Source: Ramlibacter sp.
GTDB lineage: Bacteria > Pseudomonadota > Gammaproteobacteria > Burkholderiales > Burkholderiaceae_C
DNA: 64,000 bases
Assembly: GCA_019635415.1 (NCBI GenBank)
Contig: JAHBZN010000001.1
Coordinates: 806,001-870,000 of the forward strand
Direction: 5' to 3'
The position numbers and the translations under genes were made by a program. Positions 1-64,000 of the stretch are shown here, piece after piece; position 1 is the stretch's first letter, and each line of letters starts with the position of its first letter. Below the pieces are notes generated by a model. It did not search any database. It saw only the letters and a program-made list of their open reading frames with translations, and was not told where the DNA came from.

Positions 1-1
1 C

Positions 2-1675
2 ACGCTGAACGAGGTGCTGTACTACCTGCCGCAGGGCTGGACACCAGTGATCGAGCGCGACGTGGATGGTGAGCGATCGGAGACGTGGGAGATCGAGAAC
101 AAGGACACGCGCTTTGGCAGCGTGCAAGCTTGCCGCCGTGCGGCACGCGCCATCTTTCTAGGCAGCGCGCCCAGCACGTCCAGTCAAGGTGTGCGCGGCG
201 TGGAACTGGAGCGCGTGATTTTGGGTGTGGCCCAGCCCGGCCAGCAGCCCAATCTGTTCAAGGATGCGCTGCGGCGCTTGGGTGACCGGCTGCACTACCT
301 GAATGCCGCCAACAACCGCTTCTGGCTGGACACGCGCCCGAACCTGCGGCGTGAGATGGAAGAGCGCAAGCGCCGCTTTCAGGACAGGGAGGACGTGTTC
401 CCTTCAATCCGCGAGCGTGTGCAGAAGAGCTTTGCCAGCAGCGTGTTCAGCAGCATTCACGTCTTCACCAGTAGCGGCGACGTACCCGACGATTGGGCGC
501 TGCGGTTGGTCGTGCTTCCGCCGGACGCGGCCTTCAGCAAGAGCGGCCAGAGCCTCGCCATCGAGCGTGCGACCGACATTCTGAAGAAGCGCGGCGACCA
601 GCCTCGCTTCAAGCAGAACCGACTGATCTTCGTAGTGGCGGACTACGACAGCGTGAGTCGCCTGAAAGATCACGTTCGCTCGCACCTCGCGTGGCGCAGC
701 ATCGTCGGCGACTACAAGGACAACCGCATCGTCCTCGACAACCTGATGGCTAAGCAAGCGCAGGCCAGCCTGGATCAAGCCGAGGAAACGGTGCGGCGCA
801 TGATCCGCGAAACCTACAAATGGCTGCTTGCACCGATGCAGGAAGCGCGGCCGGGCAAGGGACTGTCCGATGTGAAGTGGGAGCATTTCCCACTGAACCC
901 CGGCGCTGCGAACTGGTCGCAGGAAATCGAGCGCGTGCTCAAGGAAAATGAATTGCTCATCAGCGAATGGGCTCCCATCCATCTGGCCAAGGTGCTGAAG
1001 GACTGGTTCTGGAAGGACGACGCGAAGGACACCAGCGCCCTCAACGTGTGGCAGCAGAGTTGCCAGCAGCTCTACTTGCCGCGCCTGAAGGACGACACGG
1101 TGTTCCAGACCACGATGGGCGCGGGCGCGGAAAGCCGCGAGTTCTTTGGCTTCTCACAGGGCAAGGAGCCGGATGGTGACAAGCTGCGCTACGTGGGGTT
1201 CAGCTACGGCAAGCGCACTTCGCTCATCATGGATTCGTCGCTGCTGCTGATCGAACCGAACACCGCCGCCGCGTACATGGAAGCCCTGCGCGCGGCCGAG
1301 GAGGCATCGCGTGCCACGGCAGCTGATACTGGCACGGGCGCAGCGACGGTTGTGGTGACGGGTGACGGTCACATCCCTCCTCGCGTCGAGGAATTCGGCA
1401 GAGGTGGGGGGCAGACGGGCAGCGATGTGGCGAGTGCCAAGAAGCGGTTCTACGCCAACATCGACCTTGACCCGATTCAGGCCAAGCGGCAGTTCGCCGA
1501 CGTGGTGGACGAAGTGGTGCAGCAGTTCACCCTGCGCCCTGGAGTGAGGATGCGGATCGCCATCGAGATTCAGGCCGAATCCCCGACTGGCTTCGACGAC
1601 GGCCTTCAGCGCGCCGTGAAAGAGAACTGCAATGTGTTGCGGTTCAGGAATGCTGAGTTCGAGGGTGGCGAGTAG
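2..1675 (+). CDS. DUF499-type anti-phage ATPase, C-terminal part (5' end outside window)
   Basis: The reading frame is open from the first bases of the window, so the N-terminus lies outside; 557 codons are visible. The sequence (opening [14 protein letters not shown], then a charged middle and a final region rich in basic residues) resembles the C-terminal half of DUF499 proteins, which usually exceed 1000 residues and sit in defence loci beside DUF1156 methylases and helicases. The nucleotide-binding motif expected in the N-terminal half is not visible here. It ends 63 bp before the OLD-family nuclease gene on the same strand, so the two may be co-transcribed. The family assignment is from memory; the partial status is certain. 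Confidence 0.6.
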
Positions 1676-1738
1676 CAAGACCACCTGCAGGATCGTTCAA
1701 GGGGCCACAGATAGGATCAGACAAGAAAGGGAAATGCC

Positions 1739-3856
1739 ATGCAGGCTAAGCGATTTCGAGTTCAAAACTTCAGAAATATTGATGACAGTGGTTGGATCAC
1801 GCTTGACCAAGTGACGGCATTTGTCGGACGCAACGAATCTGGAAAGACCACGCTCCTAAAGGCCTTGCACAAGTTCAATCCGGCGACCACGGAGCCCTAT
1901 GACGCAATGCGCGAGTTTCCGCGCGACCGCTACATGCGAGACTTCGTAAGCGGTGGATCGAAGGGCTGTGACTGGCCCGTCTGCTCCGTCGCCTTCGATG
2001 TTGACGGTGAGTTGAAAGTCGAGATAACGACTGTGCTGTCGCCCGATCAGACCCCACCGACCGAAGTGATTGCGACGCGCTACTACGATGGTTCCATCAC
2101 GTTCGCGTACGAACCTGCTCTTGTAGAACAACCCCTTTCACCGGAACCCATACTTGCCGGCCTCAAAGCTTTTGCCAGTGGTGCGCGTCGGATCAAAGCG
2201 TCTGCGCCCGACCAGGAAGAGGCGACTGCGGCAACCCGCAATGCACTCGCGCAGTGGGCCACGCAGTGGCAGGAACAGCTCAAAGGCAACAGTGATCTTC
2301 GTCATGACGCTGGAGCCACGGCACTCACCAAATTAAAGACCGAAGCCGAGGGGAAAAGCAGTCCTCAGACCGCTGATCTTGTCGAAGCACTCCACGAGGC
2401 CATTCAGCCGATCCTCGATGCTGCGAAGACTGGCCCCATCCTCCCTAAACTCGATGAGCTGATCGAGACTGCGCTTCCAGTGCTGATTTACTTCGAGAAC
2501 TACGGTGTTCTCGACAGCGCGATCTATCTGCCCCGGTTCCTCGAAGATTTGCAACGAGAGCCGAACAACCCACGCTTGCGCACGATCAATGCGATGTTCA
2601 AGCATGTCGCCCTCGACGCGAAGGACATTGCCGATCTTGGAGCTGAAGATGCGAGGGTACAGCGTCAGAGCAACCAACAGCCGAACGCCGAAACCGTCGC
2701 CAAGGATCAGCGCCGCAAGGAAGAGCGCGCCATCCGCCTCAACTCCGCCTCGAACGACATCAGCACCCGGTTTTCCGATTGGTGGTCGCAACGCCGTCAC
2801 AAGATTCGCTACCACGCCGATGGAGACTATTTCCGTATCTGGGTCGCTGACGATCGAAGGCCCGATGTCGAAATCGAACTGGAGGCCCGCAGCAAGGGCT
2901 TCCAATGGTTTCTTTCCTTCTACCTCGTGTTCCTCGTCGAGTCCGAAGAAGGCCACAAGGATGCAATTCTTCTGCTCGATGAACCAGGAATGAACTTGCA
3001 TCCGACAGCTCAACATGAGCTGCTGGCCTTCTTCGAACGCCTGGCTGAGAAGAATCAACTCATCTACACGACACATTCGCCGTTCCTCGTGGACGGTGAG
3101 CACATTTATCGTGTCCGCCCCGTTACGGAGGACAACACCGGTCATTCGCGCATCAGCGCCGACACCTGGCCCAAAGACCGCGAGACCATCTTCCCGCTAC
3201 AGGCCGCCGCTGGATACGCTATGTTGCGGGGACTCTTCCAACACAAGAAGAATGTGCTCGTGGAGGGCATGAGCGATTACTACTATCTCCACGCCCTCAA
3301 TCAGCAGTGTCGCGCGAAGGGCTTGGCTGCACTCCCCGACGACATCTACATCACGCCGTGCGGTGGGACTAAGCTCGTTGGTCACCTAGCGGCGTTGTTT
3401 CTCGGGCAGGACGTTCGCCCCCTGATTCTTCTCGATTCCGACGAGGCTGGCCGTGTCAGGCGAGACGCTCTTCTGAAAGAACTGTATCTCGGACAAGACA
3501 GCCACATCGTGATGCTTGACGATGCCTTGGAACAGCCTGGCATTCCCGTCGAGATCGAAGACATCCTTGGAGAGGATGTGGTCATGCCAATCCTCAATCC
3601 ACTTTTGTCGAAGGCACTCATTCTGTCGGAGCACGCAGGCAAGGTCGCCAGCCTTCCAGATCGAATCAAGGCTTCCGCCAAAGAGAAGGGTATCGACCTC
3701 CCTGACGGCTGGAAGACAACAGTTGCGCGTCAACTGGTTTCATCGTGGGCGCAACAAGGCACCGTTCTGCCTGATGCGGTACTCAAGAAGGCCGAAAATT
3801 GTTGGCGCCGACTGAAATTTGACCCACCCGTGAGGGCCCTGCCGATCCAAATTTGA
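1739..3856 (+). CDS. OLD-family ATP-dependent nuclease (AAA ATPase + TOPRIM), 3' end replaced by IS21 sequence
   Basis: This is a 705-residue overcoming-lysogenization-defect type protein. The Walker A motif GRNESGKTT is at residues 30-38, Walker B LLLDEPG near 410 with a THSPFLV switch histidine after it, and the TOPRIM glutamate VEGMSD near 508 with the acidic LLDSDEAG near 562. Known relatives are DNA-cleaving defence proteins (GajA-like, class 2 OLD); no UvrD-type partner is adjacent. An IS21 element enters at 3800, so the last 18 codons here are IS sequence; the native 22-residue tail lies at 6346-6414. All catalytic motifs remain. The start follows an AAAGGGAA ribosome site. Codon use looks less GC-rich than the neighbours, which suggests transfer. 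Confidence 0.85.
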   Translation: MQAKRFRVQNFRNIDDSGWITLDQVTAFVGRNESGKTTLLKALHKFNPATTEPYDAMREFPRDRYMRDFVSGGSKGCDWPVCSVAFDVDGELKVEITTVLSPDQTPPTEVIATRYYDGSITFAYEPALVEQPLSPEPILAGLKAFASGARRIKASAPDQEEATAATRNALAQWATQWQEQLKGNSDLRHDAGATALTKLKTEAEGKSSPQTADLVEALHEAIQPILDAAKTGPILPKLDELIETALPVLIYFENYGVLDSAIYLPRFLEDLQREPNNPRLRTINAMFKHVALDAKDIADLGAEDARVQRQSNQQPNAETVAKDQRRKEERAIRLNSASNDISTRFSDWWSQRRHKIRYHADGDYFRIWVADDRRPDVEIELEARSKGFQWFLSFYLVFLVESEEGHKDAILLLDEPGMNLHPTAQHELLAFFERLAEKNQLIYTTHSPFLVDGEHIYRVRPVTEDNTGHSRISADTWPKDRETIFPLQAAAGYAMLRGLFQHKKNVLVEGMSDYYYLHALNQQCRAKGLAALPDDIYITPCGGTKLVGHLAALFLGQDVRPLILLDSDEAGRVRRDALLKELYLGQDSHIVMLDDALEQPGIPVEIEDILGEDVVMPILNPLLSKALILSEHAGKVASLPDRIKASAKEKGIDLPDGWKTTVARQLVSSWAQQGTVLPDAVLKKAENCWRRLKFDPPVRALPIQI
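3791..3799. repeat. Target-site duplication, left copy (IS21 element)
   Basis: GCCGAAAAT immediately precedes the left IS end and is repeated at 6337-6345 immediately after the right end. Removing the IS and one copy restores the OLD reading frame. Nine bases is slightly longer than the 4-8 usually quoted for IS21 elements. Confidence 0.85.
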
Positions 3857-3922
3857 CCCAGGTGTTCAACCTACCCTGCCCGAGATATCCACAGCTGGGC
3901 GGGGGTGTGAGGAGTGATCACC

Positions 3923-5443
3923 ATGGTCATGATTGGCAAGGTCTTGCGGATGCACCACCGCGAGAAGAAGTCGGTGCGGGAGATCGCCAAGGCGACGAGC
4001 CTGGCAAGGAACACGGTGCGCAAGTACCTGAGGCTGGGCAAGGCCGAGCAGCCCCGGTACCGCCGGCCGGCGGTGCCGACCAAGCTGGCGCCGTATGTCG
4101 AGCAATTGGAGCAGGCGCTGCGGGCCGATGTGCGGCGGCCCAAGAAGGAGCGACGCAGCGCCAAGGCGCTTCTGGAGCAGTTGAAGGCTGCGGGCTACGA
4201 CGGTGGGTACAGCCGACTGACCGACTACATCCGCGCCTGGCGCGCGGCCCAGGGCGGCGCGGCCGTGGGCGATGCCTACGTGCCGCTGAGCTTCGAGCTT
4301 GGTGAGGCCTTCCAGTTCGACTGGAGCGAGGAGCCGCTGGTCATTGGCGGCGTGTACCAGCGGCTGCAGGTGGCGCACATGAAGCTGTGCGCCAGCCGGG
4401 CCTTCTGGCTGGTGGCATACCCCAGCCAGGGCCACGAGATGCTGTTCGACGCCCACACCCGCGGCTTCGCGGCCCTGGGCGGCGTGGCGCGCCGAGGCAT
4501 CTACGACAACATGAAGACCGCCGTAGATCGTGTTGGCCGCGGCAAGCACCGTGACGTCAATAGCCGCTTCGCGGCGCTGTGCGCGCACTACCTCTTCGAC
4601 CCGGACTTCTGCAACGTCGCCTCGGGCTGGGAGAAGGGTGTCGTCGAGAAGAACGTGCAGGACAGCCGGCGGCGCATCTGGCTGGCCGCGCGGGAGCAGC
4701 GCTTCGGGTCCTTGGAGGAGCTCAACGCCTGGTTGGGCGAGCGTTGCAAGGCGCTGTGGGCTGAACTACGCCACCCCGAGCACAAGGCCTTCAGCGTGGC
4801 GGAGATGCTGGAGCTGGAGCGCAGCCACCTGATGCCCAAGCCCGTGGACTTCGACGGCTATGTGCAGGACGTCTCTCGCGTGAGCAGCACCTGTCTGGTC
4901 ACCGTGGCCCGCAACCGCTACTCGGTGCCCTGCGAACTGGCCCGGCAGACGGTCAGCACCCGGCTGTATCCGCAGCGCGTGGTGATCGTTGCCGACGAGC
5001 GCGTGGTGGCCGAACACTTGCGGCTTACCGGCAAGGGGCGCACGGCCTACGACTGGCAGCACTACGTGCCACTGGTCCAGCGCAAGCCTGGGGCGCTGCG
5101 CAACGGCGCGCCGTTCGTGGACCTGCCCGAGCCACTGGCCAGGCTGCGCCAGGCCTTGCTTCGCCACGCGGGCGGCGACCGGCTGATGGCGCAAGTGCTG
5201 GCGCTGAGCAGCACGGCCGGGCTGGACGAGGTGCTGGTGGCGGCCGAGCTGGCGCTGGAGCGAGCGGGGCCTGGCGGGCGGATCAGCCCGGAGCATGTGG
5301 CCAATGTACTGGCACGGCTCATGGCGCCCGAGAGACCGCCCAACGTCGCCACGCCACTGAGCACGACCACACCCGTGCAGGCTGACCCGGGCCGCTACGA
5401 CCGGCTGCGCCGGCTGGCTGAGCAGGAGGCCGACCATGGCTGA
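3923..5443 (+). CDS. istA: IS21-family transposase IstA
   Basis: This DDE transposase of about 506 residues carries out strand transfer of the IS. The N-terminal helix-turn-helix ([21 protein letters not shown]) binds the IS ends. The integrase core shows the first acidic residue in FQFDWSE, the second in IYDNMKTA and the glutamate in [11 protein letters not shown] 3923 was chosen because GAGGAG lies 9 bases upstream; an in-frame GTG at 3914 is possible. Its last 8 bases overlap the istB start, the usual coupling in this family. Confidence 0.95.
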
Positions 5444-6227
5444 CGTCATTGCAGAGCTGAAGGCGCTGCGCCTGCACGGCATGGCCGCCACCTGGGCCGA
5501 GCTCGGTGAGCAACGCAGCGCCGAAGTCGAGCGCTCGCGCTGGCTGCTGGAGCACATGCTGCAGGCCGAGGCCAGCGACCGCGCCACACGGTCGGTGCAG
5601 CACCAGATGAGCAGTGCCAAGTTCCCGGTACACCGCGACCTGGCCAGCTTCGACTTCGAAGTGTCGCCGGTGGACCGCAAACTCGTCACGCAGTTGGCCA
5701 CTTGCGAGTTCACGGCCGCGGCGCACAACGTGGTGCTGGTGGGTGGCCCCGGCACGGGCAAGACCCACCTGGCCACGGCCATCGGCGTGGCGGGCATCGG
5801 CACGATGGCCAAGCGAGTGCGGTTCTACAGCACGGTGGACTTGGTCAACGCGCTGGAGCGGGAGAAGGCCGAGGGCAAGGCCGGGCGCCTCGCGGCCAGC
5901 CTGCTGCGGCTGGACCTCGTGATCCTCGATGAACTGGGCTACCTGCCGTTCAGCCAGGCCGGCGGTGCCTTGCTGTTCCATCTGATGTCCAAGCTCTACG
6001 AGCACACCAGCGTCGTCATCACGACCAACCTGGACTTCGCGGAGTGGAGCACCGTCTTCGGCGACGCCAAGATGACCACGGCGCTGCTGGACCGGCTCAC
6101 GCACCACTGCCACATCGTGGAGACTGGCAACGAGAGCTACCGCGTCACCCAGGCCACAGCGGCCACGCGCAAACGCATCAAGGCCAGGGAGCAGGAGCGG
6201 CGCAGCAAGGGCGACGAGGCGGGCTGA
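5436..6227 (+). CDS. istB: IS21-family helper ATPase IstB
   Basis: This 263-residue DnaA/DnaC-like AAA+ ATPase assembles on target DNA and regulates IstA activity. Walker A is GGPGTGKTH near residues 103-111 and Walker B is [11 protein letters not shown] near 160. The N-terminal region is the IstB-type helical domain that contacts the transposase. The length is normal for the family and no disruption is visible. Confidence 0.95.
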
Positions 6228-6336
6228 ACAAGCTCTGCGCTACAGTTGTCCACAGCCGGCATCAGCCGATGCCGGCCCCAAGCCCTGGGTCAAAGTTCAA
6301 TCGGCAGGGTGGGTCAAATTTAGATCGGCGCCAACA

Positions 6337-6345
6337 GCCGAAAAT
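6337..6345. repeat. Target-site duplication, right copy (IS21 element)
   Basis: This is the second copy of GCCGAAAAT. It encodes Ala-Glu-Asn in the frame of the interrupted OLD gene. Confidence 0.85.
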
Positions 6346-6414
6346 CTCTTCGCCGTCCTCCAGCAACGTTTCACAGCCTCGGCCCCTGATCAGATTCCTG
6401 CGTGGCTCCGTTGA
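6337..6414 (+). pseudogene. Displaced 3' end of the OLD-family nuclease gene
   Basis: Reading on from the duplicated GCC GAA AAT gives LFAVLQQRFTASAPDQIPAWLR followed by TGA at 6412-6414, in frame with codon 687 of the nuclease once the IS is removed. The intact protein would have been 709 residues. This stretch has no start of its own and is a severed tail. It also marks the last chromosome-side sequence before the prophage lysis genes. Confidence 0.85.
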
Positions 6415-6464
6415 CTTCGCCGATGGCCACAACTGTCCCTCCAGTTCGACTGGATAGTGCGGAC

Positions 6465-6965
6465 TCAGTGTTTAGTCGTCGCCGCCATCTCCCCAACCCA
6501 CGCCTGCAACGCCCTTAGTTGCTCGGCATTCTCGTGGCAGGTCTGGTAGTTGGCGGCGACAGTTCCGGCGACGGCAGAGAGCGCAATCCCTGCGGCGGCC
6601 GCATCAGCATCTCGGGCGGGCTCGGGCAGGTCACCGGCGGCGGCAGCGTCGTGCAGGCGCACAAAGCCACGGTTGATAGTGCAAGCAGCATCGGCTTGAA
6701 CGGGCACATAGACAGGAACCTCCTTGATGATGGTGTCGCCCTTCTCGCGGACGACGCGGACGCGGTCGACGTACTGGGTGACAACCTTGACGGTGGCCTG
6801 CGCCTGCCGCTCACGGATGGCGGTGACCTGCAAGGTCTGCTTCTGGGCGGCGGCGTCCCACTGGGCCTGAATGTGGCCCGCGCCCTTGATCCAGCCGAAG
6901 CCGATCAGTGCAGCGGCGAGCAGGACGAGGGCCAGCCAGCGGTACGGCCACGGAATCAGACTCAT
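6465..6965 (-). CDS. Rz-like inner-membrane spanin
   Basis: This protein of 166 residues has one N-terminal membrane anchor (WLALVLLAAALIGFGW) followed by a periplasmic, partly helical domain, the plan of i-spanins that help disrupt the outer membrane at lysis. The start overlaps the endolysin stop by ATGA. A second lipoprotein gene (Rz1) is embedded in another frame at 6515-6709. It is the last phage gene before the OLD remnant. Confidence 0.8.
   Translation of the reverse strand: MSLIPWPYRWLALVLLAAALIGFGWIKGAGHIQAQWDAAAQKQTLQVTAIRERQAQATVKVVTQYVDRVRVVREKGDTIIKEVPVYVPVQADAACTINRGFVRLHDAAAAGDLPEPARDADAAAAGIALSAVAGTVAANYQTCHENAEQLRALQAWVGEMAATTKH
6515..6709 (-). CDS. Rz1-like outer-membrane spanin lipoprotein, nested in Rz
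   Basis: This 64-residue reading frame lies wholly inside the Rz gene in a different frame. It begins MCPFKPMLLALSTVALCAC, a short lipoprotein signal with a lipobox-like LCAC, followed by a proline-rich segment (TLPPPVTCPSPPEM) typical of o-spanins. AAGGAGG lies 9 bases before the ATG, a strong ribosome site inside the Rz coding sequence. Together with Rz it would span the periplasm. Confidence 0.8.
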   Translation of the reverse strand: MCPFKPMLLALSTVALCACTTLPPPVTCPSPPEMLMRPPQGLRSLPSPELSPPTTRPATRMPSN

Positions 6966-7462
6966 GGCGCTTCCCCGATGCACTGGCGGTACTCGGCCTC
7001 GCGCCGTGTGGCCAACCCGCCGCACAGGCGCGCATTGGCAGGCAGCGCGCAGTCCTTGCCCTGGAAGAAGCGCCAGCGCAGCAGCTCGGCACAGGCTCCG
7101 GCATAGTCCTCGGCGTTGAGTTTCCTCACCAGCGTGGACTGGCAGAACGCGCGGCTGCCGACGTTGTAGGAGAAGCTCACCAGCGCGTCGTACTCGTGCT
7201 GGGCCAGCGGCACGGTCACGCACGTTTTCAATGCGCCCTCGAACTGCTGCACATCCGTCAGCGCACGGGCCAGCGCCTTCGGCGGCGTGGTGGTGTCGCC
7301 CAGCTTCACGTCGGTGGTGGTTCCGAAGCCGATGGTCGGCACATCCCCCTTGACCGGGATCACCGCGCGGTCGGTGTAGCCCTCGTGCAGCACGATGCCG
7401 ACCAGGGCGGCGGCGGACAGGGTCAGCGCGGCCACGGTGCGTCTTTGCGGTGGCCGGATCAT
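6962..7462 (-). CDS. SAR-type endolysin (GH24 phage lysozyme)
   Basis: This peptidoglycan muramidase of 166 residues has the family signature of a catalytic Glu27 in LHEGYTD, followed by TIGFGTT and a YNVGSRAFC segment. An alanine/leucine-rich membrane stretch (residues 10-25) directly precedes the catalytic Glu, as in signal-arrest-release endolysins that are exported by Sec and activated on release from the membrane. The start overlaps the holin-like gene stop (ATGA) and the stop overlaps the Rz start. Confidence 0.88.
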   Translation of the reverse strand: MIRPPQRRTVAALTLSAAALVGIVLHEGYTDRAVIPVKGDVPTIGFGTTTDVKLGDTTTPPKALARALTDVQQFEGALKTCVTVPLAQHEYDALVSFSYNVGSRAFCQSTLVRKLNAEDYAGACAELLRWRFFQGKDCALPANARLCGGLATRREAEYRQCIGEAP

Positions 7463-7680
7463 CGGTGCATCTCCGGCTGCGCCACGATGCGGGCCACGGT
7501 CGCCCCGATGCTGGCGGCGAAGGCCAGCATCACGAATGCGCCACGCGGCAGCACGTCGCCAAACAGCGGTACCACCACTTCCGCCGCCGTGAAGGCAGCG
7601 GCTAGCAGCGAGAAGCGGATGCTCCAGGCGCGGCGCAACACGCGCCGCCAATCGTCGAGTAGGCAGATGCGGGGCTTCAT
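7459..7680 (-). CDS. Small holin-like membrane protein
   Basis: This 73-residue protein has a basic N-terminus (LDDWRRVLRRAW) and two hydrophobic segments (about 22-36 and 48-62), matching small phage holin-like proteins of the DUF7940 type (family name from memory). It is coupled by ATGA to both neighbours in the lysis cassette. A holin or pinholin role is inferred from position and topology only. Confidence 0.6.
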   Translation of the reverse strand: MKPRICLLDDWRRVLRRAWSIRFSLLAAAFTAAEVVVPLFGDVLPRGAFVMLAFAASIGATVARIVAQPEMHR

Positions 7681-7985
7681 TGCGCACCTCCCATCAGCTT
7701 CAACTTGATGGCCGCACCGACCAGTAGCGCGGCCAGGATGCCGGTGGTGATGACCTTGACGGTGGTCTGCCACGCGGTGCGTCGGGCATCACGCCATGCT
7801 TCCAGCAGGTCACGCAGCTCGCGGATGTCCTTCGCAGCGCTGCCGTTTTCCAGCCCGAGGTGGGCCAGAACCCGTTCGGCTCCACGCTCAGCGGCACGGT
7901 CGAGCAGTTCATCGAAGTCCTCGCGGCGCAGCAGGAGCATGTTTTCCACGAGGGCGGCGGGTGCTTGTTGTTCTTGGTCGGTCAT
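7677..7985 (-). CDS. DUF6127-like phage protein with C-terminal membrane segment
   Basis: This 102-residue protein has a charged helical body (FDELLDRAAERGAERVLAHLG, then RELRDLLEAWRDARR) and one C-terminal transmembrane segment (TTGILAALLVGAAIKL). It resembles DUF6127 proteins found beside phage lysis genes. The start is preceded by GGAG. It lies directly after the terminator at 8001-8027, so it is probably the first gene of the lysis unit. A role as antiholin or holin partner is possible but unproven. Confidence 0.6.
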   Translation of the reverse strand: MTDQEQQAPAALVENMLLLRREDFDELLDRAAERGAERVLAHLGLENGSAAKDIRELRDLLEAWRDARRTAWQTTVKVITTGILAALLVGAAIKLKLMGGAQ

Positions 7986-8000
7986 TGCAGGTCTCCAAAA

Positions 8001-8027
8001 ATGCAAAACCCGCCTTGCGGGCGGGTT
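8001..8027 (-). terminator. Rho-independent terminator between tail and lysis genes
   Basis: On the minus strand AACCCGCC and GGCGGGTT (8027-8020 and 8014-8007) form an 8-bp stem with a 5-base loop, followed by a T-rich run TTTTGCATTTTT. It would stop or attenuate transcription from the tail operon before the lysis cassette. The same stem sequence recurs at 34984-35021. Confidence 0.8.
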
Positions 8028-8051
8028 CAGGGGTGATCAGGAAGATGGGTT

Positions 8052-8273
8052 TCAGATTTCGATGATTTCCAGCGTCAGGCTGGGCGCGACGCCTTCGATG
8101 ACGTCATCGCGCACGAACACCTTCTGGCCGATAGCGGCGCTGCCGCGTGCGCGGATCAGGCCACCACCAGGCAAGGCGACGGTCACCACGCCTGCGCCGA
8201 CGCCCACCACCGTGCCCGCCTGCAACGGCGGGTCGGGGATGAGCTGGCGGAACTGCTCGTACAGGTTATGCAT
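8052..8273 (-). CDS. Small conserved phage tail-region protein
   Basis: This 73-residue protein opens MHNLYEQFRQLIPDPP and then has a beta-rich segment alternating valine and glycine (TVVGVGAGVVTVALPGG, GQKVFVRDDVIEGVAP), suggesting a small barrel. It overlaps the end of the 655-residue tail gene by 8 bases. No function is assigned; position suggests a tail-tip accessory part. Confidence 0.6.
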   Translation of the reverse strand: MHNLYEQFRQLIPDPPLQAGTVVGVGAGVVTVALPGGGLIRARGSAAIGQKVFVRDDVIEGVAPSLTLEIIEI

Positions 8274-10233
8274 GGGTCTGCACTCCCAGGGTCTGCCAGA
8301 CCTCTGGCATCCCGGCCTCGATCTGCGTCGAGCGCACGAGGCCCAGGCGGCGGATGGTGGAACCTTGGCTGCCGTCCTGGTACTCGACGAAGGCACCCGG
8401 TTCGATGATTCCCGTCTCGGCCAGCACCGGCAGGCGCAGGCTCACCTCGATCTGCTGCCCGGTGTCGGCCAGCACGGCGATGCCCCGCTGGCGCGCCGCA
8501 GCGGCTTCGGTGATGAGCGCATCGACCACCATCGGGGCCAGCACATCGCCCGCCGTGCCTGCGCGCGTGACCTGTCCGAGCACACCGACGTCCTGCCCGG
8601 ACACGAACACGCGGTTGTAGCCGGGCTTCTCCACCCAGCGCAGCGACTCGCGGGCCACGGCATCGACGGGCAGCACGAAGTCGGGCGTGACGGTGGCCCA
8701 GTCCCACGGCGCGGCCGGATAGCGGTGGCGCACACGGATGCTCTGGTCGGACGGATGCGGGGTCAGGTAGCCCCCGGCGGCGCTGGCAATCGCAACCAAG
8801 GCTTCCATCCACGTGCCCTGCTGGGTGAACACCCCGGCCGGGATGTTCCAGTCGGTCAGGCCCCAATCGATGCTCCAGCCCAGGGGGATGCCGTTGAGCG
8901 TAAGTACGTCGTCCATCAACTGCCGCGCCGTGCACGCTTGCGGTTGCTGGAAGTTCATTACCGGCGCATAGGGGGCGGCCAGCACAGCGTTTCGCCCACG
9001 GCCCGAGATGCGGATGCTCGCGTCGCCAAACACCCGCTCGCGACTGATGCTCTCGGCCAGCGCCCGGAACGCTGTGCCGTTGACGCTGGCCAGCAGTTCG
9101 ACCGGGCCGCCGTTGCTGCCGGGGGCGACGAGGTTTTCTGCGGCGGCGGGGAGTTGCGCGTCAAATCCCCACGTCCAGGATGCGGCGTCGAGCGACAGCG
9201 AGAGGTTGAACACCGGCACGGGCAAGCCATCGGGCAGCCGATGCAGGGTCACGTTGTTGATCACGAAGTAGACCCTCCGGATGGGAATGACCACCGGCTC
9301 GCCATCGGGCGGCTCGATGTGGTTTTCGCAGAAGAGCAGCAGGTGGGCACCGGCAGGAGCCAGCGCAGCGAACAGCAGGTGGCCGCTCGGCGTGTAGCAG
9401 CGCGGAGGTTCGGGCGGCTCGGGGATCACCCACACGCTGATGCCGGGCGGTGGCTGCATCGCGTCCTGGTACCGCCCGCGCCAGCCGACCGGTCGGCGGC
9501 TTGCGCTCTGGAAGTCCGTGCCCTGGCGCTGCGTCAGCGGTCGGGCGTTCTGCCAGAGGGCGAGCCGACCGGCGCGCTTGCTGCGGTCACCGTCCTGATG
9601 CGCGAAGCGCGTGGCGTCGCGCAGACGGGTGGCGTTCTGGAACGCGCCCGCCCGAATCTGCGCGATGGGTGTCGCGTTCTCGTGGGCGAACCCGGTTGCG
9701 CCTTGCAAGCGCGTCGCCTGCTGCTGGCCGGTGCGCCGCAGCAGCGGCGCGGCCACCAAGATTGGCGGCAGGCGGTGCGCGATGCCGTGCACCGACACAG
9801 CCCCACGCTGCCACGCAGCGCCCCAGCCTGCGGGCGTCGCCGTCGCATCCTGCTGGCGCTGCGCTGCGCCATCCTCGCGCTGCGCGGCCTGCTGCCACTC
9901 GTGCGCCGTTTGGCCCACCGTCGGGCGCTGCGTGCGCGAGGCGTAGCGCACCTCGCCGGTGAACACCACACCGGGCAGGCTGGCCACGCCGACGTTGAGC
10001 GGAACGCTCGGGCGCAGGATGAGCGTGCTGACCGTCAGGCCCGGCAGCTCGGCCAGCACCTCCAGCCGCGCGGGCGGAATGAAGGCGACGCTGACGACCG
10101 GCAGCGGCAGCGCGGCCTGCACCACCACGGCGTTGCGCGGCGGCACGTAGTCCGCGCCGAAGATCAGATCGGCGTCGGGGGCGGCGGGACGGTCGTACAG
10201 CAGGTCGACGTTCTGCCCAGAGGTTGCAGGCAT
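8266..10233 (-). CDS. Tail-tip structural protein with a repetitive Q/A/R-rich section
   Basis: This 655-residue protein is not recognised as a named family. Residues about 1-100 are beta-rich and residues about 110-235 are a repetitive segment rich in Gln, Ala, Arg and Thr with recurring short units such as FAHENAT, FQNATRL and ATRFAHQ. The C-terminal two thirds (from about 265) is a globular region resembling tail-hub proteins, with a late segment of repeated short beta strands. Its place after the other tail genes supports a tail-tip or receptor-contact role; the precise role is inference. Confidence 0.6.
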   Translation of the reverse strand: MPATSGQNVDLLYDRPAAPDADLIFGADYVPPRNAVVVQAALPLPVVSVAFIPPARLEVLAELPGLTVSTLILRPSVPLNVGVASLPGVVFTGEVRYASRTQRPTVGQTAHEWQQAAQREDGAAQRQQDATATPAGWGAAWQRGAVSVHGIAHRLPPILVAAPLLRRTGQQQATRLQGATGFAHENATPIAQIRAGAFQNATRLRDATRFAHQDGDRSKRAGRLALWQNARPLTQRQGTDFQSASRRPVGWRGRYQDAMQPPPGISVWVIPEPPEPPRCYTPSGHLLFAALAPAGAHLLLFCENHIEPPDGEPVVIPIRRVYFVINNVTLHRLPDGLPVPVFNLSLSLDAASWTWGFDAQLPAAAENLVAPGSNGGPVELLASVNGTAFRALAESISRERVFGDASIRISGRGRNAVLAAPYAPVMNFQQPQACTARQLMDDVLTLNGIPLGWSIDWGLTDWNIPAGVFTQQGTWMEALVAIASAAGGYLTPHPSDQSIRVRHRYPAAPWDWATVTPDFVLPVDAVARESLRWVEKPGYNRVFVSGQDVGVLGQVTRAGTAGDVLAPMVVDALITEAAAARQRGIAVLADTGQQIEVSLRLPVLAETGIIEPGAFVEYQDGSQGSTIRRLGLVRSTQIEAGMPEVWQTLGVQTHA

Positions 10234-10250
10234 CGTTCACCCCAGATCCT

Positions 10251-10646
10251 TCAGCCCAGGATGGCCGACACCATCCGGGCGTCGCCGCCCAGATAGAGGT
10301 TGGTGCTGGCGAGCTTCACATCGCCCGCGCCATCGGTGCCGCTGCAATCCAGATCGAGTGCTGTCACCTCACTGCCGTTGACCAGCCGCGCCCAGGTGGC
10401 GATGCCGGTGGCAGCGATCAGGCCGTCCTCCTGCTGGGTCAGCGTCAGCAGTCCGCCCGCAATCGTTCCTGCAGGTTTGGTGAGCGCGATCTCCACCAGC
10501 ATCGCACTGGTGGGCGTCGCCGCCGGATTGGGTGGACGCGTGCCGCCGTAGATGCGCAGCCGCGCCGGGTTGGTTCCCGCATCGAGGAAGGACAGCGTGC
10601 CCGCCAGCCGTGCCTCGTTGTGTTCCTGCGTGATGGCGACGGTCAT
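10251..10646 (-). CDS. Phage tail-region protein, unknown function
   Basis: This 131-residue protein begins MTVAITQEHNEARLAGTLSFLD and has a beta-rich composition with many Thr and Ala residues, ending in DLDCSGTDGAGDVKL. It sits between two larger tail genes, overlapping the upstream gene by ATGA. It is probably a virion component. No motif was recognised. Confidence 0.6.
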   Translation of the reverse strand: MTVAITQEHNEARLAGTLSFLDAGTNPARLRIYGGTRPPNPAATPTSAMLVEIALTKPAGTIAGGLLTLTQQEDGLIAATGIATWARLVNGSEVTALDLDCSGTDGAGDVKLASTNLYLGGDARMVSAILG

Positions 10647-11650
10647 GGCATCAAGTCCTCTGGAATGAGCGGCCTGAGGTTGTCCGCGATCACCGCGCGG
10701 TACAGCTGTCGGTAGTCCGTGCTGATCACCGTGTAGCGCTGTTGAGGGTCGATGCGCTCGAATCGGTAGGTGCCGTCAGCCCGAGACCACGTGCTCGCCA
10801 CCAGGGCGTGGGTGTTTTCGCTGTAGAGCAGAACTTGGCGAACGAGGGGTTGGTCGGGCTGCCCCTTCTCCTTGACGGTGCCGGTGATCTGGCCGTTGCC
10901 GCCGAAATAGATGTCTCGGCGCGCGCTGGCCACAGCTCGAACCCGGGGCGGGTAGCTGCCTGGCTGGCTCCACAGTTCAGTGTTCGGGCTGTGCCAGCGG
11001 GCCAAGGCAGCGGAATGCACGCCGACCGGCGGTCCCGCGAGCGCGGCACGGCAGGCGGATTCGAGCGCGCGCACGTCGGCAAGACTTGCGACACCAGACC
11101 ACAACCCGGCCGCGAAGAAGCGCTCGCTGCCGCCGATGTTGTATTCGTTGCCGTCGGCGTAGTAGCCGATGCCGCCCACGCTGTCTGCCACCCACGAGCG
11201 CGCGAAAGCCGCGCCCGCCCAGTCGTCGTTGATGTACACGCGGGCACTGGCCGGGCTGACGACCAGCGCCATGAACTTGGGCGCGCCCCACGCGGGCCCG
11301 CTGCCCACCTGACCGCCGCTGCCATTGGCGTATTGGTAGATCGCGCCGTTGGACTCCTGATCCAGAAAATAGCTGTTGCTGTCGCCGAGGGTCTTGTAGA
11401 ACACCAGCCCTCGGCTGACGTGCATCACGAAGCCCGCCAGCACGAAGTCGCCGGACAAGGACATCGGAGTCGCCAACGGCCAGGGCTTGTCCTGGCCGTA
11501 CAACCCGTAGAGCGGAAATGGCGTGGCCACACCACCTTGTACGGTGATGGCATTGCTGCCGACCTGATCCTGCAGTTGCCCGTTCGAGAAGTGCAGCGCA
11601 TCCCACGCCGCGACCGGCGTCAACGACGCCACGCTGTCCCACCACGCCAT
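10643..11650 (-). CDS. Putative tail protein with LamG-like and carboxypeptidase-regulatory-like domains
   Basis: The 335-residue product starts MAWWDSVASLTPVAAWDALHF. The first 200 residues look like a concanavalin/LamG-type jelly roll (FVLAGFVMHVSRGLVFYK, then an inner strand RVYINDDWAG and GSERFFAAGLWSG). Residues about 245-330 (ITGTVKEKGQPDQPLVRQVLLY, then TYRFERIDP) resemble a carboxypeptidase-regulatory-like fold. Such modules occur in host-binding tail proteins. Adsorption is a reasonable inference. Confidence 0.55.
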   Translation of the reverse strand: MAWWDSVASLTPVAAWDALHFSNGQLQDQVGSNAITVQGGVATPFPLYGLYGQDKPWPLATPMSLSGDFVLAGFVMHVSRGLVFYKTLGDSNSYFLDQESNGAIYQYANGSGGQVGSGPAWGAPKFMALVVSPASARVYINDDWAGAAFARSWVADSVGGIGYYADGNEYNIGGSERFFAAGLWSGVASLADVRALESACRAALAGPPVGVHSAALARWHSPNTELWSQPGSYPPRVRAVASARRDIYFGGNGQITGTVKEKGQPDQPLVRQVLLYSENTHALVASTWSRADGTYRFERIDPQQRYTVISTDYRQLYRAVIADNLRPLIPEDLMP

Positions 11651-11653
11651 GGC

Positions 11654-12919
11654 TTACCTCCACGGCCCGGTGATGTCGAAGGCGATCTGCGCGCCCTCGG
11701 TTTCCGAGCTGTACTGCGTCCTGACCAGCAGGAACTTCTTGCCCGCCTGACCGACCACGTTGTCGACGATGGTCTGATCGCTGTAGGGGAGGTACTGCGG
11801 CATCCACAGCATTCCCGGCATCAGGCCGCGCATATGGCCCGACTCCTCGCGCACGTAGGTGGGCAGCAGCCACAGGCTGTAGTCCGGGCCATTGGGGAAC
11901 GGCATCGGGCCCCGGCCACAGACTTGGCTGGAGTTGTTGGTGTTGAGGGACGTCAGCCCGAAACGCACCGGGTTTCCGAGTTGGGTGTGACTGCGCAAGA
12001 GGACCTTGCCGGTGAACTCCAGCGACTGCGTGAGCCCATAGCCGTTGAACTGACCGGGGTAACTGATGTAGTGACTGTTGCTCCCGTAGATGTCGTCGGC
12101 GCACAAGACCGTTGCGTAGTTGTCGGCGGGCTTGAAGCTCGTGATGTCGCCAAAGCAGTAGCTGTTGCACCCGAACCAGTTGTAGCCCGGAGCGTTGGTC
12201 AAAAAGAGGAAGAACAGCCTGTCGTCACCGATGAGCACCCAGTTGCGGTTGCCCGCGCCACCATCGGAATAGGTGTCGTAACCGCCTTGGCGGGCGTGGT
12301 ACCACTTGTGCCACCCCCACTGGTTGGCCTCGACCTGCTTCCAGTTCTGCGTCGGGTTGTTCGGATCGAACGGGGCCTGCGCGCCGACGATGGTATCGAT
12401 GTCCGCCAGGTCTTCGACGATGCCGACGTTGGCCCACTTGGCCCAGCTCGTCGTGTAGTTGGGGGTCTTGAGGCTGTTGTCGATCAGCAGCAGGTTCTGC
12501 GGCGAGGCGGGGTTCTTGCTGCGGTACGCCGCCTTGTTCGTACCCGCGAACGCCTTCTCCCACCCCAGCGGCGCAACCTTGGCCGACAGGCTGGTGGCGC
12601 TGGTCGCGGGCGACACGGGCGTGCCGGTCACTGCGAAGGTGAACGTAGTTGCGGTGGTAGCGATAACCCGGAACTGCCCGTTGTACGCGGGCTGGTCGAC
12701 CCCAGCGATCTCGACCACCTGCTCTGACCGATAGGCGTGACCCGCGCTGATGGTGGCGGTGGCCACGCCATCGACACAGGTCAGCGTATCGATTGCCTTG
12801 AGCGCGAAGCCGTTGACAAGGCAGGCGTCGAGCATCGTCACCAGATCGCCCCAGTTGTTGGAGATCTGCGGCGCGCCGGTCATGCCGCTGTTGAAGTACT
12901 TGACGGTGAGGTCAGCCAT
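11654..12919 (-). CDS. Phage tail-region structural protein
   Basis: This 421-residue protein opens MADLTVKYFNSGMTGAPQIS, a type of N-terminus common in phage tail proteins. An early beta domain (residues about 40-115) contains THTFTF-like strands; the rest is rich in Trp, Tyr and Asn (WKQVEANQWGWHKWYHARQ, YCFGDITSFKP), consistent with a large globular receptor-facing or tail-tip domain. It is not recognised as a named family. Confidence 0.55.
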   Translation of the reverse strand: MADLTVKYFNSGMTGAPQISNNWGDLVTMLDACLVNGFALKAIDTLTCVDGVATATISAGHAYRSEQVVEIAGVDQPAYNGQFRVIATTATTFTFAVTGTPVSPATSATSLSAKVAPLGWEKAFAGTNKAAYRSKNPASPQNLLLIDNSLKTPNYTTSWAKWANVGIVEDLADIDTIVGAQAPFDPNNPTQNWKQVEANQWGWHKWYHARQGGYDTYSDGGAGNRNWVLIGDDRLFFLFLTNAPGYNWFGCNSYCFGDITSFKPADNYATVLCADDIYGSNSHYISYPGQFNGYGLTQSLEFTGKVLLRSHTQLGNPVRFGLTSLNTNNSSQVCGRGPMPFPNGPDYSLWLLPTYVREESGHMRGLMPGMLWMPQYLPYSDQTIVDNVVGQAGKKFLLVRTQYSSETEGAQIAFDITGPWR

Positions 12920-12937
12920 TGAATTGATTCCTTCGGT

Positions 12938-15900
12938 TCAAGGGGTGTCGACGTCGCCGCGAATCAGCAACGTGAATTGGTCGTCGGGCACGGACTCCGG
13001 CCCCTGCTGGACGGTGCGCACCACCCAGACCGGGAACTGGCTGCCGATGGTGTTGAAGCGCAGCACGTTGCCGGTGGCCCAGCCGTTGCCCCAGCCGAGC
13101 GCGGGCAGACGGAAGTACGGCACACCGGTCGCCGGGTTGTTGGGGGCGCAGTCGGCGCTGGTATTTCCGGTGGCGATCACACCTACGTTCTCGCCGATGA
13201 CCTCGAACGAGGTGCTGTTGGTCATCCGCACCACCCAGCGCTCGGTGAGCGCCCCGCGATTGGTGACCGTGATCGGGTACTGGGTGTGGTTGAAGGTGGC
13301 GGTGGCGGCGCTGCCGATCAGTTCATCCGACCAGCTGCCGTTCCAGGTGCTTTGGTCGAACACGAGGTTCACGCGGGCGAACAGATCACCGGCCACCAGC
13401 GCGCTGGAGACGAAGCTGCCGGAGATCGGATCGCCGGGACTGGCCAGCGGATAGGCGTGCGTCAGCGGGCGCGTGAAGCTGATCTCGCCGTTGATCTGCA
13501 CGTCGCGCACCACGGCCATGTCCTCGATGCGGTGCTCGATGGTCACCGGCTGGCTGTAGCCGGTCACGTCGGTGAAGGTGACCGTGCCTGCTTCGAGATC
13601 AGTAACGTAGCCTGTGTGGATCACCACGCCGTCGTCGCCGACCACGCGCACCCGCGACAGGCGCACGCGGCCCGCATCGATGGTCTGGCCGTTGCTGACC
13701 GACGTGGTGATGCGCCCGGTGTGGCCAACCACCGCAAAGCCGCCGGGCCGGAAGATCGGCACACGTCCATCGCTGGGCAGGCGCACCGGATCGATACCCA
13801 GCAGGGCCGCGTCCAAGGGCAGATAGCTGTAGGCCACGGCGCTATAGCGCAGGCTGGATGCCGCCACCGGCTCGGGTCGGAAGATCTTGCCGTCAGCGCG
13901 GATGTTCTCGGCGTCGAACCACGGCTCCGGCTCGTTGCCCGCCGCCGTGACCACGGTGCCAAAGCGCACCCGCACAAGGCCGGTGTCGTAGTCGACATTG
14001 CCGCTGACGCCGGACGCGGTGATCGTGCCGTCGATGCCTGCCGTCACGGTCTGCGTGCCACCCACGGCACGGGCGAACTGGATGGACAGCGATCCCGGGC
14101 GCAGCGGCGCGGCACCGGTGCGGAACACGTACTCGCTGGAGATGTTCTCGCCAACGGTGGTCACGCAACTGGCGCGCGTGATGCTGTTGGCCGCGCCCGC
14201 CGACCAGGAGCTGAGCGTCACCGCGCCCGAGAGGTAGTTGATGCCACCACGCGTGACCCAGCCGCTGGGCGTGAATTCGCGCAGCGTGCCCTGACCGTTG
14301 TCGCCCCAGGGCTGGCTGCCTGCGATGGCCAGCAGCACCGTGCCGGTCACCACCTGCGCGTTCACGCCGGGCACCAGCCGGAACGAAGGGCTGAACGCGA
14401 ATGTCTCGCTGTGGTTGCTGGTCGATCCTGCGCTGTTGTAGCGCAGCTTGACGTAGCCGGACTCGTCGTTCGGGTACAGCGACGGCGCGTCCACGTAGCT
14501 GATGCCGCCGTAGTTGAGGCGGAACATCTGGCCCACGCCCGACGCCCAGCCAAGGCGCTGCGCACCATAGACGGGACTTGGAATCTTGACGGTGACATCG
14601 GGCTGGAACTGCACCGCGCCAGTGGCGTAGTCGACGCTGCCGATGACTTGGCCTGCGCGCAGCACGTTGCCCGCACCATCGTCGCGGGCGTATTGCGTGG
14701 GATCGACGCCGTTCCACAGGCCCAGCCCCATCGCCTGAATCTGCTGCAGCGTGTAGACCCCGAGCACGGCGGTGTCGGTCAGGGTGTTCCACTCGATCTC
14801 CAATGAACCCGGCTCGATGGAACCCAGGGTTGCGGTCACCGGCACCTTGCCCTGGCCGTCCCGCGAGGGGTGCGCGAAGCTGTCTTCCTGCTTGGGGCCC
14901 GCAACGTAGTCCACGGTCAGCAATGCGCCGACTGGCGGCAGGACATTCGGCGCGAAGCTCAAGAGGTTCTGCGCGACGTTCAGACTGCCGCTGGCAGCAC
15001 CACTGAGCTCGCCGGACGTGGTGGCGGACGCCGTGCGCGTGCCCGTGCCGCTCTCGTGTGGCCAGGTGATGGTGAGCGTCCCCGGCTGCACACTCTTTCC
15101 TTCGGGCGGGGCAAGCTGCAAGGCCTGCGATGCCTTCAGTGCGGCGGTTGGCTGCTGCGTTTCCTGCGTCGGCACATTCCACGTCAGGATCAGGGACGAG
15201 CCCACGTCGGGCAGCGCGCCCAGTGTCACCACGAAGGCCCCGGTGTTCTTGTTGAAGGTTCCCGCGCCGTAGCTGGCGTCCAGCCCCTTGAGCGAGCCGT
15301 TGCCACCGTCCGATAACACGTACCAGCGGCCCTGCGCCATGTAGCTGATGGAGAGCGTGCCGGGTTGCGGCACCGGGTTCACGGTGCCGACGTAGGACTG
15401 GCTGCGCGATTCCGGCGTGACGGCGATCTCCGCACTCTGCGGCGCGCGCTGCAGTTGCGCGGCAGGCGTGTAGGTGATGGACTTGCTGTTGGACATCGAG
15501 CCGGAATTCAGGCTCAGGATGCCATTGGCGTAGTCGATGGTGCCCAGCGTGCCGCTGGCGGTCTTGAGCAGGCCCGCATCGTCGAAGATCGTGATGCCAT
15601 CGGTGACGATGGACAGCGACCCCGGCAGGCAGCCACCCGGCAGGTTGAATTTGATGCTGGTGTTCCAGGCATGGCTGGCCGTGTAGCTCACGGGTGCCGC
15701 GCCCGGCACCGGCAAACCTGCTGCGGCGTAGGGGGGCACGAAGGAGATCGGCGTCTCGGTTTGGGCGCTGGGCACGAGCTGCGTGTAGATGGACGCGCCC
15801 TTGATGGTGAAGTCGCCCACATTGGCAGCCTGCGTCAGCGGCACGACGCCGACGTAGGTGCCCGCGTCGGCCACCACCGTGTCGCGCGTTTTCGTGCTGT

Positions 15901-16546
15901 TGGTTGCCCGCGTGAAGGTTCTACTGGCGGGCGAGCCCGTAAAATCAAAGCGCAGCGCGTCGCTGATGGCGACGGTGACGACCGCCGCCTTGTAGTCCTG
16001 GTCGGTGTTGTAAGTGAAGCTGCGCTCGACCACCGACACGGCGGTGGCGCGGATGTACTGCTCCTTCTGCGTGGGCAGTCCTTCGTTCTCGATCAGGACA
16101 AGGGTTTGGCCGACGTTGGGCACGGCGTCGCTCGGGCGCTGGAACAACTGCACCACGCGCTGGCCTGCGATGTGGTTCTCGAACAGGTAGCCCGCCCACT
16201 CGGGGCCTTTGTTGAGGTAGGCCTCGATGCGGGTCTGCGCCTGCTCGCGGGTGTCGAAGGTCTTGCGGGTGGAAAACAACGTGACGCTGACCCGCTCGTC
16301 CTGCGGCGGCTCGGCCACGATGACGTTGGCCCCGAAGTAGGTGTCGGTGTCGTCCGTGGCCACCTGTACGAAGCTCTTGCGCAGGTTGACCCGGCCTCCG
16401 GCGCGATCCAGCTCGGAGATGTCCGGAAAGATCGCGTTCGAGACGCCGTCGGCGATCACCAGGCCCGTGGGCGCACCGCCGCCTTCGGGCACGTCCGCCA
16501 TCACGGCGGACTTCAGCAATTTCACGTCGCCGGATTGAATCGGCAT
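12938..16546 (-). CDS. Very large tail-tip protein with repeated beta modules
   Basis: The product has 1202 residues. After an N-terminal domain of about 230 residues it contains at least five copies of a module of roughly 80-120 residues. Each begins PGSLSI, PGTLSI, PGTLTI or PGSLEI and contains a GTIDYANGIL, GSVDYATGAV or GNVDYDTGLV strand-turn. The C-terminal 300 residues differ and include ITTSVSNGQTIDAGRVRLSRV. No catalytic motif is apparent. By position between the tape measure side and the LamG-like gene it is likely a tail-tip or side-fibre scaffold. It is the second largest gene of the prophage. Confidence 0.65.
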   Translation of the reverse strand: MPIQSGDVKLLKSAVMADVPEGGGAPTGLVIADGVSNAIFPDISELDRAGGRVNLRKSFVQVATDDTDTYFGANVIVAEPPQDERVSVTLFSTRKTFDTREQAQTRIEAYLNKGPEWAGYLFENHIAGQRVVQLFQRPSDAVPNVGQTLVLIENEGLPTQKEQYIRATAVSVVERSFTYNTDQDYKAAVVTVAISDALRFDFTGSPASRTFTRATNSTKTRDTVVADAGTYVGVVPLTQAANVGDFTIKGASIYTQLVPSAQTETPISFVPPYAAAGLPVPGAAPVSYTASHAWNTSIKFNLPGGCLPGSLSIVTDGITIFDDAGLLKTASGTLGTIDYANGILSLNSGSMSNSKSITYTPAAQLQRAPQSAEIAVTPESRSQSYVGTVNPVPQPGTLSISYMAQGRWYVLSDGGNGSLKGLDASYGAGTFNKNTGAFVVTLGALPDVGSSLILTWNVPTQETQQPTAALKASQALQLAPPEGKSVQPGTLTITWPHESGTGTRTASATTSGELSGAASGSLNVAQNLLSFAPNVLPPVGALLTVDYVAGPKQEDSFAHPSRDGQGKVPVTATLGSIEPGSLEIEWNTLTDTAVLGVYTLQQIQAMGLGLWNGVDPTQYARDDGAGNVLRAGQVIGSVDYATGAVQFQPDVTVKIPSPVYGAQRLGWASGVGQMFRLNYGGISYVDAPSLYPNDESGYVKLRYNSAGSTSNHSETFAFSPSFRLVPGVNAQVVTGTVLLAIAGSQPWGDNGQGTLREFTPSGWVTRGGINYLSGAVTLSSWSAGAANSITRASCVTTVGENISSEYVFRTGAAPLRPGSLSIQFARAVGGTQTVTAGIDGTITASGVSGNVDYDTGLVRVRFGTVVTAAGNEPEPWFDAENIRADGKIFRPEPVAASSLRYSAVAYSYLPLDAALLGIDPVRLPSDGRVPIFRPGGFAVVGHTGRITTSVSNGQTIDAGRVRLSRVRVVGDDGVVIHTGYVTDLEAGTVTFTDVTGYSQPVTIEHRIEDMAVVRDVQINGEISFTRPLTHAYPLASPGDPISGSFVSSALVAGDLFARVNLVFDQSTWNGSWSDELIGSAATATFNHTQYPITVTNRGALTERWVVRMTNSTSFEVIGENVGVIATGNTSADCAPNNPATGVPYFRLPALGWGNGWATGNVLRFNTIGSQFPVWVVRTVQQGPESVPDDQFTLLIRGDVDTP

Positions 16547-16547
16547 C

Positions 16548-16955
16548 TCAAATCTCCAGGAATCGAAGGGTCAGGCGGTAGAAGTCGGAGCCGGATCGCG
16601 CCGGGATGCCCAGCACGGGTTCAGCCTCGATGGCGGCCTCCTGGTGGCGGAAGGCGACCGTGAAGACACGGCCATCGGCGAACGTCAGTTCGAAGCGGCC
16701 CGTGGTGCTGGCCACCGGAATCGCCGCCCACCCGCGCAACTGCTCCACGGCAGCACGCGTCACCCACGCCATATCGGGGGCACCCACCAGGGTGATCGGC
16801 CGACCTGCCTGCCGGGTCGCCGACTGAATCAGCAAGGCCCCGGTGATCAGGTACGAGGTGCTGGCTACCGCTGGTGACCACGCGTGCTCGTCGCTCCATA
16901 GCAAGTCGTCGGGCAATGGCAGAGCCACCCCGGTGTCGAGGTTCGTCAGTTGCAT
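16548..16955 (-). CDS. Small tail protein next to the tape measure gene
   Basis: This 135-residue protein begins MQLTNLDTGVALPLPDDLLW and ends FYRLTLRFLEI. The composition is beta-rich with a central helix (TRAAVEQLRGWAAI). Genes at this position, just after the tape measure gene, often encode distal-tail or minor-tail proteins; that role is an inference from synteny. Confidence 0.6.
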   Translation of the reverse strand: MQLTNLDTGVALPLPDDLLWSDEHAWSPAVASTSYLITGALLIQSATRQAGRPITLVGAPDMAWVTRAAVEQLRGWAAIPVASTTGRFELTFADGRVFTVAFRHQEAAIEAEPVLGIPARSGSDFYRLTLRFLEI

Positions 16956-16965
16956 CGGAAAACCT

Positions 16966-19900
16966 TCAGGAAGTGCGGGCGCGGGCGGCGTCCAGCAGTT
17001 GCAGCAGTCGCGCTTCGTCGCGCGCATCGACCGTGGCGTTGACCTTCTGCTGTCCCGAGGACAGCTCCACGCGCACGGTGCGGCTGGGCGAGCCATCGGG
17101 CAGCGATGGACGTGGCAGGCTTCGGCTTGCGGGCTGTACCAGACCGCCCGAGGCAAAGCCCTGAATGCCTGCCAGCGCGCGTCCGGCCAGTGCCTGCGCC
17201 GGAGCGCTCAGGCTGTTGATGGCCTCGAAGAAGCCCGCGCCGTAGCGAGAGACCGCCTGCCGGTTCACGACGAACTCGCCGGGGGTGAGCATCGCCGGGA
17301 CGGTGTCGGATTTCGAGATGCCGCCGCGCCGGTAGAACTCGCCCTGGTTCTGCTCCATGTAGTCGATCAGCTCGCGCTCCAGGTCTTTGCCGTAGACCAT
17401 CGGTTGCGCCATCGCATAGCGCCATCGCTGCTTGATCTGATCCAGTGCCTGACGCTCATTGGCAGTGAGAGTCTTGCGATCCATCATCGCTGCGAGCGCG
17501 GCCCTGTCCTTTGTGGCGGTAGGACTCCAGATCTGAAACGTTTTCCAGGTCGCGTCCAGACTCCCTCCGAACTTGGTTTGTGACCATCCCAGATACTCGC
17601 GCAGGCCCTGCAAGCCCAACTCGATCATTTTTTCTGCCTCGACCACATCGCGATTTTTCTTCGGCGCGCTCGTCGACTGATCCCCTGTCTGTGCGCGACC
17701 GCCACCGAGCGTCTGTACTGAGCCGCCGCGCGCGAAATGCGCGACACCGCTGGCCAGACGAGAGAGTGCGCCGCTGCCGTACTTCTGCACAGCCGCCTTG
17801 CGGATCACGAAGGCACCGGCATCCAAGGTGCGCGGCACGGTGTCGTGGTGGCCGGAGCCGGGCACCGAGCCACCGCTCATCCGGGGAAAGGCCGGAGCCA
17901 CCGCGCCGCCGTCGGCAAACCGCCGCACGCCACCAACCAGACCGCCAGTGGCATTGGTTTCCACCTTGGTCACGTAGATGGTGTGGGTGCTGGAGGTGTT
18001 GCGCCCGTTGAGGCTGTCGATCTCCGCGCGTACCGCACCGACGTTGCTGGCCACCTGATGCTGCGACTCGGTCTGGATGCGATCCAGGGCCTTGATCATT
18101 CCCTCGACGTTGGTGATCGCCGCCTGCGCCTTCTCGGTCGCCACTTTCAGCTCGAACTGTGCGTTCTGGTCGGCGTAGGCCTTGAGCTTGTCCAGTGCCT
18201 CGCGGGCCTTGGACACATCGGCATCGACCGGCAGCGTCTTGCCTTCCTTGAGCAGCGCCTCGTATTCCTTGAGCTTCTTCTCCGCTTCCTGCAGATCGGC
18301 CTGGATCTGCAGCAGGTATTCCTTCTCGGCCAGCGCCTTGTCCAGATCGGCGATGGCCTTGTCGAAACGCGTGGTGTCGGCGTCGAGGGTGACCTTCAGG
18401 CCATCCTTGAGCTTGGCGGTGATGTCGTCGATCTGACGGGTGGTCTCGGTCAGCGTGCGCTGAATCTCATCGCGTGCGGTGATCGCCGAGCGTGCCGCCG
18501 TCTGGTGCGCCTTCGCTTCGGCATCCAGCGTCTGGTTGAGAATTTCCTCGGACTGGCGGATGCGGTCGATGGCGTCACGCACGCCCTGTTTGCCTTGCGC
18601 GGCCTGCGCATCAGCGTCCTTGGCCTTCTGCGCCAGTTCGGCGCGCAACTGATCGGCCTGCCGCATCAGATCAGCGGCCTGCTGGTATTCCTGCCTGCGG
18701 TAGGCCTCGCGCGACTGCGCTTCGAGCTGCGCGACCTGCGACACCGCCTGCTCGGACTGCTTGCGCGCTTCCTCGCCGCGCTTGGCCTCGTTGGTCTGGC
18801 TGGTGGCCACCTGCGCGGCCATGTCCATCGCCTTCTGCGCGAGCTGGCGGGCAAGTTCCAGTTCCCCATTGGCCAGCGCCCGGCGCGCCTGCTCCTGCAT
18901 CTCGCCGATCTGGCGCTTGCGATCCTCGGTAGCCTCGTACTCCGTCATGCCCTGACGGCGGATGTCGCGGATGCGCTCCTCCGTGGACATCGACAACTGG
19001 CGCTTGGCTTCCTCGATGCGCTGCACTTCGGCCAGATGCCGGTTGGCTTCGGCGTTGAGCGCGTCGATGTGCTGGCGGTACTCGGAGAGCGCCTGCGTCA
19101 AGGTCTGGCGCTTGGTGGCGAGGATGTCGTTCTCGACCCGCTGCACGTTGGCGCGGCGCTCTTCCTCGGTCTGGCCTTGCCGGGCGGCGGCGTCCTTGCG
19201 CGCCTGCGTTTCCTGATCGATCAAGCCCAGCGTCTCGGTCGTGGCCTGACGGCGCAGGGTCGCCTGCTGTGTCAGCGCCTCGGTGAGCAACTGCGTCGAT
19301 TTGGTGATCTTGGCGGTTTCGGATTGTTGGGTGCGTTCCAGTTCCGCCTTCTCCTGCTCGTAGCGGATCTTCACCGCCTGCACCTGCTGCGCGAGGCTGG
19401 CCTCGACGATGGAGGTCAGCCCCTTGTAGGCCTCGGCCATCTTGGCGGTCGCGTCGTTGACCACGCCTTGGGCCTTGCCCACCGCCTGTTCGACCTCGCC
19501 CAGCCGGGACTTGAGCTTTTCCAGCGCGGCGTGGACGGCCTCGATGCCGCGTCCGACCGCTTCCTGCGTGCCCTGGCGCACGGCTTCGAGCCGCTTGGCA
19601 ATCTCCTCGGCGGCGGTCGCGGCGGTGTTCATCGCGCCCTTGGCCGCGTTCGCGCTTTCGGTGGCGTCGGCGTACATCTCGGCGAAGATGCGATTCATCT
19701 CCGCGAGCCGCTGCTCGTGGCGCTTGGTGGCTTCGGCGATGGTGTCGGAGCTGAAGATGGCGGCGAACACCTCCCACTGGAAGCGCAGGTGCTCGATGCC
19801 CTTCATCAGCACCTCGACCATGAAGATGCCCGCCTTGCGGACGATCTCGAACTTCTCCGACAGCCACGTGCCGATCTCCCAGCCGATGATGGCCGCGCCG

Positions 19901-20991
19901 AGCACGCCGAAGCCCACGCGCAGCTTGCCCACCGTGGCGATGGCATTGGAGAGCGACAGGTTCGCTGTCGCCCATGCCGCCGCCGTGGTGCTGGCCGCCG
20001 TAACTGCCGCCGCACCTGCCGTCTGCCACGCGATGATCAGCGCCGGGATCAGGCGGTAGACCAGCACCGCGAGGCCGACCTCGGCGATCCGACCCAGCCA
20101 CTTCATCACCGTGTCCAGGTTCTCCGACAGCCACGTCAGGGCCTCGGCGAGCTTCTTGGTGAAGCCGGTCGATTCGTCGAGTTTGCTGATCCACTGCCCG
20201 AAGGCGTTCGACAGGCGCGTGAAGGCCTGACTGACGGTCACCGGCAACTGCGCGTACTCGGCGGCCAGCTTGTCCTTCTGGCTCATCAAGGCATTCACCA
20301 CCACGTCGGCGGTCAAGCGGCCTTCTTCGGCGAGCTTCCTCAGCCGCCCGATGGGTACGTTCAGGCCGTCGGCCAGTGCCTTGGCCAGACGCGGGCTGTT
20401 CTCGACGACCGAGTTAAATTCCTCGCCGCGCAGCACGCCCGAGGCCAGCGCCTGACCGAACTGCAGCAGGGATGACTGCGCCTCGGTGGCCGATGCGCCG
20501 GAGATGCGCAGCGCCTGCGAGATGCTCTCGGTCAGCGAGAGCGCGTCCTTCTGCTCGCCACCCAGCATCCGCACGGCCTGCTGGAGCTTGCCGTAGAGGG
20601 TGGCCGTCTCCTGGATCGGCACGCCGATGCGCTGCGCGATGGCGAACAGCTCCTTCTGCGCGACCGTGTATTCGCGCTGGCCTGCGGTGGCGAGCTTCAG
20701 GCGCGCGGACATCATGTTCCAAGCGTCGGCGATCTGGACGATCTCCTGCACCTTGCCCGCCGCCCAGTTGAGGGTGAGGAAGGCCAGCAAGTGCGTCTTG
20801 GCCTTGGCGACCTGATCGCCGAAGGCGTTCATCCCGGCCTTGACCTCGGCCATCCCGGCGGCGGCTTTATCGCCTGCGGTCTTGGCGTTCGCGCCAAACT
20901 CGCCAAGGCTGCGCTCGGCCGAATTGATGGCGCGTTTGAGCCCCTCGTCAGCGCCTTCGAGCGCAACAAGGATGGAAATGCGGTTTGCCAT
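16966..20991 (-). CDS. Tail tape measure protein
   Basis: At 1341 residues this is the longest phage gene; such proteins set tail length. The N-terminal third matches the tape-measure N-domain (NMMSARLKLATAGQREYTVAQ, then GEEFNSVVENSPRLAKALADGL). Hydrophobic segments lie around residues 300-370. A long charged coiled-coil region spans roughly 440-1000 (repeats of AQKAKDADAQAAQG type). Two glycine-rich repeats near the C-terminus share a pattern of DTVPRTLDAGAFVIRKAAV and DTVPAMLTPGEFVVNRQAV. It is flanked by the DUF6441-like and minor tail genes. Confidence 0.93.
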   Translation of the reverse strand: MANRISILVALEGADEGLKRAINSAERSLGEFGANAKTAGDKAAAGMAEVKAGMNAFGDQVAKAKTHLLAFLTLNWAAGKVQEIVQIADAWNMMSARLKLATAGQREYTVAQKELFAIAQRIGVPIQETATLYGKLQQAVRMLGGEQKDALSLTESISQALRISGASATEAQSSLLQFGQALASGVLRGEEFNSVVENSPRLAKALADGLNVPIGRLRKLAEEGRLTADVVVNALMSQKDKLAAEYAQLPVTVSQAFTRLSNAFGQWISKLDESTGFTKKLAEALTWLSENLDTVMKWLGRIAEVGLAVLVYRLIPALIIAWQTAGAAAVTAASTTAAAWATANLSLSNAIATVGKLRVGFGVLGAAIIGWEIGTWLSEKFEIVRKAGIFMVEVLMKGIEHLRFQWEVFAAIFSSDTIAEATKRHEQRLAEMNRIFAEMYADATESANAAKGAMNTAATAAEEIAKRLEAVRQGTQEAVGRGIEAVHAALEKLKSRLGEVEQAVGKAQGVVNDATAKMAEAYKGLTSIVEASLAQQVQAVKIRYEQEKAELERTQQSETAKITKSTQLLTEALTQQATLRRQATTETLGLIDQETQARKDAAARQGQTEEERRANVQRVENDILATKRQTLTQALSEYRQHIDALNAEANRHLAEVQRIEEAKRQLSMSTEERIRDIRRQGMTEYEATEDRKRQIGEMQEQARRALANGELELARQLAQKAMDMAAQVATSQTNEAKRGEEARKQSEQAVSQVAQLEAQSREAYRRQEYQQAADLMRQADQLRAELAQKAKDADAQAAQGKQGVRDAIDRIRQSEEILNQTLDAEAKAHQTAARSAITARDEIQRTLTETTRQIDDITAKLKDGLKVTLDADTTRFDKAIADLDKALAEKEYLLQIQADLQEAEKKLKEYEALLKEGKTLPVDADVSKAREALDKLKAYADQNAQFELKVATEKAQAAITNVEGMIKALDRIQTESQHQVASNVGAVRAEIDSLNGRNTSSTHTIYVTKVETNATGGLVGGVRRFADGGAVAPAFPRMSGGSVPGSGHHDTVPRTLDAGAFVIRKAAVQKYGSGALSRLASGVAHFARGGSVQTLGGGRAQTGDQSTSAPKKNRDVVEAEKMIELGLQGLREYLGWSQTKFGGSLDATWKTFQIWSPTATKDRAALAAMMDRKTLTANERQALDQIKQRWRYAMAQPMVYGKDLERELIDYMEQNQGEFYRRGGISKSDTVPAMLTPGEFVVNRQAVSRYGAGFFEAINSLSAPAQALAGRALAGIQGFASGGLVQPASRSLPRPSLPDGSPSRTVRVELSSGQQKVNATVDARDEARLLQLLDAARARTS

Positions 20992-20992
20992 T

Positions 20993-21637
20993 TCAGTCCA
21001 CCAGCCGCAACTGCTTCTCGATCCGTGCAGAGAGGCGCGGGATGCGACCGGCGACGATGCGCTCGACGTTCAGCCGCTTCTTGAGCTGCACGCGCGGCAC
21101 CAGCACGGCGATGGGCACGTCCGCGCCGCGCTTGAGGCGCTTGAGCGCTGAAGCCTTGCGGTAGCGGCGCTTGAAGCCCGACAGTGGCCGGTCGTGTTCC
21201 TTGATGTTCTCGGCCATCAGCACGATGTTCCCCTTGGCGTTCTTGATGAAATAGGCATTGCCGCCGCGCATTAGCTCGGCGATCTGCGCCTTGAAGCGTT
21301 TGCGGCCGACACGTCCGTGCAGCGGGATCAGCATCCGGCCGCCGATGACGCCGCCCCGCTCGTGAATACCCGACCACGGGATGCGCGAGCCGACGTAGAG
21401 CGCGGGCAGCCGACTCCGATCCTTGTCCAGCACCTTGGCGGTGAAGCCCTTGACGAAGGATTTCTTGACCACCGCCATCTGGCCCGCGACATGGCTGCGC
21501 AAGTCCTGCTTGAGTTCGGCGGCCTCACTGGCGATGCCACGTGCGACCGCCTTCTGCACTTTCTCGCGGAACTCGCCGCCCCAGCGGCGCAACTGCGCCT
21601 GCGCTGCTTTGCTATCGATGCGAACCGAGATGCGCAT
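20993..21637 (-). CDS. DUF6441-like phage minor tail protein
   Basis: The product has 214 basic residues with an N-terminal helix (SKAAQAQLRRWGGEFREKVQKA), a central WSGIHERGGVIGG motif, and a lysine/arginine-rich C-terminus. It resembles DUF6441 proteins, found between the tail chaperone and tape measure genes of lambdoid siphophages (family name from memory). Its start lies within the last 26 bases of the frameshifted chaperone reading frame. Confidence 0.7.
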   Translation of the reverse strand: MRISVRIDSKAAQAQLRRWGGEFREKVQKAVARGIASEAAELKQDLRSHVAGQMAVVKKSFVKGFTAKVLDKDRSRLPALYVGSRIPWSGIHERGGVIGGRMLIPLHGRVGRKRFKAQIAELMRGGNAYFIKNAKGNIVLMAENIKEHDRPLSGFKRRYRKASALKRLKRGADVPIAVLVPRVQLKKRLNVERIVAGRIPRLSARIEKQLRLVD

Positions 21638-21913
21638 GGTCTTGGAGCCTGTCGAGGGTCTGGTCGAGGTGACGTGGATCGCCGCGTGCGCCGATGGCGA
21701 TCAGCGAGAGCAGCCGCGCATCGCGCGCCGCGTCCTCCCGCACGGTGGCGGCAGCGAAGCCGCGCACCTGCGCCAGGGTGTAGTCGAGGATGTCCGGCAA
21801 CCGGTGGCCGTGGGCGATCAGGTGCTGGACGGTGCCAAACCACCCATCGCCCCAGCCGCCACGGTGCTCGTCCGTGCGATCAGCCCGTCGAGCCGGGGCA
21901 TCACCGTCCGGGT
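21612..21913 (-). CDS. Frameshift extension of the tail assembly chaperone (gpT-like)
   Basis: This frame is open from the slip site at 21914-21920 to a stop at 21612. Read in continuity it gives GGWGDGWFGTVQHLIAHGHR and then LPDILDYTLAQVRGFAAATV, a convincing protein sequence that begins well upstream of the first ATG in this frame (21800). A -1 shift after codon 101 of the upstream gene would give a 201-residue fusion with a 100-residue C-terminal extension, like lambda gpG-T. Independent start at 21800 is the alternative. Confidence 0.75.
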
Positions 21914-22216
21914 AAAAAAATCGGCGTTGACCTCGATCACCTTGGCCGCCAGCAGGATGGCCTCGTCGGCGGCCAGCTCATCGACCCACGCGCGCGGTTT
22001 GCCGACGGCAATCGACACTGCCGTCAGCAGGTCGTCGCCGCGCTCGCCGAACAGCGCCAGCCAGTCGATACCATCGCCGCCGATCTGCTGCATCACCGGG
22101 GTGATGGCGCGCAGGAAGGCGGGCATCTGGCCGACCTTGAGCGGCTTGATGGCCAGCGGCTCGCCGTCGATGACCAGTTCCACCGCCTGCGGGATGAGGG
22201 TTTCCAGATCGCTCAT
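21818..22216 (-). CDS. Tail assembly chaperone, frame-0 product (DUF6631-like)
   Basis: This 132-residue protein (MSDLETLIPQAVELVIDGEP, then KPLKVGQMPAFLRAITPVMQ) is the gpG-like first part of a tail chaperone pair that coats the tape measure during assembly. ATG 22216 is preceded by GGGGA; an upstream in-frame start at 22231 is possible. It lies between the tail tube and tape measure side genes. A T TTT TTT heptamer in codons 99-101 allows a -1 shift into the downstream frame. Confidence 0.8.
   Translation of the reverse strand: MSDLETLIPQAVELVIDGEPLAIKPLKVGQMPAFLRAITPVMQQIGGDGIDWLALFGERGDDLLTAVSIAVGKPRAWVDELAADEAILLAAKVIEVNADFFTRTVMPRLDGLIARTSTVAAGAMGGLAPSST
21914..21920 (-). promoter_or_regulatory. 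Probable -1 programmed frameshift site (T TTT TTT)
   Basis: On the minus strand seven T residues fall in X XXY YYZ register with the chaperone frame (GAT TTT TTT ACC). After a slip the next codon is TAC and the new frame has no stop for 100 codons. The position in a tail-chaperone gene, between tail tube and tape measure genes, matches the classic conserved frameshift of siphophages. Confidence 0.8.
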
Positions 22217-22227
22217 GGCAGTCCCCA

Positions 22228-22980
22228 TCACAGTTGCACGATGCGGCCGAACTGGCCGAGCACCGCGTCATAGGGTTTGGTGGTGTCGGCCAGGAGCGAG
22301 CCTTCCAGCTCGAACTTGTTGTACTCGTCCGAGATGAAGGAGATTTCCTTCAGCGGGTCGAAGGCGACGCGGTACAGCTCGACCAGCACCTTGGCGTTGC
22401 CCTGCGCGGTGTTGACGCCTTCCAGGCGCAGAAACCGCTCGGGCAGCGCCTGCGTGAAGATGCCGATCTCGGTGGCGACGCCGTAGCTGTAGGCCGCCTT
22501 GAACGGCGCGGTGAAGCCGGTGGTATCCAGAAACTGGAGGGCACCGAAATCAGTGTCTGCCGTGTAGTGCGTACCTGCGGTCAGCGTGGCGGGCGTGCCT
22601 GCCGAATCGGTCACCACCAGCGCCGACACCTTGGGGTGGGCGAGGAAGTAGCGGTCGCCGACGACGGGCGTGGCACCGCCGATGGGTTCCGCAGTCACCG
22701 TGCCGGTGCTGCCGGTGACGTGGTTGCCGTACAGCGCCAGGGCGAGGTTTTCCTTGGTGAACTCCTCGATGGTGAGGTTCACGGTGGCCGACTTCTGCTT
22801 GACCATCCGGTGATCCAGCGAGCGCTGGCCGGTCTGGCTCTCGTAGTGCTCCAGCACGTCGGTCTTGAGCGAGAGCTTCAACTCGGCGACGTTGCCGGGC
22901 GAGCGCACTTCGATGGGCAGGCCGTCAATGTCGCGCTTGCCGAGGAAGACGCGGCCCTGAAAACTGGCGTAGGTGCTCAT
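22228..22980 (-). CDS. Major tail tube protein
   Basis: The 250-residue product begins MSTYASFQGRVFLGKRDIDG and has alternating beta strands (EVRSPGNVAELKLSLKTDVLE, ATVNLTIEEFTKENLALALY) as in tube proteins forming stacked hexamer rings. It precedes the chaperone gene by a few bases and its start overlaps the previous stop by ATGA. No sheath gene accompanies it, so the tail is probably non-contractile. Confidence 0.8.
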   Translation of the reverse strand: MSTYASFQGRVFLGKRDIDGLPIEVRSPGNVAELKLSLKTDVLEHYESQTGQRSLDHRMVKQKSATVNLTIEEFTKENLALALYGNHVTGSTGTVTAEPIGGATPVVGDRYFLAHPKVSALVVTDSAGTPATLTAGTHYTADTDFGALQFLDTTGFTAPFKAAYSYGVATEIGIFTQALPERFLRLEGVNTAQGNAKVLVELYRVAFDPLKEISFISDEYNKFELEGSLLADTTKPYDAVLGQFGRIVQL

Positions 22981-23189
22981 GATTTGGATTCCTTGCGTTG
23001 GGTGGGAGTGGGTTTGGCTTCGATGGGAGCGCTGTCGCCTTGCGGTGGCGGCTCGGGCTGGCGGGCGATGCCATTGGCGATGAGCCAGTCGGCAGTGCTG
23101 CCATCCACATCGAGCCGTTCGCCCGCCTTGTGGGGTTTGCCTGCGTGGGTGTGCGGGTGGGTCAGAACGATGGAAGTCATGGGTGTCAT
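22977..23189 (-). CDS. Small phage protein (DUF7210-like)
   Basis: The product has up to 70 residues, with VLTHPHTHAGKPHKAGERLD and ADWLIANGIARQ, followed by a low-complexity proline/glutamine tail. The pattern fits short phage proteins of the FluMu or DUF7210 type that lie between connector and tail tube genes. Two starts are possible: 23189 overlaps the previous stop by ATGA, while 23180 has AAGGG about 10 bases upstream. Function unknown. Confidence 0.6.
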   Translation of the reverse strand: MTPMTSIVLTHPHTHAGKPHKAGERLDVDGSTADWLIANGIARQPEPPPQGDSAPIEAKPTPTQRKESKS

Positions 23190-23632
23190 CCCTTGATTGA
23201 GAGGTCGGTGTCGAGCGTTCGGTAGGTGATCTCGTAGCGCGCCGGGATCGAGGCTGCGACCGCGTCGGCGTCCTCGACATCCCACTCGCATTCCTGCTCG
23301 CGGATGCCCAGGCACAAGCCACCCAGATTCCGGTCGGCCAGCAGCGCGGCGTGAGCGGCGGTCAGCAGCCGGTCGGCTTCTGTCTCCGGAATCGCGGGCG
23401 GCACCGCGCGTGCCAGCGCGACGAGGCGCACGATCAGTTCACGCGTGACGCGGTCGTTGGCGCGCTCGGTGATGGATTCGGACTCGGGGAACACCACCAG
23501 CGCCGGGCATTGCTCCCGGCTGATGGCCACCGTGGGCGAGCGGTGCAGCGTGGCCCCGAGCGATTCCACCGGCGTGCGGACGGCCGTCATCACCGCGAGC
23601 AGAATCTGTTCGCGGATCGAGTTGCCGGACAC
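23186..23632 (-). CDS. Putative tail terminator (gpU-like)
   Basis: This 148-residue protein starts with GTG (SGNSIREQILLAVMTAVRT) and has the helix-then-beta pattern of tail completion/terminator proteins: PALVVFPESESITERANDRVTR, then RYEITYRTLDTDLS at the end. It sits between the connector-like gene and the tail tube gene, the expected place for gpU-type proteins. Assignment rests on synteny and general pattern. Confidence 0.6.
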   Translation of the reverse strand: MSGNSIREQILLAVMTAVRTPVESLGATLHRSPTVAISREQCPALVVFPESESITERANDRVTRELIVRLVALARAVPPAIPETEADRLLTAAHAALLADRNLGGLCLGIREQECEWDVEDADAVAASIPARYEITYRTLDTDLSIKG

Positions 23633-23635
23633 GGG

Positions 23636-23938
23636 TCAGAGCCTTGTGAGCTTGGCGCGCATCTCCGAGCCGTCGCCCACGGCCCGGATGTCGCGCACCT
23701 GATAGATCACGTTGCCGATCTCCACCGTGTCGCGCGGGGCCAGACCCATAAACACCGACGCCGGATACGAAATCTGGTGATCGGTGGTCGAGGCCAGCCC
23801 ATCGAATACGGTGTCGTCCGGCGCGGCGAAGCCCACTGGATGCTGCTGGGCGGGACTGCCATCCGACGGTTGCCAGCGGCACTCCCTGAGCAGCCCGGCG
23901 TTGCCCGCTGAGGCGTAGATCTGTTCCACGATGCCCAT
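23636..23938 (-). CDS. Putative head-tail joining protein (gpFII-like)
   Basis: The product has 100 residues, with MGIVEQIYASAGNAGLLREC and later DTVEIGNVIYQVRDIRAVGD. Small beta-barrel head-tail adaptors lie directly after the capsid gene in lambda-like phages, as here; its start shares one base with the capsid stop (TGATG). The fold is inferred, not proven. Confidence 0.6.
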   Translation of the reverse strand: MGIVEQIYASAGNAGLLRECRWQPSDGSPAQQHPVGFAAPDDTVFDGLASTTDHQISYPASVFMGLAPRDTVEIGNVIYQVRDIRAVGDGSEMRAKLTRL

Positions 23939-24942
23939 CACGCCACCGTTAGCTTGACCAACACGCCGGGGCGATGGCACATCGGCAACGGGTTGGACTG
24001 CGTGTGCAGGTCGGTGCCCCGGTCGAACTTGCGTGGCTCCTGCTTGGCGTACAGCGGCTGGCCAACCGTGTTGACGGTCTCGTTGAAGTCCGCCGGTGCG
24101 AAGTAGGTGCCGAAGGTGTCGATGGTGCCCAGCGGGAAGGCGTGGGCCTCACCGGCAGCGATGAAGCGGCGGGCGGTGCCGCTGGCATCGGTGGCCTGAC
24201 CACGGTACTCCTCGAAGGTGATGCCGCCGTAGGTGAAACCGCGACGCACATCGTTGATGAGGATGGCCCCGTTCTGCCAGTTCTCGAACGCCTTCTCGAC
24301 CTTGGCGTGACCGGTGAGCGCAGCGAAGAACTCCGCCGAACACAGGCAATGGACGCCGTTCATGAACTCGCCCTTGAGGTTCTCCTCGATGGTCGCCAGC
24401 ACCGTGGTGCATTTGGCTTTGACGTTGGTTCCCGCCGTGCCCAACTCGAAGGCCACGGTCTGCTGGGCGATCTCGAAGGCATCGAACAGGTCGTAGAGCA
24501 CCGAGCCATCGGCATCGAGGATCACGCCCTTGAGCGCGCCGACGCGCAGGTGCTCCAAGGTGATCGCGTGCTTGTTGCGCATCGTCTCCAGATGGCGCGC
24601 GACGACGCCCGCGACCGTCTCGGTTTCGGTTTCCGAACCGAAGGCGCGGATGCCTTGCACTTCCTCGGGCAGCACCACGTCGTCGTGCGGGATGTGCGGC
24701 ACGACGAAGGAACGCAGCTTGCGCTTGCCGCGCACGCCGACCGTGCCGGGCGAGCCCGGCGGCAGCGTGGGCAACAGGTTGAGCACGCCGTTCATTTCCT
24801 CGACGACGATCTGGCGCTGGCGCACCGGCTTGGGCGGCATCAGGTTCAGTTCTTCCAAACGGCCGTAGCGGTTGGGCAGGATGTTGATGGCGACGGTCAG
24901 CGCGGCCATCGAGAAGGCGGGATTGCTGAAGGGGTTGTTCAT
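23938..24942 (-). CDS. Major capsid protein (lambda gpE family)
   Basis: This 334-residue protein (MNNPFSNPAFSMAALTVAIN) shows the gpE-family pattern: N-terminal NILPNRYGRLEELNLMP, a central helix followed by AFELGTAG, and a C-terminal segment GEAHAFPLGTIDTFGTYFAP. It forms the HK97-fold shell. It follows the decoration protein gene by 2 bases. Length fits the family. Confidence 0.9.
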   Translation of the reverse strand: MNNPFSNPAFSMAALTVAINILPNRYGRLEELNLMPPKPVRQRQIVVEEMNGVLNLLPTLPPGSPGTVGVRGKRKLRSFVVPHIPHDDVVLPEEVQGIRAFGSETETETVAGVVARHLETMRNKHAITLEHLRVGALKGVILDADGSVLYDLFDAFEIAQQTVAFELGTAGTNVKAKCTTVLATIEENLKGEFMNGVHCLCSAEFFAALTGHAKVEKAFENWQNGAILINDVRRGFTYGGITFEEYRGQATDASGTARRFIAAGEAHAFPLGTIDTFGTYFAPADFNETVNTVGQPLYAKQEPRKFDRGTDLHTQSNPLPMCHRPGVLVKLTVA

Positions 24943-24944
24943 GG

Positions 24945-25322
24945 TCAGGCTCCTTGACGGACGAGGACGCCCAGCGCCTTGAGCTGCGCAATGGCGGTGA
25001 GTTGTTCGGCGGTGGTGATGGCATCGGGCCACGCGAGCGCGTGATGGGCGACGACGGCGTGGCGCGCGACGACGAGGCCGTCATCGCGGTCGATCAAGGT
25101 GGCATCGCAGGCTTGCAGCAGCACGCCTGCGGCGACCTGCGTGCCGTCCTCGGCGGACGGGTCGATCTGCTTGTATTTGCCACTGGCGGTGACGATGCCA
25201 AGCACCGTGCCCAGCGGCAGGTTTTGACCCGATGCGACCGTGACGCGGTCGCGCGAGTAGAGGTTGGGTGCTTCGTACTTGAGCAGGTCGCCCAGGTTCA
25301 GGGGTTCGGCGAGAACGGACAT
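24945..25322 (-). CDS. Head decoration protein (lambda gpD-like)
   Basis: This 125-residue protein (MSVLAEPLNLGDLLKYEAPN, then SGQNLPLGTVLGIVT and GVLLQACDAT) matches decoration proteins that bind as trimers on the expanded capsid. It lies between the protease/scaffold gene and the capsid gene, the canonical D position. Confidence 0.85.
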   Translation of the reverse strand: MSVLAEPLNLGDLLKYEAPNLYSRDRVTVASGQNLPLGTVLGIVTASGKYKQIDPSAEDGTQVAAGVLLQACDATLIDRDDGLVVARHAVVAHHALAWPDAITTAEQLTAIAQLKALGVLVRQGA

Positions 25323-25323
25323 T

Positions 25324-25680
25324 TCAGATCTCCTTCTTGAAGGCGGTGGATTGCGCCGCGATCTGCTTTGCTGCATCGATCAGCGGATTGCTGGCCGCAG
25401 GGCGAACGGCATCGGGTGTGATGCGACTGGTGATTTCGGGACTGGCGTCGGCCTGCGCGGCCAGGAGCTGGCTGCGCACCTGGGCGGGCGAGGCCTGCGC
25501 TTCGAGGAAGCCCGCGATCAGGTCGGTGCGTCCGGCCAGAGTGCAGGTCTGGGCGATTTCGACGGCGTCGGCCACGGTCATTGCCGTGGCGGTGGAGGCG
25601 GCGGTGGAGGGTTGAGGAGGATTGCCAGCAGGATCAGCAAGAGGCCGATCAAGAGCAGCGGGGTCGGTTCGATCATTCAT
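25324..25680 (-). CDS. Nested scaffold protein (lambda Nu3-like), internal start
   Basis: An in-frame ATG at 25680 (MNDRTDPAALDRPLADPAGN) is preceded by GGAG six bases upstream. The resulting 118-residue protein is helical, alanine-rich and ends AKQIAAQSTAFKKEI, as expected for a scaffold that is later cleaved or expelled. Lambda makes Nu3 from an internal start in C in the same arrangement. Expression from the internal start is inferred. Confidence 0.7.
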   Translation of the reverse strand: MNDRTDPAALDRPLADPAGNPPQPSTAASTATAMTVADAVEIAQTCTLAGRTDLIAGFLEAQASPAQVRSQLLAAQADASPEITSRITPDAVRPAASNPLIDAAKQIAAQSTAFKKEI

Positions 25681-26574
25681 GGATGACTCCATCTGGTGGT
25701 TGCGAAAATGGCCCGCTTGGCTGGCCGAAGCCACCTGAGTCGGGAGTGGGGAAAGCGATTGGGTGAGCTGGTCGAGCGCGTCGTCGAAGCCACCGACGGC
25801 GTCCGCCAGCCCTGCGGCGACGGCATCCGGGCCGAAGAACAGGCCCGCTTCGGTGGCGCGCACGGCGTCGGCGTCGAGGCCGCGATGGCGAGCGACCGTC
25901 TCGACGAAGAGGTCGTAGACGCGATCCACCTCGGCCTTCAGGACGGCGTGCGCCTTGTCGGAGATCGGTTCGTGCGGGTTGAGGTCGTTCTTGCGCTCGC
26001 CCGCGAACACGGCGGTGTAGCGAACGCCATCCTTCGTGTCCTTCACCGACTGATCGATGTGCATGGCGATGACGCCAATCGAGCCGACGCCGCCGGTGCG
26101 CGCGACGAACACGCGGCTCGCGGCGGACGCCAGCGCGTAGGCCGCCGAGAACGCCATGTCGTTGGCCACGGCCCAGACCGGCTTGATCCGGCTGGCCGCA
26201 CGGATGCGGTCGGCCAGATCGAACACGCCGCCGGATTCGCCGCCGGGCGAATCGACATCGAGCAGGATCGCGGCGACATCAGGGCTGGCCAACGCCGCGT
26301 CCAGTTGCGCGGCGATGCTGGTGTAGCTGGCGAGGCCCGACACAGCTTCGAGGCCGGAGGTGCGGCGCACCAGCGTGCCGTGGATCGGGATGACGGCAAC
26401 CCTGCCGGTCGCGGGCGACAGTGGGCGTGTGGTCGGCGCGTAGTCCGCGGGCACGACCATTTCGGTCAGGCCAATGCGCCCACCGAGCACAGACAGGATG
26501 ACGTCGAGTTTCGGGCGATGGATCGCCAGCGGCACGCCGAACAGGCGCGCCGCCAGATGAGGCAGCACGGTCAT
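25324..26574 (-). CDS. Prohead protease, S49 (SppA-like) family, with C-terminal scaffold region
   Basis: The 416-residue product has a ClpP/SppA-type core: HGTLVRR, ILLDVDSPGGESGG, then the nucleophile region MAFSAAYALAS and a lysine in GERKNDLNPH (dyad positions inferred). It cleaves scaffold and portal during capsid maturation, like lambda gpC. From residue about 299 the sequence turns into a helical, alanine-rich scaffold-like segment that probably also starts independently at 25680. It sits 30 bases after the portal gene. Confidence 0.88.
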   Translation of the reverse strand: MTVLPHLAARLFGVPLAIHRPKLDVILSVLGGRIGLTEMVVPADYAPTTRPLSPATGRVAVIPIHGTLVRRTSGLEAVSGLASYTSIAAQLDAALASPDVAAILLDVDSPGGESGGVFDLADRIRAASRIKPVWAVANDMAFSAAYALASAASRVFVARTGGVGSIGVIAMHIDQSVKDTKDGVRYTAVFAGERKNDLNPHEPISDKAHAVLKAEVDRVYDLFVETVARHRGLDADAVRATEAGLFFGPDAVAAGLADAVGGFDDALDQLTQSLSPLPTQVASASQAGHFRNHQMESSMNDRTDPAALDRPLADPAGNPPQPSTAASTATAMTVADAVEIAQTCTLAGRTDLIAGFLEAQASPAQVRSQLLAAQADASPEITSRITPDAVRPAASNPLIDAAKQIAAQSTAFKKEI

Positions 26575-26604
26575 GGGAATCCTTCGAGAAATGCGGGCGG
26601 CCGG

Positions 26605-28116
26605 TCAGGGAAGCGATGGGCCGCTGGAGGCGTCGGGCGCGATGGCGTTGCGGTTGGGTTCCGCGCTGCCGCCGTCCTTCGACGTGTAGCGAGGGTCGGA
26701 ATCAAAGATCAGGCCGAGGTCGTCGGCGCGCTGGTTGTCAGCGGCGATCTCGCGGTCGACGTCTTCGGCGTCGTAGCCGTTGGCCGAGATGGCCTCCGAG
26801 CGCGACATCAAGCCCGCACGGATGGCCAGCAACATCGCCTTGAACTCCTTCTCGGGATCGACCCACTGCCAGCCCTGCGGAATCCACTTCGCCGCGAGGT
26901 ACTGGCGGCGACGGGCAGGCCCGCCACGCGCGAAGCCCGGCGCTTCGAGCGCCCCGGCGAGCACGGCCTGCTTCATCCACGCCGCCCACACCGGACGGCA
27001 CAGCTGATGCACCAGCACGCCGTGCTGCACCATCTCGCAGCGACGCCGGAACTCCAGCATCCCGGCACGGATGGACGAGTAGTTCACGCCCGTCAGATCG
27101 CCGGTCAGTTGCTCGTAGGTGATGCCAATGGCGGCAGCAACCGCGCGGAACTGCGTGCGCAGGAACTCAGAGTACGAACCACCCACGTCGGCGGGATCGG
27201 AGAACTTGATGTCCTCGCCGGGCTCCAGAATCTGCAGCGTGCCCGGCTCCAGTCCAGCCAATGCGATGCCTTCGGCGTCCGCATTGCCTTCGCCCATCAG
27301 GCTGTCTTCCGGGTTGGCGCGCGTGACGAAGCCCGCGAACATCGCGGCGGTCTTCTTGCGCACCAGTTCGGCATCGTCGTACTGATCGAGCTCGTTGAGC
27401 TTGACCAGGGCACGCGACAGCCACGGCTCGCCGCGAATCTGGCCCGGGCGCAGCACACGGAACAGATGGATGATTTCCGCAGCCGGGATGCGCACCGTGT
27501 CCATCCCGCCATGGCCGGACATCGGCGCGAGCCGACCGTCTTCCGGATGCGAGCGGTACAGGTGGTAGGCCACGCGCCGCCCCAGGCTGTCGAACTCGAT
27601 GCCGGAGCGCACGACGTTGCCCGAAGGCAGATCGGTGTTCAGATGGATGGGCAGGTGCTCGGGCTCCAGCAGTTGAAGCTGCAAGGGCACCGAGAGGCCA
27701 TCCTCGGGACGGCGCGGCCGCAGGCGGATCAGGCATTCGCCGCCTTCGAGCATCGCCCGGCAGGCCAGCGCCTGCAGGCCGTAGAAATCGGTCTGGCCTG
27801 CTGCGTCGGCTTCCTCGACCCAGTCGCGCCACAGCGCCTGCACGGAGGTCTTGAACTGCTCGTCTGCAGACAGACTCTGCGGCTTGATACCGGTGCCGAC
27901 TGCGTTGGCGACGAAGGCTTCGATGCCGGATTGGGCCCAGGCATTGCGGCGCACGAGATCACGACTCTTGATGCGCAGTTCGGTGCTGGTCGCCAGCATC
28001 GCGGCGACCGCGCCGGGGTTGCCGGGCATCCACGCCAGCGCGCGGCGGCCACGGCCTGCTGCCTCGTGAACGGGCGGCTGGCCGAACAGGCTGCGAAGTT
28101 TCGAGTACCAGGCCAT
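26605..28116 (-). CDS. Portal protein (lambda gpB family)
   Basis: The 503-residue product begins MAWYSKLRSLFGQPPVHEAA. Family features include RIKSRDLVRRNAWAQSGIEAF, a GLQALACRAMLEGGECLIRL segment and LTGDLTGVNYSSIRAGMLEF. It forms the dodecameric portal ring through which DNA is packaged. Its start shares a base with the gpW stop (TGATG). Confidence 0.92.
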   Translation of the reverse strand: MAWYSKLRSLFGQPPVHEAAGRGRRALAWMPGNPGAVAAMLATSTELRIKSRDLVRRNAWAQSGIEAFVANAVGTGIKPQSLSADEQFKTSVQALWRDWVEEADAAGQTDFYGLQALACRAMLEGGECLIRLRPRRPEDGLSVPLQLQLLEPEHLPIHLNTDLPSGNVVRSGIEFDSLGRRVAYHLYRSHPEDGRLAPMSGHGGMDTVRIPAAEIIHLFRVLRPGQIRGEPWLSRALVKLNELDQYDDAELVRKKTAAMFAGFVTRANPEDSLMGEGNADAEGIALAGLEPGTLQILEPGEDIKFSDPADVGGSYSEFLRTQFRAVAAAIGITYEQLTGDLTGVNYSSIRAGMLEFRRRCEMVQHGVLVHQLCRPVWAAWMKQAVLAGALEAPGFARGGPARRRQYLAAKWIPQGWQWVDPEKEFKAMLLAIRAGLMSRSEAISANGYDAEDVDREIAADNQRADDLGLIFDSDPRYTSKDGGSAEPNRNAIAPDASSGPSLP

Positions 28117-28322
28117 CAGAAGCCCTTCGCGGTCGTGACGCGGATCTGGCGCTTCGCAGACGCACCGGCGCTGCGTGCGATCTCGGCCTCGACCGTGCGG
28201 ATGGCGGCCTGCAGATCCGCAACGCTGCGGTACTCGACCGTCTTGTCGCCAAAGCTCACGCGGTGCTCGCCGGTGGCCAGTGCCTTCTTTAGTGCTTTGA
28301 GTTGTGCTTGGGTGTAGCTCAT
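28116..28322 (-). CDS. Head-tail joining protein (gpW-like)
   Basis: This 68-residue protein (MSYTQAQLKALKKALATGEH, then VEYRSVADLQAAIRTVEAEI) matches the small gpW family, which stabilises packaged DNA and prepares the head for tail attachment. The position between the large terminase and portal genes is the same as in lambda. Confidence 0.85.
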   Translation of the reverse strand: MSYTQAQLKALKKALATGEHRVSFGDKTVEYRSVADLQAAIRTVEAEIARSAGASAKRQIRVTTAKGF

Positions 28323-28344
28323 GGTGTCCTCATCGGCATATCTG

Positions 28345-30300
28345 TCAGCTGAGCCAGCGGCTCTTGATGACGCGCCTGCCGGAAGTGCGGTTGCCAGAAA
28401 CAGCGAGGCCACCGCGCTGGGTGGCCTCGTTCAATTCGATGTCATGGATGGGCGGTGGATCATCCGGTGGGGGTGCTACCCCCAGTTGCCGCTCCAGTTC
28501 GCGCCAGTGGCGCTCCTCGAAGCGATCCAGTCCCGCGCTGGATGCGGCCGCGCGGGCGTAGACGTAGCAGTCCAGGGCCTCGTTGCGCTCGCGCATCTTT
28601 TGCCACTCGCGCACCGGGAAGCCGTTGCGGTCGCGGCGGGTGATCAGTTGCTCCGCGCAGAGCTGCTGGATGAACTCGGCGTCGATCTTGGGCAGGTGGA
28701 CGAATCCGGCGGGAAACACCGGGGTCAGTCCGTCCTCGCCGACGTCCGCGCTCTTGCGCAGGTTGTTGTAGAACTCCAGCTTGGCGATGCCGCCCGCCAC
28801 CGAGTACACCTTGATACCCCGGCGCAGCTTCTTGCCGCCCTGCGAAACATCGATGGCCGTCGGCGTGCCGATCAGGGCCGCGCCGCGCGCAACACCCTTG
28901 ACCGCCATCACGCGCGGGTCGTGGCAGGCACGCACGAAGGCGTAGGCTTCCTGCGTGGCAAAGCCGGTGTCGAGCGCGAAGCGGGCGAGCGGCATCGCCA
29001 CGCCAGAGTCGTGTGTCCAGGATTCGGCGAGCATTTCCGCAAGGCGCTTCCAGACCGTGTCGCGGGCGGTGTCACCCATCAGCACGCGGTGCTCGATGAG
29101 CCACGATTCCTTGCCGCGCCCGAAGGCCCAGACTGAGGCCTCGATGCGATCCTTCTGCACGTCCGCGCCGCCAACCAGCAGCAGACCGCCTCGCGGCACG
29201 CTGCCGATGCGGTACTCCTCGCGTCGCTCGACCAGCCGTTGCCAGTCGGGCGCTTCGCCTTCCTCGACCCAGGTTTCGCCCAGCTCGGTGTTCTTGAAGG
29301 TCTTGATCGCGGCGGCCGATCCCGATTCCTTGTTGACGGCAGCTTCCCACGCGGCGGCGATGTCGCGCCATGAGCGCCAGCCCACCGGGCTGTACAGCGA
29401 CGACAGGTGAAATCCGGCCGTCTTGCCGTCTGCCATCGCGCGCCATTCGCCGTGCTCCAGCATCCACGTCTTTTGATGCTCGGCAATCGCGGTGTCGCAG
29501 GATTCGCAGATGTAGGCGGCGGATTCCGGCGCACCCTTGTCCCAGCGCAGTTGCTCGAAGCGCAACCACTGCGGGTGGTTGCAGTGTGGGCACGGCACGA
29601 AGTAGCGGCGCTGGTCGCTGGCCTCGTACTCGCGTTCGATGGCGCTCGCCCCGGAGATCGTCGGCGTCGACACGATGAAGATCTTCCGGCGCGCGAAGGT
29701 GCGCGTGCGCGCCTCGGCCAGCGAGATCGCATCGCCTTCGCCCTCGACGTCCAGCGGGTAGCCGTCGACCTCGTCGAGGAACAGGTAGCGCACCGGCATC
29801 GAGCGCAGGCCTACCGCGCTGTTCGCGCCGGTCATCACCAGCACGCCGCCCCGGAACTCCTTGGCCAGGATGGTGTTGCCCGAGTCGCGCGAGCGCGCCG
29901 GAGCAATCAGTTCCGCCAGTGCCGACGACTCCTCGATCAACGGGTCGATCCGCTGCTTGGAGTTGCGCTTGGCCATTTCCACCGTCGGCCACACGGCCAT
30001 CATCGGGCCGGGTGCGTGGTGGATGACGTAGCCGATCCAATTGCTGCCCATCTCGGTCGCGCCGAGCTGCGCGGCTTTCATGAACACCACACGCTCGACC
30101 GGCGAGGTCGGTGACAGGCAATCCATGATCACCTTCAGGTAAGGCGTGCGACTGGTGCGCCAGCGCCCGGGCTCAGCGGACGCCTTGCTGGAAAGCATCC
30201 GGTGGCGATCCGACCATTCCGAAACCGTCAGTAGCGGATCAGGCGTCAAGCCATCGCGCCACGCGCGTTCGATCTCAACAGCGCCTTCGTAGTCGTCCAT
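28345..30300 (-). CDS. Terminase large subunit (GpA family)
   Basis: This 651-residue packaging ATPase-nuclease has RVVFMKAAQLGATEMGSNW as the ATPase A-motif region and RYLFLDEVDGYP as Walker B. A C-terminal nuclease region includes LVGGADVQKDRIEASVWAFG. ATG 30300 has GGGA upstream; a TTG four codons earlier is possible. It follows the small terminase gene by about 13 bases. Confidence 0.93.
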   Translation of the reverse strand: MDDYEGAVEIERAWRDGLTPDPLLTVSEWSDRHRMLSSKASAEPGRWRTSRTPYLKVIMDCLSPTSPVERVVFMKAAQLGATEMGSNWIGYVIHHAPGPMMAVWPTVEMAKRNSKQRIDPLIEESSALAELIAPARSRDSGNTILAKEFRGGVLVMTGANSAVGLRSMPVRYLFLDEVDGYPLDVEGEGDAISLAEARTRTFARRKIFIVSTPTISGASAIEREYEASDQRRYFVPCPHCNHPQWLRFEQLRWDKGAPESAAYICESCDTAIAEHQKTWMLEHGEWRAMADGKTAGFHLSSLYSPVGWRSWRDIAAAWEAAVNKESGSAAAIKTFKNTELGETWVEEGEAPDWQRLVERREEYRIGSVPRGGLLLVGGADVQKDRIEASVWAFGRGKESWLIEHRVLMGDTARDTVWKRLAEMLAESWTHDSGVAMPLARFALDTGFATQEAYAFVRACHDPRVMAVKGVARGAALIGTPTAIDVSQGGKKLRRGIKVYSVAGGIAKLEFYNNLRKSADVGEDGLTPVFPAGFVHLPKIDAEFIQQLCAEQLITRRDRNGFPVREWQKMRERNEALDCYVYARAAASSAGLDRFEERHWRELERQLGVAPPPDDPPPIHDIELNEATQRGGLAVSGNRTSGRRVIKSRWLS

Positions 30301-30313
30301 CGTCAATCCCAAC

Positions 30314-30874
30314 TCAATCGACCCTGGGGCGCAGCTCGCCCAGTTCGATCAGGTGCTCGCGCACGGCGGCTTCCAGCGCGACGTGCATCGTGTGCCCGTC
30401 GATGCCGAGCACGGAGGCCATCTGCCCGGAAATGCGCGCGGGCCAGTTCAACCACGCGTCGCGTTCGATGCGAGCGAGCTTGAACACGTGCGCCACGGCC
30501 TGCGCCCGATCCACCAGTTCCTTCTTGCGGTGTGCCAGCTCCAGGTTGTTGAGCTTGGCCTTGAGTACCTCGTTGACCGTGCGCGCCTGCAAGAGCGAGG
30601 TGCCGCTCGCCGACATTGGCGCTGTGCTGCCGTCGACGGCGTCGCGCTGCGGCGTCGCTTCGGCGGGCGCGGATCGCGCCTTCGTGGTGCTGACCTTCTC
30701 CGACGCAGCGGCGCGGCGCGGCTGCAATGTGTTTTGTGCCCACTGAGCGTCCGCCGCATCCGGATCAATCGTGCCGTCAGGCAGTGCGGTGATCCGCCCG
30801 GTGTCGATGGCCTTCTTCACGGCCACGTGCGACACGCCACGGTGGCGCGCGTAGGCGCGAATCGAGAGTCCCAT
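30314..30874 (-). CDS. Terminase small subunit (Nu1-like)
   Basis: This 186-residue DNA-binding protein recognises the packaging site. The N-terminal winged helix (SIRAYARHRGVSHVAVKKAI, then GRITALPDGTIDPD) is typical of Nu1-type subunits. The C-terminal half (VNEVLKAKLNNLELAHRKKE) is the helical large-subunit-binding region. ATG 30874 has GAAGG upstream; a TTG at 30889 is in frame. Transcription to its right is divergent: the next gene is on the plus strand. Confidence 0.85.
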   Translation of the reverse strand: MGLSIRAYARHRGVSHVAVKKAIDTGRITALPDGTIDPDAADAQWAQNTLQPRRAAASEKVSTTKARSAPAEATPQRDAVDGSTAPMSASGTSLLQARTVNEVLKAKLNNLELAHRKKELVDRAQAVAHVFKLARIERDAWLNWPARISGQMASVLGIDGHTMHVALEAAVREHLIELGELRPRVD

Positions 30875-30918
30875 CGTCACCTTCTTCAATCATCTGTTCG
30901 TCATTCCTGCGGATTGAG

Positions 30919-30951
30919 CTTGGCTTCCATCGGGAACAGCGCGTTCATCAC
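30919..30951 (+). repeat. Cassette leader repeat 1
   Basis: This is the first of three related leaders with the pattern CTTGGCTTC, a 6-base spacer, then AACAGCGCGTT, each upstream of a plus-strand small gene with a conserved CCCGAA(A)GGA ribosome-site region before the ATG. Confidence 0.75.
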
Positions 30952-30984
30952 GTCACGCCAACCACACCCCGAAAGGAACACGCC

Positions 30985-31191
30985 ATGAGCCAGATCGACA
31001 CCATCCTCACCCTGATCGCCCAGAAGCATCTGGGCATCGACACCCTGCAAACCCGCCACGCCGACAGCCTGGACTTCCACGACACGGCGGTGTGGTGCAT
31101 CCGGGACGCGCTGGAAGCGGCCTTCAAGGCGGGCGTCGAACTCGGCGCGTCGAGCCCGAAAGCCACGGAAGCGGAGATCGCCAAGGACTGA
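30985..31191 (+). CDS. DUF6900-like small protein
   Basis: This 68-residue protein (MSQIDTILTLIAQKHLGIDT, then TAVWCIRDALEAAFKAGVEL) resembles DUF6900 proteins of proteobacterial mobile elements (name from memory). It is on the strand opposite to almost all phage genes and is the first of a three-gene plus-strand cassette. A GAAAGGAA ribosome site precedes it. Function unknown. Confidence 0.65.
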   Translation: MSQIDTILTLIAQKHLGIDTLQTRHADSLDFHDTAVWCIRDALEAAFKAGVELGASSPKATEAEIAKD

Positions 31192-31204
31192 TCGGAAAGC
31201 AACG

Positions 31205-31257
31205 AAGCCAAGCAGAAAGCACTTGGCTTCACTGCCGAACAGCGCGTTCATCACATC
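31205..31257 (+). repeat. Cassette leader repeat 2 with 8-bp hairpin
   Basis: AAGCCAAG and CTTGGCTT (31205-31212, 31222-31229) form a perfect hairpin with a 9-base loop; the right arm is the start of the repeated leader, which continues GAACAGCGCGTTCATCAC. The next gene starts at 31286. Confidence 0.8.
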
Positions 31258-31285
31258 GTCATCAACCACCCCGAAGGAGCAGCAA

Positions 31286-31867
31286 ATGACCACCACCCAG
31301 CTCACCCCGGCCCAGCACGCCATCCTCGCCAAGGCCGTCAACACCAGCGGCGGCAAGATCGAATGGTTCCCCGACAACATCAAAGGCGGCGCACGCAAGA
31401 AGGTGCTCGACGGCCTGTTCAACCGCGCCCTGATCACGCCCGATGGCGAGGGCTGGTGCGTCGCCGTCGAGGGCTATGACGCCTTGGGGATGAAGCGGCC
31501 CCACATCGATGCCAAGCAGATCTCGAAATTCGAGGCCAAACTCGACGCGATCATTGCCAACGCCGAAGCGGCGCAGGACGACACCGCAGACGCTGACGCG
31601 GAACTCGAATCCGCCGTCGCCCAAGCCGAGGCATCCTTCAAAACGCCCGTCAAAGCGCCTCGCACCCGCGACAGCAGCAAGCAGGCCGAAGTGATCCGGA
31701 TGCTGCAACGCCCCGAGGGCGCAACTATCGGCCAGATCTGCACCGCCACCGGCTGGCAGGCGCACACGGTGCGCGGCACCTTTGCCGGAGCCTTCAAGAA
31801 AAAGCTCGGCCTGACCATCGTGTCGGACAAGCCGCAGGGCGGCGAGCGGGTCTACCGCATCGCCTGA
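31286..31867 (+). CDS. DUF3489-domain protein
   Basis: This 193-residue protein has a winged-helix-like C-terminus (SKQAEVIRMLQRPEGATIGQ, then HTVRGTFAGAFKKKLGLTIV) of the DUF3489 type and a variable acidic linker (residues about 95-125). The N-terminal part (LTPAQHAILAKAVNTSGGKI) is a second HTH-like segment. Probably a DNA-binding protein of the cassette; the ATG is preceded by GAAGGAG. Confidence 0.7.
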   Translation: MTTTQLTPAQHAILAKAVNTSGGKIEWFPDNIKGGARKKVLDGLFNRALITPDGEGWCVAVEGYDALGMKRPHIDAKQISKFEAKLDAIIANAEAAQDDTADADAELESAVAQAEASFKTPVKAPRTRDSSKQAEVIRMLQRPEGATIGQICTATGWQAHTVRGTFAGAFKKKLGLTIVSDKPQGGERVYRIA

Positions 31868-31888
31868 TCGAGAAAGATCGAGAAAGAG

Positions 31889-31932
31889 GCCAAGCGGCGC
31901 TTGGCTTCTCAATCGAACAGCGCGTTACTACG
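31889..31932 (+). repeat. Cassette leader repeat 3 with 7-bp hairpin
   Basis: GCCAAGC and GCTTGGC (31889-31895, 31899-31905) form a hairpin with a 3-base loop, then the leader reads GAACAGCGCGTTACTACG before the third gene at 31968. Confidence 0.8.
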
Positions 31933-31967
31933 GGTGTCGCAACGATCAACCCGAAGGAGAAACCACC

Positions 31968-32333
31968 ATGACCAGCATCCAGATCCCCGCCACCCAGAAC
32001 GACGCCTGGGGCTTTTGGGGCACGATGAACGAGCACGCCAGCGCCGCGTGGCCCCTGGCGATGAGCGCCATCTCGGACGCCACCGGCCAGCCCTTCGAAT
32101 CGGTACGGGTATTCCTCGACAGCCGCCACGGACGCCACTTTGCGGACGACGTCCAGAACGGGCTCTATCAGGGCCAGCCCCTGGCGGACGCGATCAACGC
32201 CGCCACGGGGCGCTGGATGGGCTGGACGATTGGCCGCCAGACCAGCAAGCAGTACGGCATCCCGCGCGGCCTGCCTTACCTGACGGGCTTCGTGATTCAC
32301 TGCGAGATCCTCGACGAGTCGCTCGCCGCCTGA
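31968..32333 (+). CDS. Conserved hypothetical protein of the plus-strand cassette
   Basis: The product has 121 residues, with DAWGFWGTMNEHASAAWPLA at the start and GRQTSKQYGIPRGLPYLTGF near the end. It has the look of small conserved proteins found in plasmid and phage accessory cassettes, but no function is recognised. Its 3' end overlaps the convergent methyltransferase gene by 37 bases. The start is preceded by GAAGGAG. Confidence 0.6.
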   Translation: MTSIQIPATQNDAWGFWGTMNEHASAAWPLAMSAISDATGQPFESVRVFLDSRHGRHFADDVQNGLYQGQPLADAINAATGRWMGWTIGRQTSKQYGIPRGLPYLTGFVIHCEILDESLAA

Positions 32334-33559
32334 TCGAGCGCCGCGCCATCCGCCTCGCGGGTGGCCTGCTTGCCGGTGAAGTCCTCCCACCGGCGCACGA
32401 TCACGTCCACGTACTTCGGATCGAGTTCGATCAGCCGCGCGATGCGCCCTGACTTTTCGGCGGCGATCAGCGTCGTGCCAGAGCCACCGAAGGGATCGAG
32501 CACCACGTTGCCGGGTCGGCTCGAATTGCGGATCGCCCGCTCGACCAGTTCCACCGGCTTCATCGTCGGGTGCAGATCGTTCTTCTGCGGTTTCTTGATG
32601 GCCCAGACGTCGCTCTGATCGCGGTCGCCGCACCAGTGGCGCGTCGCACCCTCGGGCCATCCGTACAGGATCGGCTCGTACTGACGCTGATAGTCGGCAC
32701 GGCCCAGCGTGAACGTGTTCTTGGCCCAGATGATGAACGTCGACCACTTGCCGCCGGCGGCGCGGAACGCGGCCTGCAGCACGTCGAGTTCGCTGGACGA
32801 CATCGCCACGTAAATCCCGCCCCGGCAATGCGCGATAGTCGGCGTCAGCGCCGCCAGCAGGAAGTCGTAGAAGCCATCGCCCAGGTTGTCGTTCAGGATC
32901 GCGCGATCCTTGCCGCGCATCTTGTCCTTGGCGCTGTTGGCGTAGTTCACGTTGTAGGGCGGATCGGTGAAGACCATGTCGACCGGCTCGCCTTGCAGCA
33001 AGGCCTCGTAGCTTGCCGCTACGGTGGCGTCGCCGCACAGCAGCCGGTGTGGGCCCAGCACCCAGACATCGCCCGGGCGCGAGATCGGCGTCTCGCTGAC
33101 CTCGGGCACCGCATCCTCATCGGTCTGGCCTTCGTTGTCGGGCTCGTCGCCCGCGATCAGTTCGGCCAGGGCGTCGGCGTCGAAGCCGGTGATGTCGAGG
33201 TCGAAGCCGTCCAGCTGCAATGCTTCCAGTTCGATCCGCAGCATCGCGTCGTCCCAGCCTGCGTTCTCGGCAATGCGGTTATCCGCGATGACCAGTGCGC
33301 GGCGCTGCGTTGGCGTCAGGTGATCCAGCACGACCACCGGCACGATCTCCAGCCCGAGTTTCTGGGCGGCGGCCAAGCGTCCGTGCCCAGCGACGATGAT
33401 CCCGTCGCTGCCCGCCAAGATCGGATTGGTGAATCCGAACTCGGCGATGCTCGCCGCGATCTGCGCCACCTGCTCCTCGGAGTGGGTGCGCGCGTTGCGG
33501 GCGTAGGGCAGCAGCTTGCCGGTCGGCCACTGCTCGATCTTGTCGGCCAGCCAGTTCAT
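32297..33559 (-). CDS. ParB-domain/N6-adenine-type DNA methyltransferase fusion
   Basis: This 420-residue protein has an N-terminal ParB-like nuclease/KorB fold (residues about 10-100, NARTHSEEQVAQIAASIAEF and GHGRLAAAQKLG) and a C-terminal beta-class methyltransferase. The catalytic motif is TDPPYNVNY (DPPY type) and the SAM-binding motif is LDPFGGSGTTLIA near the C-terminus. Such phage enzymes often protect phage DNA from host restriction. Start overlaps the previous stop by ATGA. Confidence 0.88.
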   Translation of the reverse strand: MNWLADKIEQWPTGKLLPYARNARTHSEEQVAQIAASIAEFGFTNPILAGSDGIIVAGHGRLAAAQKLGLEIVPVVVLDHLTPTQRRALVIADNRIAENAGWDDAMLRIELEALQLDGFDLDITGFDADALAELIAGDEPDNEGQTDEDAVPEVSETPISRPGDVWVLGPHRLLCGDATVAASYEALLQGEPVDMVFTDPPYNVNYANSAKDKMRGKDRAILNDNLGDGFYDFLLAALTPTIAHCRGGIYVAMSSSELDVLQAAFRAAGGKWSTFIIWAKNTFTLGRADYQRQYEPILYGWPEGATRHWCGDRDQSDVWAIKKPQKNDLHPTMKPVELVERAIRNSSRPGNVVLDPFGGSGTTLIAAEKSGRIARLIELDPKYVDVIVRRWEDFTGKQATREADGAALDQAASDSSRISQ

Positions 33560-34971
33560 GCCATCACCTCGGCATCAAGGGTGGTTGCGCGCTCGGCGGC
33601 GACCTGCTCGAAGGACTGACCGGTGGCGATCAAGGTGACCGGCACGCCAGGGTGGTTCTGCTGGAAGCGTTTGATGGCGACGTCCACGTACACCGGCGCG
33701 ATTTCCACGCTACGGCAGATCCGACCGATGCGCTCGGCCGCCAGCATCGTGGTGCCGCTGCCGCCGAAGGGTTCGAACACGATGTCGCCCTCGTCGCTGT
33801 AGGCCTCGATCACAAACTCCGGCAGCGCGACCGGGAACACGGCGGGGTGGTCGATGTCCTGACCGATCTTGCCCTTGTGGCGCATCACGCGGATCACGCT
33901 GTCGGGGATGCGCGTGTCCTGCGTCGGCTGACCCTTGTGCGTCCAGCCGCCGACTTCGCCGTCCTTGCCGCGCATCGCCGTGGACGAACCATCGGCACGC
34001 AGGTGCGATTCCTGCCCGGCGTGCTTGCACGGCACGATCTTGTGGGGCTTGCGGCTTTCGCGGTTGAAGTGGAAGACGAACTCGAAGCTCGGGGCCAGTC
34101 GGCCCTGCCAGTCGCCAGGCATCCCCGGCCCCTGATCCCAGACGTACCACGCGAAGCGCCGCCAGCCTTGGCTGCGCATCCAGCCGAGCCACGCGTCCCA
34201 ATAGGGGATCACCTCGTTGTCGCGGTGGATCAGACCCAGGTTGACCAGCACCTGACCATCGGCCGCCATCGGCAGGTGCGCGAACACGCCGCGCATCAGG
34301 CCATCCCAATCGGTGATGCCGCCCGAGGTGTAGTCGCGCTGGTTGCCGTAGGGCGGCGAGGTGAAGCACAGGCGAGCGGCATTGCCGTCCATCAGTGCCG
34401 CGACCACGGCCCGGTCGGTGGCGTCGCCGCAGATCAGCCGGTGCGCGCCGATGGCCCAGACATCGCCGGGACGGGACACCGCCACGACAGGGGCATCCGG
34501 TACGTCGTCCGCCGCATCCGGTTCGTCGGCATCAGGCTCCGGGTCGGTACCGGCGTCGGTCACCTCACCCGCGAGCAGCGCCTCGATCTCAGCATCCTCG
34601 AAACCGGTCAGGGCAAGGTCGTACCCCGCCTCGGACAGGTCGGCCAACTCCAGCGCCAGCATCTCCTCGTCCCAGCCCGCATCGAGCGCCAGCCGGTTGT
34701 CGGCAATCACCAGCGCGCGCTTCTGCGCGACGCTCAGATGGGCCAGTTCGATCACCGGCACCTGATCCAGACCCAGCTTGCGGGCAGCGGCCAGACGCCC
34801 ATGCCCGGCGATGATGCCGTTGTCGCCATCGACCAGGATCGGATTCGTCCAGCCGTACTCGACGATGCTGGCCGCGATCTTGGCGATCTGGCCCTCGGCG
34901 TGCGTGCGCGGATTGCGGGCGTAGGGTATCAGCGCCTCGACCTTGCGGTACTCGACGTTGAGCGTGTTCAA
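33556..34971 (-). CDS. ParB-domain/SPPY-type DNA methyltransferase fusion
   Basis: This 471-residue protein has the same layout as its neighbour (NPRTHAEGQIAKIAASIVEY, then GHGRLAAARKLG). Its catalytic motif is FTSPPYGNQRDY and the SAM motif is FEPFGGSGTTMLA. An SPPY motif is usual for N4-cytosine methylases and some N6-adenine ones, so the two enzymes probably differ in target. They are similar enough to be ancient duplicates. An acidic linker (residues about 140-165) joins the domains. Confidence 0.87.
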   Translation of the reverse strand: MNTLNVEYRKVEALIPYARNPRTHAEGQIAKIAASIVEYGWTNPILVDGDNGIIAGHGRLAAARKLGLDQVPVIELAHLSVAQKRALVIADNRLALDAGWDEEMLALELADLSEAGYDLALTGFEDAEIEALLAGEVTDAGTDPEPDADEPDAADDVPDAPVVAVSRPGDVWAIGAHRLICGDATDRAVVAALMDGNAARLCFTSPPYGNQRDYTSGGITDWDGLMRGVFAHLPMAADGQVLVNLGLIHRDNEVIPYWDAWLGWMRSQGWRRFAWYVWDQGPGMPGDWQGRLAPSFEFVFHFNRESRKPHKIVPCKHAGQESHLRADGSSTAMRGKDGEVGGWTHKGQPTQDTRIPDSVIRVMRHKGKIGQDIDHPAVFPVALPEFVIEAYSDEGDIVFEPFGGSGTTMLAAERIGRICRSVEIAPVYVDVAIKRFQQNHPGVPVTLIATGQSFEQVAAERATTLDAEVMA

Positions 34972-34983
34972 AGTGGATTTCCC

Positions 34984-35021
34984 AAAAGCAAAACCCGCCG
35001 AGCGTTGCCGCCGGGCGGGTT
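34984..35021 (-). terminator. Rho-independent terminator upstream of the methyltransferase pair
   Basis: On the minus strand AACCCGCC and GGCGGGTT form a stem with a 14-base loop, followed by TTGCTTTT. It would end the early/replication transcript before the methylase genes and has the same stem as the terminator at 8001-8027. Confidence 0.75.
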
Positions 35022-35046
35022 GAGTGAATGAAGATTCTGGTGGGGT

Positions 35047-35101
35047 GGTAACTGCGCCAGGGGGTGGTAACCGGGGCCGGTAACCTGACCGACTGGTAAC
35101 C
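35047..35101. repeat. Four GGTAAC(C) repeats in the intergenic gap 34972-35330
   Basis: Copies begin at 35047, 35066, 35079 and 35095 with spacings of 19, 13 and 16 bases. They lie in a 359-bp gap without a gene, next to a terminator and upstream of the methylase operon. They could be regulator or packaging-protein binding sites. Apart from these repeats, the terminator and GC-rich sequence I see nothing else in this gap. Confidence 0.55.
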
Positions 35102-35330
35102 TTGCCCGCGCCCTGACGCTAAAAAAGCGTCGCGCTCGCGCCCCCCCGCATGGGACTTTCGGCAGGAAGGACCCCTTTCGCCTCGGGCCGCTCGCCGAAC
35201 CGTCACCGCTGTCCAGAAGATAGCTCGAATACTACGCTCGACCGGGGTGATTTGTTGCAGGGTCAAAAACCGCGCATCGCCGCTGACATGCTCGCACTGC
35301 AAACCACGCGCGCCAATTCACGCCAAAACC

Positions 35331-35726
35331 CTACGCCGTGACGACACCATTGAGTTGGTCGGCGACGGTCTGCAAGGCGCGGTGCCAGCGCCGCCACGCC
35401 GTCGTTCGGTCGCAGGCAAAACGGATCGTGATGTCGCGCCAGCCGTAGCGCTTGGCGCGCATCCATACAAGGTGGCGCTGCTCGACCTCCAGCCACTGCA
35501 CCCACTTCATCGTTTCCAGCATCCGGTCGATAGCGTCGGGGTCGGGTGGGAAAGGTCGGTAGACGTGCTCGTCGGCAGCTAACGTTTCCCACTCCTTGCG
35601 CACGATGATGGGCCAGGTGTTGAAGTAGCCTTGCACACGCACGGGCGGCAGGCGTCGTCCGGTGCTGGCAGCCTCCTCGAAGCGTGCGGCCACGTCGTCG
35701 ATTGTCCAAGTGCGGGGATCAGCCAT
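35331..35726 (-). CDS. DUF6362-like phage regulator
   Basis: This 131-residue protein (WTIDDVAARFEEAASTGRRL, then RMLETMKWVQWLEVEQRHLV and a C-terminal HTH, WRDITIRFACDRTTAWRRWH) fits DUF6362 proteins, found near terminase and replication genes (name from memory). The HTH supports DNA binding, perhaps a late-gene regulator. It overlaps the upstream small gene by 8 bases. Confidence 0.65.
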   Translation of the reverse strand: MADPRTWTIDDVAARFEEAASTGRRLPPVRVQGYFNTWPIIVRKEWETLAADEHVYRPFPPDPDAIDRMLETMKWVQWLEVEQRHLVWMRAKRYGWRDITIRFACDRTTAWRRWHRALQTVADQLNGVVTA

Positions 35727-35928
35727 GACGTGCGCCTCCCTGGCCGTAGAGGCGCTCGCCGATGCGCCGCACGAACTCGCGCTCGATGAAGTCCAAGCGT
35801 TCGTCGGCAGCGTTGACCACGAGGATGTGCTGATCGCGCCAGCCGCGTTGCTTCATCGCGTCGAGATCTGTGGTCTCGGGCTGGAGGCGACCCAAGGGGC
35901 AGCGATAGGTGGGCGTCGAAATCTTCAT
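35719..35928 (-). CDS. Small conserved phage protein
   Basis: This 69-residue protein (MKISTPTYRCPLGRLQPETT, then LVVNAADERLDFIEREFVRR) follows the RuvC-like gene with a 1-base gap. The charged C-terminal helix and position suggest an accessory of the replication block. No function is recognised. Confidence 0.6.
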   Translation of the reverse strand: MKISTPTYRCPLGRLQPETTDLDAMKQRGWRDQHILVVNAADERLDFIEREFVRRIGERLYGQGGARHG

Positions 35929-35929
35929 C

Positions 35930-36406
35930 TCACACCTCCCGTTCCAGTGCGTGCTGCTCGATGGCCCAGTGCAGCAGGGCCAGTGCGTCGGCCTCGTTGT
36001 CGTCGGTCGGAGCGTGACCACGGGCACGGGCGGACGCCACCATCTCGTCCTTGCTGGCATTGCCTTTGCCGGTCGCGTGCTTCTTGATCGTGCCGACCGG
36101 CACGCCCTGGTACGGGATCTGGTGGTGCTCGCACCACGCGGTGAGCGTGGCAAGGAACCCGCCGTAGGCGTGGGCAGCATCCGTGGAGACGTGGCGTCGC
36201 ACCTCCTCGAAGTGCAGGCAGTCGATCTCGTCGCAGGACTGTTTGATCTCGGTGAGCCAGCGTTTGAATCGCAGGAAGCGCATTCCGCCGCCTTCGAAGC
36301 GCTGCGGTCGGAAGCTCTCGGAACCGCTTGTGATGTGGCCGTCACTGCCGCGCAGCGCCCAGCCGGTGGTGGTGCCCAGATCGAGGGCGAGGATGGTGGT
36401 TGTCAT
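35930..36406 (-). CDS. RuvC-like Holliday-junction/branched DNA resolvase
   Basis: This 158-residue RNase H-fold protein has ILALDLGTTTGWAL with the first catalytic aspartate at residue 9, a middle acidic CLHFEEVRR, and the C-terminal acidic pair in TDDNEADALALL. Phage RuvC-like enzymes trim branched DNA before packaging. It follows a putative 43-residue gene directly. Confidence 0.8.
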   Translation of the reverse strand: MTTTILALDLGTTTGWALRGSDGHITSGSESFRPQRFEGGGMRFLRFKRWLTEIKQSCDEIDCLHFEEVRRHVSTDAAHAYGGFLATLTAWCEHHQIPYQGVPVGTIKKHATGKGNASKDEMVASARARGHAPTDDNEADALALLHWAIEQHALEREV

Positions 36407-36410
36407 GGTG

Positions 36411-36542
36411 TCAGTCCTTGCTTTGGCTGGTCTGACGGATCGGACGGGTCGTATCGAAACCTTCCATGAGGCGCGCGCACGCGCACGTGTAGGAGTTACG
36501 ACGTAGTCCGTCCGATCCGTCAGACGCGGTTGTGTCAGTCAT
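36411..36542 (-). CDS. Possible 43-residue protein across an inverted repeat
   Basis: A short frame begins at ATG 36542, overlapping the primase stop by 8 bases, and ends with TGA 4 bases before the RuvC-like start. The tight spacing suggests translation, but the DNA is mostly an 18-bp inverted repeat with its loop, so the frame may be a by-product of a structured element. Treat as tentative. Confidence 0.3.
   Translation of the reverse strand: MTDTTASDGSDGLRRNSYTCACARLMEGFDTTRPIRQTSQSKD
36430..36525. repeat. Perfect 18-bp inverted repeat with 60-base loop
   Basis: GTCTGACGGATCGGACGG at 36430-36447 is exactly complementary to 36508-36525. The loop is GC-rich with alternating CG runs. It lies between the primase-helicase and RuvC-like genes. 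Confidence 0.85.
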
Positions 36543-38817
36543 CGGCGTAAGGGGTGTAGGTGGGTGCTGGCGGGTACTTGAGGCCAATGCCCTGAAACCC
36601 GCGCAAGCCCATGCCGTTGCGCCATTTATCCAAGCCCCGGGTGAGCAGCAGATCGGCAAAGCGCTTCTGCGAACCGGTGAATTCGCCCGCTGCCTCTGCC
36701 CACGGCTTCCAGTCGTTGAACAGTTCTGCCGTCAGCGACTTGGCGTTGGCCTCGCGCACGCAACGCTCGTCGAGCCAGCGGCCCAACGCATCCTCGGCTT
36801 CGAAATACTCCTCGGTGGCGTCCACCACCCGCTGCGGCGGGGAGAGTCGTCCGTGGCGTTGCCAGTCGAGGCAACCATGCACGGCCCACGCCAAGATGCC
36901 GTCACGTTCGGCCAGGAGCTTCTGCTGCAGGTTCTTGTCACGGCGCTCGGGCGGCACGGTGATAGTGAAAGGGATCAGGTGCAGCCTGCGTTTCATCGCC
37001 TCGTCGATGTTGCGAATGGCGGGCCTGTGGTTGCCCGCCACGAACAACTTGAACTGCGGGAAGAACTCGAAGAAGTCCTGGCGCATGAAGCGCGCAGAGA
37101 TCTTGTCGCCACCGGTCAGGTTCTTGAGCTTGGATTCGGCCCAGCGCTTGCCCTGTTCGGTTTCGATGGCCGCAACGAAGCGTGCGCCGCGCAGCCCCGC
37201 CATATCGGTCGGGTGCCGGTCGGTGCGCGTCTCCATGAAGGTGTCCATCGGCGCATTGGTCGCGTAATCGCCGAGGATGGTGGCCAAGGTGTTCACGAAC
37301 ACCGACTTGCCGTTCGCGCCCGTGCCGTACAGGAAGAACAGCGCGTGCTCCTGCGTCGAGCCAGTCAGCGCGTAGCCGACCATTCGTTGCAGGTAGGACT
37401 GAAGTTCCTTGTCGCCACCCGTGACCTCGTCGATGAACTGCTTCCACGTCGGGCAGTCGCCGCTGGGCGTTGCTATGGTGATCTTGGTCATCCGGTCGGC
37501 GCGCTCGTGCGGGCGCATCCGGCCTGTCTTGAGATCGACCACGCCGCCCGGCGTGTTGAGCAGCCACGGATCGGCGTCCCACTCGTCGGTGGTGGCCGCG
37601 TGCCTGCGGTCAGCGCGCGCCAGCCGCTCCACACCGCCGATCGTGCTGGCGCTGGCGAGCTTCGCCGCGACCTTGGGGTTGTCGGCGCGCACAGCCGTCT
37701 GGCGGCAGACGCTGCGGATCAAGTCCGTGGCGGCCAGCGTGTCCTCGGTGCGCCAGCGTTGCCCGTCCCACACCAGCCACTTGCCCCAGCCAGCCACGTA
37801 ACGCCAGTCGCGGTGGTAGCGGCGGGTGAAGGACAGCGCCAGCGCGTCCTCCGTACCCCAGACGGACTCGTCGCTGCTGACCACCGGATCAACGTCATCG
37901 GCCACGTCGTGCATCTGCAAGCGTGGGCCGTGGGTGAGAAAGGCGGCGACATCGAAGCCCTCGGCGATGGCGTCCGCCACGTCCCAGCCCTCGGCGGCCT
38001 CCTCGGGCGGATAGAGAACGTGGCAGGACTTGGCTCCCGCCGACAGGATGGCCTGTGCTGCCTGCGTCGCATACTCCCAGCCCGGCTTGTCACGGTCGGG
38101 CCAGATCAACACCGCCTTACCGGACAGCGGCGACCAGTCGGTCTTGTCGACCGGGGCGTTCGCGCCGTGCATCGCCGTGGTGGCCACGATGCCCGCGTCG
38201 ATCAGGGCCTGCGCGCATTTCTCGCCCTCGACCAGAACCACCTGAGCGGCACTGGTCATCCCTGGCTGGTTGTAGAGCGGGCGCGGGTCGGGCGGTGCCA
38301 TCTTGCGCCGCTTCGCATCCCAGGGCCGGAACTGCTTCTTCTGCCCGGGCGGGTCGTAACGGTAGACGACGGCGATGAGATGTCCTGCCACATCGAGGTA
38401 GTCCCACTTCGCGGTGGCCGGGCCGAGGTCATCGACGGGAGCATCCTTCTTGCTCCTGCGCGCCAGAGTCGCCGGAGCACGCCCGACCAGTTCGGTCGCG
38501 GTATCGAGCACGCGTGGGAAGTCGGTGTGCGCATCGATGCCAAGGTGGGCCGCGATCAGGGAGAAAATGTCGCCGCCGTCACCAGTGGCGCGATCCGTCC
38601 ACAGGCCGGTCTTGTCACCGGTGAGCACGACTTCCAGGCTGTCGCCCGGACTACCGAGCACGTCGCCGATCAGGAATTTGCCACCGCGCTTCTTGCCTGC
38701 AGGGAACAGCGTTGCCAGTACCGATTCCAGCCGCGAGAGCAATGCCTCGCGGATTGCGTCGCGTTCGGCATCGAGGTCACGAGGAGCGGGCTTTTGCGTG
38801 TCGTTGAAATCAAGCAT
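36535..38817 (-). CDS. Phage primase-helicase (TOPRIM + SF3/D5-like)
   Basis: This 760-residue replication protein has a TOPRIM-type primase core, with VEGEK at residues 196-200 and LIWPDRDKPG about 40 residues later. After a linker comes a D5/SF3 helicase with Walker A YGTGANGKSVF (GTGANGKS 498-505) and a C-terminal ATPase region. A zinc-binding N-terminal domain is not obvious. It is the main replication gene of the phage. Confidence 0.9.
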   Translation of the reverse strand: MLDFNDTQKPAPRDLDAERDAIREALLSRLESVLATLFPAGKKRGGKFLIGDVLGSPGDSLEVVLTGDKTGLWTDRATGDGGDIFSLIAAHLGIDAHTDFPRVLDTATELVGRAPATLARRSKKDAPVDDLGPATAKWDYLDVAGHLIAVVYRYDPPGQKKQFRPWDAKRRKMAPPDPRPLYNQPGMTSAAQVVLVEGEKCAQALIDAGIVATTAMHGANAPVDKTDWSPLSGKAVLIWPDRDKPGWEYATQAAQAILSAGAKSCHVLYPPEEAAEGWDVADAIAEGFDVAAFLTHGPRLQMHDVADDVDPVVSSDESVWGTEDALALSFTRRYHRDWRYVAGWGKWLVWDGQRWRTEDTLAATDLIRSVCRQTAVRADNPKVAAKLASASTIGGVERLARADRRHAATTDEWDADPWLLNTPGGVVDLKTGRMRPHERADRMTKITIATPSGDCPTWKQFIDEVTGGDKELQSYLQRMVGYALTGSTQEHALFFLYGTGANGKSVFVNTLATILGDYATNAPMDTFMETRTDRHPTDMAGLRGARFVAAIETEQGKRWAESKLKNLTGGDKISARFMRQDFFEFFPQFKLFVAGNHRPAIRNIDEAMKRRLHLIPFTITVPPERRDKNLQQKLLAERDGILAWAVHGCLDWQRHGRLSPPQRVVDATEEYFEAEDALGRWLDERCVREANAKSLTAELFNDWKPWAEAAGEFTGSQKRFADLLLTRGLDKWRNGMGLRGFQGIGLKYPPAPTYTPYADD

Positions 38818-39037
38818 CCGCAGACTCCTCGCCAGACGCTTGCTGCCCGACGATCCACGCTTCCAGCTCTGCAGGCTTGAACCGCACGAGCTTGCCGACG
38901 CGGTAATGGGGAATGCGACGCTGCTTGCGTTCCTTCGCTTGCGAGAGCCAGTACGAGGGCAGGTTGAACATCAGTGCAGCCTGGCGTACGTCGATCAGTT
39001 GCTCGCCGAGCACATGATTCAAAGTCGTGGTGTTCAT
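38810..39037 (-). CDS. Small helix-turn-helix protein
   Basis: This 75-residue protein (EQLIDVRQAALMFNLPSYWL, then IPHYRVGKLVRFKPAELEAW) is a MerR/AlpA-like winged helix. It overlaps the primase start by 8 bases and the nuclease stop by ATGA, so it is expressed with the replication operon. Possible excisionase or regulator. Confidence 0.75.
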   Translation of the reverse strand: MNTTTLNHVLGEQLIDVRQAALMFNLPSYWLSQAKERKQRRIPHYRVGKLVRFKPAELEAWIVGQQASGEESADA

Positions 39038-39771
39038 ACTTTTGTTCTCCAGCAGCGGTCTTGCCACGCGCACATCCGGCACTCGAAGTGGGTCGGGTCA
39101 TTGAAGGCACGAGGCAGGAGATCTCCCGCCTCGGTGGCCGTGATGACCTTCACCGCCCGATCCGACATGCGCTGGCCCAGGGCTGCATCAAAGGGAACGG
39201 CCTCGGTGTAGATCTCCATCGTGTCGGCGTTGAGGGCCGTGAAGATCGCCGGGTGCTCGTGCAGTTCGAGATAGGCTTGGTAGATCGCCACTTGCGCGGC
39301 GTAGATGGGCTTGGAGATGGCCAGCCCCTTTTTCTCCAGGTCACTCCAGGACTTGTTGCCCAGACATTTGCATTCCCAGAGCGCGGGATAGGCGAAGCCC
39401 TCGGGGCCCGCGACGATGACGCCGTCGACGTGGCCTTGCAGGCGACCGTCGGCCACCGAGAAACCGAACTGCTCACCGTCTGACTTGCGGGTGCGCAGGT
39501 CGAAACCCGCGTCGCGCAGCCACGCCACCATGCAGTCTTCCATGACGTGGCCACGTTCGAAGATGCGCAACATCCGCCCCGGGGTGTCGCGCCCGTGGTC
39601 GATGGGAGCCTTGGCGTACTCGAACTGCAGCGCGCGCTCGCAGGCCACGCCCAGACGCGAGGCACCAAGGTACTGGCGCTCGGACTGGCGGGCGCGGGCC
39701 TGCTGTATCCCGGCGTCCACCAAGGCGGTGACCTGGCCCGAGATGCTCGATGAGGAGTTGAAGTCGATCAT
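39034..39771 (-). CDS. PD-(D/E)XK nuclease (Cas4/RecB-like, probable Fe-S cluster)
   Basis: This 245-residue nuclease has the active-site pattern D116 (GHVDGVIV), E133 and K135 (LWECKCLG). Four cysteines (C44, and C231, C234, C240 in CRMCAWQDRC) match the Fe-S cluster of Cas4- and AddB-like exonucleases. Together with the Sak4-like ATPase it probably forms a phage recombination module. Start overlaps the DUF6511-like stop by ATGA. Confidence 0.85.
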   Translation of the reverse strand: MIDFNSSSSISGQVTALVDAGIQQARARQSERQYLGASRLGVACERALQFEYAKAPIDHGRDTPGRMLRIFERGHVMEDCMVAWLRDAGFDLRTRKSDGEQFGFSVADGRLQGHVDGVIVAGPEGFAYPALWECKCLGNKSWSDLEKKGLAISKPIYAAQVAIYQAYLELHEHPAIFTALNADTMEIYTEAVPFDAALGQRMSDRAVKVITATEAGDLLPRAFNDPTHFECRMCAWQDRCWRTKV

Positions 39772-40268
39772 GGCTTCTTCCCCTTCGGTTCTTCCCAAGG
39801 CAGGTCGTCCTCCAGATCCGCGAACGGATTGGCGGCGTCGGGTGCCAACGGATCGGGCGCAGGCGTCATGCCTCGCACCGGTGGGTACTTGGTGGCCTCG
39901 TGGTGCGCGACCATCGCGTCCGACCAGCAGGTGACGATGGCATCGATCACCCGCAGCGCTTCCGCTTCGGAGTAGTCGCCCAGCGGCTTGGTGAAGCCGA
40001 TCTCGCCCGCTGCCTCGCCGAAAGCCTTGAGGCACTGGCGCATCGCGGCCAGCTCGACATCAGACGGATCGATCATGGCGACCCCCTTGATATCGGTGCG
40101 ACCTTCCTTGGCTCGCAGCCAGTTGCCGTACAGCGCATGAAACGCGTTCTGACAGCGTTGCGAGCAGAACACCCAGTCGATGGGGTAGCGCCGGGGATTG
40201 CCGACACCGTGTCGGTTGTCGGTGTGGCCGAATCCCCGGGCCTGTCGTTTGCAGACCCAGCATTTCAT
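39768..40268 (-). CDS. DUF6511-like zinc-binding phage protein
   Basis: This 166-residue protein begins MKCWVCKRQARGFGHTDNRH and has a second CxxxC-type pair (FCSQRCQNAF), a treble-clef-like zinc finger. The middle is helical (AAMRQCLKAFGEAAGEIGF) and the C-terminus is acidic and proline-rich. Resembles DUF6511 proteins (name from memory). Part of the early recombination/replication block. Confidence 0.65.
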   Translation of the reverse strand: MKCWVCKRQARGFGHTDNRHGVGNPRRYPIDWVFCSQRCQNAFHALYGNWLRAKEGRTDIKGVAMIDPSDVELAAMRQCLKAFGEAAGEIGFTKPLGDYSEAEALRVIDAIVTCWSDAMVAHHEATKYPPVRGMTPAPDPLAPDAANPFADLEDDLPWEEPKGKKP

Positions 40269-40275
40269 CGCCCCC

Positions 40276-40899
40276 TCACTGAGCCCAAGACGGCTTGCCC
40301 GTCACGGGTGCGCGTTGCGGAGCCGGTGTCTGATACGCGGGGGCTGCCTGCGCCGGAGCGCCGGACGTGCCGCCGCCCGACGCCTTGGGCGGCACGCCCA
40401 TCAACTTGGCGTAGTCGGGGTGATCCGGTTCGACCGCCACCTTCACCACGTTGCGGTCTTGGCCCTTGCCGTCCTTCTCGATATCGACGCGGGCGAGGAA
40501 CTCCAGGCCGTCCAGTTCGTGGAAGCCCTGGATGCGGCGCGCGGCGGCGGCCTGCGGGCCGTTGTCCTGCGGGTGGACGTTACGGGCGCTGTTGAGCGCT
40601 GCGCGAATGAAGCTGCGCCCCATCTGGCCCCAGGTCGGGCCCTTCTTGGAGTGCAGGCCGATGTTCGACCACATCTTGCGTTTGGCATGGTCGCCAGCGG
40701 TGACCACGAACTCGGCGGCGAGATAGATGGAACCGGTCTCGAAGGACTCGGTGGCGTAGCCGCCGCCCCAGCCTTGCGCGGGATCGTCGTAGCCACCGGG
40801 CTTGATGGTCATGCGCACCGGGACAGTGGTGCCCTTGGGGATCAGATCGAAGCCGGATTGCTGGGCGTCGGCGTCGTTGAAGTCATTCCATGCGGTCAT
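40276..40899 (-). CDS. Phage early protein, possible single-strand DNA-binding role
   Basis: This 207-residue protein (DFNDADAQQSGFDLIPKGTT, then IYLAAEFVVTAGDHAKRKMW) has a beta-rich body and a flexible C-terminal tail rich in Gly, Pro, Ala and Gln (residues about 165-207), the plan of many SSB-like proteins. It lies next to the Sak4-like ATPase gene, whose relatives work with SSB. The role is inference. Confidence 0.5.
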   Translation of the reverse strand: MTAWNDFNDADAQQSGFDLIPKGTTVPVRMTIKPGGYDDPAQGWGGGYATESFETGSIYLAAEFVVTAGDHAKRKMWSNIGLHSKKGPTWGQMGRSFIRAALNSARNVHPQDNGPQAAAARRIQGFHELDGLEFLARVDIEKDGKGQDRNVVKVAVEPDHPDYAKLMGVPPKASGGGTSGAPAQAAPAYQTPAPQRAPVTGKPSWAQ

Positions 40900-40904
40900 T
40901 GCGA

Positions 40905-41750
40905 TTACTCCTGAGATTCGATGTGTGCGGGGGTGGCGGCGCTGGCGGGCGTAGCGGATGCGCCCGCGCACTTGGCGATCAGCGCGCCGAGATGCGGCGG
41001 CTCCAGCACGTCGAGGCGACCGCTGCGGTCTTTGGCCGGAAAGCCGTAGGGATTGACGGTGTGCGTGACGAAGGCGCGGTAGGCGCTGCCGTCCTCGGCC
41101 TTGATCTCGGCCAGCGTCACGACCTCGTCGACGATGCCGGGCAGTTCCAGGCTGGTCTTGCTGCCTTCGATCTGCGGCACGAACACCTTGCGGTTGTAGT
41201 CATCGAGGCGTTCGTCGAGGATGGCCACGAACACCACGTTCTTCCCGCGTGCGTGCTGCAGGTGGGTCAAGGCACTCACCATTTCCTGGCCCAGCAGGCC
41301 GTAGGCACCGCGCAGATCAGGCTTGCCGGAGCGGTCGCTGGTTGCACCGGGCTGTGTCTTGCACCACGCGAAGCACTGGCGCGACAACTGCGTGATCGAG
41401 TCGAGGAAGAAGGTCTGGTAGCGGTCGAGCTGCGTCGCGTCGCCGAACTTCTCGATGACGTGGTCGTAGTGCGCCTGCGAGAACGCGCTCTCCGGCGGCA
41501 GCGACTTGTCTGGGCCCGCGAGGAACACGAAGAAGTCGCGGCTCTCGGGCCATGACGCCGGGCGGATGGTGTCGCCCGGCCAGTCGGCCACTGCCAAGTC
41601 ACCGGCCTCAATGTCGAGGAAAAGCGTGGTGGCAGGATCGAGGTCTTTGAGCCGGGTGGTCTTGCCGATGCCGGACTTGCCGAGCATCAGCAGCTTCACA
41701 CCCTTGCGCTCGGCCATGCGCTGCTGCGCGGAGATGATGGGGAGGCTCAT
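40905..41750 (-). CDS. Sak4-like RecA-fold ATPase
   Basis: This 281-residue P-loop ATPase has Walker A GKSGIGKTT at residues 24-32, a Walker B-like TFFLDSITQLS, and a RecA-type central segment. Phage Sak4 proteins promote single-strand annealing with SSB. The C-terminus is alanine-rich. The start overlaps the previous stop by one base. Confidence 0.75.
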   Translation of the reverse strand: MSLPIISAQQRMAERKGVKLLMLGKSGIGKTTRLKDLDPATTLFLDIEAGDLAVADWPGDTIRPASWPESRDFFVFLAGPDKSLPPESAFSQAHYDHVIEKFGDATQLDRYQTFFLDSITQLSRQCFAWCKTQPGATSDRSGKPDLRGAYGLLGQEMVSALTHLQHARGKNVVFVAILDERLDDYNRKVFVPQIEGSKTSLELPGIVDEVVTLAEIKAEDGSAYRAFVTHTVNPYGFPAKDRSGRLDVLEPPHLGALIAKCAGASATPASAATPAHIESQE

Positions 41751-42508
41751 CACGCGGCCTCCTTCAACTGCTCGGCGACAGCAGGATTCCAGAGGATCTG
41801 GTAGCCGCTGTGGCCGTTGCGCGAGTACGGCATGGCCTCGGCCCACCCCTCACCGGCCTCGGTCAGTTCCCATTCGTCGCGCTCGTTGCGGAACTGAAAG
41901 CCGCCGGCCGCCAGCATCTGGTTCGTGGCCTTCGCCGAGCGGTTGAGCAGCTTGCCAAGCTGCGTGGCGTTCAAGGCGCAGATCGGTTCGTTGGCCGATG
42001 GCAGCGCGCGGCGCAGCACCTCGGTGGTGATGCCCGTGTTCTCCTGAATGCAGGTCAGCGTCGCCGCCGCCGCGATGCCCGGTTTCACGCCCGGCACCTT
42101 CGCCACGGCCTCACCGATCAGCAGGATCGTGGAAACCCGGTCGTGGGCCGGCGCGGCCAAGGTCGCCAGTGCGCCGGGCACGGTGTAGCCGCCGGTCTTG
42201 CGGATCGCGGGCAGCACCTCGCTGGTCACCCAGCGCTTGAAACGCTTGGCGGCGTCCTTGGTACTGCCGAGGATCAGGGCGTAGAGGCCCGATTCATTGA
42301 CGTGGTTCTGGCGCTGACGGCCACCCGCCGTAAGGGTCTCCAGTTTCTGGAGATCCTCGGCATCGACGTGCGACTTGATCGCCTGAGACGGATTGCCCAT
42401 TTCCAGGGCATCGCAGACATCGGTGGCGTTGAACCACGGCTGCCCCTGATCATCGACCTGGACGCGCACGGCGTGCGCTTCGAACTGGAAGGGAATGATC
42501 GCGCTCAT
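41750..42508 (-). CDS. BRO-N antirepressor-like protein
   Basis: This 252-residue protein has a BRO-N domain (VRVQVDDQGQPWFNATDVCD, then VNESGLYALILGSTKDAAKR and FKRWVTSEVLPAIRKTGGY). The C-terminal half carries HTH-like segments (ALNATQLGKLLNRSAKATNQ). Antirepressors of this type inactivate prophage repressors, but the partner is not identified. GAGGG-type bases precede the start. Confidence 0.85.
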   Translation of the reverse strand: MSAIIPFQFEAHAVRVQVDDQGQPWFNATDVCDALEMGNPSQAIKSHVDAEDLQKLETLTAGGRQRQNHVNESGLYALILGSTKDAAKRFKRWVTSEVLPAIRKTGGYTVPGALATLAAPAHDRVSTILLIGEAVAKVPGVKPGIAAAATLTCIQENTGITTEVLRRALPSANEPICALNATQLGKLLNRSAKATNQMLAAGGFQFRNERDEWELTEAGEGWAEAMPYSRNGHSGYQILWNPAVAEQLKEAA

Positions 42509-42510
42509 GA

Positions 42511-42792
42511 TCAGCCCTCCCACGACACGTCGGCGATGCGGTCGGCCCCACGCGCGGCGCGCTTGCGCACCTCCGTGTGGAGTTCTTCCAGCGCGGTACG
42601 GCGGCGGCCGAGCGCCAGCGATTCCGCGTTGGCCGTCTGGATGGCGAAGGCCAGTTCGTCGACCGTGGCGGCATCGAGCGGGACGACGACGTCCTGGCCG
42701 TCCGCGCGGCGATACCAGATTTCGTCGGGAAGGTGTTCACCGTAGATGGACGGCAGCTGTTGACGCAGCGAAGCGATGAGGTTGGTGCTCAT
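42511..42792 (-). CDS. Phage early protein, unknown
   Basis: This 93-residue protein (MSTNLIASLRQQLPSIYGEH, then VVPLDAATVDELAFAIQTAN and RTALEELHTEVRKRAARG) is mostly helical with a basic C-terminus. It sits in the early operon between two other small genes. No motif is recognised. Confidence 0.55.
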   Translation of the reverse strand: MSTNLIASLRQQLPSIYGEHLPDEIWYRRADGQDVVVPLDAATVDELAFAIQTANAESLALGRRRTALEELHTEVRKRAARGADRIADVSWEG

Positions 42793-42797
42793 GGTTA

Positions 42798-43274
42798 TTA
42801 CTCCGAATCGATGGAAAGGGTGAAAGACGGCTTGCCGGAATCCACAGTGCGAGCGGCGGCGAACTGCTGTTGCAAGGCAGGCGGCCAGTTCGTGAAGCGG
42901 GATTCGGAGACGGACAACTTGATGTCGAGGTAACCCTCGACCTTCTCGCCTGAGGCGACGATGCGTTCGGCGATTTCGGTCAGTTGCTTCTGATCCCAGC
43001 TGACCTTCTTGGGCAGCTCGAACTTCAGGTGCAACGGGCCATCGCTGATGTGGGCGGTGCCGAAGTCACGGCCGGATTCACGCAGCGCGGTACGGGCCTG
43101 CTCGCCGTAGCACTGATCCAGCGCCGCATCGAACTTGGCGCGGGCCTTCTTCAGCCAGTCGATGGCGGCATCAAGGTTTTGGTCGATCTCGTGCTTCTGC
43201 GCGGGCGGCAATGCAGCCAGTTGGCTGACAGACATCTCTGCGATGTCAGCGGGGAAGATGGTGATGTCGTTCAT
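42798..43274 (-). CDS. Phage early protein, unknown
   Basis: This 158-residue protein (MSVSQLAALPPAQKHEIDQN is the early helical part) has a central KKVSWDQKQLTEIAERIVAS segment and ends TVDSGKPSFTLSIDSE. Composition is soluble and helical. It follows the HTH gene in the early operon. Function unknown. Confidence 0.6.
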   Translation of the reverse strand: MNDITIFPADIAEMSVSQLAALPPAQKHEIDQNLDAAIDWLKKARAKFDAALDQCYGEQARTALRESGRDFGTAHISDGPLHLKFELPKKVSWDQKQLTEIAERIVASGEKVEGYLDIKLSVSESRFTNWPPALQQQFAAARTVDSGKPSFTLSIDSE

Positions 43275-43285
43275 GGCATCGCTCC

Positions 43286-43549
43286 TCAGCCCGCCGCGCG
43301 CTCGGACGTCGAGTCGTGCAGCGCCTCGCGCTCGAACTGGATGACCGCGTCTACGGGGTAGCCGACGCGCTTCGACAGCTTCAGGTAGCGCGGGCCGCGA
43401 CCTTCGCTGCGCCAGCGCTGCAAAGTCTTGGGGCTGACGCCCCAACGTTGCGCGAGCTCGTTTTCGTTGAGCACCCGGCGATCACCGGGTGACATGGTGT
43501 TGATCGCCTGCTGGGGCGACCGGGGAATGCTGCTGGTTGGTGTCTGCAT
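43286..43549 (-). CDS. AlpA/MerR-like helix-turn-helix protein
   Basis: This 87-residue protein has a clear HTH, VLNENELAQRWGVSPKTLQR followed by WRSEGRGPRYLKLSKRVGYP. AGGAG lies 7-8 bases before the ATG. It heads the early operon and may regulate it or act as an excision factor. The upstream 181 bp (43550-43730) holds repeats of AACTTCGGGT with GGCGAACC and GTTCGCC, a likely regulatory region. Confidence 0.75.
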   Translation of the reverse strand: MQTPTSSIPRSPQQAINTMSPGDRRVLNENELAQRWGVSPKTLQRWRSEGRGPRYLKLSKRVGYPVDAVIQFEREALHDSTSERAAG

Positions 43550-43730
43550 GGAATGCTCCTGTGACGTTGTTGGGGAACAGGTGTCATTCCAAACTTCGGG
43601 TGGCGAACCTTTAAGGGACGCAATGGCGAACCACGCAGAAACTTCGGGTTCGCCAATCCGCCAGCTCCCGCCCAAAAGCAGACGGCGAGCACATGGCTCG
43701 CCGTCATCGGGGAAGTCGGGGATGAAAGGG
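43550..43730 (-). promoter_or_regulatory. Early-operon control region (putative)
   Basis: The gap carries two copies of AACTTCGGGT (about 43591 and 43641) followed by GGCGAACC or TCGCCAATC. Such paired sites beside an HTH gene suggest an operator. No sigma-70 boxes were assigned with confidence. Confidence 0.4.
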
Positions 43731-44195
43731 TCAGGCGTCGGGGAAGCCGAGCAGCCGACGCTGCTCGCCCCAGTCGCGCGGCAGCAGGTCTTCGCGGCCA
43801 CGCAGCGTGTGCAGGTTCAGCTGCCGGGGCTGGCGACCTTCGAAAATTGCCTCGACGATGTCCGGGGCCAGCATGGTCATCCGCAGCACCTCGGCCGCCC
43901 AGCCCGGTTCCAGTTTCAGCGCTCGTGCAAGATCCGAGGTTGTCGGATACGTGCCGTCGTCGATCAGCCGCTTCCAGTAGAACGCCTTGCCGAGCGTCTT
44001 GATCATCGGCACATCGAAGCCGCCCGTCGCAGCGGCGGCGTCGGGCGTGGGCGGAATCAGCAACTTGCGGTTCTGGCGGCGCTTGATGGTCAGCGGCACC
44101 AACGTGACGCGCTGCCCATCGCTGACATAGCTGCGGGCATCGACTCCGACCTCGATGTGGACTGTGCGTTTGCGCGGGTTCACCGAGGTGGTCAT
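43731..44195 (-). CDS. Recombinase-associated HTH-like protein
   Basis: This 154-residue protein (TVHIEVGVDARSYVSDGQRV, then LTIKRRQNRKLLIPPTPDAA) has a ParB/Spo0J-like HTH region, SDLARALKLEPGWAAEVLRM. It is coupled to the serine recombinase gene by ATGA and closes a four-gene operon. It recurs next to such recombinases in prophages as I recall; role unknown, perhaps a DNA-binding accessory. Confidence 0.65.
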   Translation of the reverse strand: MTTSVNPRKRTVHIEVGVDARSYVSDGQRVTLVPLTIKRRQNRKLLIPPTPDAAAATGGFDVPMIKTLGKAFYWKRLIDDGTYPTTSDLARALKLEPGWAAEVLRMTMLAPDIVEAIFEGRQPRQLNLHTLRGREDLLPRDWGEQRRLLGFPDA

Positions 44196-45616
44196 GCCAG
44201 TGCCTCCTCAGGGTGCTCACGGGCTTCCTCGACCAGCGGATGCGCGCTGATGTCGGCACGGAATCCAATCCAACCGTCCTCGCGCCAGACGATATCCAGT
44301 CCATGCCCGTGCAACTGCACCCGCTCGATCAGCAGTCGTGTGATGCGTTGCTGTTCGGCGGGGAATAACTGCGCCCACACGTCGCCGATGCGCTGCATCG
44401 CCACCACCACCTGCGCTTCGTCGAGCGTGCTACCTGCGGGGTGCTGCTGGCAGGCTCGCCAGACCGCGATCAGCATCTGGGGAGCCGAGAGTGCCGCGTG
44501 GATTTGCGCCAGCACCGCGTTCTCGATTTCGGCGGCGGGCAGATGACCCACGTCCGGCGTACCGGGCGACAGGCTCGCGCCCGCGTTTCGCCGCTTGTGC
44601 AGGTACGGGACGTAGTAGCGGTACTGCCGTCCGTTCTTCTTCTTGACGAAGGAGTGCAGCATGCGTTGCCCGTCGGGCGCGAACAGCAGACCCGCCAGCA
44701 GTGCCGGATGCTTGGCGGCGTGCTCGCGTGGCGCTTGCTTGCGTCGTTCGATGAAGGCATATACAGCGTCCCATAGGGCCGGGGCGACGATGGCCTCGTG
44801 CTGACCCGGATACCACTGCTCGTTGTGAGAAATTTCGCCGAGGTAGATACGGTTTCGCAGCATCGTGAAGAGGTACTGCTGGTCGATGGTGCGACCCGAG
44901 CGTTCGCGCCCGGTCTGCGTCACCCACGCCTTGGTGGTGTGGCCTTCGATGACCAGTTCGCGCACGAGCCGCGCCGCCGAGCCATGCTCGCCGTAGCGCC
45001 TGAATATGTCGCGCACCAGTGCCGCCTCGCGTTCGTTGACGACGAGCTTGCGCTCGACCACGTCATAGCCCAGGGGCGGCACGCCGCCCATCCACATGCC
45101 CTTGGCTTTGCTGGCGGCGATCTTGTCGCGGATGCGCTCGCCGGTGACTTCGCGCTCGAACTGTGCGAAGGACAGCAGGATGTTGAGCGTCAGCCGTCCC
45201 ATCGAGGTCGTGGTGTTGAACTGCTGTGTGACCGAGACGAAAGACACGCCGTTGCGGTCGAACACCTCCACCAGCTTGGCGAAATCTGGCAGGCTGCGTG
45301 TGAGGCGGTCGATCTTGTAGACGACCACGGTGTCGATCTTCCCGGCTTCGATGTCGACCATCAGGCGGCACAAGGCGGGACGATCCATGTTGCCGCCGGA
45401 GTAGCCGCCATCGTCGTAGCCGTCGCCGACGGCGATCCAGCCCTCAATCCGTTGGCTGGCGATGAAGGCGAGGCCTGCATCGCGCTGGGCTTCGAGACTG
45501 TTGTATTCCTGATCCAGCCCTTCGTCGGTGGATTTGCGGGTGTAGACGGCGCAGCGCTTCTTCGGCGTGATGCTCTGGCTGCCCGGGGGCAGCGGATTGG
45601 CGCGCGGCGACCTCAT
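44192..45616 (-). CDS. Large serine recombinase (probable phage integrase)
   Basis: This 474-residue site-specific recombinase has its catalytic serine S29 in AVYTRKSTDEG, the resolvase fold with VVYKIDRLTRSL and FAQFEREVTGERIRDKIAAS, and a recombinase domain from about residue 180. The usual zinc-ribbon cysteines are absent: the equivalent segment (LLAGLLFAPDGQRMLHSF) has none, so this domain is degenerate. It is the only integrase-type gene in the prophage, so it most likely inserts and excises it. Confidence 0.9.
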   Translation of the reverse strand: MRSPRANPLPPGSQSITPKKRCAVYTRKSTDEGLDQEYNSLEAQRDAGLAFIASQRIEGWIAVGDGYDDGGYSGGNMDRPALCRLMVDIEAGKIDTVVVYKIDRLTRSLPDFAKLVEVFDRNGVSFVSVTQQFNTTTSMGRLTLNILLSFAQFEREVTGERIRDKIAASKAKGMWMGGVPPLGYDVVERKLVVNEREAALVRDIFRRYGEHGSAARLVRELVIEGHTTKAWVTQTGRERSGRTIDQQYLFTMLRNRIYLGEISHNEQWYPGQHEAIVAPALWDAVYAFIERRKQAPREHAAKHPALLAGLLFAPDGQRMLHSFVKKKNGRQYRYYVPYLHKRRNAGASLSPGTPDVGHLPAAEIENAVLAQIHAALSAPQMLIAVWRACQQHPAGSTLDEAQVVVAMQRIGDVWAQLFPAEQQRITRLLIERVQLHGHGLDIVWREDGWIGFRADISAHPLVEEAREHPEEALA

Positions 45617-46083
45617 GCCATCACCTTCTTCGATGCCGGCGACTTGAGGCCGAAGAACACGGGACCCGACCAGTGGCTGCCCGTGATGTGGCCCGCAATC
45701 GCGGACAGGCTCTTGAAGCGTTGCCCTTGGTATTCGAAATCGTTCGAGCCGCGCACCAGCACGCGATGCTCGACATCGTCGTAGATGCGCGTGAGGATGG
45801 TGCCGGGCAGCAGGCGCTGGCTGTCGCTGCGCAGTTGCTTAGGCAGGATGCCGGTTTCGCCGACTTCCTCGAGCTTCTTGCGCAGCGTTGGTCTCAGTCC
45901 ACCGAAGGCACGTTCCTGAATCCGGTAGGCCAGTCGGCTCTCCAGCCAAGTGCGATGGTGATGGCCGGGGCGCTCATCAAAGTGGTCATCCCAGAGGGCC
46001 CAGAGGTCGTCCATCGAAAGATGGGGAAGCGCCGCGACACGTGCGGCGACTGAGGTGGTAGATGGTTGTGCGTGTGCTGTCAT
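45613..46083 (-). CDS. DUF2924-domain protein
   Basis: This 156-residue protein has a typical DUF2924 pattern, ALWDDHFDERPGHHHRTWLE and RLAYRIQERAFGGLRPTLRK, then a C-terminal beta part (FEYQGQRFKSLSAIAGHITG, WSGPVFFGL). Proteins of this kind usually sit next to large serine recombinases. GGAG lies upstream. Start and stop both overlap neighbours by ATGA. Confidence 0.85.
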   Translation of the reverse strand: MTAHAQPSTTSVAARVAALPHLSMDDLWALWDDHFDERPGHHHRTWLESRLAYRIQERAFGGLRPTLRKKLEEVGETGILPKQLRSDSQRLLPGTILTRIYDDVEHRVLVRGSNDFEYQGQRFKSLSAIAGHITGSHWSGPVFFGLKSPASKKVMA

Positions 46084-46295
46084 GGGCGAACTCCGTTGTT
46101 GTGATCGGGGTTCGCATTCACGCGCTGTTGGCCGGGGAAGCCAAGGCGAACGCACTCGCTGGTTTCGATGGTGTCCCGCGACGGACGCGTGCGCAGGCGC
46201 AGGAGTGCAGCGGCCAGCAGGTCGGCGATTTCCTGCTGCGCGTGCCGGGGGCAGTCAGACGGCGGGGAAATGGAGATGGGTTCGATTTTTGTCAT
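46080..46295 (-). CDS. Small recombinase-operon protein
   Basis: This 71-residue protein (MTKIEPISISPPSDCPRHAQ, then EIADLLAAALLRLRTRPSRD) is the first gene of the recombinase operon and overlaps the DUF2924 gene by ATGA. It resembles small conserved proteins found at this position in related prophages (recollection). An inverted repeat, GCGTTT/AAACGC, lies just upstream at about 46301-46318. Function unknown. Confidence 0.55.
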   Translation of the reverse strand: MTKIEPISISPPSDCPRHAQQEIADLLAAALLRLRTRPSRDTIETSECVRLGFPGQQRVNANPDHNNGVRP

Positions 46296-46384
46296 GGCAG
46301 GCGTTTCGATGGAAAACGCTGCTCATGCTAAAAACCGTGGGCACTTCGCGTAACGTGATTTAGCGGGAGTGCGCGGGGTTGGTG

Positions 46385-47236
46385 CTATGCCTGTTTGGCC
46401 CGATACCAAGCCGCGCGCTGGCCGCCCACATCACGATATCGAAGCTCGAACAGGCGCGATTCGTGTACGACCTGCCGCCAACTGCTGCAACCGTACTTGA
46501 CGGGCAGGTGTTCGGGGTGCCGCTCTGCGATCCAGCGTCCTGCCGATGCAACCGGTGCCCAGCCATCGACGGCCAGTTCAGCGGCGGCATCCCGCAGCGC
46601 GCGCACGATCCCTGCGGCAGGCCAATCCACCGAACCGTCCGGCGCGATGCCGTGGATCACCAGATCGTAGAACGCATCGGACTGGGCGAATTCCGCCGCC
46701 AGCCGTCGGACCTGATCCATGTGCTCGGCCCAGCCCCGCAGTTGCTCGAAGTGCTGATCGATGCGACTGTAGGCGGCCTTCAGGGTGTCGTGTGCGCCAC
46801 GGCATCCGTCCAGGCTCCAAAGGTCATGCTGGTCGATGAAATGATGTACCAAGTTGTTCCTTAGCAGCACCAGTTCCTTCAACTCGTTCTGCGTCCTGTG
46901 GTAATCCTCAACCGACATGCGCAGATTCATCTTTACCTTGAACGAGATGATGTCGTCGAGTGCATTAGATTCGGAAGCAGCTTCCACCTGGTCGGTGGTG
47001 ACACACGAACCGAGGAGTGTGCCGACCAAGGTGCCCAGCGTTTTGCTGGCGGCATCCGCGATGCGCTGCTCTTGATCCGACGCCAGCGGTGATCCAGCAG
47101 CCGAGATTTCGTGGTCGGCCACGATGGCCTTCATCAACTTTTCGTACTGCTGCAGACGCAGCAAGCAGCGGCCCAGCAATCGCTGAACCTCACGTTGCTG
47201 CATCGTCAGCGCATCATTGGCGGGCCATGTCGTCAT
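46385..47236 (-). CDS. HEPN-like and OST-HTH/LOTUS domain protein
   Basis: This 283-residue protein has a helical N-terminal domain with LLRNNLVHHF, where R126 and H131 form an Rx4H motif typical of HEPN ribonucleases. The C-terminal region from about residue 205 (RALRDAAAELAVDGWAPVAS, then WRQVVHESRLFELRYRDVGG) matches the OST-HTH/LOTUS RNA-binding fold. It is the last gene of an XRE-ImmA-DUF262 operon and lies next to the prophage boundary. Ribonuclease activity is inferred. Confidence 0.75.
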   Translation of the reverse strand: MTTWPANDALTMQQREVQRLLGRCLLRLQQYEKLMKAIVADHEISAAGSPLASDQEQRIADAASKTLGTLVGTLLGSCVTTDQVEAASESNALDDIISFKVKMNLRMSVEDYHRTQNELKELVLLRNNLVHHFIDQHDLWSLDGCRGAHDTLKAAYSRIDQHFEQLRGWAEHMDQVRRLAAEFAQSDAFYDLVIHGIAPDGSVDWPAAGIVRALRDAAAELAVDGWAPVASAGRWIAERHPEHLPVKYGCSSWRQVVHESRLFELRYRDVGGQRAAWYRAKQA

Positions 47237-47260
47237 GGATGAATCGCCAGCGATTGCCGA

Positions 47261-49096
47261 TCAGACGTCGATGGGCGACGTCTTCCAGACATCCTGCGCC
47301 AAAGTGATCAGCAGTCCGTGGCGCCTCTCGATGGATGCAGCATTCCACGCAGGAAATGCAGCCAGCTTGGCATTGATCCGGGAAATGGATGTGTTCTGTC
47401 CGACGTCGGTCAGCGCCCCCAGACTGCGGGTCAGGTAGTTGCCGCTCTTGCCATACTCGACCTGCTTGGCCGTGTAGAAGTCGTTGCCCGCGACGATGTT
47501 GATCGGCTTTTCCAGCAAGGTCAGATTGCCGAGGCGATTCTTGTAGTCGTCGTAAACGGCATTCGGGTTCTCTGCCGCCCACGTGGCGCGCAGTTCCGCC
47601 TTCGGGTTGTCGGGCAGGATGTGCTCGATTTCCAGTTTGGTGAAGGGCTCCAGACTACCCGGGGTCTTAAGGCCGCTGAATGCCATCTCGACGTGCTGCG
47701 TCAACCGCGCCAGCAGGTAGCGCGTGCGGTACTGCTGCATCGAGTACAGCGTGAAACGCTTGAGGGCGTCGGCCAGCTCCTGCGACTTGCCAGCCATGCT
47801 CTTCTCGAAGCGGTCGGCGACGAAGGCGTTGAGCTGCACCTTCTGCTTCACCGGATCGCTGGCGTCAGCAATCGCGCGCAGCTCGTCGGCCCATTGAGAG
47901 AAGCTGCGTTCCAGATCCTTGGTCGGCGTTTTGGTGAAGATGTAATAGAAGAGGAAACTCTCCAGCTGCGCCACGAAGTGATCGAACAGCGGCTTGGGGA
48001 AATTCGCCGCCGCCAGCAACAGGACGTAGTGCAAGCTGAACGCACCACCGGCCAGCCGTTTGAGGCTGTCCATCGCCAGGCTCGGTTTGCCATCGTTGCC
48101 CATTCCATTGGCGAAGGCGAGGTAGTGCTCGACGTTGCGGATGACCTTGCGGACGAACTCGAAGGGCTTGCCCGCGTAATCGCACAGCGCAGCGTTGTCC
48201 TTGGCGATAAACCAGTCGTAGATCTCGTCTTCGCGCACCACCGCATCGCCGCGCTCGTTCTTGATGACGTAGTTGGCCATCAGGAAGTAGCGCAGGAAAC
48301 GCAGCGGCTTTTCCTTCTCCTTTTCCAGCGGCTTGGTGATCTTCTTCCACTCATCTTTGAGCTGGGTGAACTGCGCTTGCTTGACCTGCGTGAACAGCAG
48401 GTTCTTGAGCAAGTCCATCGGGTTCAGGCCCACGCCGCGCTCGTTGATGGTCTCGAAAATCTTCAGCGCGCTGCTGACGTCGGTGGAGATCTGAATGAAC
48501 ACCACGTTGTTGGCCAAGTAACCCCAATACTTCTTCAGCTTGGGGGTGTCGTCGTAGTTGTCCTTCAGGTAGCGGTACAGCGTGCTGTAGGCGTTGACCA
48601 GGTTCTCCAATGAGCCGAAGCTGGCGATTCCCGCTGCCTGAATGGCAGAGCGCACGGCCTGCGGTTCGGCGTCCAGCTCCACCAGCTTGGCCATTACCTC
48701 GCCCGCGCTCTCGTAGCGCGGCTCCAGCTTCAGGTTGGTGCGCACTTCGCCGTCGCTATCCACGTAGCTGGTCGAAATCAGCCCGGAAAGCATCTGCCGC
48801 TGCGGCTCGCCCTGGAACAGATGCTTCAGCGCGCACAGCAGCAGGAAGAAAGTGGTCAGGCGCTGCTGGCCGTCGATGACCTCGTAGTGGCTCTTCTGAT
48901 CGGTTGGCGACACCAGCACGGTGCCAATGAAGTATTCCCGCGTGGTGCCCGCATCGATCTGCTCGCCGATGTCCTCCAGCAGCTGATGCACTTCCTTGTC
49001 GGTCCAGACGTATTCGCGCTGGTAGTCCGGGACGATGTAGAAGCACTCTTGGAAGGCTTCCACGATGCTGTATTTGTGGTTTTCTATGCGGGCCAT
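47261..49096 (-). CDS. DUF262-DUF1524 (GmrSD/SspE-like) nuclease
   Basis: This 611-residue protein starts with DUF262: PDYQREYVWTD (24-34) and the NTP-binding IDGQQR (74-79). Near the C-terminus comes DUF1524 with EHILPDNP (H at 492) and NRLGNLTLLEKPIN about 30 residues later, the HNH-like nuclease of GmrSD-type modification-dependent restriction enzymes and SspE. It follows the ImmA gene with a short gap. No Ssp or Dnd genes are in the window, so if it is a defence protein it acts alone or with the operon partners. Confidence 0.88.
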   Translation of the reverse strand: MARIENHKYSIVEAFQECFYIVPDYQREYVWTDKEVHQLLEDIGEQIDAGTTREYFIGTVLVSPTDQKSHYEVIDGQQRLTTFFLLLCALKHLFQGEPQRQMLSGLISTSYVDSDGEVRTNLKLEPRYESAGEVMAKLVELDAEPQAVRSAIQAAGIASFGSLENLVNAYSTLYRYLKDNYDDTPKLKKYWGYLANNVVFIQISTDVSSALKIFETINERGVGLNPMDLLKNLLFTQVKQAQFTQLKDEWKKITKPLEKEKEKPLRFLRYFLMANYVIKNERGDAVVREDEIYDWFIAKDNAALCDYAGKPFEFVRKVIRNVEHYLAFANGMGNDGKPSLAMDSLKRLAGGAFSLHYVLLLAAANFPKPLFDHFVAQLESFLFYYIFTKTPTKDLERSFSQWADELRAIADASDPVKQKVQLNAFVADRFEKSMAGKSQELADALKRFTLYSMQQYRTRYLLARLTQHVEMAFSGLKTPGSLEPFTKLEIEHILPDNPKAELRATWAAENPNAVYDDYKNRLGNLTLLEKPINIVAGNDFYTAKQVEYGKSGNYLTRSLGALTDVGQNTSISRINAKLAAFPAWNAASIERRHGLLITLAQDVWKTSPIDV

Positions 49097-49121
49097 GTTC
49101 TTTTTCCTGGGGCGTTCAAAT

Positions 49122-50054
49122 CTATCGCCGATCCGGCAACTGGCCGTTCGACACGAACTGATCGAAGCTGTCGAAGCTCTCCTCGTCCTGCCACGACTGA
49201 TCCCACGAGCGCGGCTCGGCGCTTTCGAGCAGGAGCAGCGTGAGGACGCGATCCCGCGTGGTGTAGCTGTGCTTGAACTCGCGCAGCCTCATGTGCTGCG
49301 CCTCTTCCGGACACCAGATCGCTGCGGGTATCTCCGCACCATCCCATTCCTGCGCGATGTTGGCGTCAGCGGCCAACGTGCCCGGCGGCGGTTCCGCTGG
49401 ATCATCGTTGCGACGGATACGTGCACGCGTCTTGACGGCGCTGCTGCTGCGCCATTCGTACTTCGCGTAGCCGTTGTCCCAATAGACGAGGATCGCCCGC
49501 TGCGTCGTGAACTTGATGAAGCGAATGCACAGCGCCTCGAACGAAACTTGGAATCGTTCGGCGATGGCGCTGAGGACATGCAGGTCGATGCGCTGGTTCG
49601 ATATCCACTCGCGCAACAAATCACCGGGCATCAGCAGGTTACTGGCGAAGTCGTCGGCTTCCCGCTCGATGACGCGGATGGTGTCGATACCGGAATAGAC
49701 GCTTTCCTTGTCGCAGTTGAAGCTCTGCCTCTGACCGCGATGCAGGACGAAGTGGCCCAGCTCATGGGCGATGGTGAAGCGTCGGCGCGCGGGGCTGGCC
49801 TTGCCGTTGTAGAAAATGCCCCACTCGGCGGTGTCCTCCGGGTTGCGCACCAACATGCCTTCGCAGCTGTCGATGTCGAGCACCATCGGGGCTTTGATCT
49901 CCCGAACGCCAGTGCCGTAGGGCGTGGACGGCAGCATCTGCCGGACGATCTCCAGATCGACAGCGTCGGGCATGCCTTCGTTGTGCCACGCCCGCAACCA
50001 CTTCTGGACGGTATTGGCGGCAATGGAACCAGTGAGGGCCTGCGCTGCGCTCAA
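49122..50054 (-). CDS. ImmA/IrrE-family metallopeptidase
   Basis: This 310-residue protein has the zinc-protease motif HELGHFVLH (HExxH) near residue 95, followed by EREADDFASNLLMP with the third ligand. Such proteases usually cleave a cognate XRE repressor. The start is a TTG directly after the upstream stop (TGA GGA TTG), consistent with tight coupling to the XRE gene; a later ATG (about 49973) is possible. It is unusually long because of a C-terminal extension of about 130 residues. Confidence 0.85.
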   Translation of the reverse strand: MSAAQALTGSIAANTVQKWLRAWHNEGMPDAVDLEIVRQMLPSTPYGTGVREIKAPMVLDIDSCEGMLVRNPEDTAEWGIFYNGKASPARRRFTIAHELGHFVLHRGQRQSFNCDKESVYSGIDTIRVIEREADDFASNLLMPGDLLREWISNQRIDLHVLSAIAERFQVSFEALCIRFIKFTTQRAILVYWDNGYAKYEWRSSSAVKTRARIRRNDDPAEPPPGTLAADANIAQEWDGAEIPAAIWCPEEAQHMRLREFKHSYTTRDRVLTLLLLESAEPRSWDQSWQDEESFDSFDQFVSNGQLPDRR

Positions 50055-50057
50055 TCC

Positions 50058-50399
50058 TCAGCCCCCGGTTTCGCCCTTGTCGGGGAACATGATTTTGAGC
50101 GCCTGCCGGTAGCGATCCTTTTCCTCGCCCGTCATCCCCGCGTACTCGCGGAAGAAGGCCACGTCCTCTGGGCTGGCCTGGGGAACTTGCTGGATGGGTT
50201 CGCCCATCACGTCCTCCATCGTCACGCCCAGTACCTTGGCGATGGCCTGAATCCGTTCTGCGGACGGGCGCTGTCCGTCTTTCATTTCCAGTTCCCAGAT
50301 GTACGCCTTGGTGCAGCCGACCGCGTCGGCGACCTGCTGCAGGGTCAACTTCTTCGCCTCGCGCAAGCGTCGCAGGCGTGCTCCGAACGCCGAAGCCAT
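50058..50399 (-). CDS. XRE-family transcriptional regulator
   Basis: This 113-residue protein has an N-terminal HTH (GARLRRLREAKKLTLQQVAD, then AVGCTKAYIWELEMKDGQRP) and a C-terminal segment that is probably cleaved by or bound to ImmA (AFFREYAGMTGEEKDRYRQA). It is the first gene of the minus-strand operon and likely binds the inverted sites in the promoter region to its right. Confidence 0.9.
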   Translation of the reverse strand: MASAFGARLRRLREAKKLTLQQVADAVGCTKAYIWELEMKDGQRPSAERIQAIAKVLGVTMEDVMGEPIQQVPQASPEDVAFFREYAGMTGEEKDRYRQALKIMFPDKGETGG

Positions 50400-50448
50400 G
50401 GCGATGCTCCTGTAGTTGGAAAACAGTCAGTGAATGAAATCAAGACCG

Positions 50449-50548
50449 ATAGTATAGCCGCGAGATACATAAAAGGTCCAGATGTGCCCCGTTGATTGAC
50501 AAGCGGAAATCCGAGGTTCAGAATCTCGCTTGTATCTCGCGGCTTTAC
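50449..50548. promoter_or_regulatory. Divergent promoters with inverted operator pair
   Basis: GCCGCGAGATACA at 50457-50469 and its inverted partner TGTATCTCGCGGC at 50531-50543 (arms 50456-50470 and 50530-50544, 14 of 15 bases agree) lie over the two promoters. The minus promoter has -10 TATACT at 50456-50451 just left of the first arm. The plus promoter has TTGACA at 50496-50501, 18 bases, then AGAATC at 50520-50525; the second arm covers its start region. The XRE protein is the natural candidate regulator. Confidence 0.75.
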
Positions 50549-50643
50549 TTACGCGGGATTCGTGTTCAGTAACCAGTCGCTGGCCCGTGCAGCCCGTACA
50601 TCGGTCGCAGACCTCCGACGCCGATCCAGAAAGGACGAACAAG

Positions 50644-51879
50644 ATGAAGAAGACCTTTGTCGACGTGATGCTCGAGCTGCCGGTGGATGCCACGCTGCGC
50701 GACTTCCTGACCTCACATGGCCTGCCCGTGCCGGGCGGGTTCGCATGGGACGACACGCCGGAGACCAGCCAGTCCTTGGTGGAGGCGGTCAAGGTCTGGC
50801 CGGACACCGCCGCCCGCGACCAGATGACCGCCAACCTCATGGCCAGCGTCCAGTTGGGCGACCCGGCGGGCAAGCAGGCGATGTTCGAGGCCGTGGTTTC
50901 CGATGCCGCCGCGCTGGCGGGCCTGACGCTGTGCCGCAGCGACGTCCACCGCTCGTTCTGGCTCTACGTCACCCACCCGACGCTGTTCGAGCGTGCCTAC
51001 GACTTCAGCTTTTGGGAGCACCACGGGCCGCAGACCCAGCAATACGACCTGGGCCTGAAACGCCAGCCGAATGGCTCGGATACGAACTTGGCCGGTTTGC
51101 GCAATGCGATCTCGGCCTTCTACAAGCGCGAGATGCAGTGCGGCGACAGCAGCGTGGCGCATCTGGTCGAGCGCAGTCCCGGCGTGTTCCTGCTGACCGT
51201 CCACGTCAAGGACATGGCGATGCTGCGGCTGGAGTTCGAGGGGCCGACCCTCAAACGCCGCGTCGGCAATCCCAATATCCACATGGTGCTGGAGTACGCC
51301 AAGACCACCGGCGTCGTGCGCACGCTGGTGCGCGGCGGGCAGAAGTACCAGCAGATGCTGGTCGAGGCCTTCGCCGAGCATGTGCTGGGCGTCAAGGCTA
51401 GCGCGAGCCGCATCAAGTCGCCGACCCTGGATTTGTCGATGCTGCGCACCGGCTTCGACGTGCCGGAGGCGTTCGAGGACGGTTTCTCGATGGTGCAGCT
51501 CAAGGCGCTCACGCTCCTCAGCCCCGACACCGCACTGAAGATCGAATGCACCGCGATGCAGTCCAGCCAGCAACGCTCGGTACACGAGCTGCTGAAGGAG
51601 AAGCTGCCCGGCCCGCTGGAAGGCCAGTGGGCGGTGACGGCGGCACAGGTCAATCTCTACTATCCGCCCGAGCCGGGCCGCACGCGCGCCAAGGTGGTCA
51701 CCATCGAAGTGACCAGCAAGGGGCGTCTGAACCTGCACAAGTTCGACGCCAAGATGCAAGCGCAGTTGGAAGGCTATCTGGTCGGGGTGGGCATCTTGCA
51801 GAAGGGCCAGACTCTGAGCGCGCAGGAGATGCCGCCGGAAGCGGACGCGATCAGCTCGTCGTCGGTGTTCGAGGATTGA
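50644..51879 (+). CDS. Uncharacterised protein, divergent partner of the XRE operon
   Basis: This 411-residue protein (MKKTFVDVMLELPVDATLRD, then WLYVTHPTLFERAYDFSFWE) is not recognised. It contains no obvious P-loop or nuclease motif. Segments such as ARDQMTANLMASVQLG and IHMVLEYAKTTGVVRTLVRG suggest a mixed helical/beta protein. AAAGGA precedes the start. It starts from the promoter opposite the XRE gene and is followed 3 bases later by a second uncharacterised gene. Confidence 0.7.
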   Translation: MKKTFVDVMLELPVDATLRDFLTSHGLPVPGGFAWDDTPETSQSLVEAVKVWPDTAARDQMTANLMASVQLGDPAGKQAMFEAVVSDAAALAGLTLCRSDVHRSFWLYVTHPTLFERAYDFSFWEHHGPQTQQYDLGLKRQPNGSDTNLAGLRNAISAFYKREMQCGDSSVAHLVERSPGVFLLTVHVKDMAMLRLEFEGPTLKRRVGNPNIHMVLEYAKTTGVVRTLVRGGQKYQQMLVEAFAEHVLGVKASASRIKSPTLDLSMLRTGFDVPEAFEDGFSMVQLKALTLLSPDTALKIECTAMQSSQQRSVHELLKEKLPGPLEGQWAVTAAQVNLYYPPEPGRTRAKVVTIEVTSKGRLNLHKFDAKMQAQLEGYLVGVGILQKGQTLSAQEMPPEADAISSSSVFED

Positions 51880-51882
51880 TGT

Positions 51883-52878
51883 GTGGCGGCGCATGACGCT
51901 TGGGCCTTGATCTGCCGCCTGTTCGCAGGCGGCACGCCGGTCCTGCGCACCACGCTGTCGCCGCGTGACGTTGCTGTGCTGCCCGTCCTCGGCAAGGCGG
52001 TCAAGCCGACGGTCGTTGATCAGTCGTTTGTCCTCTGTCCTCACTGTCAGCAGCATCGGACGCAAGTTTGGGGTGACGGCCGTGGCGGACGTATATGCCG
52101 TTGCCCGGACTGCGGGCCGGTGGCCGTCGAGGCAGCCGATGGTGCGGCCTTGGCCTTGGACGAGGACTGGCTGCGGCAGAAGATGCGCCTCGCGCTCGAC
52201 ATCGAAAGCCGTGACGGCATCGATGACCTCGGCGACGGCGTGTGGCGGCTCGGCGATGCCCGGCGGTCGCCCGTCCTGCTGGCCCGCGACCTGACGCGCG
52301 TGCTGCAAGAACCGGGGCTGCTGGAGCGGGTGCGCGTGGCGGGCGGCGACATCCGGGTGATCACGCCAAGGCCGCGAACGACGCGCGGAGCACCATTCAG
52401 CGCGGGCGTGGAATGGCTGGTGCTGGAAGAACGCTTCACGTTCTATGGTGGCGGGATCACGTTCATTGCCGCGCCGCCGTCCACGATTCCAGCGGTCGTC
52501 GATCCGGCCAAACCCGTCCACGGGCCGTTCTCGGCGGACTTCAAGTGGGCGACGCTGCCGGACGGCGATGGCACGCCGATTCGATTCACCGACGGTCAGG
52601 CCAAAGTGTTCGAGGCGCTGTGGTCGTTCAAGGGCGAAGCCACGACGGCGGAACGGATCATGCAGCGCGCGGGTCTGGACAGCGCCAAGCCGAGCGACCT
52701 GTTCAAGATCAAGACAAAGGACAAGGGCAAGCCGGAGCCGGAAGCGCAGCACGCTGCCTACGGCGCGCTCGTTGCCACGCAGCAGCGCGCAGGGTTGTAT
52801 TCGATTCCGTGCGCGGCGAGCGCGCTGGCGTCCTCCCCACACCAGACATCAGGAAAGGGGGAGACCTTCATGGCATGA
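51883..52878 (+). CDS. Uncharacterised zinc-ribbon and winged-helix-like protein
   Basis: This protein of about 331 residues starts with GTG. The N-terminal part has a zinc ribbon (LCPHCQQHRTQVW, then CRCPDCGPV). The C-terminal 120 residues contain RFTDGQAKVFEALWSFKGEA and then AERIMQRAGLDSAKPSDLFK, a winged-helix-like DNA-binding segment, ending in QQRAGLYSIPCAA. It follows the 411-residue gene by 3 bases and is presumably co-expressed. Function unknown; DNA binding is inferred. Confidence 0.65.
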   Translation: MAAHDAWALICRLFAGGTPVLRTTLSPRDVAVLPVLGKAVKPTVVDQSFVLCPHCQQHRTQVWGDGRGGRICRCPDCGPVAVEAADGAALALDEDWLRQKMRLALDIESRDGIDDLGDGVWRLGDARRSPVLLARDLTRVLQEPGLLERVRVAGGDIRVITPRPRTTRGAPFSAGVEWLVLEERFTFYGGGITFIAAPPSTIPAVVDPAKPVHGPFSADFKWATLPDGDGTPIRFTDGQAKVFEALWSFKGEATTAERIMQRAGLDSAKPSDLFKIKTKDKGKPEPEAQHAAYGALVATQQRAGLYSIPCAASALASSPHQTSGKGETFMA

Positions 52879-52951
52879 GTTCCACCCCTGAAGCGCCAAG
52901 GCTCGCGCCGACTTCAAGAGCCTGTCCTTTTCAATTTTTGGAGCATTTGCA

Positions 52952-53182
52952 ATGAGCGGAAAAAACCAATAGGTCGTACCCGTCAACGGCGGTGAACAGT
53001 GGGGTGTGCGTGGTGAAGGCAACGACCGCCTCACCTCCGTCCACAACACGCAGCAACAGGCGATTGACCGCGCGCGGGACATCGCCATCAACCAACAGAG
53101 CGAGATGCTCATCCAAGGGCGTGACGGCCAGATCCGTGAGCGCAACAGCTACGGTCATGATCCGTTCCCGCCCAAGGGCTGA
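52952..53182 (+). pseudogene. DUF2188-like small gene with an amber codon at position 7
   Basis: From ATG 52952 the frame reads MSGKNQ, then TAG at 52970-52972, then VVPVNGGEQWGVRGEGNDRL and on to EMLIQGRDGQIRERNSYGHD before TGA at 53180-53182. That is a complete DUF2188-type protein of about 76 residues apart from the stop. Relatives read NQxVVPxNGGWAVRG, so TAG replaces one codon. Either a recent nonsense mutation or restart at a later GTG. Confidence 0.8.
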
Positions 53183-53192
53183 CGTTGCGGCT

Positions 53193-53240
53193 GGCCTCGC
53201 GGGTTTGCACGGGCAATGTGGAGCAGCAAACCCGCGAGCC
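53193..53240 (+). terminator. Long hairpin after the DUF2188 remnant
   Basis: Two arms (about 53194-53208 and 53226-53240) pair over 15 bases with one mismatch (GCCTCGCGGGTTTGC against GCAAACCCGCGAGCC), with a 17-base loop. There is no T run, so factor-independent termination is uncertain. From here to the tRNA terminator I see no gene. Confidence 0.5.
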
Positions 53241-53440
53241 AACCATTCCCATCGGCACATGCACAAGCCATTGACGAAGAACGCCGCCTGCGTGTGCCAC
53301 GGCGAAGAAGTTGGCGCAGGTTTCGAGAGAAGATAGGGCAGAACAGGGGCGAACTGGGCGAGTCATGCCGCCCACGCCCGACACGGTTGGCACACGCAGA
53401 ATGGCCCGGAAGCCCGCGCAGTGTGCGGAACCCGCAAAGG

Positions 53441-53469
53441 AAAACGCCCAACCGAGAACGGTTGGGCGT
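53441..53469 (-). terminator. Terminator of tRNA-Ala
   Basis: ACGCCCAACC and GGTTGGGCGT (53444-53453, 53460-53469) form a 10-bp stem with a 6-base loop; on the minus strand it is followed by TTTTCC. It lies 7 bases after the tRNA 3' end. Confidence 0.85.
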
Positions 53470-53476
53470 CGAATGG

Positions 53477-53552
<76 letters not shown>

Positions 53553-53629
53553 ACAACAACCGCTATTCTAGCAACAAGGCGCCGTGTTTTGAGGCAGCCT
53601 TGGATTATGCCAAAAAAAATTCATCGGGC

Positions 53630-54511
53630 TCAGGTCATGCCATTGCGGCTGGCCAGTTCGACGAAAAGTCCGGCGTGATCGAGGTCGGTCAGTCCATGGT
53701 CGATGCCTTGCGCATAGAGCTGCTCGAAGAGGTGGGTGATCGGTGCCTCAAAGCCGATTTCCTCGGCCGTGGCCAGCGCATTGCGCAGGTCCTTGAGCTG
53801 TACTGACATGCGCGCGCGCGGCGCGAAATCGCGCTCCACCATGCGTTGGCCGTGGATCTGCAGGATGCGGCTGTCGGCAAAGCCGCCCGTGATGGCCTCC
53901 TTGACCTTGCCCATGTGGGCGCCGCCTTTCTCGCACAGCAGCAGGGCCTCGGCCACCGCGCCGATGGTGATGCCCACGATCATCTGGTTGGCCAGCTTGG
54001 TCAACTGGCCCGAGCCGTGTGGCCCCACGTGGGTGGCACGGCCGAACACCTCGAACACGGGCTGCGCGCGCTCGAAATCCGCCGTGCGTCCGCCCACCAT
54101 GATCACGAGCTGTCCGGCCTCGGCCCCACCAGTGCCCCCCGATACCGGGGCGTCGAGGTGGGCCACGCCCATGGCCCCGAGGCGCGCCGCGTGGTCGCGT
54201 GCCTCGCGGGGCTTGATCGACGCCATGTCGATGAACAGCGCACCCGGCTGCATGGCCTGGGCGGTCCCCTGGCCGAACAGCACGTCGTCCACCACGGCGC
54301 CGTTCTCCAGCATGCTCACCACCACCTGGCACGAGGCCACGGCGTCGGCGGCGCTGTCATGCACGGTGGCGCCAAACGGTTGCAGCCGCTCGGCCTTGTC
54401 ACGCGACCGGTTCCAGGCGTGAACCTCATGCCCGGCTTCGCACAGGCGCCGGGCCATGGGAAAACCCATGAACCCGATACCCAGCACCGCAATCCTGATT
54501 GACTCACCCAT
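53630..54511 (-). CDS. Beta-hydroxyacid dehydrogenase (3-hydroxyisobutyrate dehydrogenase-like)
   Basis: This 293-residue NAD(P)-dependent oxidoreductase has a Rossmann motif LGIGFMGFPMARRL, substrate-binding DAPVSGGTGGAEAG and the catalytic lysine region SGQLTKLANQM. Family members reduce or oxidise short beta-hydroxyacids (tartronate semialdehyde, hydroxyisobutyrate). AAAGGAGG precedes the start. It is the last gene of the GntR-PhyH-SAF operon, so the substrate is probably the product of those enzymes. Confidence 0.9.
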   Translation of the reverse strand: MGESIRIAVLGIGFMGFPMARRLCEAGHEVHAWNRSRDKAERLQPFGATVHDSAADAVASCQVVVSMLENGAVVDDVLFGQGTAQAMQPGALFIDMASIKPREARDHAARLGAMGVAHLDAPVSGGTGGAEAGQLVIMVGGRTADFERAQPVFEVFGRATHVGPHGSGQLTKLANQMIVGITIGAVAEALLLCEKGGAHMGKVKEAITGGFADSRILQIHGQRMVERDFAPRARMSVQLKDLRNALATAEEIGFEAPITHLFEQLYAQGIDHGLTDLDHAGLFVELASRNGMT

Positions 54512-54567
54512 GGCTGCCTCCTTTGTTGGTGGCAGACATGATGGAACCAATGGCCTGCCGCAGGCTG

Positions 54568-55926
54568 TCAGGCGGCTTTCAGCACCGGTGCGGCGAACAG
54601 GCCTTCCATCTCACGACGCAGTTTGTAAGCATGTGTCGTGGTGTCGATGGCGACGTCAGCCCAGCTCAGCGACTGGCCCTTCTTCACCGCGCGAACCACC
54701 TTGATGCCATGGGCCAGGCCGAGCGGAAGGCCGCCCATCTGCGTGGAGCGGTCGGCGGGCAGCAGCTTGCCCCAGACCGTGTAGCCGCCTTCACCATCCA
54801 GCACTTCGCCGGGCTGCAGGTCGCGCTTGGCGGTGGCGACCACGTCGGCGTTCCAGCCCGTGGCCACGCCCGTGGGCTCGCCGCGCAGCGCGACGCTGGC
54901 CACGCTCACGCCCACTTCCAGCCCGATCAGGTGCCAGCGCTTGTACAGCGTGAAGTAGCGCCCGCTCGGGTCGGTATGGGCGTTGTACTCCTCGAAGCAA
55001 TTCTTGATGTAGTCCGTCTCGGCCTCGACGGTGACCCAGACGCCCATGCGGATGTCGTAGGGGATCTTGCGGCCGTCGGCCTCGAGCGAGGAGATCACCT
55101 CCACCATGCCTTTGCGTTCCAGCACACCGCCTTCGCTGAGGGGGCGCGTGACGTAGGGAATGTCCTCGACGCTGGCGGGCGGGTAGAGCAGGCCGTTGGA
55201 TGGCACGCCCAGGCCCGTGGCGTTGGAGACGGCCGTGCTTTCGATCGACGGTTTGGAGCCGTCCAGGAAGCTGTTGAACATCTTGGGGTTGAGCCCACCA
55301 CGCTGGGCCTGCTCGGGCGTCAGGCCGTAGTTGCCCCAGACCGTGTCGGGCGTGGACTCGCTGAAGTGCGGCAGCCACTTGTGGCCGCGCCCGGCGGCCA
55401 CCACCGGGAAGCCGCAGGTGCGCGCCCAGTCCACCAGGTCGCAGATCAGCGCCGGCTGATCGCCAAAGGCCAGCGAATACACCACACCGGCCTGCGCCGC
55501 CTTGCGCGCGAGCAGCGGGCCGCAGAAGGCGTCGGCCTCCACCGTCACGTTGACCACATGCTTGCCGTGCGCAAAGGCTTCCAGGCAATGGTCGACGGCG
55601 GCAATCGGGTGGCCGGTGCATTCCACGATCACGTCGATGGCGGGGTGGCGCACGAGTGCCTGCCAGTCGTCGCCGATGTGGGTGTTGCCGTCCTTCACGG
55701 CGGCATCCAGCGACGCGGCCTGCGTCTGCGCGGGCGCCCAGCCCACGCGGGCCAGGTTGGCGCGCGCGCCGTCGGGCGACAGGTCGGCAATGCCCACCAG
55801 GTGCACGCCCGGCGTGCGCGGCACCTGGGCCAGGTACATGGAGCCGAACTTGCCGGCGCCGATCAGGCCGACGCGCACGGGCTTGCCTTGCGCGGCGCGT
55901 TGCTGCAGTTTGCTGTGCAGGTTCAT
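54568..55926 (-). CDS. SAF-domain NAD(P)-dependent oxidoreductase
   Basis: This 452-residue protein has an N-terminal Rossmann domain (VRVGLIGAGKFGSMYLAQVP, then VDVIVECTGH-like DVIVECTGHPIAAVDHCLEA) and a C-terminal SAF domain (AKRDLQPGEVLDGEGGYTVW). The architecture resembles homoserine-dehydrogenase-like proteins often annotated only as oxidoreductases. It shares a base with the dioxygenase stop (TGATG). Probably acts in the same pathway. Confidence 0.85.
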   Translation of the reverse strand: MNLHSKLQQRAAQGKPVRVGLIGAGKFGSMYLAQVPRTPGVHLVGIADLSPDGARANLARVGWAPAQTQAASLDAAVKDGNTHIGDDWQALVRHPAIDVIVECTGHPIAAVDHCLEAFAHGKHVVNVTVEADAFCGPLLARKAAQAGVVYSLAFGDQPALICDLVDWARTCGFPVVAAGRGHKWLPHFSESTPDTVWGNYGLTPEQAQRGGLNPKMFNSFLDGSKPSIESTAVSNATGLGVPSNGLLYPPASVEDIPYVTRPLSEGGVLERKGMVEVISSLEADGRKIPYDIRMGVWVTVEAETDYIKNCFEEYNAHTDPSGRYFTLYKRWHLIGLEVGVSVASVALRGEPTGVATGWNADVVATAKRDLQPGEVLDGEGGYTVWGKLLPADRSTQMGGLPLGLAHGIKVVRAVKKGQSLSWADVAIDTTTHAYKLRREMEGLFAAPVLKAA

Positions 55927-56807
55927 CACGCGGCCTTCTTCATTTCGTCGAAGGGCACGCTGCTGGTCTGCAGGGCGCTGGCGGGCAGGCCGTCTTTCCA
56001 CGGCAGGTCCACGTCGTAGTCCTTCAGCAGGCAATCGTCGGGCAGCAGCCCGATCGGCGTGAAGTCACGGTGCGCGATGTACTCGGGGCGCTTCGGCCGG
56101 CGGATGTGGTTGGACACGGCGCACAGGCTCAGGTACACCGCCACGCGGTGCCAGGGCGACAGGTTGCTGCCCGACGCATGCACCAGGCAGCTGTGGAACA
56201 GGATCATCGAGCCCGCGGGGCCGCGCGGCGCGACGATGCCGCCGTTCTTGCCGCCGGCGCGCTCGACCAGCTGGCCGATCAGGTCGTTGTCCACGGTCCA
56301 CAGCGGATAGCTGGTGGTGGTCAGGTCGTGCTTGGCGTCGACCACGCCCTTCTTGTGGCTGCCGGGGATGAACATCAGCGGGCCGTTGTAGTCGTTCACG
56401 TCGTCCAGGAAGATCGCCACGTTCATGGCGCGCTCGGTGGGCATCAGGTCGTCGTTCATCCAGGTGCCGTAGTCCTGGTGCCACTGCCAGACATCGCCCT
56501 CGAACGCGGCCTTGCCGTTGATCTTGAACTGGTGCATGTAGACCTCTTCGTCGAACAGGTCCATCACCGGCTGCACCATGCGCGGGTGGCGGGCCAGCTT
56601 GGCGAACGGGGTGCTGTACATATGGGCGGCGAAGTTGGTGCGCACGGCATCCTTGCCCTTTTCGCGCACGTTGTAGGCCTCGCGGCGGCTGTACAGCTCG
56701 GGCACGGCGTCGGTCAGGGCCCGGGTCTCCTCGGGGGAGAAGTGGCCGGGGAAGAACAGGTAGCCGTCACGGTCAAACTGTTCCAGTTGTTCAGGGGTGA
56801 GTTTCAT
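55926..56807 (-). CDS. Phytanoyl-CoA dioxygenase-like Fe(II)/2-oxoglutarate enzyme
   Basis: This 293-residue protein (LTPEQLEQFDRDGYLFFPGH) fits the PhyH family. The iron site is visible as WHQDYGTWMNDD (HxD type) with a downstream histidine in ILFHSCLVHASGSN. It opens a catabolic operon under the GntR regulator, whose stop overlaps its start by ATGA. It likely hydroxylates an organic acid, ether or similar substrate; substrate unknown. Confidence 0.88.
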   Translation of the reverse strand: MKLTPEQLEQFDRDGYLFFPGHFSPEETRALTDAVPELYSRREAYNVREKGKDAVRTNFAAHMYSTPFAKLARHPRMVQPVMDLFDEEVYMHQFKINGKAAFEGDVWQWHQDYGTWMNDDLMPTERAMNVAIFLDDVNDYNGPLMFIPGSHKKGVVDAKHDLTTTSYPLWTVDNDLIGQLVERAGGKNGGIVAPRGPAGSMILFHSCLVHASGSNLSPWHRVAVYLSLCAVSNHIRRPKRPEYIAHRDFTPIGLLPDDCLLKDYDVDLPWKDGLPASALQTSSVPFDEMKKAA

Positions 56808-57490
56808 GCTTTGTCTCCTTGTCGGGTTTGTTGAAGGACCTGGGTGAGTTGCCGGGCCAGGTTGTCGCTGGCCTGGTGGCTGTGGTGATCGATGAGTCGC
56901 GCGGCGGTCTCGCCATCGCCACCGGCTATGGCCGCTGCAATGGCTTCGTGCTCATCCCACACGGTCTCGCGCTGGCGCGAGGACTGCAGCACCGCGCCCA
57001 TCACGCGGCGCAGGTGGCGCCAGTGCTGCCGGGCGATCTGGCCGATCAGGGGGTTGTCCGAGGCCTCGTAGATGGCTTCGTGGAAGGCCATGTCGGCATC
57101 GATCATGGCCTTGACGTTCTTGCCGCGGGCGGCCTTGCGGCCCTGCTCGATCAGGCGCGCATCGATCCGGTAGCGCTGTGCCGCGGCCAGCCGCGCGGCC
57201 AGCGCGTCGATGGCGCCGCGCACCTCGTACACCTTGGTCATCCACTGCGCGTCCAGTGGCGCCACCAGCACGCCGCGGCCCGGCGCGTCGTGCACGAAGC
57301 CGTCCTTCTTGAGCTGGCGCAGCGCCTGCAGCACGGGCTGGCGCGAGACGGCCAGCTTCTCGGCAATGTCCTCCTGGGTGATGCGCTCGCCGGGCGCCAG
57401 CGAGCCTTCGCTGATGGCGTCGAGCAGGGCGCGGTAGACCTGATCCACCAGGTCGGGGGCGGTTTCGATCTTGACGAGCTGGGCGGCCAT
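56804..57490 (-). CDS. GntR-family transcriptional regulator (FadR/FCD type)
   Basis: This 228-residue regulator has an N-terminal wHTH (VDQVYRALLDAISEGSLAPG, then DIAEKLAVSRQPVLQALRQL) and a C-terminal helical FCD domain (AMIDADMAFHEAIYEASDNP, then ETVWDEHEAIAAAIAGGDGE). It controls the downstream dehydrogenase operon and probably itself, through the palindrome at 57504-57515. Confidence 0.92.
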   Translation of the reverse strand: MAAQLVKIETAPDLVDQVYRALLDAISEGSLAPGERITQEDIAEKLAVSRQPVLQALRQLKKDGFVHDAPGRGVLVAPLDAQWMTKVYEVRGAIDALAARLAAAQRYRIDARLIEQGRKAARGKNVKAMIDADMAFHEAIYEASDNPLIGQIARQHWRHLRRVMGAVLQSSRQRETVWDEHEAIAAAIAGGDGETAARLIDHHSHQASDNLARQLTQVLQQTRQGDKA

Positions 57491-57503
57491 GCGTTCTCCG
57501 AAG

Positions 57504-57515
57504 TCTGTATACAGA
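57504..57515. promoter_or_regulatory. GntR-type operator (TCTGTATACAGA)
   Basis: A perfect 12-bp palindrome lies 14 bases before the GntR start and about 98 bases before the divergent hydrolase gene. TGTATACA cores are typical of FCD-type GntR sites, and the position between the divergent genes fits autoregulation. Confidence 0.75.
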
Positions 57516-57612
57516 ATACATGATATTGGCAAAGCTGTCACATGGGGTGATCCCTCAGGCCGCGCTGTGCCAAGATGCGGCGCAGTTTTGTTGCTGTTTC
57601 AAGGAGTTCCGA

Positions 57613-58476
57613 ATGGCCCGCCACGATCCCGCCTGGCTTGACCGCATGTACAACAACCGCGCGCTGGTGTCCGAGCATGCCCAGTACTTCAGCCGCTGGG
57701 CCGCTGCTTCGGCGGCCGCACGGGCGCAGGAAGCCTGTTCGCTGGACCTGCCCTACGGCGATGGCCCCGGGGAAACGCTGGACGTGTTTCCGGCCCACGG
57801 CGCGCCGGCAGCGGCGGGCACGCCCGTGCTGGTGTTCATCCACGGCGGCTACTGGCGCTCGCTGGACAAGTCCGACCACTCGTTCGTGGCCCCGGCCTTC
57901 ACGCGGCAGGGGGTGTGCGTGGTCGTGCCGAACTACGCGTTGTGCCCGGCCGTCACCATTCCCGACATCGCGCTGCAGATGGTGCGCGCGCTGGCGTGGA
58001 CGCATCGCCACATCGGGCGCTTCGGGGGTGATGCGAGCCGCATCACGGTGGCCGGGCATTCGGCGGGTGGGCACCTGGCGGCCATGCTGCTGGCCTGCCG
58101 CTGGCGCAGCCATGCGCGCGACCTGCCCGCGGGGCTGGTGCCGCGGGCGCTGTCGATCTCGGGCCTGTTCGACCTGGAGCCGCTGCGGCACACGCCCTTC
58201 CTGCAGGACTCGCTGCGCCTGACCGCGGCCGACGCGCGGCGGGCCAGCCCGGCGCACATGCCGGCGCCGCGCGGGGGCCTGCTGTACACCGTGGCCGGCG
58301 GCGACGAGAGCGCGGAATTCCTGCGGCACAACCAGCTGATCCGCCAGGCCTGGGGGCCGCGCACCGTCGGGGTGTGCGAGGCCCTGCCGGGGCTGAACCA
58401 CTTCAGCGTGCTCGAGGCACTGGTCGATCCGGCCCACCGGCTGCACCGGCTGGCCTGCGAAATGCTATCCATTTAA
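57613..58476 (+). CDS. Alpha/beta hydrolase (esterase/HSL-like)
   Basis: This 287-residue hydrolase has the oxyanion motif IHGGYW, the nucleophile GHSAGGH, and the histidine in LNHFSVLEAL; the acid residue is probably in the GGDESAEF segment. It fits the HSL/kynurenine-formamidase-like group. AAGGAG precedes the start. It is transcribed divergently from the GntR gene and may be part of the same pathway. Confidence 0.88.
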   Translation: MARHDPAWLDRMYNNRALVSEHAQYFSRWAAASAAARAQEACSLDLPYGDGPGETLDVFPAHGAPAAAGTPVLVFIHGGYWRSLDKSDHSFVAPAFTRQGVCVVVPNYALCPAVTIPDIALQMVRALAWTHRHIGRFGGDASRITVAGHSAGGHLAAMLLACRWRSHARDLPAGLVPRALSISGLFDLEPLRHTPFLQDSLRLTAADARRASPAHMPAPRGGLLYTVAGGDESAEFLRHNQLIRQAWGPRTVGVCEALPGLNHFSVLEALVDPAHRLHRLACEMLSI

Positions 58477-58527
58477 TAGCAACAAGTGGCCGTCTGGCAC
58501 GGGCTACAGGCCAAAATGGCCTGAAAC

Positions 58528-59505
58528 CTACATCAGCAGGTGCTCGCCGGCGTTGTCACCGCCCAGGATCACGTAGTTGACCTTGCGGATGTCCATGAGC
58601 CGCGTGCCCCCGGCATAGCTGATGGAGCTCTGCACATCCTGCTCCATCTCGGTCAGGGTCTCGGCCAGCGGGCCCTTGACCGGCTCGAGGATGCGCTTGC
58701 CTTCCACGTGCCGGTACTCGCCCTTGTTGAAATCGCTGGCGCTGCCGTAGTACTCCTTGTAGGCCATGCCATCGACCTGCACGGTCTGGCCCGGGGACTC
58801 CTCGTGGCCCGCGAACAGCGAGCCGATCATGACCATGCTGGCGCCAAAGCGGATGCTCTTGGCGATGTCGCCGTGGCTGCGGATGCCGCCGTCGGCAATG
58901 ATGGGCTTGGTCGCCACGCGGGCACACCACTTGAGCGCGCTGAGCTGCCAGCCCCCGGTGCCAAAACCGGTCTTGAGCTTGGTGATGCAGACCTTGCCCG
59001 GGCCCACGCCGACCTTGGTGGCGTCGGCGCCCCAGTTCTCCAGGTCGATCACGGCCTCGGGCGTGGCCACGTTGCCGGCGATCACGAAGGTGCCGGGCAG
59101 CTTGTCCTTGAGGTAGCCGATCATGTTCTTCACGCTGTCGGCGTGGCCGTGGGCAATGTCGATGGTGACGTACTCGGGCACCAGGCCCAGCGCCACGAGC
59201 TGATCCACCACGGCGTAGTCCGGCGGCTTCACGCCGAGGGAGATCGAGGCGTAGCAGCCCTTGGCGTGCATGTCGCGCACGAACTTCACGTTGTCCAGGT
59301 CAAAGCGGTGCATCACGTAGAAGTAGCCGTTGCTTGCCAGCCAGGTACAGATCGGCTCGTCCACCACGGTCTTCATGTTGGACGGCACCACGGGCAGGCG
59401 GAACGAGCGGCTGCCCAGCTCCACCGCGGTGTCGCATTCAGAGCGGCTTTCCACGCGGCACTTGCGCGGCAGCAGCAGGACGTTGTCGTAGTCGAAAATT
59501 TCCAT
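58528..59505 (-). CDS. guaC: GMP reductase
   Basis: This 325-residue enzyme converts GMP to IMP with NADPH. It has the IMPDH/GMPR barrel features: [17 protein letters not shown] with the catalytic cysteine, [20 protein letters not shown], and [15 protein letters not shown]. The N-terminus [20 protein letters not shown] fits the GuaC family that lacks CBS domains. Confidence 0.95.
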
Positions 59506-59633
59506 GAGAAAACCAGGCTCCAGAAAACTGTTGATGAACAGGGAGAGCGCTTGGCTTGGCCGGCCTTGGTGCCCCGGCGGGCAACAAGAAACCGGGCGCA
59601 AGAAACTTGGGCCCGGTGGCTGATTTTACCCGC

Positions 59634-60326
59634 TCAGGGTTTCTGTACACATGCGGATTGCGCTATGAACTGTATGCGTCCTTTCGCATCTTCCACCCAG
59701 CCGACCACGCGCAGGCGATCGGCTCGCGTGCCCTCGGGGATCAGCATCGGGCGGGCTTCGTAGAGCTTCTTTTGCTGCGCTTTTGATAGCGGAGCATCCC
59801 CGTCCCATGCGGGCTGCAAGGTGTTTCGCACCAGATTCCGCTCCACGGGCGTGCCCTCGGTGCCGGCGGGCACGGTCTCCACCAGGGCCAGCCAGGCTTT
59901 CCACGGCCCGCCGGTGCCGGGCTTGAGCTCGATGGCCGTGCCCACGTAGTCGTTGAAGGGCAGGCCATGCGCTACGCGCAGGCGGCGCTGGCCGCGCCGC
60001 ACCGGCGTGAGGGCGGAGTCGGCTTCGAGCGGCACGGCGCGGCCCAGCGCCGCGAGCCGGTCAAGGCCATCGCGGCGGGCCGCGGCCGACAGCGGGGCGT
60101 CGTCGGCGCGGCTGCCGGGCACGATCCAGTCCAGCGCCAGCGCGCCGCGGGCGGGCTGCGGCGTCGCGGGGTCGGACCAGCAGGAGGCGCAGTCGGCGTT
60201 GATGAAGCGCTCCATCAGCTGCACGGGGCGCGGCTGGCCGTCGCTGGAGCACGAGGACTGGGCCTGCGCCGCCCAGGGCGAGGCCAGCGCAGCCAGCGCG
60301 GCGGTGAGTGTCAGCGTTTTCAACAT
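59634..60326 (-). CDS. Secreted DUF1223-like protein
   Basis: This 230-residue protein begins MLKTLTLTAALAALASPWAAQA, a Sec signal peptide with an AxA cleavage region. After it comes LMERFINADCASCWSD, a thioredoxin-like CxxC motif (CASC), as seen in DUF1223-type proteins. The rest is beta-rich (GGPWKAWLALVETVPAGT). Probable periplasmic protein of unknown role. Confidence 0.7.
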   Translation of the reverse strand: MLKTLTLTAALAALASPWAAQAQSSCSSDGQPRPVQLMERFINADCASCWSDPATPQPARGALALDWIVPGSRADDAPLSAAARRDGLDRLAALGRAVPLEADSALTPVRRGQRRLRVAHGLPFNDYVGTAIELKPGTGGPWKAWLALVETVPAGTEGTPVERNLVRNTLQPAWDGDAPLSKAQQKKLYEARPMLIPEGTRADRLRVVGWVEDAKGRIQFIAQSACVQKP

Positions 60327-60358
60327 GGAGTGCCTCTGTGACTTTCTACAATGCCCGT

Positions 60359-62782
60359 ATGTTCCCAGAAGTCGCCGCGCAGTCCCCACTCTTACAGAAT
60401 CTCAACCCGGAGCAGCGCGCGGCGGTCACCTTGCCGGCCGAGCACGCGCTCATTCTGGCGGGGGCCGGCTCCGGCAAGACCCGCGTGCTGACCACGCGCA
60501 TCGCCTGGCTGCTGCAGAGCGGGCAGGTGTCGCCCGGCGGCGTGCTGGCCGTGACCTTCACCAACAAGGCCGCCAAGGAAATGATGACGCGCCTGACCGC
60601 CATGCTGCCGGTGAACGTCCGCGGCATGTGGATTGGCACCTTCCATGGCCTGTGCAACCGGTTCCTGCGCGCGCACCACAAGCTGGCCGGCCTGCCGCAG
60701 GCCTTCCAGATCCTGGACACGCAGGACCAGCTCAGCGCCATTAAGCGGCTGATGAAACAGCACAACGTGGACGACGAGCGCTTCCCGGCCAAGCAGACGC
60801 AGTGGTTCATCAACGGCTGCAAGGAAGATGGCCTGCGGCCCGGCCGGGTCGAGGTGCGCGACGAGGAGAGCCGCCGCAAGGTGGAGATCTACCAGCTCTA
60901 CGAGGAACAGTGCCAGCGCGAGGGCGTGGTCGACTTTGGCGAGCTGATGCTGCGCAGCTACGAGCTGCTGCAGGACAACGACCCGATCCGCGAGCACTAC
61001 CAGCGGCGCTTTCGCCATATCCTGATCGACGAATTCCAGGACACCAACAAGCTGCAGTACGCCTGGATCAAAATGCTCAGCACGCCGGCCAGCGTGGACG
61101 CCGCAACCCAGGGCGGCGCTGTGCTGGCCGTGGGGGACGATGACCAGAGCATCTACGCCTTTCGGGGCGCGCGTGTGGGCAACATGGCTGATTTCGTGCG
61201 CGAGTTCGGTGTGCAGCACCAGATCAAGCTCGAGCAGAACTACCGCAGCTACAGCAACATCCTCGATTCCGCCAACGAGCTGATCAGCCACAACCGGAGC
61301 CGGCTGGGCAAGAACCTGCGCACCGACCAGGGGCCGGGTGAACCCGTGCGCGTGTACGAGGCCACCAGCGACTTCGCGGAGGCGCAGTGGATGGTCGAGG
61401 AGATGCGCCACCTGGTGCGCGACCAGGGCACCGAGCCCGGTTTTTCGCGCAAGGAAATCGCGGTGCTCTACCGCAGCAACGCGCAAAGCCGCGTGATCGA
61501 GACCGCGCTGTTCAACGCCGCCATGCCCTACCGCGTGTACGGCGGGCTGCGCTTTTTCGAGCGCGCCGAGATCAAGCACGCGCTGGCCTACCTGCGCCTG
61601 CTCGAGAACCCCAATGACGACACCAGCTTCCTGCGGGTGGTCAACTTCCCGCCGCGCGGCATTGGCGCGCGCAGCATCGAGCAACTGCAAGACGGCGCAC
61701 GCGCCGCGGGCTGCTCGCTGCACGACGCGGTGAGCGCCACCACGGGCAAGGCGGGCGCCAACCTGGGCGCCTTCGTGGCCAGGATCGACGTGCTGCGCGA
61801 GCAGACCCAGTCCATGACGCTGCGCGACATCATCGAGACCGTGCTGGACCACAGCGGACTGATCGAGCACTACAAGGGAGAGCGCGAGGGTGCCGACCGC
61901 ATCGAGAACCTGGGCGAGCTGGTCAATGCCGCCGAGAGCTTCGTGATGCAGGAGGGCTTCGGCCGCGACGCTGTGGCCTTGCCGGTGGACGAGCTGGCGA
62001 AAGCGCCGCCGCTGCGCCAGTCGCCCGCCAGCCAGGGGCTGGACCCGGACCGGCCGTTCGTCTCGGGACCCGCGCCCGACGACGGGGCACCCGACGCCGA
62101 GACGGGTGAAACCCTGAGCCCGCTGGTGGCGTTCCTCACCCATGCCGCACTGGAAGCCGGGGACAACCAGGCCAAGGCAGGCGAGGAGGCCATCCAGCTC
62201 ATGACCGTGCATTCGGCCAAGGGACTGGAGTTTGACTGCGTGTTCATCACCGGCCTCGAGGAGGGCCTGTTCCCGCACGAGAACTCGATGAACGACTACG
62301 AGGGCCTGGAGGAAGAGCGCCGGCTCATGTACGTGGCCATCACGCGCGCGCGCAAGCGCCTGTACCTGAGCCATTCACAGACGCGCATGCTGCACGGCCA
62401 GACCCGCTACAACATCAAGAGCCGCTTCTTCGACGAGTTGCCCGAAGGCGCTCTCAAGTGGATCACGCCCAAGCATCAGGGGTTTGCCTCGGGCTTCGGG
62501 TTTGCTCCTAATTCAGGAGCAGGCTATGGCGGCGGGGCAAGGGCTGGCGGCTCATTCGGCCGTGAGGCCCTGTCTTTTGCCAGCCCCCCGGTGCCGCCGC
62601 AGAAGGCCGCTCCCTCGCACGGCCTGCGTTCGGGCATGCAGGTGTTTCACACCAAGTTCGGCGAGGGCACGGTGCTGACGCTCGAAGGCGCGGGCGACGA
62701 CGCGCGCGCGCAGATCAATTTTCCGCGCCACGGCGTCAAATGGCTGGCGCTGAGCGTGGCCAAGCTCACACCCGTGACCTGA
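60359..62782 (+). CDS. uvrD: DNA helicase UvrD/Rep family
   Basis: This 807-residue superfamily 1 helicase unwinds DNA in repair and replication restart. Walker A AGAGSGKTR is at residues 35-43, then VGDDDQSIYAFRGA, VHSAKGLEFDCVFITGLEEG and LMYVAITRARKRLYLSHSQ. A Tudor-like C-terminus (GMQVFHTKFGEGTVLTLEG) is typical of UvrD. ATG 60359 was chosen because of the MFPEVAAQSPLLQNLNPEQR start. Confidence 0.95.
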   Translation: MFPEVAAQSPLLQNLNPEQRAAVTLPAEHALILAGAGSGKTRVLTTRIAWLLQSGQVSPGGVLAVTFTNKAAKEMMTRLTAMLPVNVRGMWIGTFHGLCNRFLRAHHKLAGLPQAFQILDTQDQLSAIKRLMKQHNVDDERFPAKQTQWFINGCKEDGLRPGRVEVRDEESRRKVEIYQLYEEQCQREGVVDFGELMLRSYELLQDNDPIREHYQRRFRHILIDEFQDTNKLQYAWIKMLSTPASVDAATQGGAVLAVGDDDQSIYAFRGARVGNMADFVREFGVQHQIKLEQNYRSYSNILDSANELISHNRSRLGKNLRTDQGPGEPVRVYEATSDFAEAQWMVEEMRHLVRDQGTEPGFSRKEIAVLYRSNAQSRVIETALFNAAMPYRVYGGLRFFERAEIKHALAYLRLLENPNDDTSFLRVVNFPPRGIGARSIEQLQDGARAAGCSLHDAVSATTGKAGANLGAFVARIDVLREQTQSMTLRDIIETVLDHSGLIEHYKGEREGADRIENLGELVNAAESFVMQEGFGRDAVALPVDELAKAPPLRQSPASQGLDPDRPFVSGPAPDDGAPDAETGETLSPLVAFLTHAALEAGDNQAKAGEEAIQLMTVHSAKGLEFDCVFITGLEEGLFPHENSMNDYEGLEEERRLMYVAITRARKRLYLSHSQTRMLHGQTRYNIKSRFFDELPEGALKWITPKHQGFASGFGFAPNSGAGYGGGARAGGSFGREALSFASPPVPPQKAAPSHGLRSGMQVFHTKFGEGTVLTLEGAGDDARAQINFPRHGVKWLALSVAKLTPVT

Positions 62783-62806
62783 GCCCGCGACCGGGTGGCG
62801 GGCGGC

Positions 62807-63175
62807 TCAGGTGCTGATGGCCGTGGTGAAGGTCAGGCGGTTGCCGAAGGGGTCGCGCACCGACATCTCGCGCGTGCCCCAGGGCGTGCCCTCCACCGAG
62901 GGGCGGGCGTAGCCATAGGCCTTGGCCTGTAGCTCGGAGTGCAGCGCATCGATGTCACCGCACTCGATCCGCAGCGCCGCGCCCGGGCAGCAGTCGCCAT
63001 GGTGCCCGCTCAGATGCAGCACGCAGCCGTCTCGCGACACCTGCTGGTACAGCGGCAGGCCGGGTTCGAACCGGTGCTCCCAGTCAACGCGAAAGCCGAG
63101 GAAGTCCACGTAGAACTCCCGGGCACGGGCGTCGTCGAACGTCCTCAGGATGGGTGTGGTGCGGCTCAGGCGCAT
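62807..63175 (-). CDS. VOC/glyoxalase-superfamily protein
   Basis: This 122-residue protein (TPILRTFDDARAREFYVDFL, then LHLSGHHGDCCPGAALRIEC) is a single VOC domain with an SVRDPFGNRLTF motif. Such proteins can be metalloenzymes or resistance proteins; histidines in HHGD may bind metal. Substrate unknown. Confidence 0.85.
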   Translation of the reverse strand: MRLSRTTPILRTFDDARAREFYVDFLGFRVDWEHRFEPGLPLYQQVSRDGCVLHLSGHHGDCCPGAALRIECGDIDALHSELQAKAYGYARPSVEGTPWGTREMSVRDPFGNRLTFTTAIST

Positions 63176-63188
63176 GGCGCGGGTCCGC

Positions 63189-63437
63189 TCAGCGGTAGAA
63201 CGCCTCGACCTTGCCCTTGAGCTTGATCAGCAGCGGGTTGCCCTTGCGGTCCAGCGTCTTGCCGGCAGGCACCTTGACCCAGCCTTCGCTGACGCAGTAT
63301 TCCTCGACGTTGGTGAGTTCCTTGTCGTTGAGGCGGATGCCCACTTCGTGTTCAAAGACAGCGGCCACATGGTGCGGGCTGCGCGGGTCGACCGAGAGGT
63401 GGTCGGGCAGGGGAGGGCGGGAGGTCACGTCGTTCAT
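63189..63437 (-). CDS. DUF3297-family protein
   Basis: This 82-residue protein (LPDHLSVDPRSPHHVAAVFE, then GIRLNDKELTNVEEYCVSEG and GKTLDRKGNPLLIKLKGKVE) matches DUF3297, a conserved proteobacterial family of unknown function (name from memory). Confidence 0.85.
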   Translation of the reverse strand: MNDVTSRPPLPDHLSVDPRSPHHVAAVFEHEVGIRLNDKELTNVEEYCVSEGWVKVPAGKTLDRKGNPLLIKLKGKVEAFYR

Positions 63438-63575
63438 GGCGCCTATTGTCCCGAATTTGCGGGGGCAACCGGTGCGGGCGGGGTGGCATCGGCGCCGAGA
63501 GGCCAATTCTGCACAGCAATCCTCAATTTCATAGACAGAATGCAGAGTCGCCTGAAATATGTTCCACTTTGCGGA

Positions 63576-64000
63576 ATGTCGAAAGCACCTGCCTCCGCCA
63601 AGGAAGACCGCCACTTCGTCACCGCGCTGGCGCGCGGACTGGACGTGCTCAGCGCCTTTCGCTCACGCGATCGCATGCTGGGCAACCAGGAACTGGCGCG
63701 GCGCTGTGGCCTGCCCAAATCCACCATCTCGCGCCTGACCTACACCCTGGTCAAGCATGGCTACCTCGAACACACCCAGGACGCCCACGGCACGCCGGGC
63801 TACAAGCTGGGCAGTGCGGTGCTGGCGCTGGGCAGCGCCATGATCGCGCGCATGGACATGCGCCAGCTCGCGCGCCCCTACATGCAGGAGCTGGCCGACC
63901 GCAGCGGGGCACTCGTGGCGCTGGGCATCCGGGACCGGTTGCGCATGATCTATGTCGAGACCTGCCGCGGCGATGCGGCACTCACACTGAGCCTGACCGT
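63576..64000 (+). CDS. IclR-family regulator, N-terminal part (3' end outside window)
   Basis: The frame runs off the window after 141 codons. The N-terminal wHTH is clear: FVTALARGLDVLSAFRSRDR, then NQELARRCGLPKSTISRLTY. The following region, GYKLGSAVLALGSAMIARMD, starts the effector domain. ATG 63576 follows GCGGA. Target genes are not visible. Confidence 0.9.
   Translation, partial: MSKAPASAKEDRHFVTALARGLDVLSAFRSRDRMLGNQELARRCGLPKSTISRLTYTLVKHGYLEHTQDAHGTPGYKLGSAVLALGSAMIARMDMRQLARPYMQELADRSGALVALGIRDRLRMIYVETCRGDAALTLSLT

Follow-up and report, generated by a model that had tools for sequence, protein, structure and literature searches.

Six genes in the window (the whole 64-kb stretch of DNA that was analysed) are best explained as the immunity region of a phage. 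A CapH/CapP pair (CapHP) is likely to form a switch, released by DNA damage, that acts on two divergent promoters, and an exchangeable cargo of predicted anti-phage genes lies behind it. From the sequence, the probability of this reading is put at about 75%. The six genes lie at one end of a temperate phage that is integrated in the chromosome. Terminase, tape measure and primase genes are present there, as recognized by PHROGs profiles, and the majority of the phage genes share a single strand.

The phage end can be followed outward on both sides. The sequence-only reading of this DNA had proposed a four-gene minus-strand operon; its four ORFs (50399-50058, 50054-49122, 49096-47261 and 47236-46385), capH to HEPN-LOTUS, are present with spacings of 3, 25 and 24 bp, but the gene array does not stop with them. 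It continues on the minus strand into a DUF2924 gene (45613..46155; Pfam DUF2924, 1.9e-44) that forms the right-hand border of the cargo slot, a large serine recombinase that is the phage integrase (44192..45616; Pfam Resolvase 7e-38, Recombinase 2.2e-10), a recombinase-associated protein (43731..44195; phrog_14161, 3.8e-50) and then phage early genes (40905..43801), assigned with PHROGs as Xis-like, phrog_2480, anti-repressor Ant and a Sak4-like annealing protein. The right edge of the insertion is the 3' end (53477) of a minus-strand tRNA-Ala(CGC) gene detected with ARAGORN (53477..53552), and at the empty site of a genome of the same genus homology to the window begins at 53476. The left edge lies 22.7 kb to the left of the window, so the insertion holds more than this phage. 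No left att copy of the tRNA 3' end was found in positions 1-12000 of the window with shared 13-mers, or in 1-53300 with short blastn, where the best matches had 12 bases.

The first gene of the operon encodes a CapH-type XRE repressor of 113 amino acids (50058..50399, minus strand; PADLOC capH, 7.1e-24) with an HTH_31/HTH_3 domain (1.9e-15). Its top PDB match, 7t5u (3.4e-14), is listed as an HTH protein and is presumably CapH itself. The second gene encodes a CapP-type ImmA/IrrE metallopeptidase of 310 amino acids (49122..50054, minus strand; PADLOC capP, 1.5e-57) with a Peptidase_M78/ImmA domain (1.9e-22), and its top PDB match is CapP, 7t5t (1.8e-41). The zinc-protease site consists of HELGH at residues 97-101 (HExxH) and a downstream E132; H97, E98, H101 and E132 are near-invariant in 62 distinct sequences. 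As judged from these matches the XRE and ImmA genes are CapH and CapP, in agreement with the earlier suggestion that a protease-controlled repressor heads the operon. Passages of PMC13373217 describe single-stranded DNA as the activator of CapH cleavage in the CapP family.

Two sigma70-like sites occur between 44000 and 53600, one on each strand, and both fall inside the gap between capH and the first plus-strand gene, UP1. The UP1 promoter (TTGACA-17-CAGAAT; 50496..50524, plus strand) has 10 of 12 consensus positions, the capH promoter (TGGACC-18-TATACT; 50451..50480, minus strand) has 9 of 12. The number of such sites is no higher than chance (shuffled sequences gave a mean of 1.6, sd 1.3); it is the placement and conservation of the pair, rather than its number, that carry weight. 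A TTGACA-type promoter is found in this gap at 14 of the 15 loci checked, window included. This predicted divergent pair bears out the idea that the plus-strand genes are expressed from an opposite promoter. Operator-like repeats also occur at the divergent promoters, in two candidate copies of 19 bp. Candidate operator O1 (50451..50469) covers the capH -10 box (TATACT), and candidate O2 (50531..50549) begins 7 bp downstream of the UP1 -10 box; the two form an inverted repeat with each other (95% complementary) and both are conserved. The 64-kb window holds no third copy, and since the search pattern was derived from O1 and O2 themselves, this demonstrates the absence of a third copy and nothing more. 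In 14 relatives of other lineages, a weaker pair of O1/O2-like inverted repeats was seen in two only (L128 and L131), so the operator sequence diverges.

The two plus-strand ORFs of the sequence-only reading are present and are core phage genes. UP1 (50644..51879, plus strand) encodes 411 amino acids with a predicted CENP-N/RdgC-like fold. A sequence link between UP1 and RdgC was dropped, because no homology was found with hhalign against 13 RdgC sequences (probability 0.1% only). UP1 is present in 16 viral contigs, and named phage and plasmid records gave no match to it at E 1e-5. For relatives at 20% identity (L137, L142-L144) the remainder of the module is almost or wholly missing from the first stretches compared. 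UP2 (51883..52878, plus strand; 331 amino acids) has the zinc ribbon and winged-helix-like end noted earlier: C52, C55, C74 and C77 are invariant in 16 sequences, and structure matches to a model with pLDDT 84.2 place an OmpR-like winged helix at this end, the middle part (about 94-205) being scarcely covered by such matches. UP2 is likely to bind DNA, and both products are likely to be DNA-binding early proteins.

Between CapP and the DUF2924-recombinase pair, related phages carry a variable slot. In 62 complete slots, none chosen through HEPN, 22 were empty, 7 held HEPN-LOTUS only, 3 held DUF262 with HEPN-LOTUS and 30 held other genes; the loci behind these counts are not independent, several being near-identical or from one contig appearing twice, and the empty slots come mostly from two lineages. 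L111 and L093 have DNA flanks that are 98.4% and 97.1% identical, and the cargo enclosed is unrelated. Eight of the 30 'other' slots contain known or candidate defence families: Tin (L108, 1.7e-17; L121 assigned by cluster), LmuA (7.1e-9), HEC-07 (1.7e-12), PDC-S37 (2.8e-63), SIR2 (7.8e-13), an ApeA N-terminal domain (1.9e-25) and an AbiU2-type HEPN (1.7e-5, under the Pfam cut-off); the ApeA-like and AbiU2-like cargo had no PADLOC match. Three of the 30 hold non-defence genes (KatG/Dps, mercury-resistance-like genes, a beta-lactamase), and 19 lack an informative family match, a figure that includes the unsearched L156. Conserved phage genes on both sides of variable contents that include known defence genes make the slot a prophage defence hotspot by layout, the anti-phage role of its cargo being a prediction.

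The slot contents also bear on the proposal, made by the sequence-only reading, that the six genes are a dedicated and undescribed defence system in which CapHP governs DUF262 and HEPN and two accessory defence genes stand opposite. The six genes do adjoin in this window, at 5 of 80 HEPN-LOTUS loci and at two of 16 viral UP1 loci (L085 and L100). However, UP1 and CapHP occur with an empty slot (22/62) or with other cargo (30/62), HEPN-LOTUS occupies the slot without DUF262 at 7 of 62, and DUF262 occurs there without HEPN in L217. The six-gene module as a unit is ruled out by these co-occurrence counts, and a dedicated system of this kind is highly improbable. That reading had itself proposed co-occurrence as the check, and the check, once run, refutes the six-gene unit, since CapHP and the plus-strand genes are found without DUF262 or HEPN. 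The layout of switch plus cargo is nonetheless not accidental.

What is held constant is the switch and the genes that it faces. CapHP is divergent from UP1 at 68 of the 81 UP1 loci having at least 1.6 kb of upstream sequence, and a serine recombinase is found at 53 of the 54 CapHP loci having at least 6 kb. An S24/LexA-like repressor stands immediately upstream of UP1 at 5 of 13 loci without CapHP and at none of the 68 with it; between L152 (CapHP) and L153 (S24), UP1 is 91% identical. At 22 of the 68 CapHP loci UP1-UP2 is followed by the early genes on its own strand, one of these loci (L133) being counted from a single Xis-like match. A different order is seen in the window and at 41 further loci: there the early genes are encoded on the capH strand, on the far side of the recombinase, and UP1-UP2 does not head the early operon. 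A bolder version of the reading has CapHP as the lysogeny switch of a widespread family of serine-integrase phages, interchangeable at one promoter with LexA-type repressors, where one single-stranded DNA signal would start the lytic programme through UP1-UP2 and arm the cargo; phage induction and host immunity would then be governed by one shared trigger. This is offered tentatively, at slightly short of even odds.

CapHP might instead be a cargo-specific regulator that was acquired with the defence genes, with lysogeny maintained by a different repressor. According to passages of PMC13373217, CapHP is a documented controller of immune operons, which would suit this explanation, as would the confinement of the candidate operators to the capH-UP1 region of the 64-kb window. 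The anti-repressor Ant, present by PHROGs, implies some repressor in the phage, and the phage may have an additional one beside CapH. Against a cargo-specific role, CapHP is retained at the 22 empty slots of 62, it faces UP1 with early genes next in 22 of 68 loci, and in some relatives an S24/LexA-like repressor takes its place at that promoter. A cargo-specific CapHP is accordingly considered quite unlikely.

The first cargo gene (47261..49096, minus strand; 611 amino acids) encodes a predicted nuclease of the GmrSD type, as had been proposed, with DUF262 (GmrSD_N, 4.7e-40) and DUF1524 (GmrSD_C, 5.9e-20) domains by Pfam. Its PADLOC matches are Orf5 (1.4e-87), HEC-06 (5.3e-69) and SspE (1.5e-18, far weaker than Orf5). 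IDGQQR and H492, the HNH-type histidine, are kept in 7 distinct relatives, all of them close. Comparison of loci shows that this gene is dispensable within the slot. In a related phage (L208) DUF262 adjoins a type I restriction gene.

The second cargo gene (46385..47236, minus strand; 283 amino acids) encodes HEPN-LOTUS, a predicted RNase with a C-terminal OST-HTH domain (8.5e-10). Its RNNLVH motif spans R126-H131 and fits the HEPN RNase signature Rx4-6H with a polar residue after R (here RN-x3-H); R126, N127 and H131 are invariant in 77 of 77 aligned rows. The OST-HTH half of the earlier HEPN-OST-HTH assignment is confirmed; the Pfam match to HEPN_RiboL-PSP (E 0.15) is far under the cut-off; among solved structures there were two matches at E 0.4-0.5, neither credible. 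It is plausible that both cargo genes encode anti-phage nucleases or effectors, as predicted. HEPN-LOTUS could also serve a mobile element in RNA processing, copy control or element exclusion, with no anti-phage action. PFGI-1-type conjugative elements carry relatives of this protein, mostly at 65-70% identity, in their replication/partition core; the neighbours at 80 HEPN-LOTUS loci include ParB (40), topoisomerase III (39) and the PFL_4669 family (44), in clusters each named from one member. Its place in the core of some of these elements might point to a role different from defence. On the other hand, in the phage HEPN-LOTUS is one of many alternative occupants of a slot where other loci have Tin-, SIR2- and ApeA-like genes, HEPN RNases are frequent in conflict systems (in passages of PMC3710099), and an anti-phage HEPN protein is encoded in the cI operon of phage 80alpha (in portions of PMC11087260). 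Housekeeping is therefore rated as rather unlikely.

The damage-released switch with exchangeable cargo would work as follows. Bound at candidate O1 and O2, CapH would keep its own operon and UP1-UP2 repressed. When stress or a rival phage damages the DNA, CapP would be activated by single-stranded DNA and would cleave CapH; with CapH lost, both transcription units would rise in a pulse of UP1/UP2 and cargo. The DUF262/DUF1524 protein would cut modified or foreign DNA and the HEPN protein RNA, its LOTUS domain perhaps aiming it, and the competing phage or the cell that it infects would be harmed.

Such an arrangement joins two fields, that of CapHP as a regulator of bacterial immunity and that of the ImmR/ImmA-type switches of mobile elements. 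LexA-type repressors respond to RecA filaments. The swap between CapHP and an S24/LexA-like repressor beside a 91% identical UP1 is a natural experiment on the damage signal that a prophage senses, single-stranded DNA directly or RecA filaments. The slot supplies candidate anti-phage genes, by prediction, with a regulator of known type in front, and with UP1 the RdgC/CENP-N fold group would reach into a broad family of phages. Searches of open-licence papers gave no description of CapHP as a lysogeny switch.

Several known systems resemble parts of this region. By predicted fold, UP1 is like RdgC and CENP-N/CENP-L (Chl4/Iml3), a likeness between RdgC and kinetochore proteins having been reported before (in parts of PMC4080450); unlike RdgC it is longer, phage-encoded and without detected sequence similarity. 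The first cargo gene shares with GmrSD/SspE-type nucleases both domains and the conserved motifs, but it is a single gene and no modification gene was found beside it in the window's slot. CapH/CapP are regulators of CBASS and other immune operons (Lau et al. 2022, as related in sections of PMC13373217, PMC10904395 and PMC10233336). The window pair is like them in being a neighbouring HTH repressor and HExxH metallopeptidase that stand at the promoter of an operon containing defence-like genes, and they are its nearest relatives in the PDB by sequence; it differs in lying in a phage core, in being kept also without cargo, and in facing two phage genes, where another candidate operator lies. 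It also resembles, by analogy, ImmR/ImmA of ICEBs1, TnSmu1 and Gram-positive prophages, where a repressor and a protease control a mobile element after DNA damage. In contrast to the phage metalloprotease families tested, the window protein is nearer to CapP (capP 1.5e-57 versus phrog_1914 2.1e-23). Portions of PMC12637031 state that ImmAR-like and C1-like regulators exclude each other in pneumococcal prophages, which resembles the CapHP/S24 exchange.

Prophage anti-phage hotspots include one in Vibrionaceae between the cI repressor and the integrase, and old and tin of P2 belong to the P2 hotspot (Rousset et al. 2022, PMC9122126). The present slot likewise has variable, defence-type genes between repressor and integrase, with a Tin relative among them. 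It belongs to a different phage family, with a serine integrase and a different repressor type, and transcription of its cargo is predicted to start at the damage-released promoter of the repressor itself. Another HEPN effector behind a lysogeny repressor gene is Tha, from Staphylococcus phage 80alpha; the Tha transcript drops upon induction (both points from excerpts of PMC11087260), whereas the negative autoregulation predicted here would make the cargo transcript rise on damage.

Of the six genes considered here, four lie on the minus strand: capH (50058-50399, an XRE protein), capP (49122-50054, an ImmA protein), a DUF262/DUF1524 gene (47261-49096) and a HEPN-LOTUS gene (46385-47236). UP1 (50644-51879) and UP2 (51883-52878) face them on the plus strand. 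ORF calls, a domain profile search and alignments bore out all six frames and their domains as the sequence-only reading had described them, along with the HEPN residues R126 and H131; R126, N127 and H131 are invariant in 77 of 77 aligned rows. The best PDB match of the XRE protein is the HTH domain 7t5u (3.4e-14), which we take to be the CapH structure, and that of the ImmA protein is solved CapP (7t5t, 1.8e-41). Both proteins match the corresponding PADLOC defence-gene profiles, capH at 7.1e-24 and capP at 1.5e-57, and the alignment of CapP has an HELGH motif and a conserved E132. In immune operons, ssDNA activates CapP, which then cleaves CapH, according to excerpts of PMC13373217 and PMC10904395.

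These genes had been proposed to form a new six-gene defence system. That proposal is refuted, for all six occur together in only 5 of the 80 HEPN-LOTUS loci kept from 93: CapH, CapP and UP1 are all present in 18, and DUF262 and UP2 accompany them in those 5. The check on co-occurrence thus divided the unit, with CapH, CapP and UP1 recurring together, and DUF262 and HEPN-LOTUS varying within a slot. A second set, selected by UP1, holds 90 loci from viral contigs and genomes, including the window, five short duplicates or stretches having been removed. CapH/CapP (CapHP) is divergent from UP1 in 68 of the 81 UP1 loci with at least 1.6 kb upstream. Where a CapHP locus extends 6 kb or more upstream, a serine recombinase is found in 53 of 54 cases and DUF2924 in 51; the loci in all these counts are not independent of one another. 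Matches to UP1 occur in 26/399 genomes of the order and 9/369 of the class, weak matches included. The locus is of real interest as a probable phage switch with swappable cargo.

Judged by its gene content, the region is a prophage, because the minus-strand array carries phage genes. It continues left past 46385 with DUF2924 (45613-46155), a large serine recombinase (44192-45616), a recombinase-associated protein, an Xis-like protein, an anti-repressor (Ant) and a Sak4-like annealing protein; beyond these on the left come a primase, methyltransferase, terminase and tape measure protein. An empty insertion site is present in a genome of the same genus. Right-hand homology to it restarts at 53476, adjoining tRNA-Ala(CGC), whose 3' end is at 53477, and left-hand homology restarts 22.7 kb beyond the left end of the window. 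The insertion therefore measures about 76.2 kb, more than one phage genome. A tRNA-Ala(CGC) or tRNA-Phe(GAA) lies on the UP2 side in 16 of 28 relatives scanned for tRNAs, at most 1.3 kb from the UP2 end in 14 of them. The rest of the insertion, left of the phage lysis end, includes an OLD-like AAA/TOPRIM gene (1739-3856) and what is presumably an IS21-type transposase pair (3914-6227). Codon 7 of a short ORF after UP2 (52952-53182) is an in-frame TAG; a similar ORF in the matching position of locus L133 is intact (74 aa).

The content of the slot, between CapP and DUF2924, differs among loci. Complete slots numbered 77, of which 15 came from the HEPN scan and the remaining 62, including the window, were counted. 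No ORF of 100 aa was called in 22 of the 62; HEPN-LOTUS stands alone in 7, DUF262 with HEPN-LOTUS in 3, and other genes fill 30. The flanks can be near-identical around differing cargo. For example, between L111 (HEPN) and L093 (trypsin-like) the DNA is 98.4% identical on one flank and 97.1% on the other, with junctions directly past the CapP stop and directly ahead of a shared stretch preceding DUF2924. Known or candidate defence families occupy 8 of the 30 other slots: Tin (L108, and by cluster L121), an LmuA-like protease (L091), HEC-07 (L122), a helicase with a REase_MTES_1575 end that matches PDC-S37 (L119), an ApeA-like protein on the opposite strand (L129, by Pfam only), an AbiU2-type HEPN under Pfam's cut-off (L149) and SIR2 (L150). 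PADLOC gave no match for the L129 and L149 cargo. Three more have other functions, namely a KatG-type peroxidase alongside a ferritin-like protein (L092), mercury-resistance-like genes (L116) and a beta-lactamase (L130); resistance genes are thus also seen in the slot. The other 19 gave no informative family match (L156 was outside the search), and two of these, L093 and L097, appear trypsin-like, the match being under the cut-off and, for L097, by cluster.

Both cargo genes of the window are also found elsewhere. Close DUF262 relatives were located in 25 viral loci, 4 of them in this slot (2 on contigs already counted), including L217, where DUF262 occurs without HEPN; CapHP was not found in the stretch around DUF262 in the other 21. 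One relative follows a type I HsdR (L208; L226 looks alike), and others follow different large genes in the vicinity of phage lysis and tail genes. From these placements DUF262 combines freely and is its own passenger. A second variable site with a DUF262 relative is seen near the lysis/tail end of phages in L206, L208, L219, L220 and L226. Most HEPN-LOTUS loci without CapHP lie in PFGI-1 type conjugative elements. Neighbour clusters in the 80 loci, named from one member each, include ParB (40), ParA (39), topoisomerase III (39), the STY4528 family (30) and the PFL_4669 family (44). Relatives of HEPN-LOTUS, most of them 65-70% identical, occupy the replication/partition core of these elements, where STY4528 and PFL_4669 genes adjoin them; such loci make up most of the 62 without CapHP among L005-L084.

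Within 44-53.6 kb, sigma70-like sites were found only in the gap between the CapH start (50399) and the UP1 start (50644), where there are two, one per strand. Two is a chance number (mean of 1.6 in shuffles), and since the count equals chance the case for both promoters rests on location and conservation. A single 19-bp sequence occurs there twice in facing orientation, centres 80 bp apart. The capH promoter has its -10 box inside O1 (50451-50469), and O2 (50531-50549) starts 7 bp past that of the UP1 promoter. No third copy was found in 64 kb with up to 3 mismatches to a pattern derived from O1 and O2 themselves, which shuffled sequence matches 0.22 times on average. A looser pattern is matched in 38 of 110 loci, twice in 34 of them, and when the intergenic regions of 40 loci (33 distinct sequences) are aligned, the two boxes and the two promoters stand out as conserved. 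Among 15 near and distant loci, including the window, the TTGACA-type UP1 promoter is kept in all except L129, whereas the operator sequence diverges. CapH would bind these candidate operators.

Early genes lie past the recombinase, on the capH strand, in 42 of the 68 CapHP loci, including the window, and after UP1-UP2 in 22 (L133 by one Xis-like match only); 4 could not be assigned. Between lineages, therefore, the UP2-to-recombinase block appears inverted. Relative to the early genes, a UP2-UP1-CapHP-slot-recombinase block inverted with respect to the window is seen in L126, L128, L131, L139 and L164-L173. In both arrangements one divergent promoter reads toward the early genes. Another repressor, the target of Ant, may act in the phage; because a divergent promoter reads toward the early genes in either arrangement, CapHP is favoured as the probable induction switch of the phage. 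An S24/LexA-like repressor stands immediately upstream of UP1 in 5 of 13 loci without CapHP, some of these 13 being weak UP1 matches, and in 0 of 68 with it. UP1 is 91% identical between L152, which has CapHP, and L153, which has the S24 repressor. In L127, without CapHP at UP1, a weak CapH/CapP-like pair (scores 30 and 90) lies about 6-7 kb off, followed by a gene that we take to resemble a CBASS nucleotidyltransferase. The exclusion of CapHP and S24 at UP1 resembles that in pneumococcal prophages, where ImmAR-like and C1-like regulators are mutually exclusive (excerpts of PMC12637031).

UP1 is a broad phage family with a predicted CENP-N/RdgC-like fold, a helical domain joined to an RdgC-like sheet; sequence similarity of UP1 to RdgC was looked for and none was found. 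Prophage hotspots of defence genes, some between repressor and integrase, are already known (excerpts of PMC9122126), as is a HEPN defence gene inside a repressor operon (excerpts of PMC11087260). What is new is the phage family, its CapHP head, the repressor exchange and the UP1 fold. The direction of regulation would also differ: the transcript of Tha, the HEPN defence protein of Staphylococcus phage 80alpha, drops on induction, whereas the predicted negative autoregulation at O1 would make the cargo transcript of the window rise.
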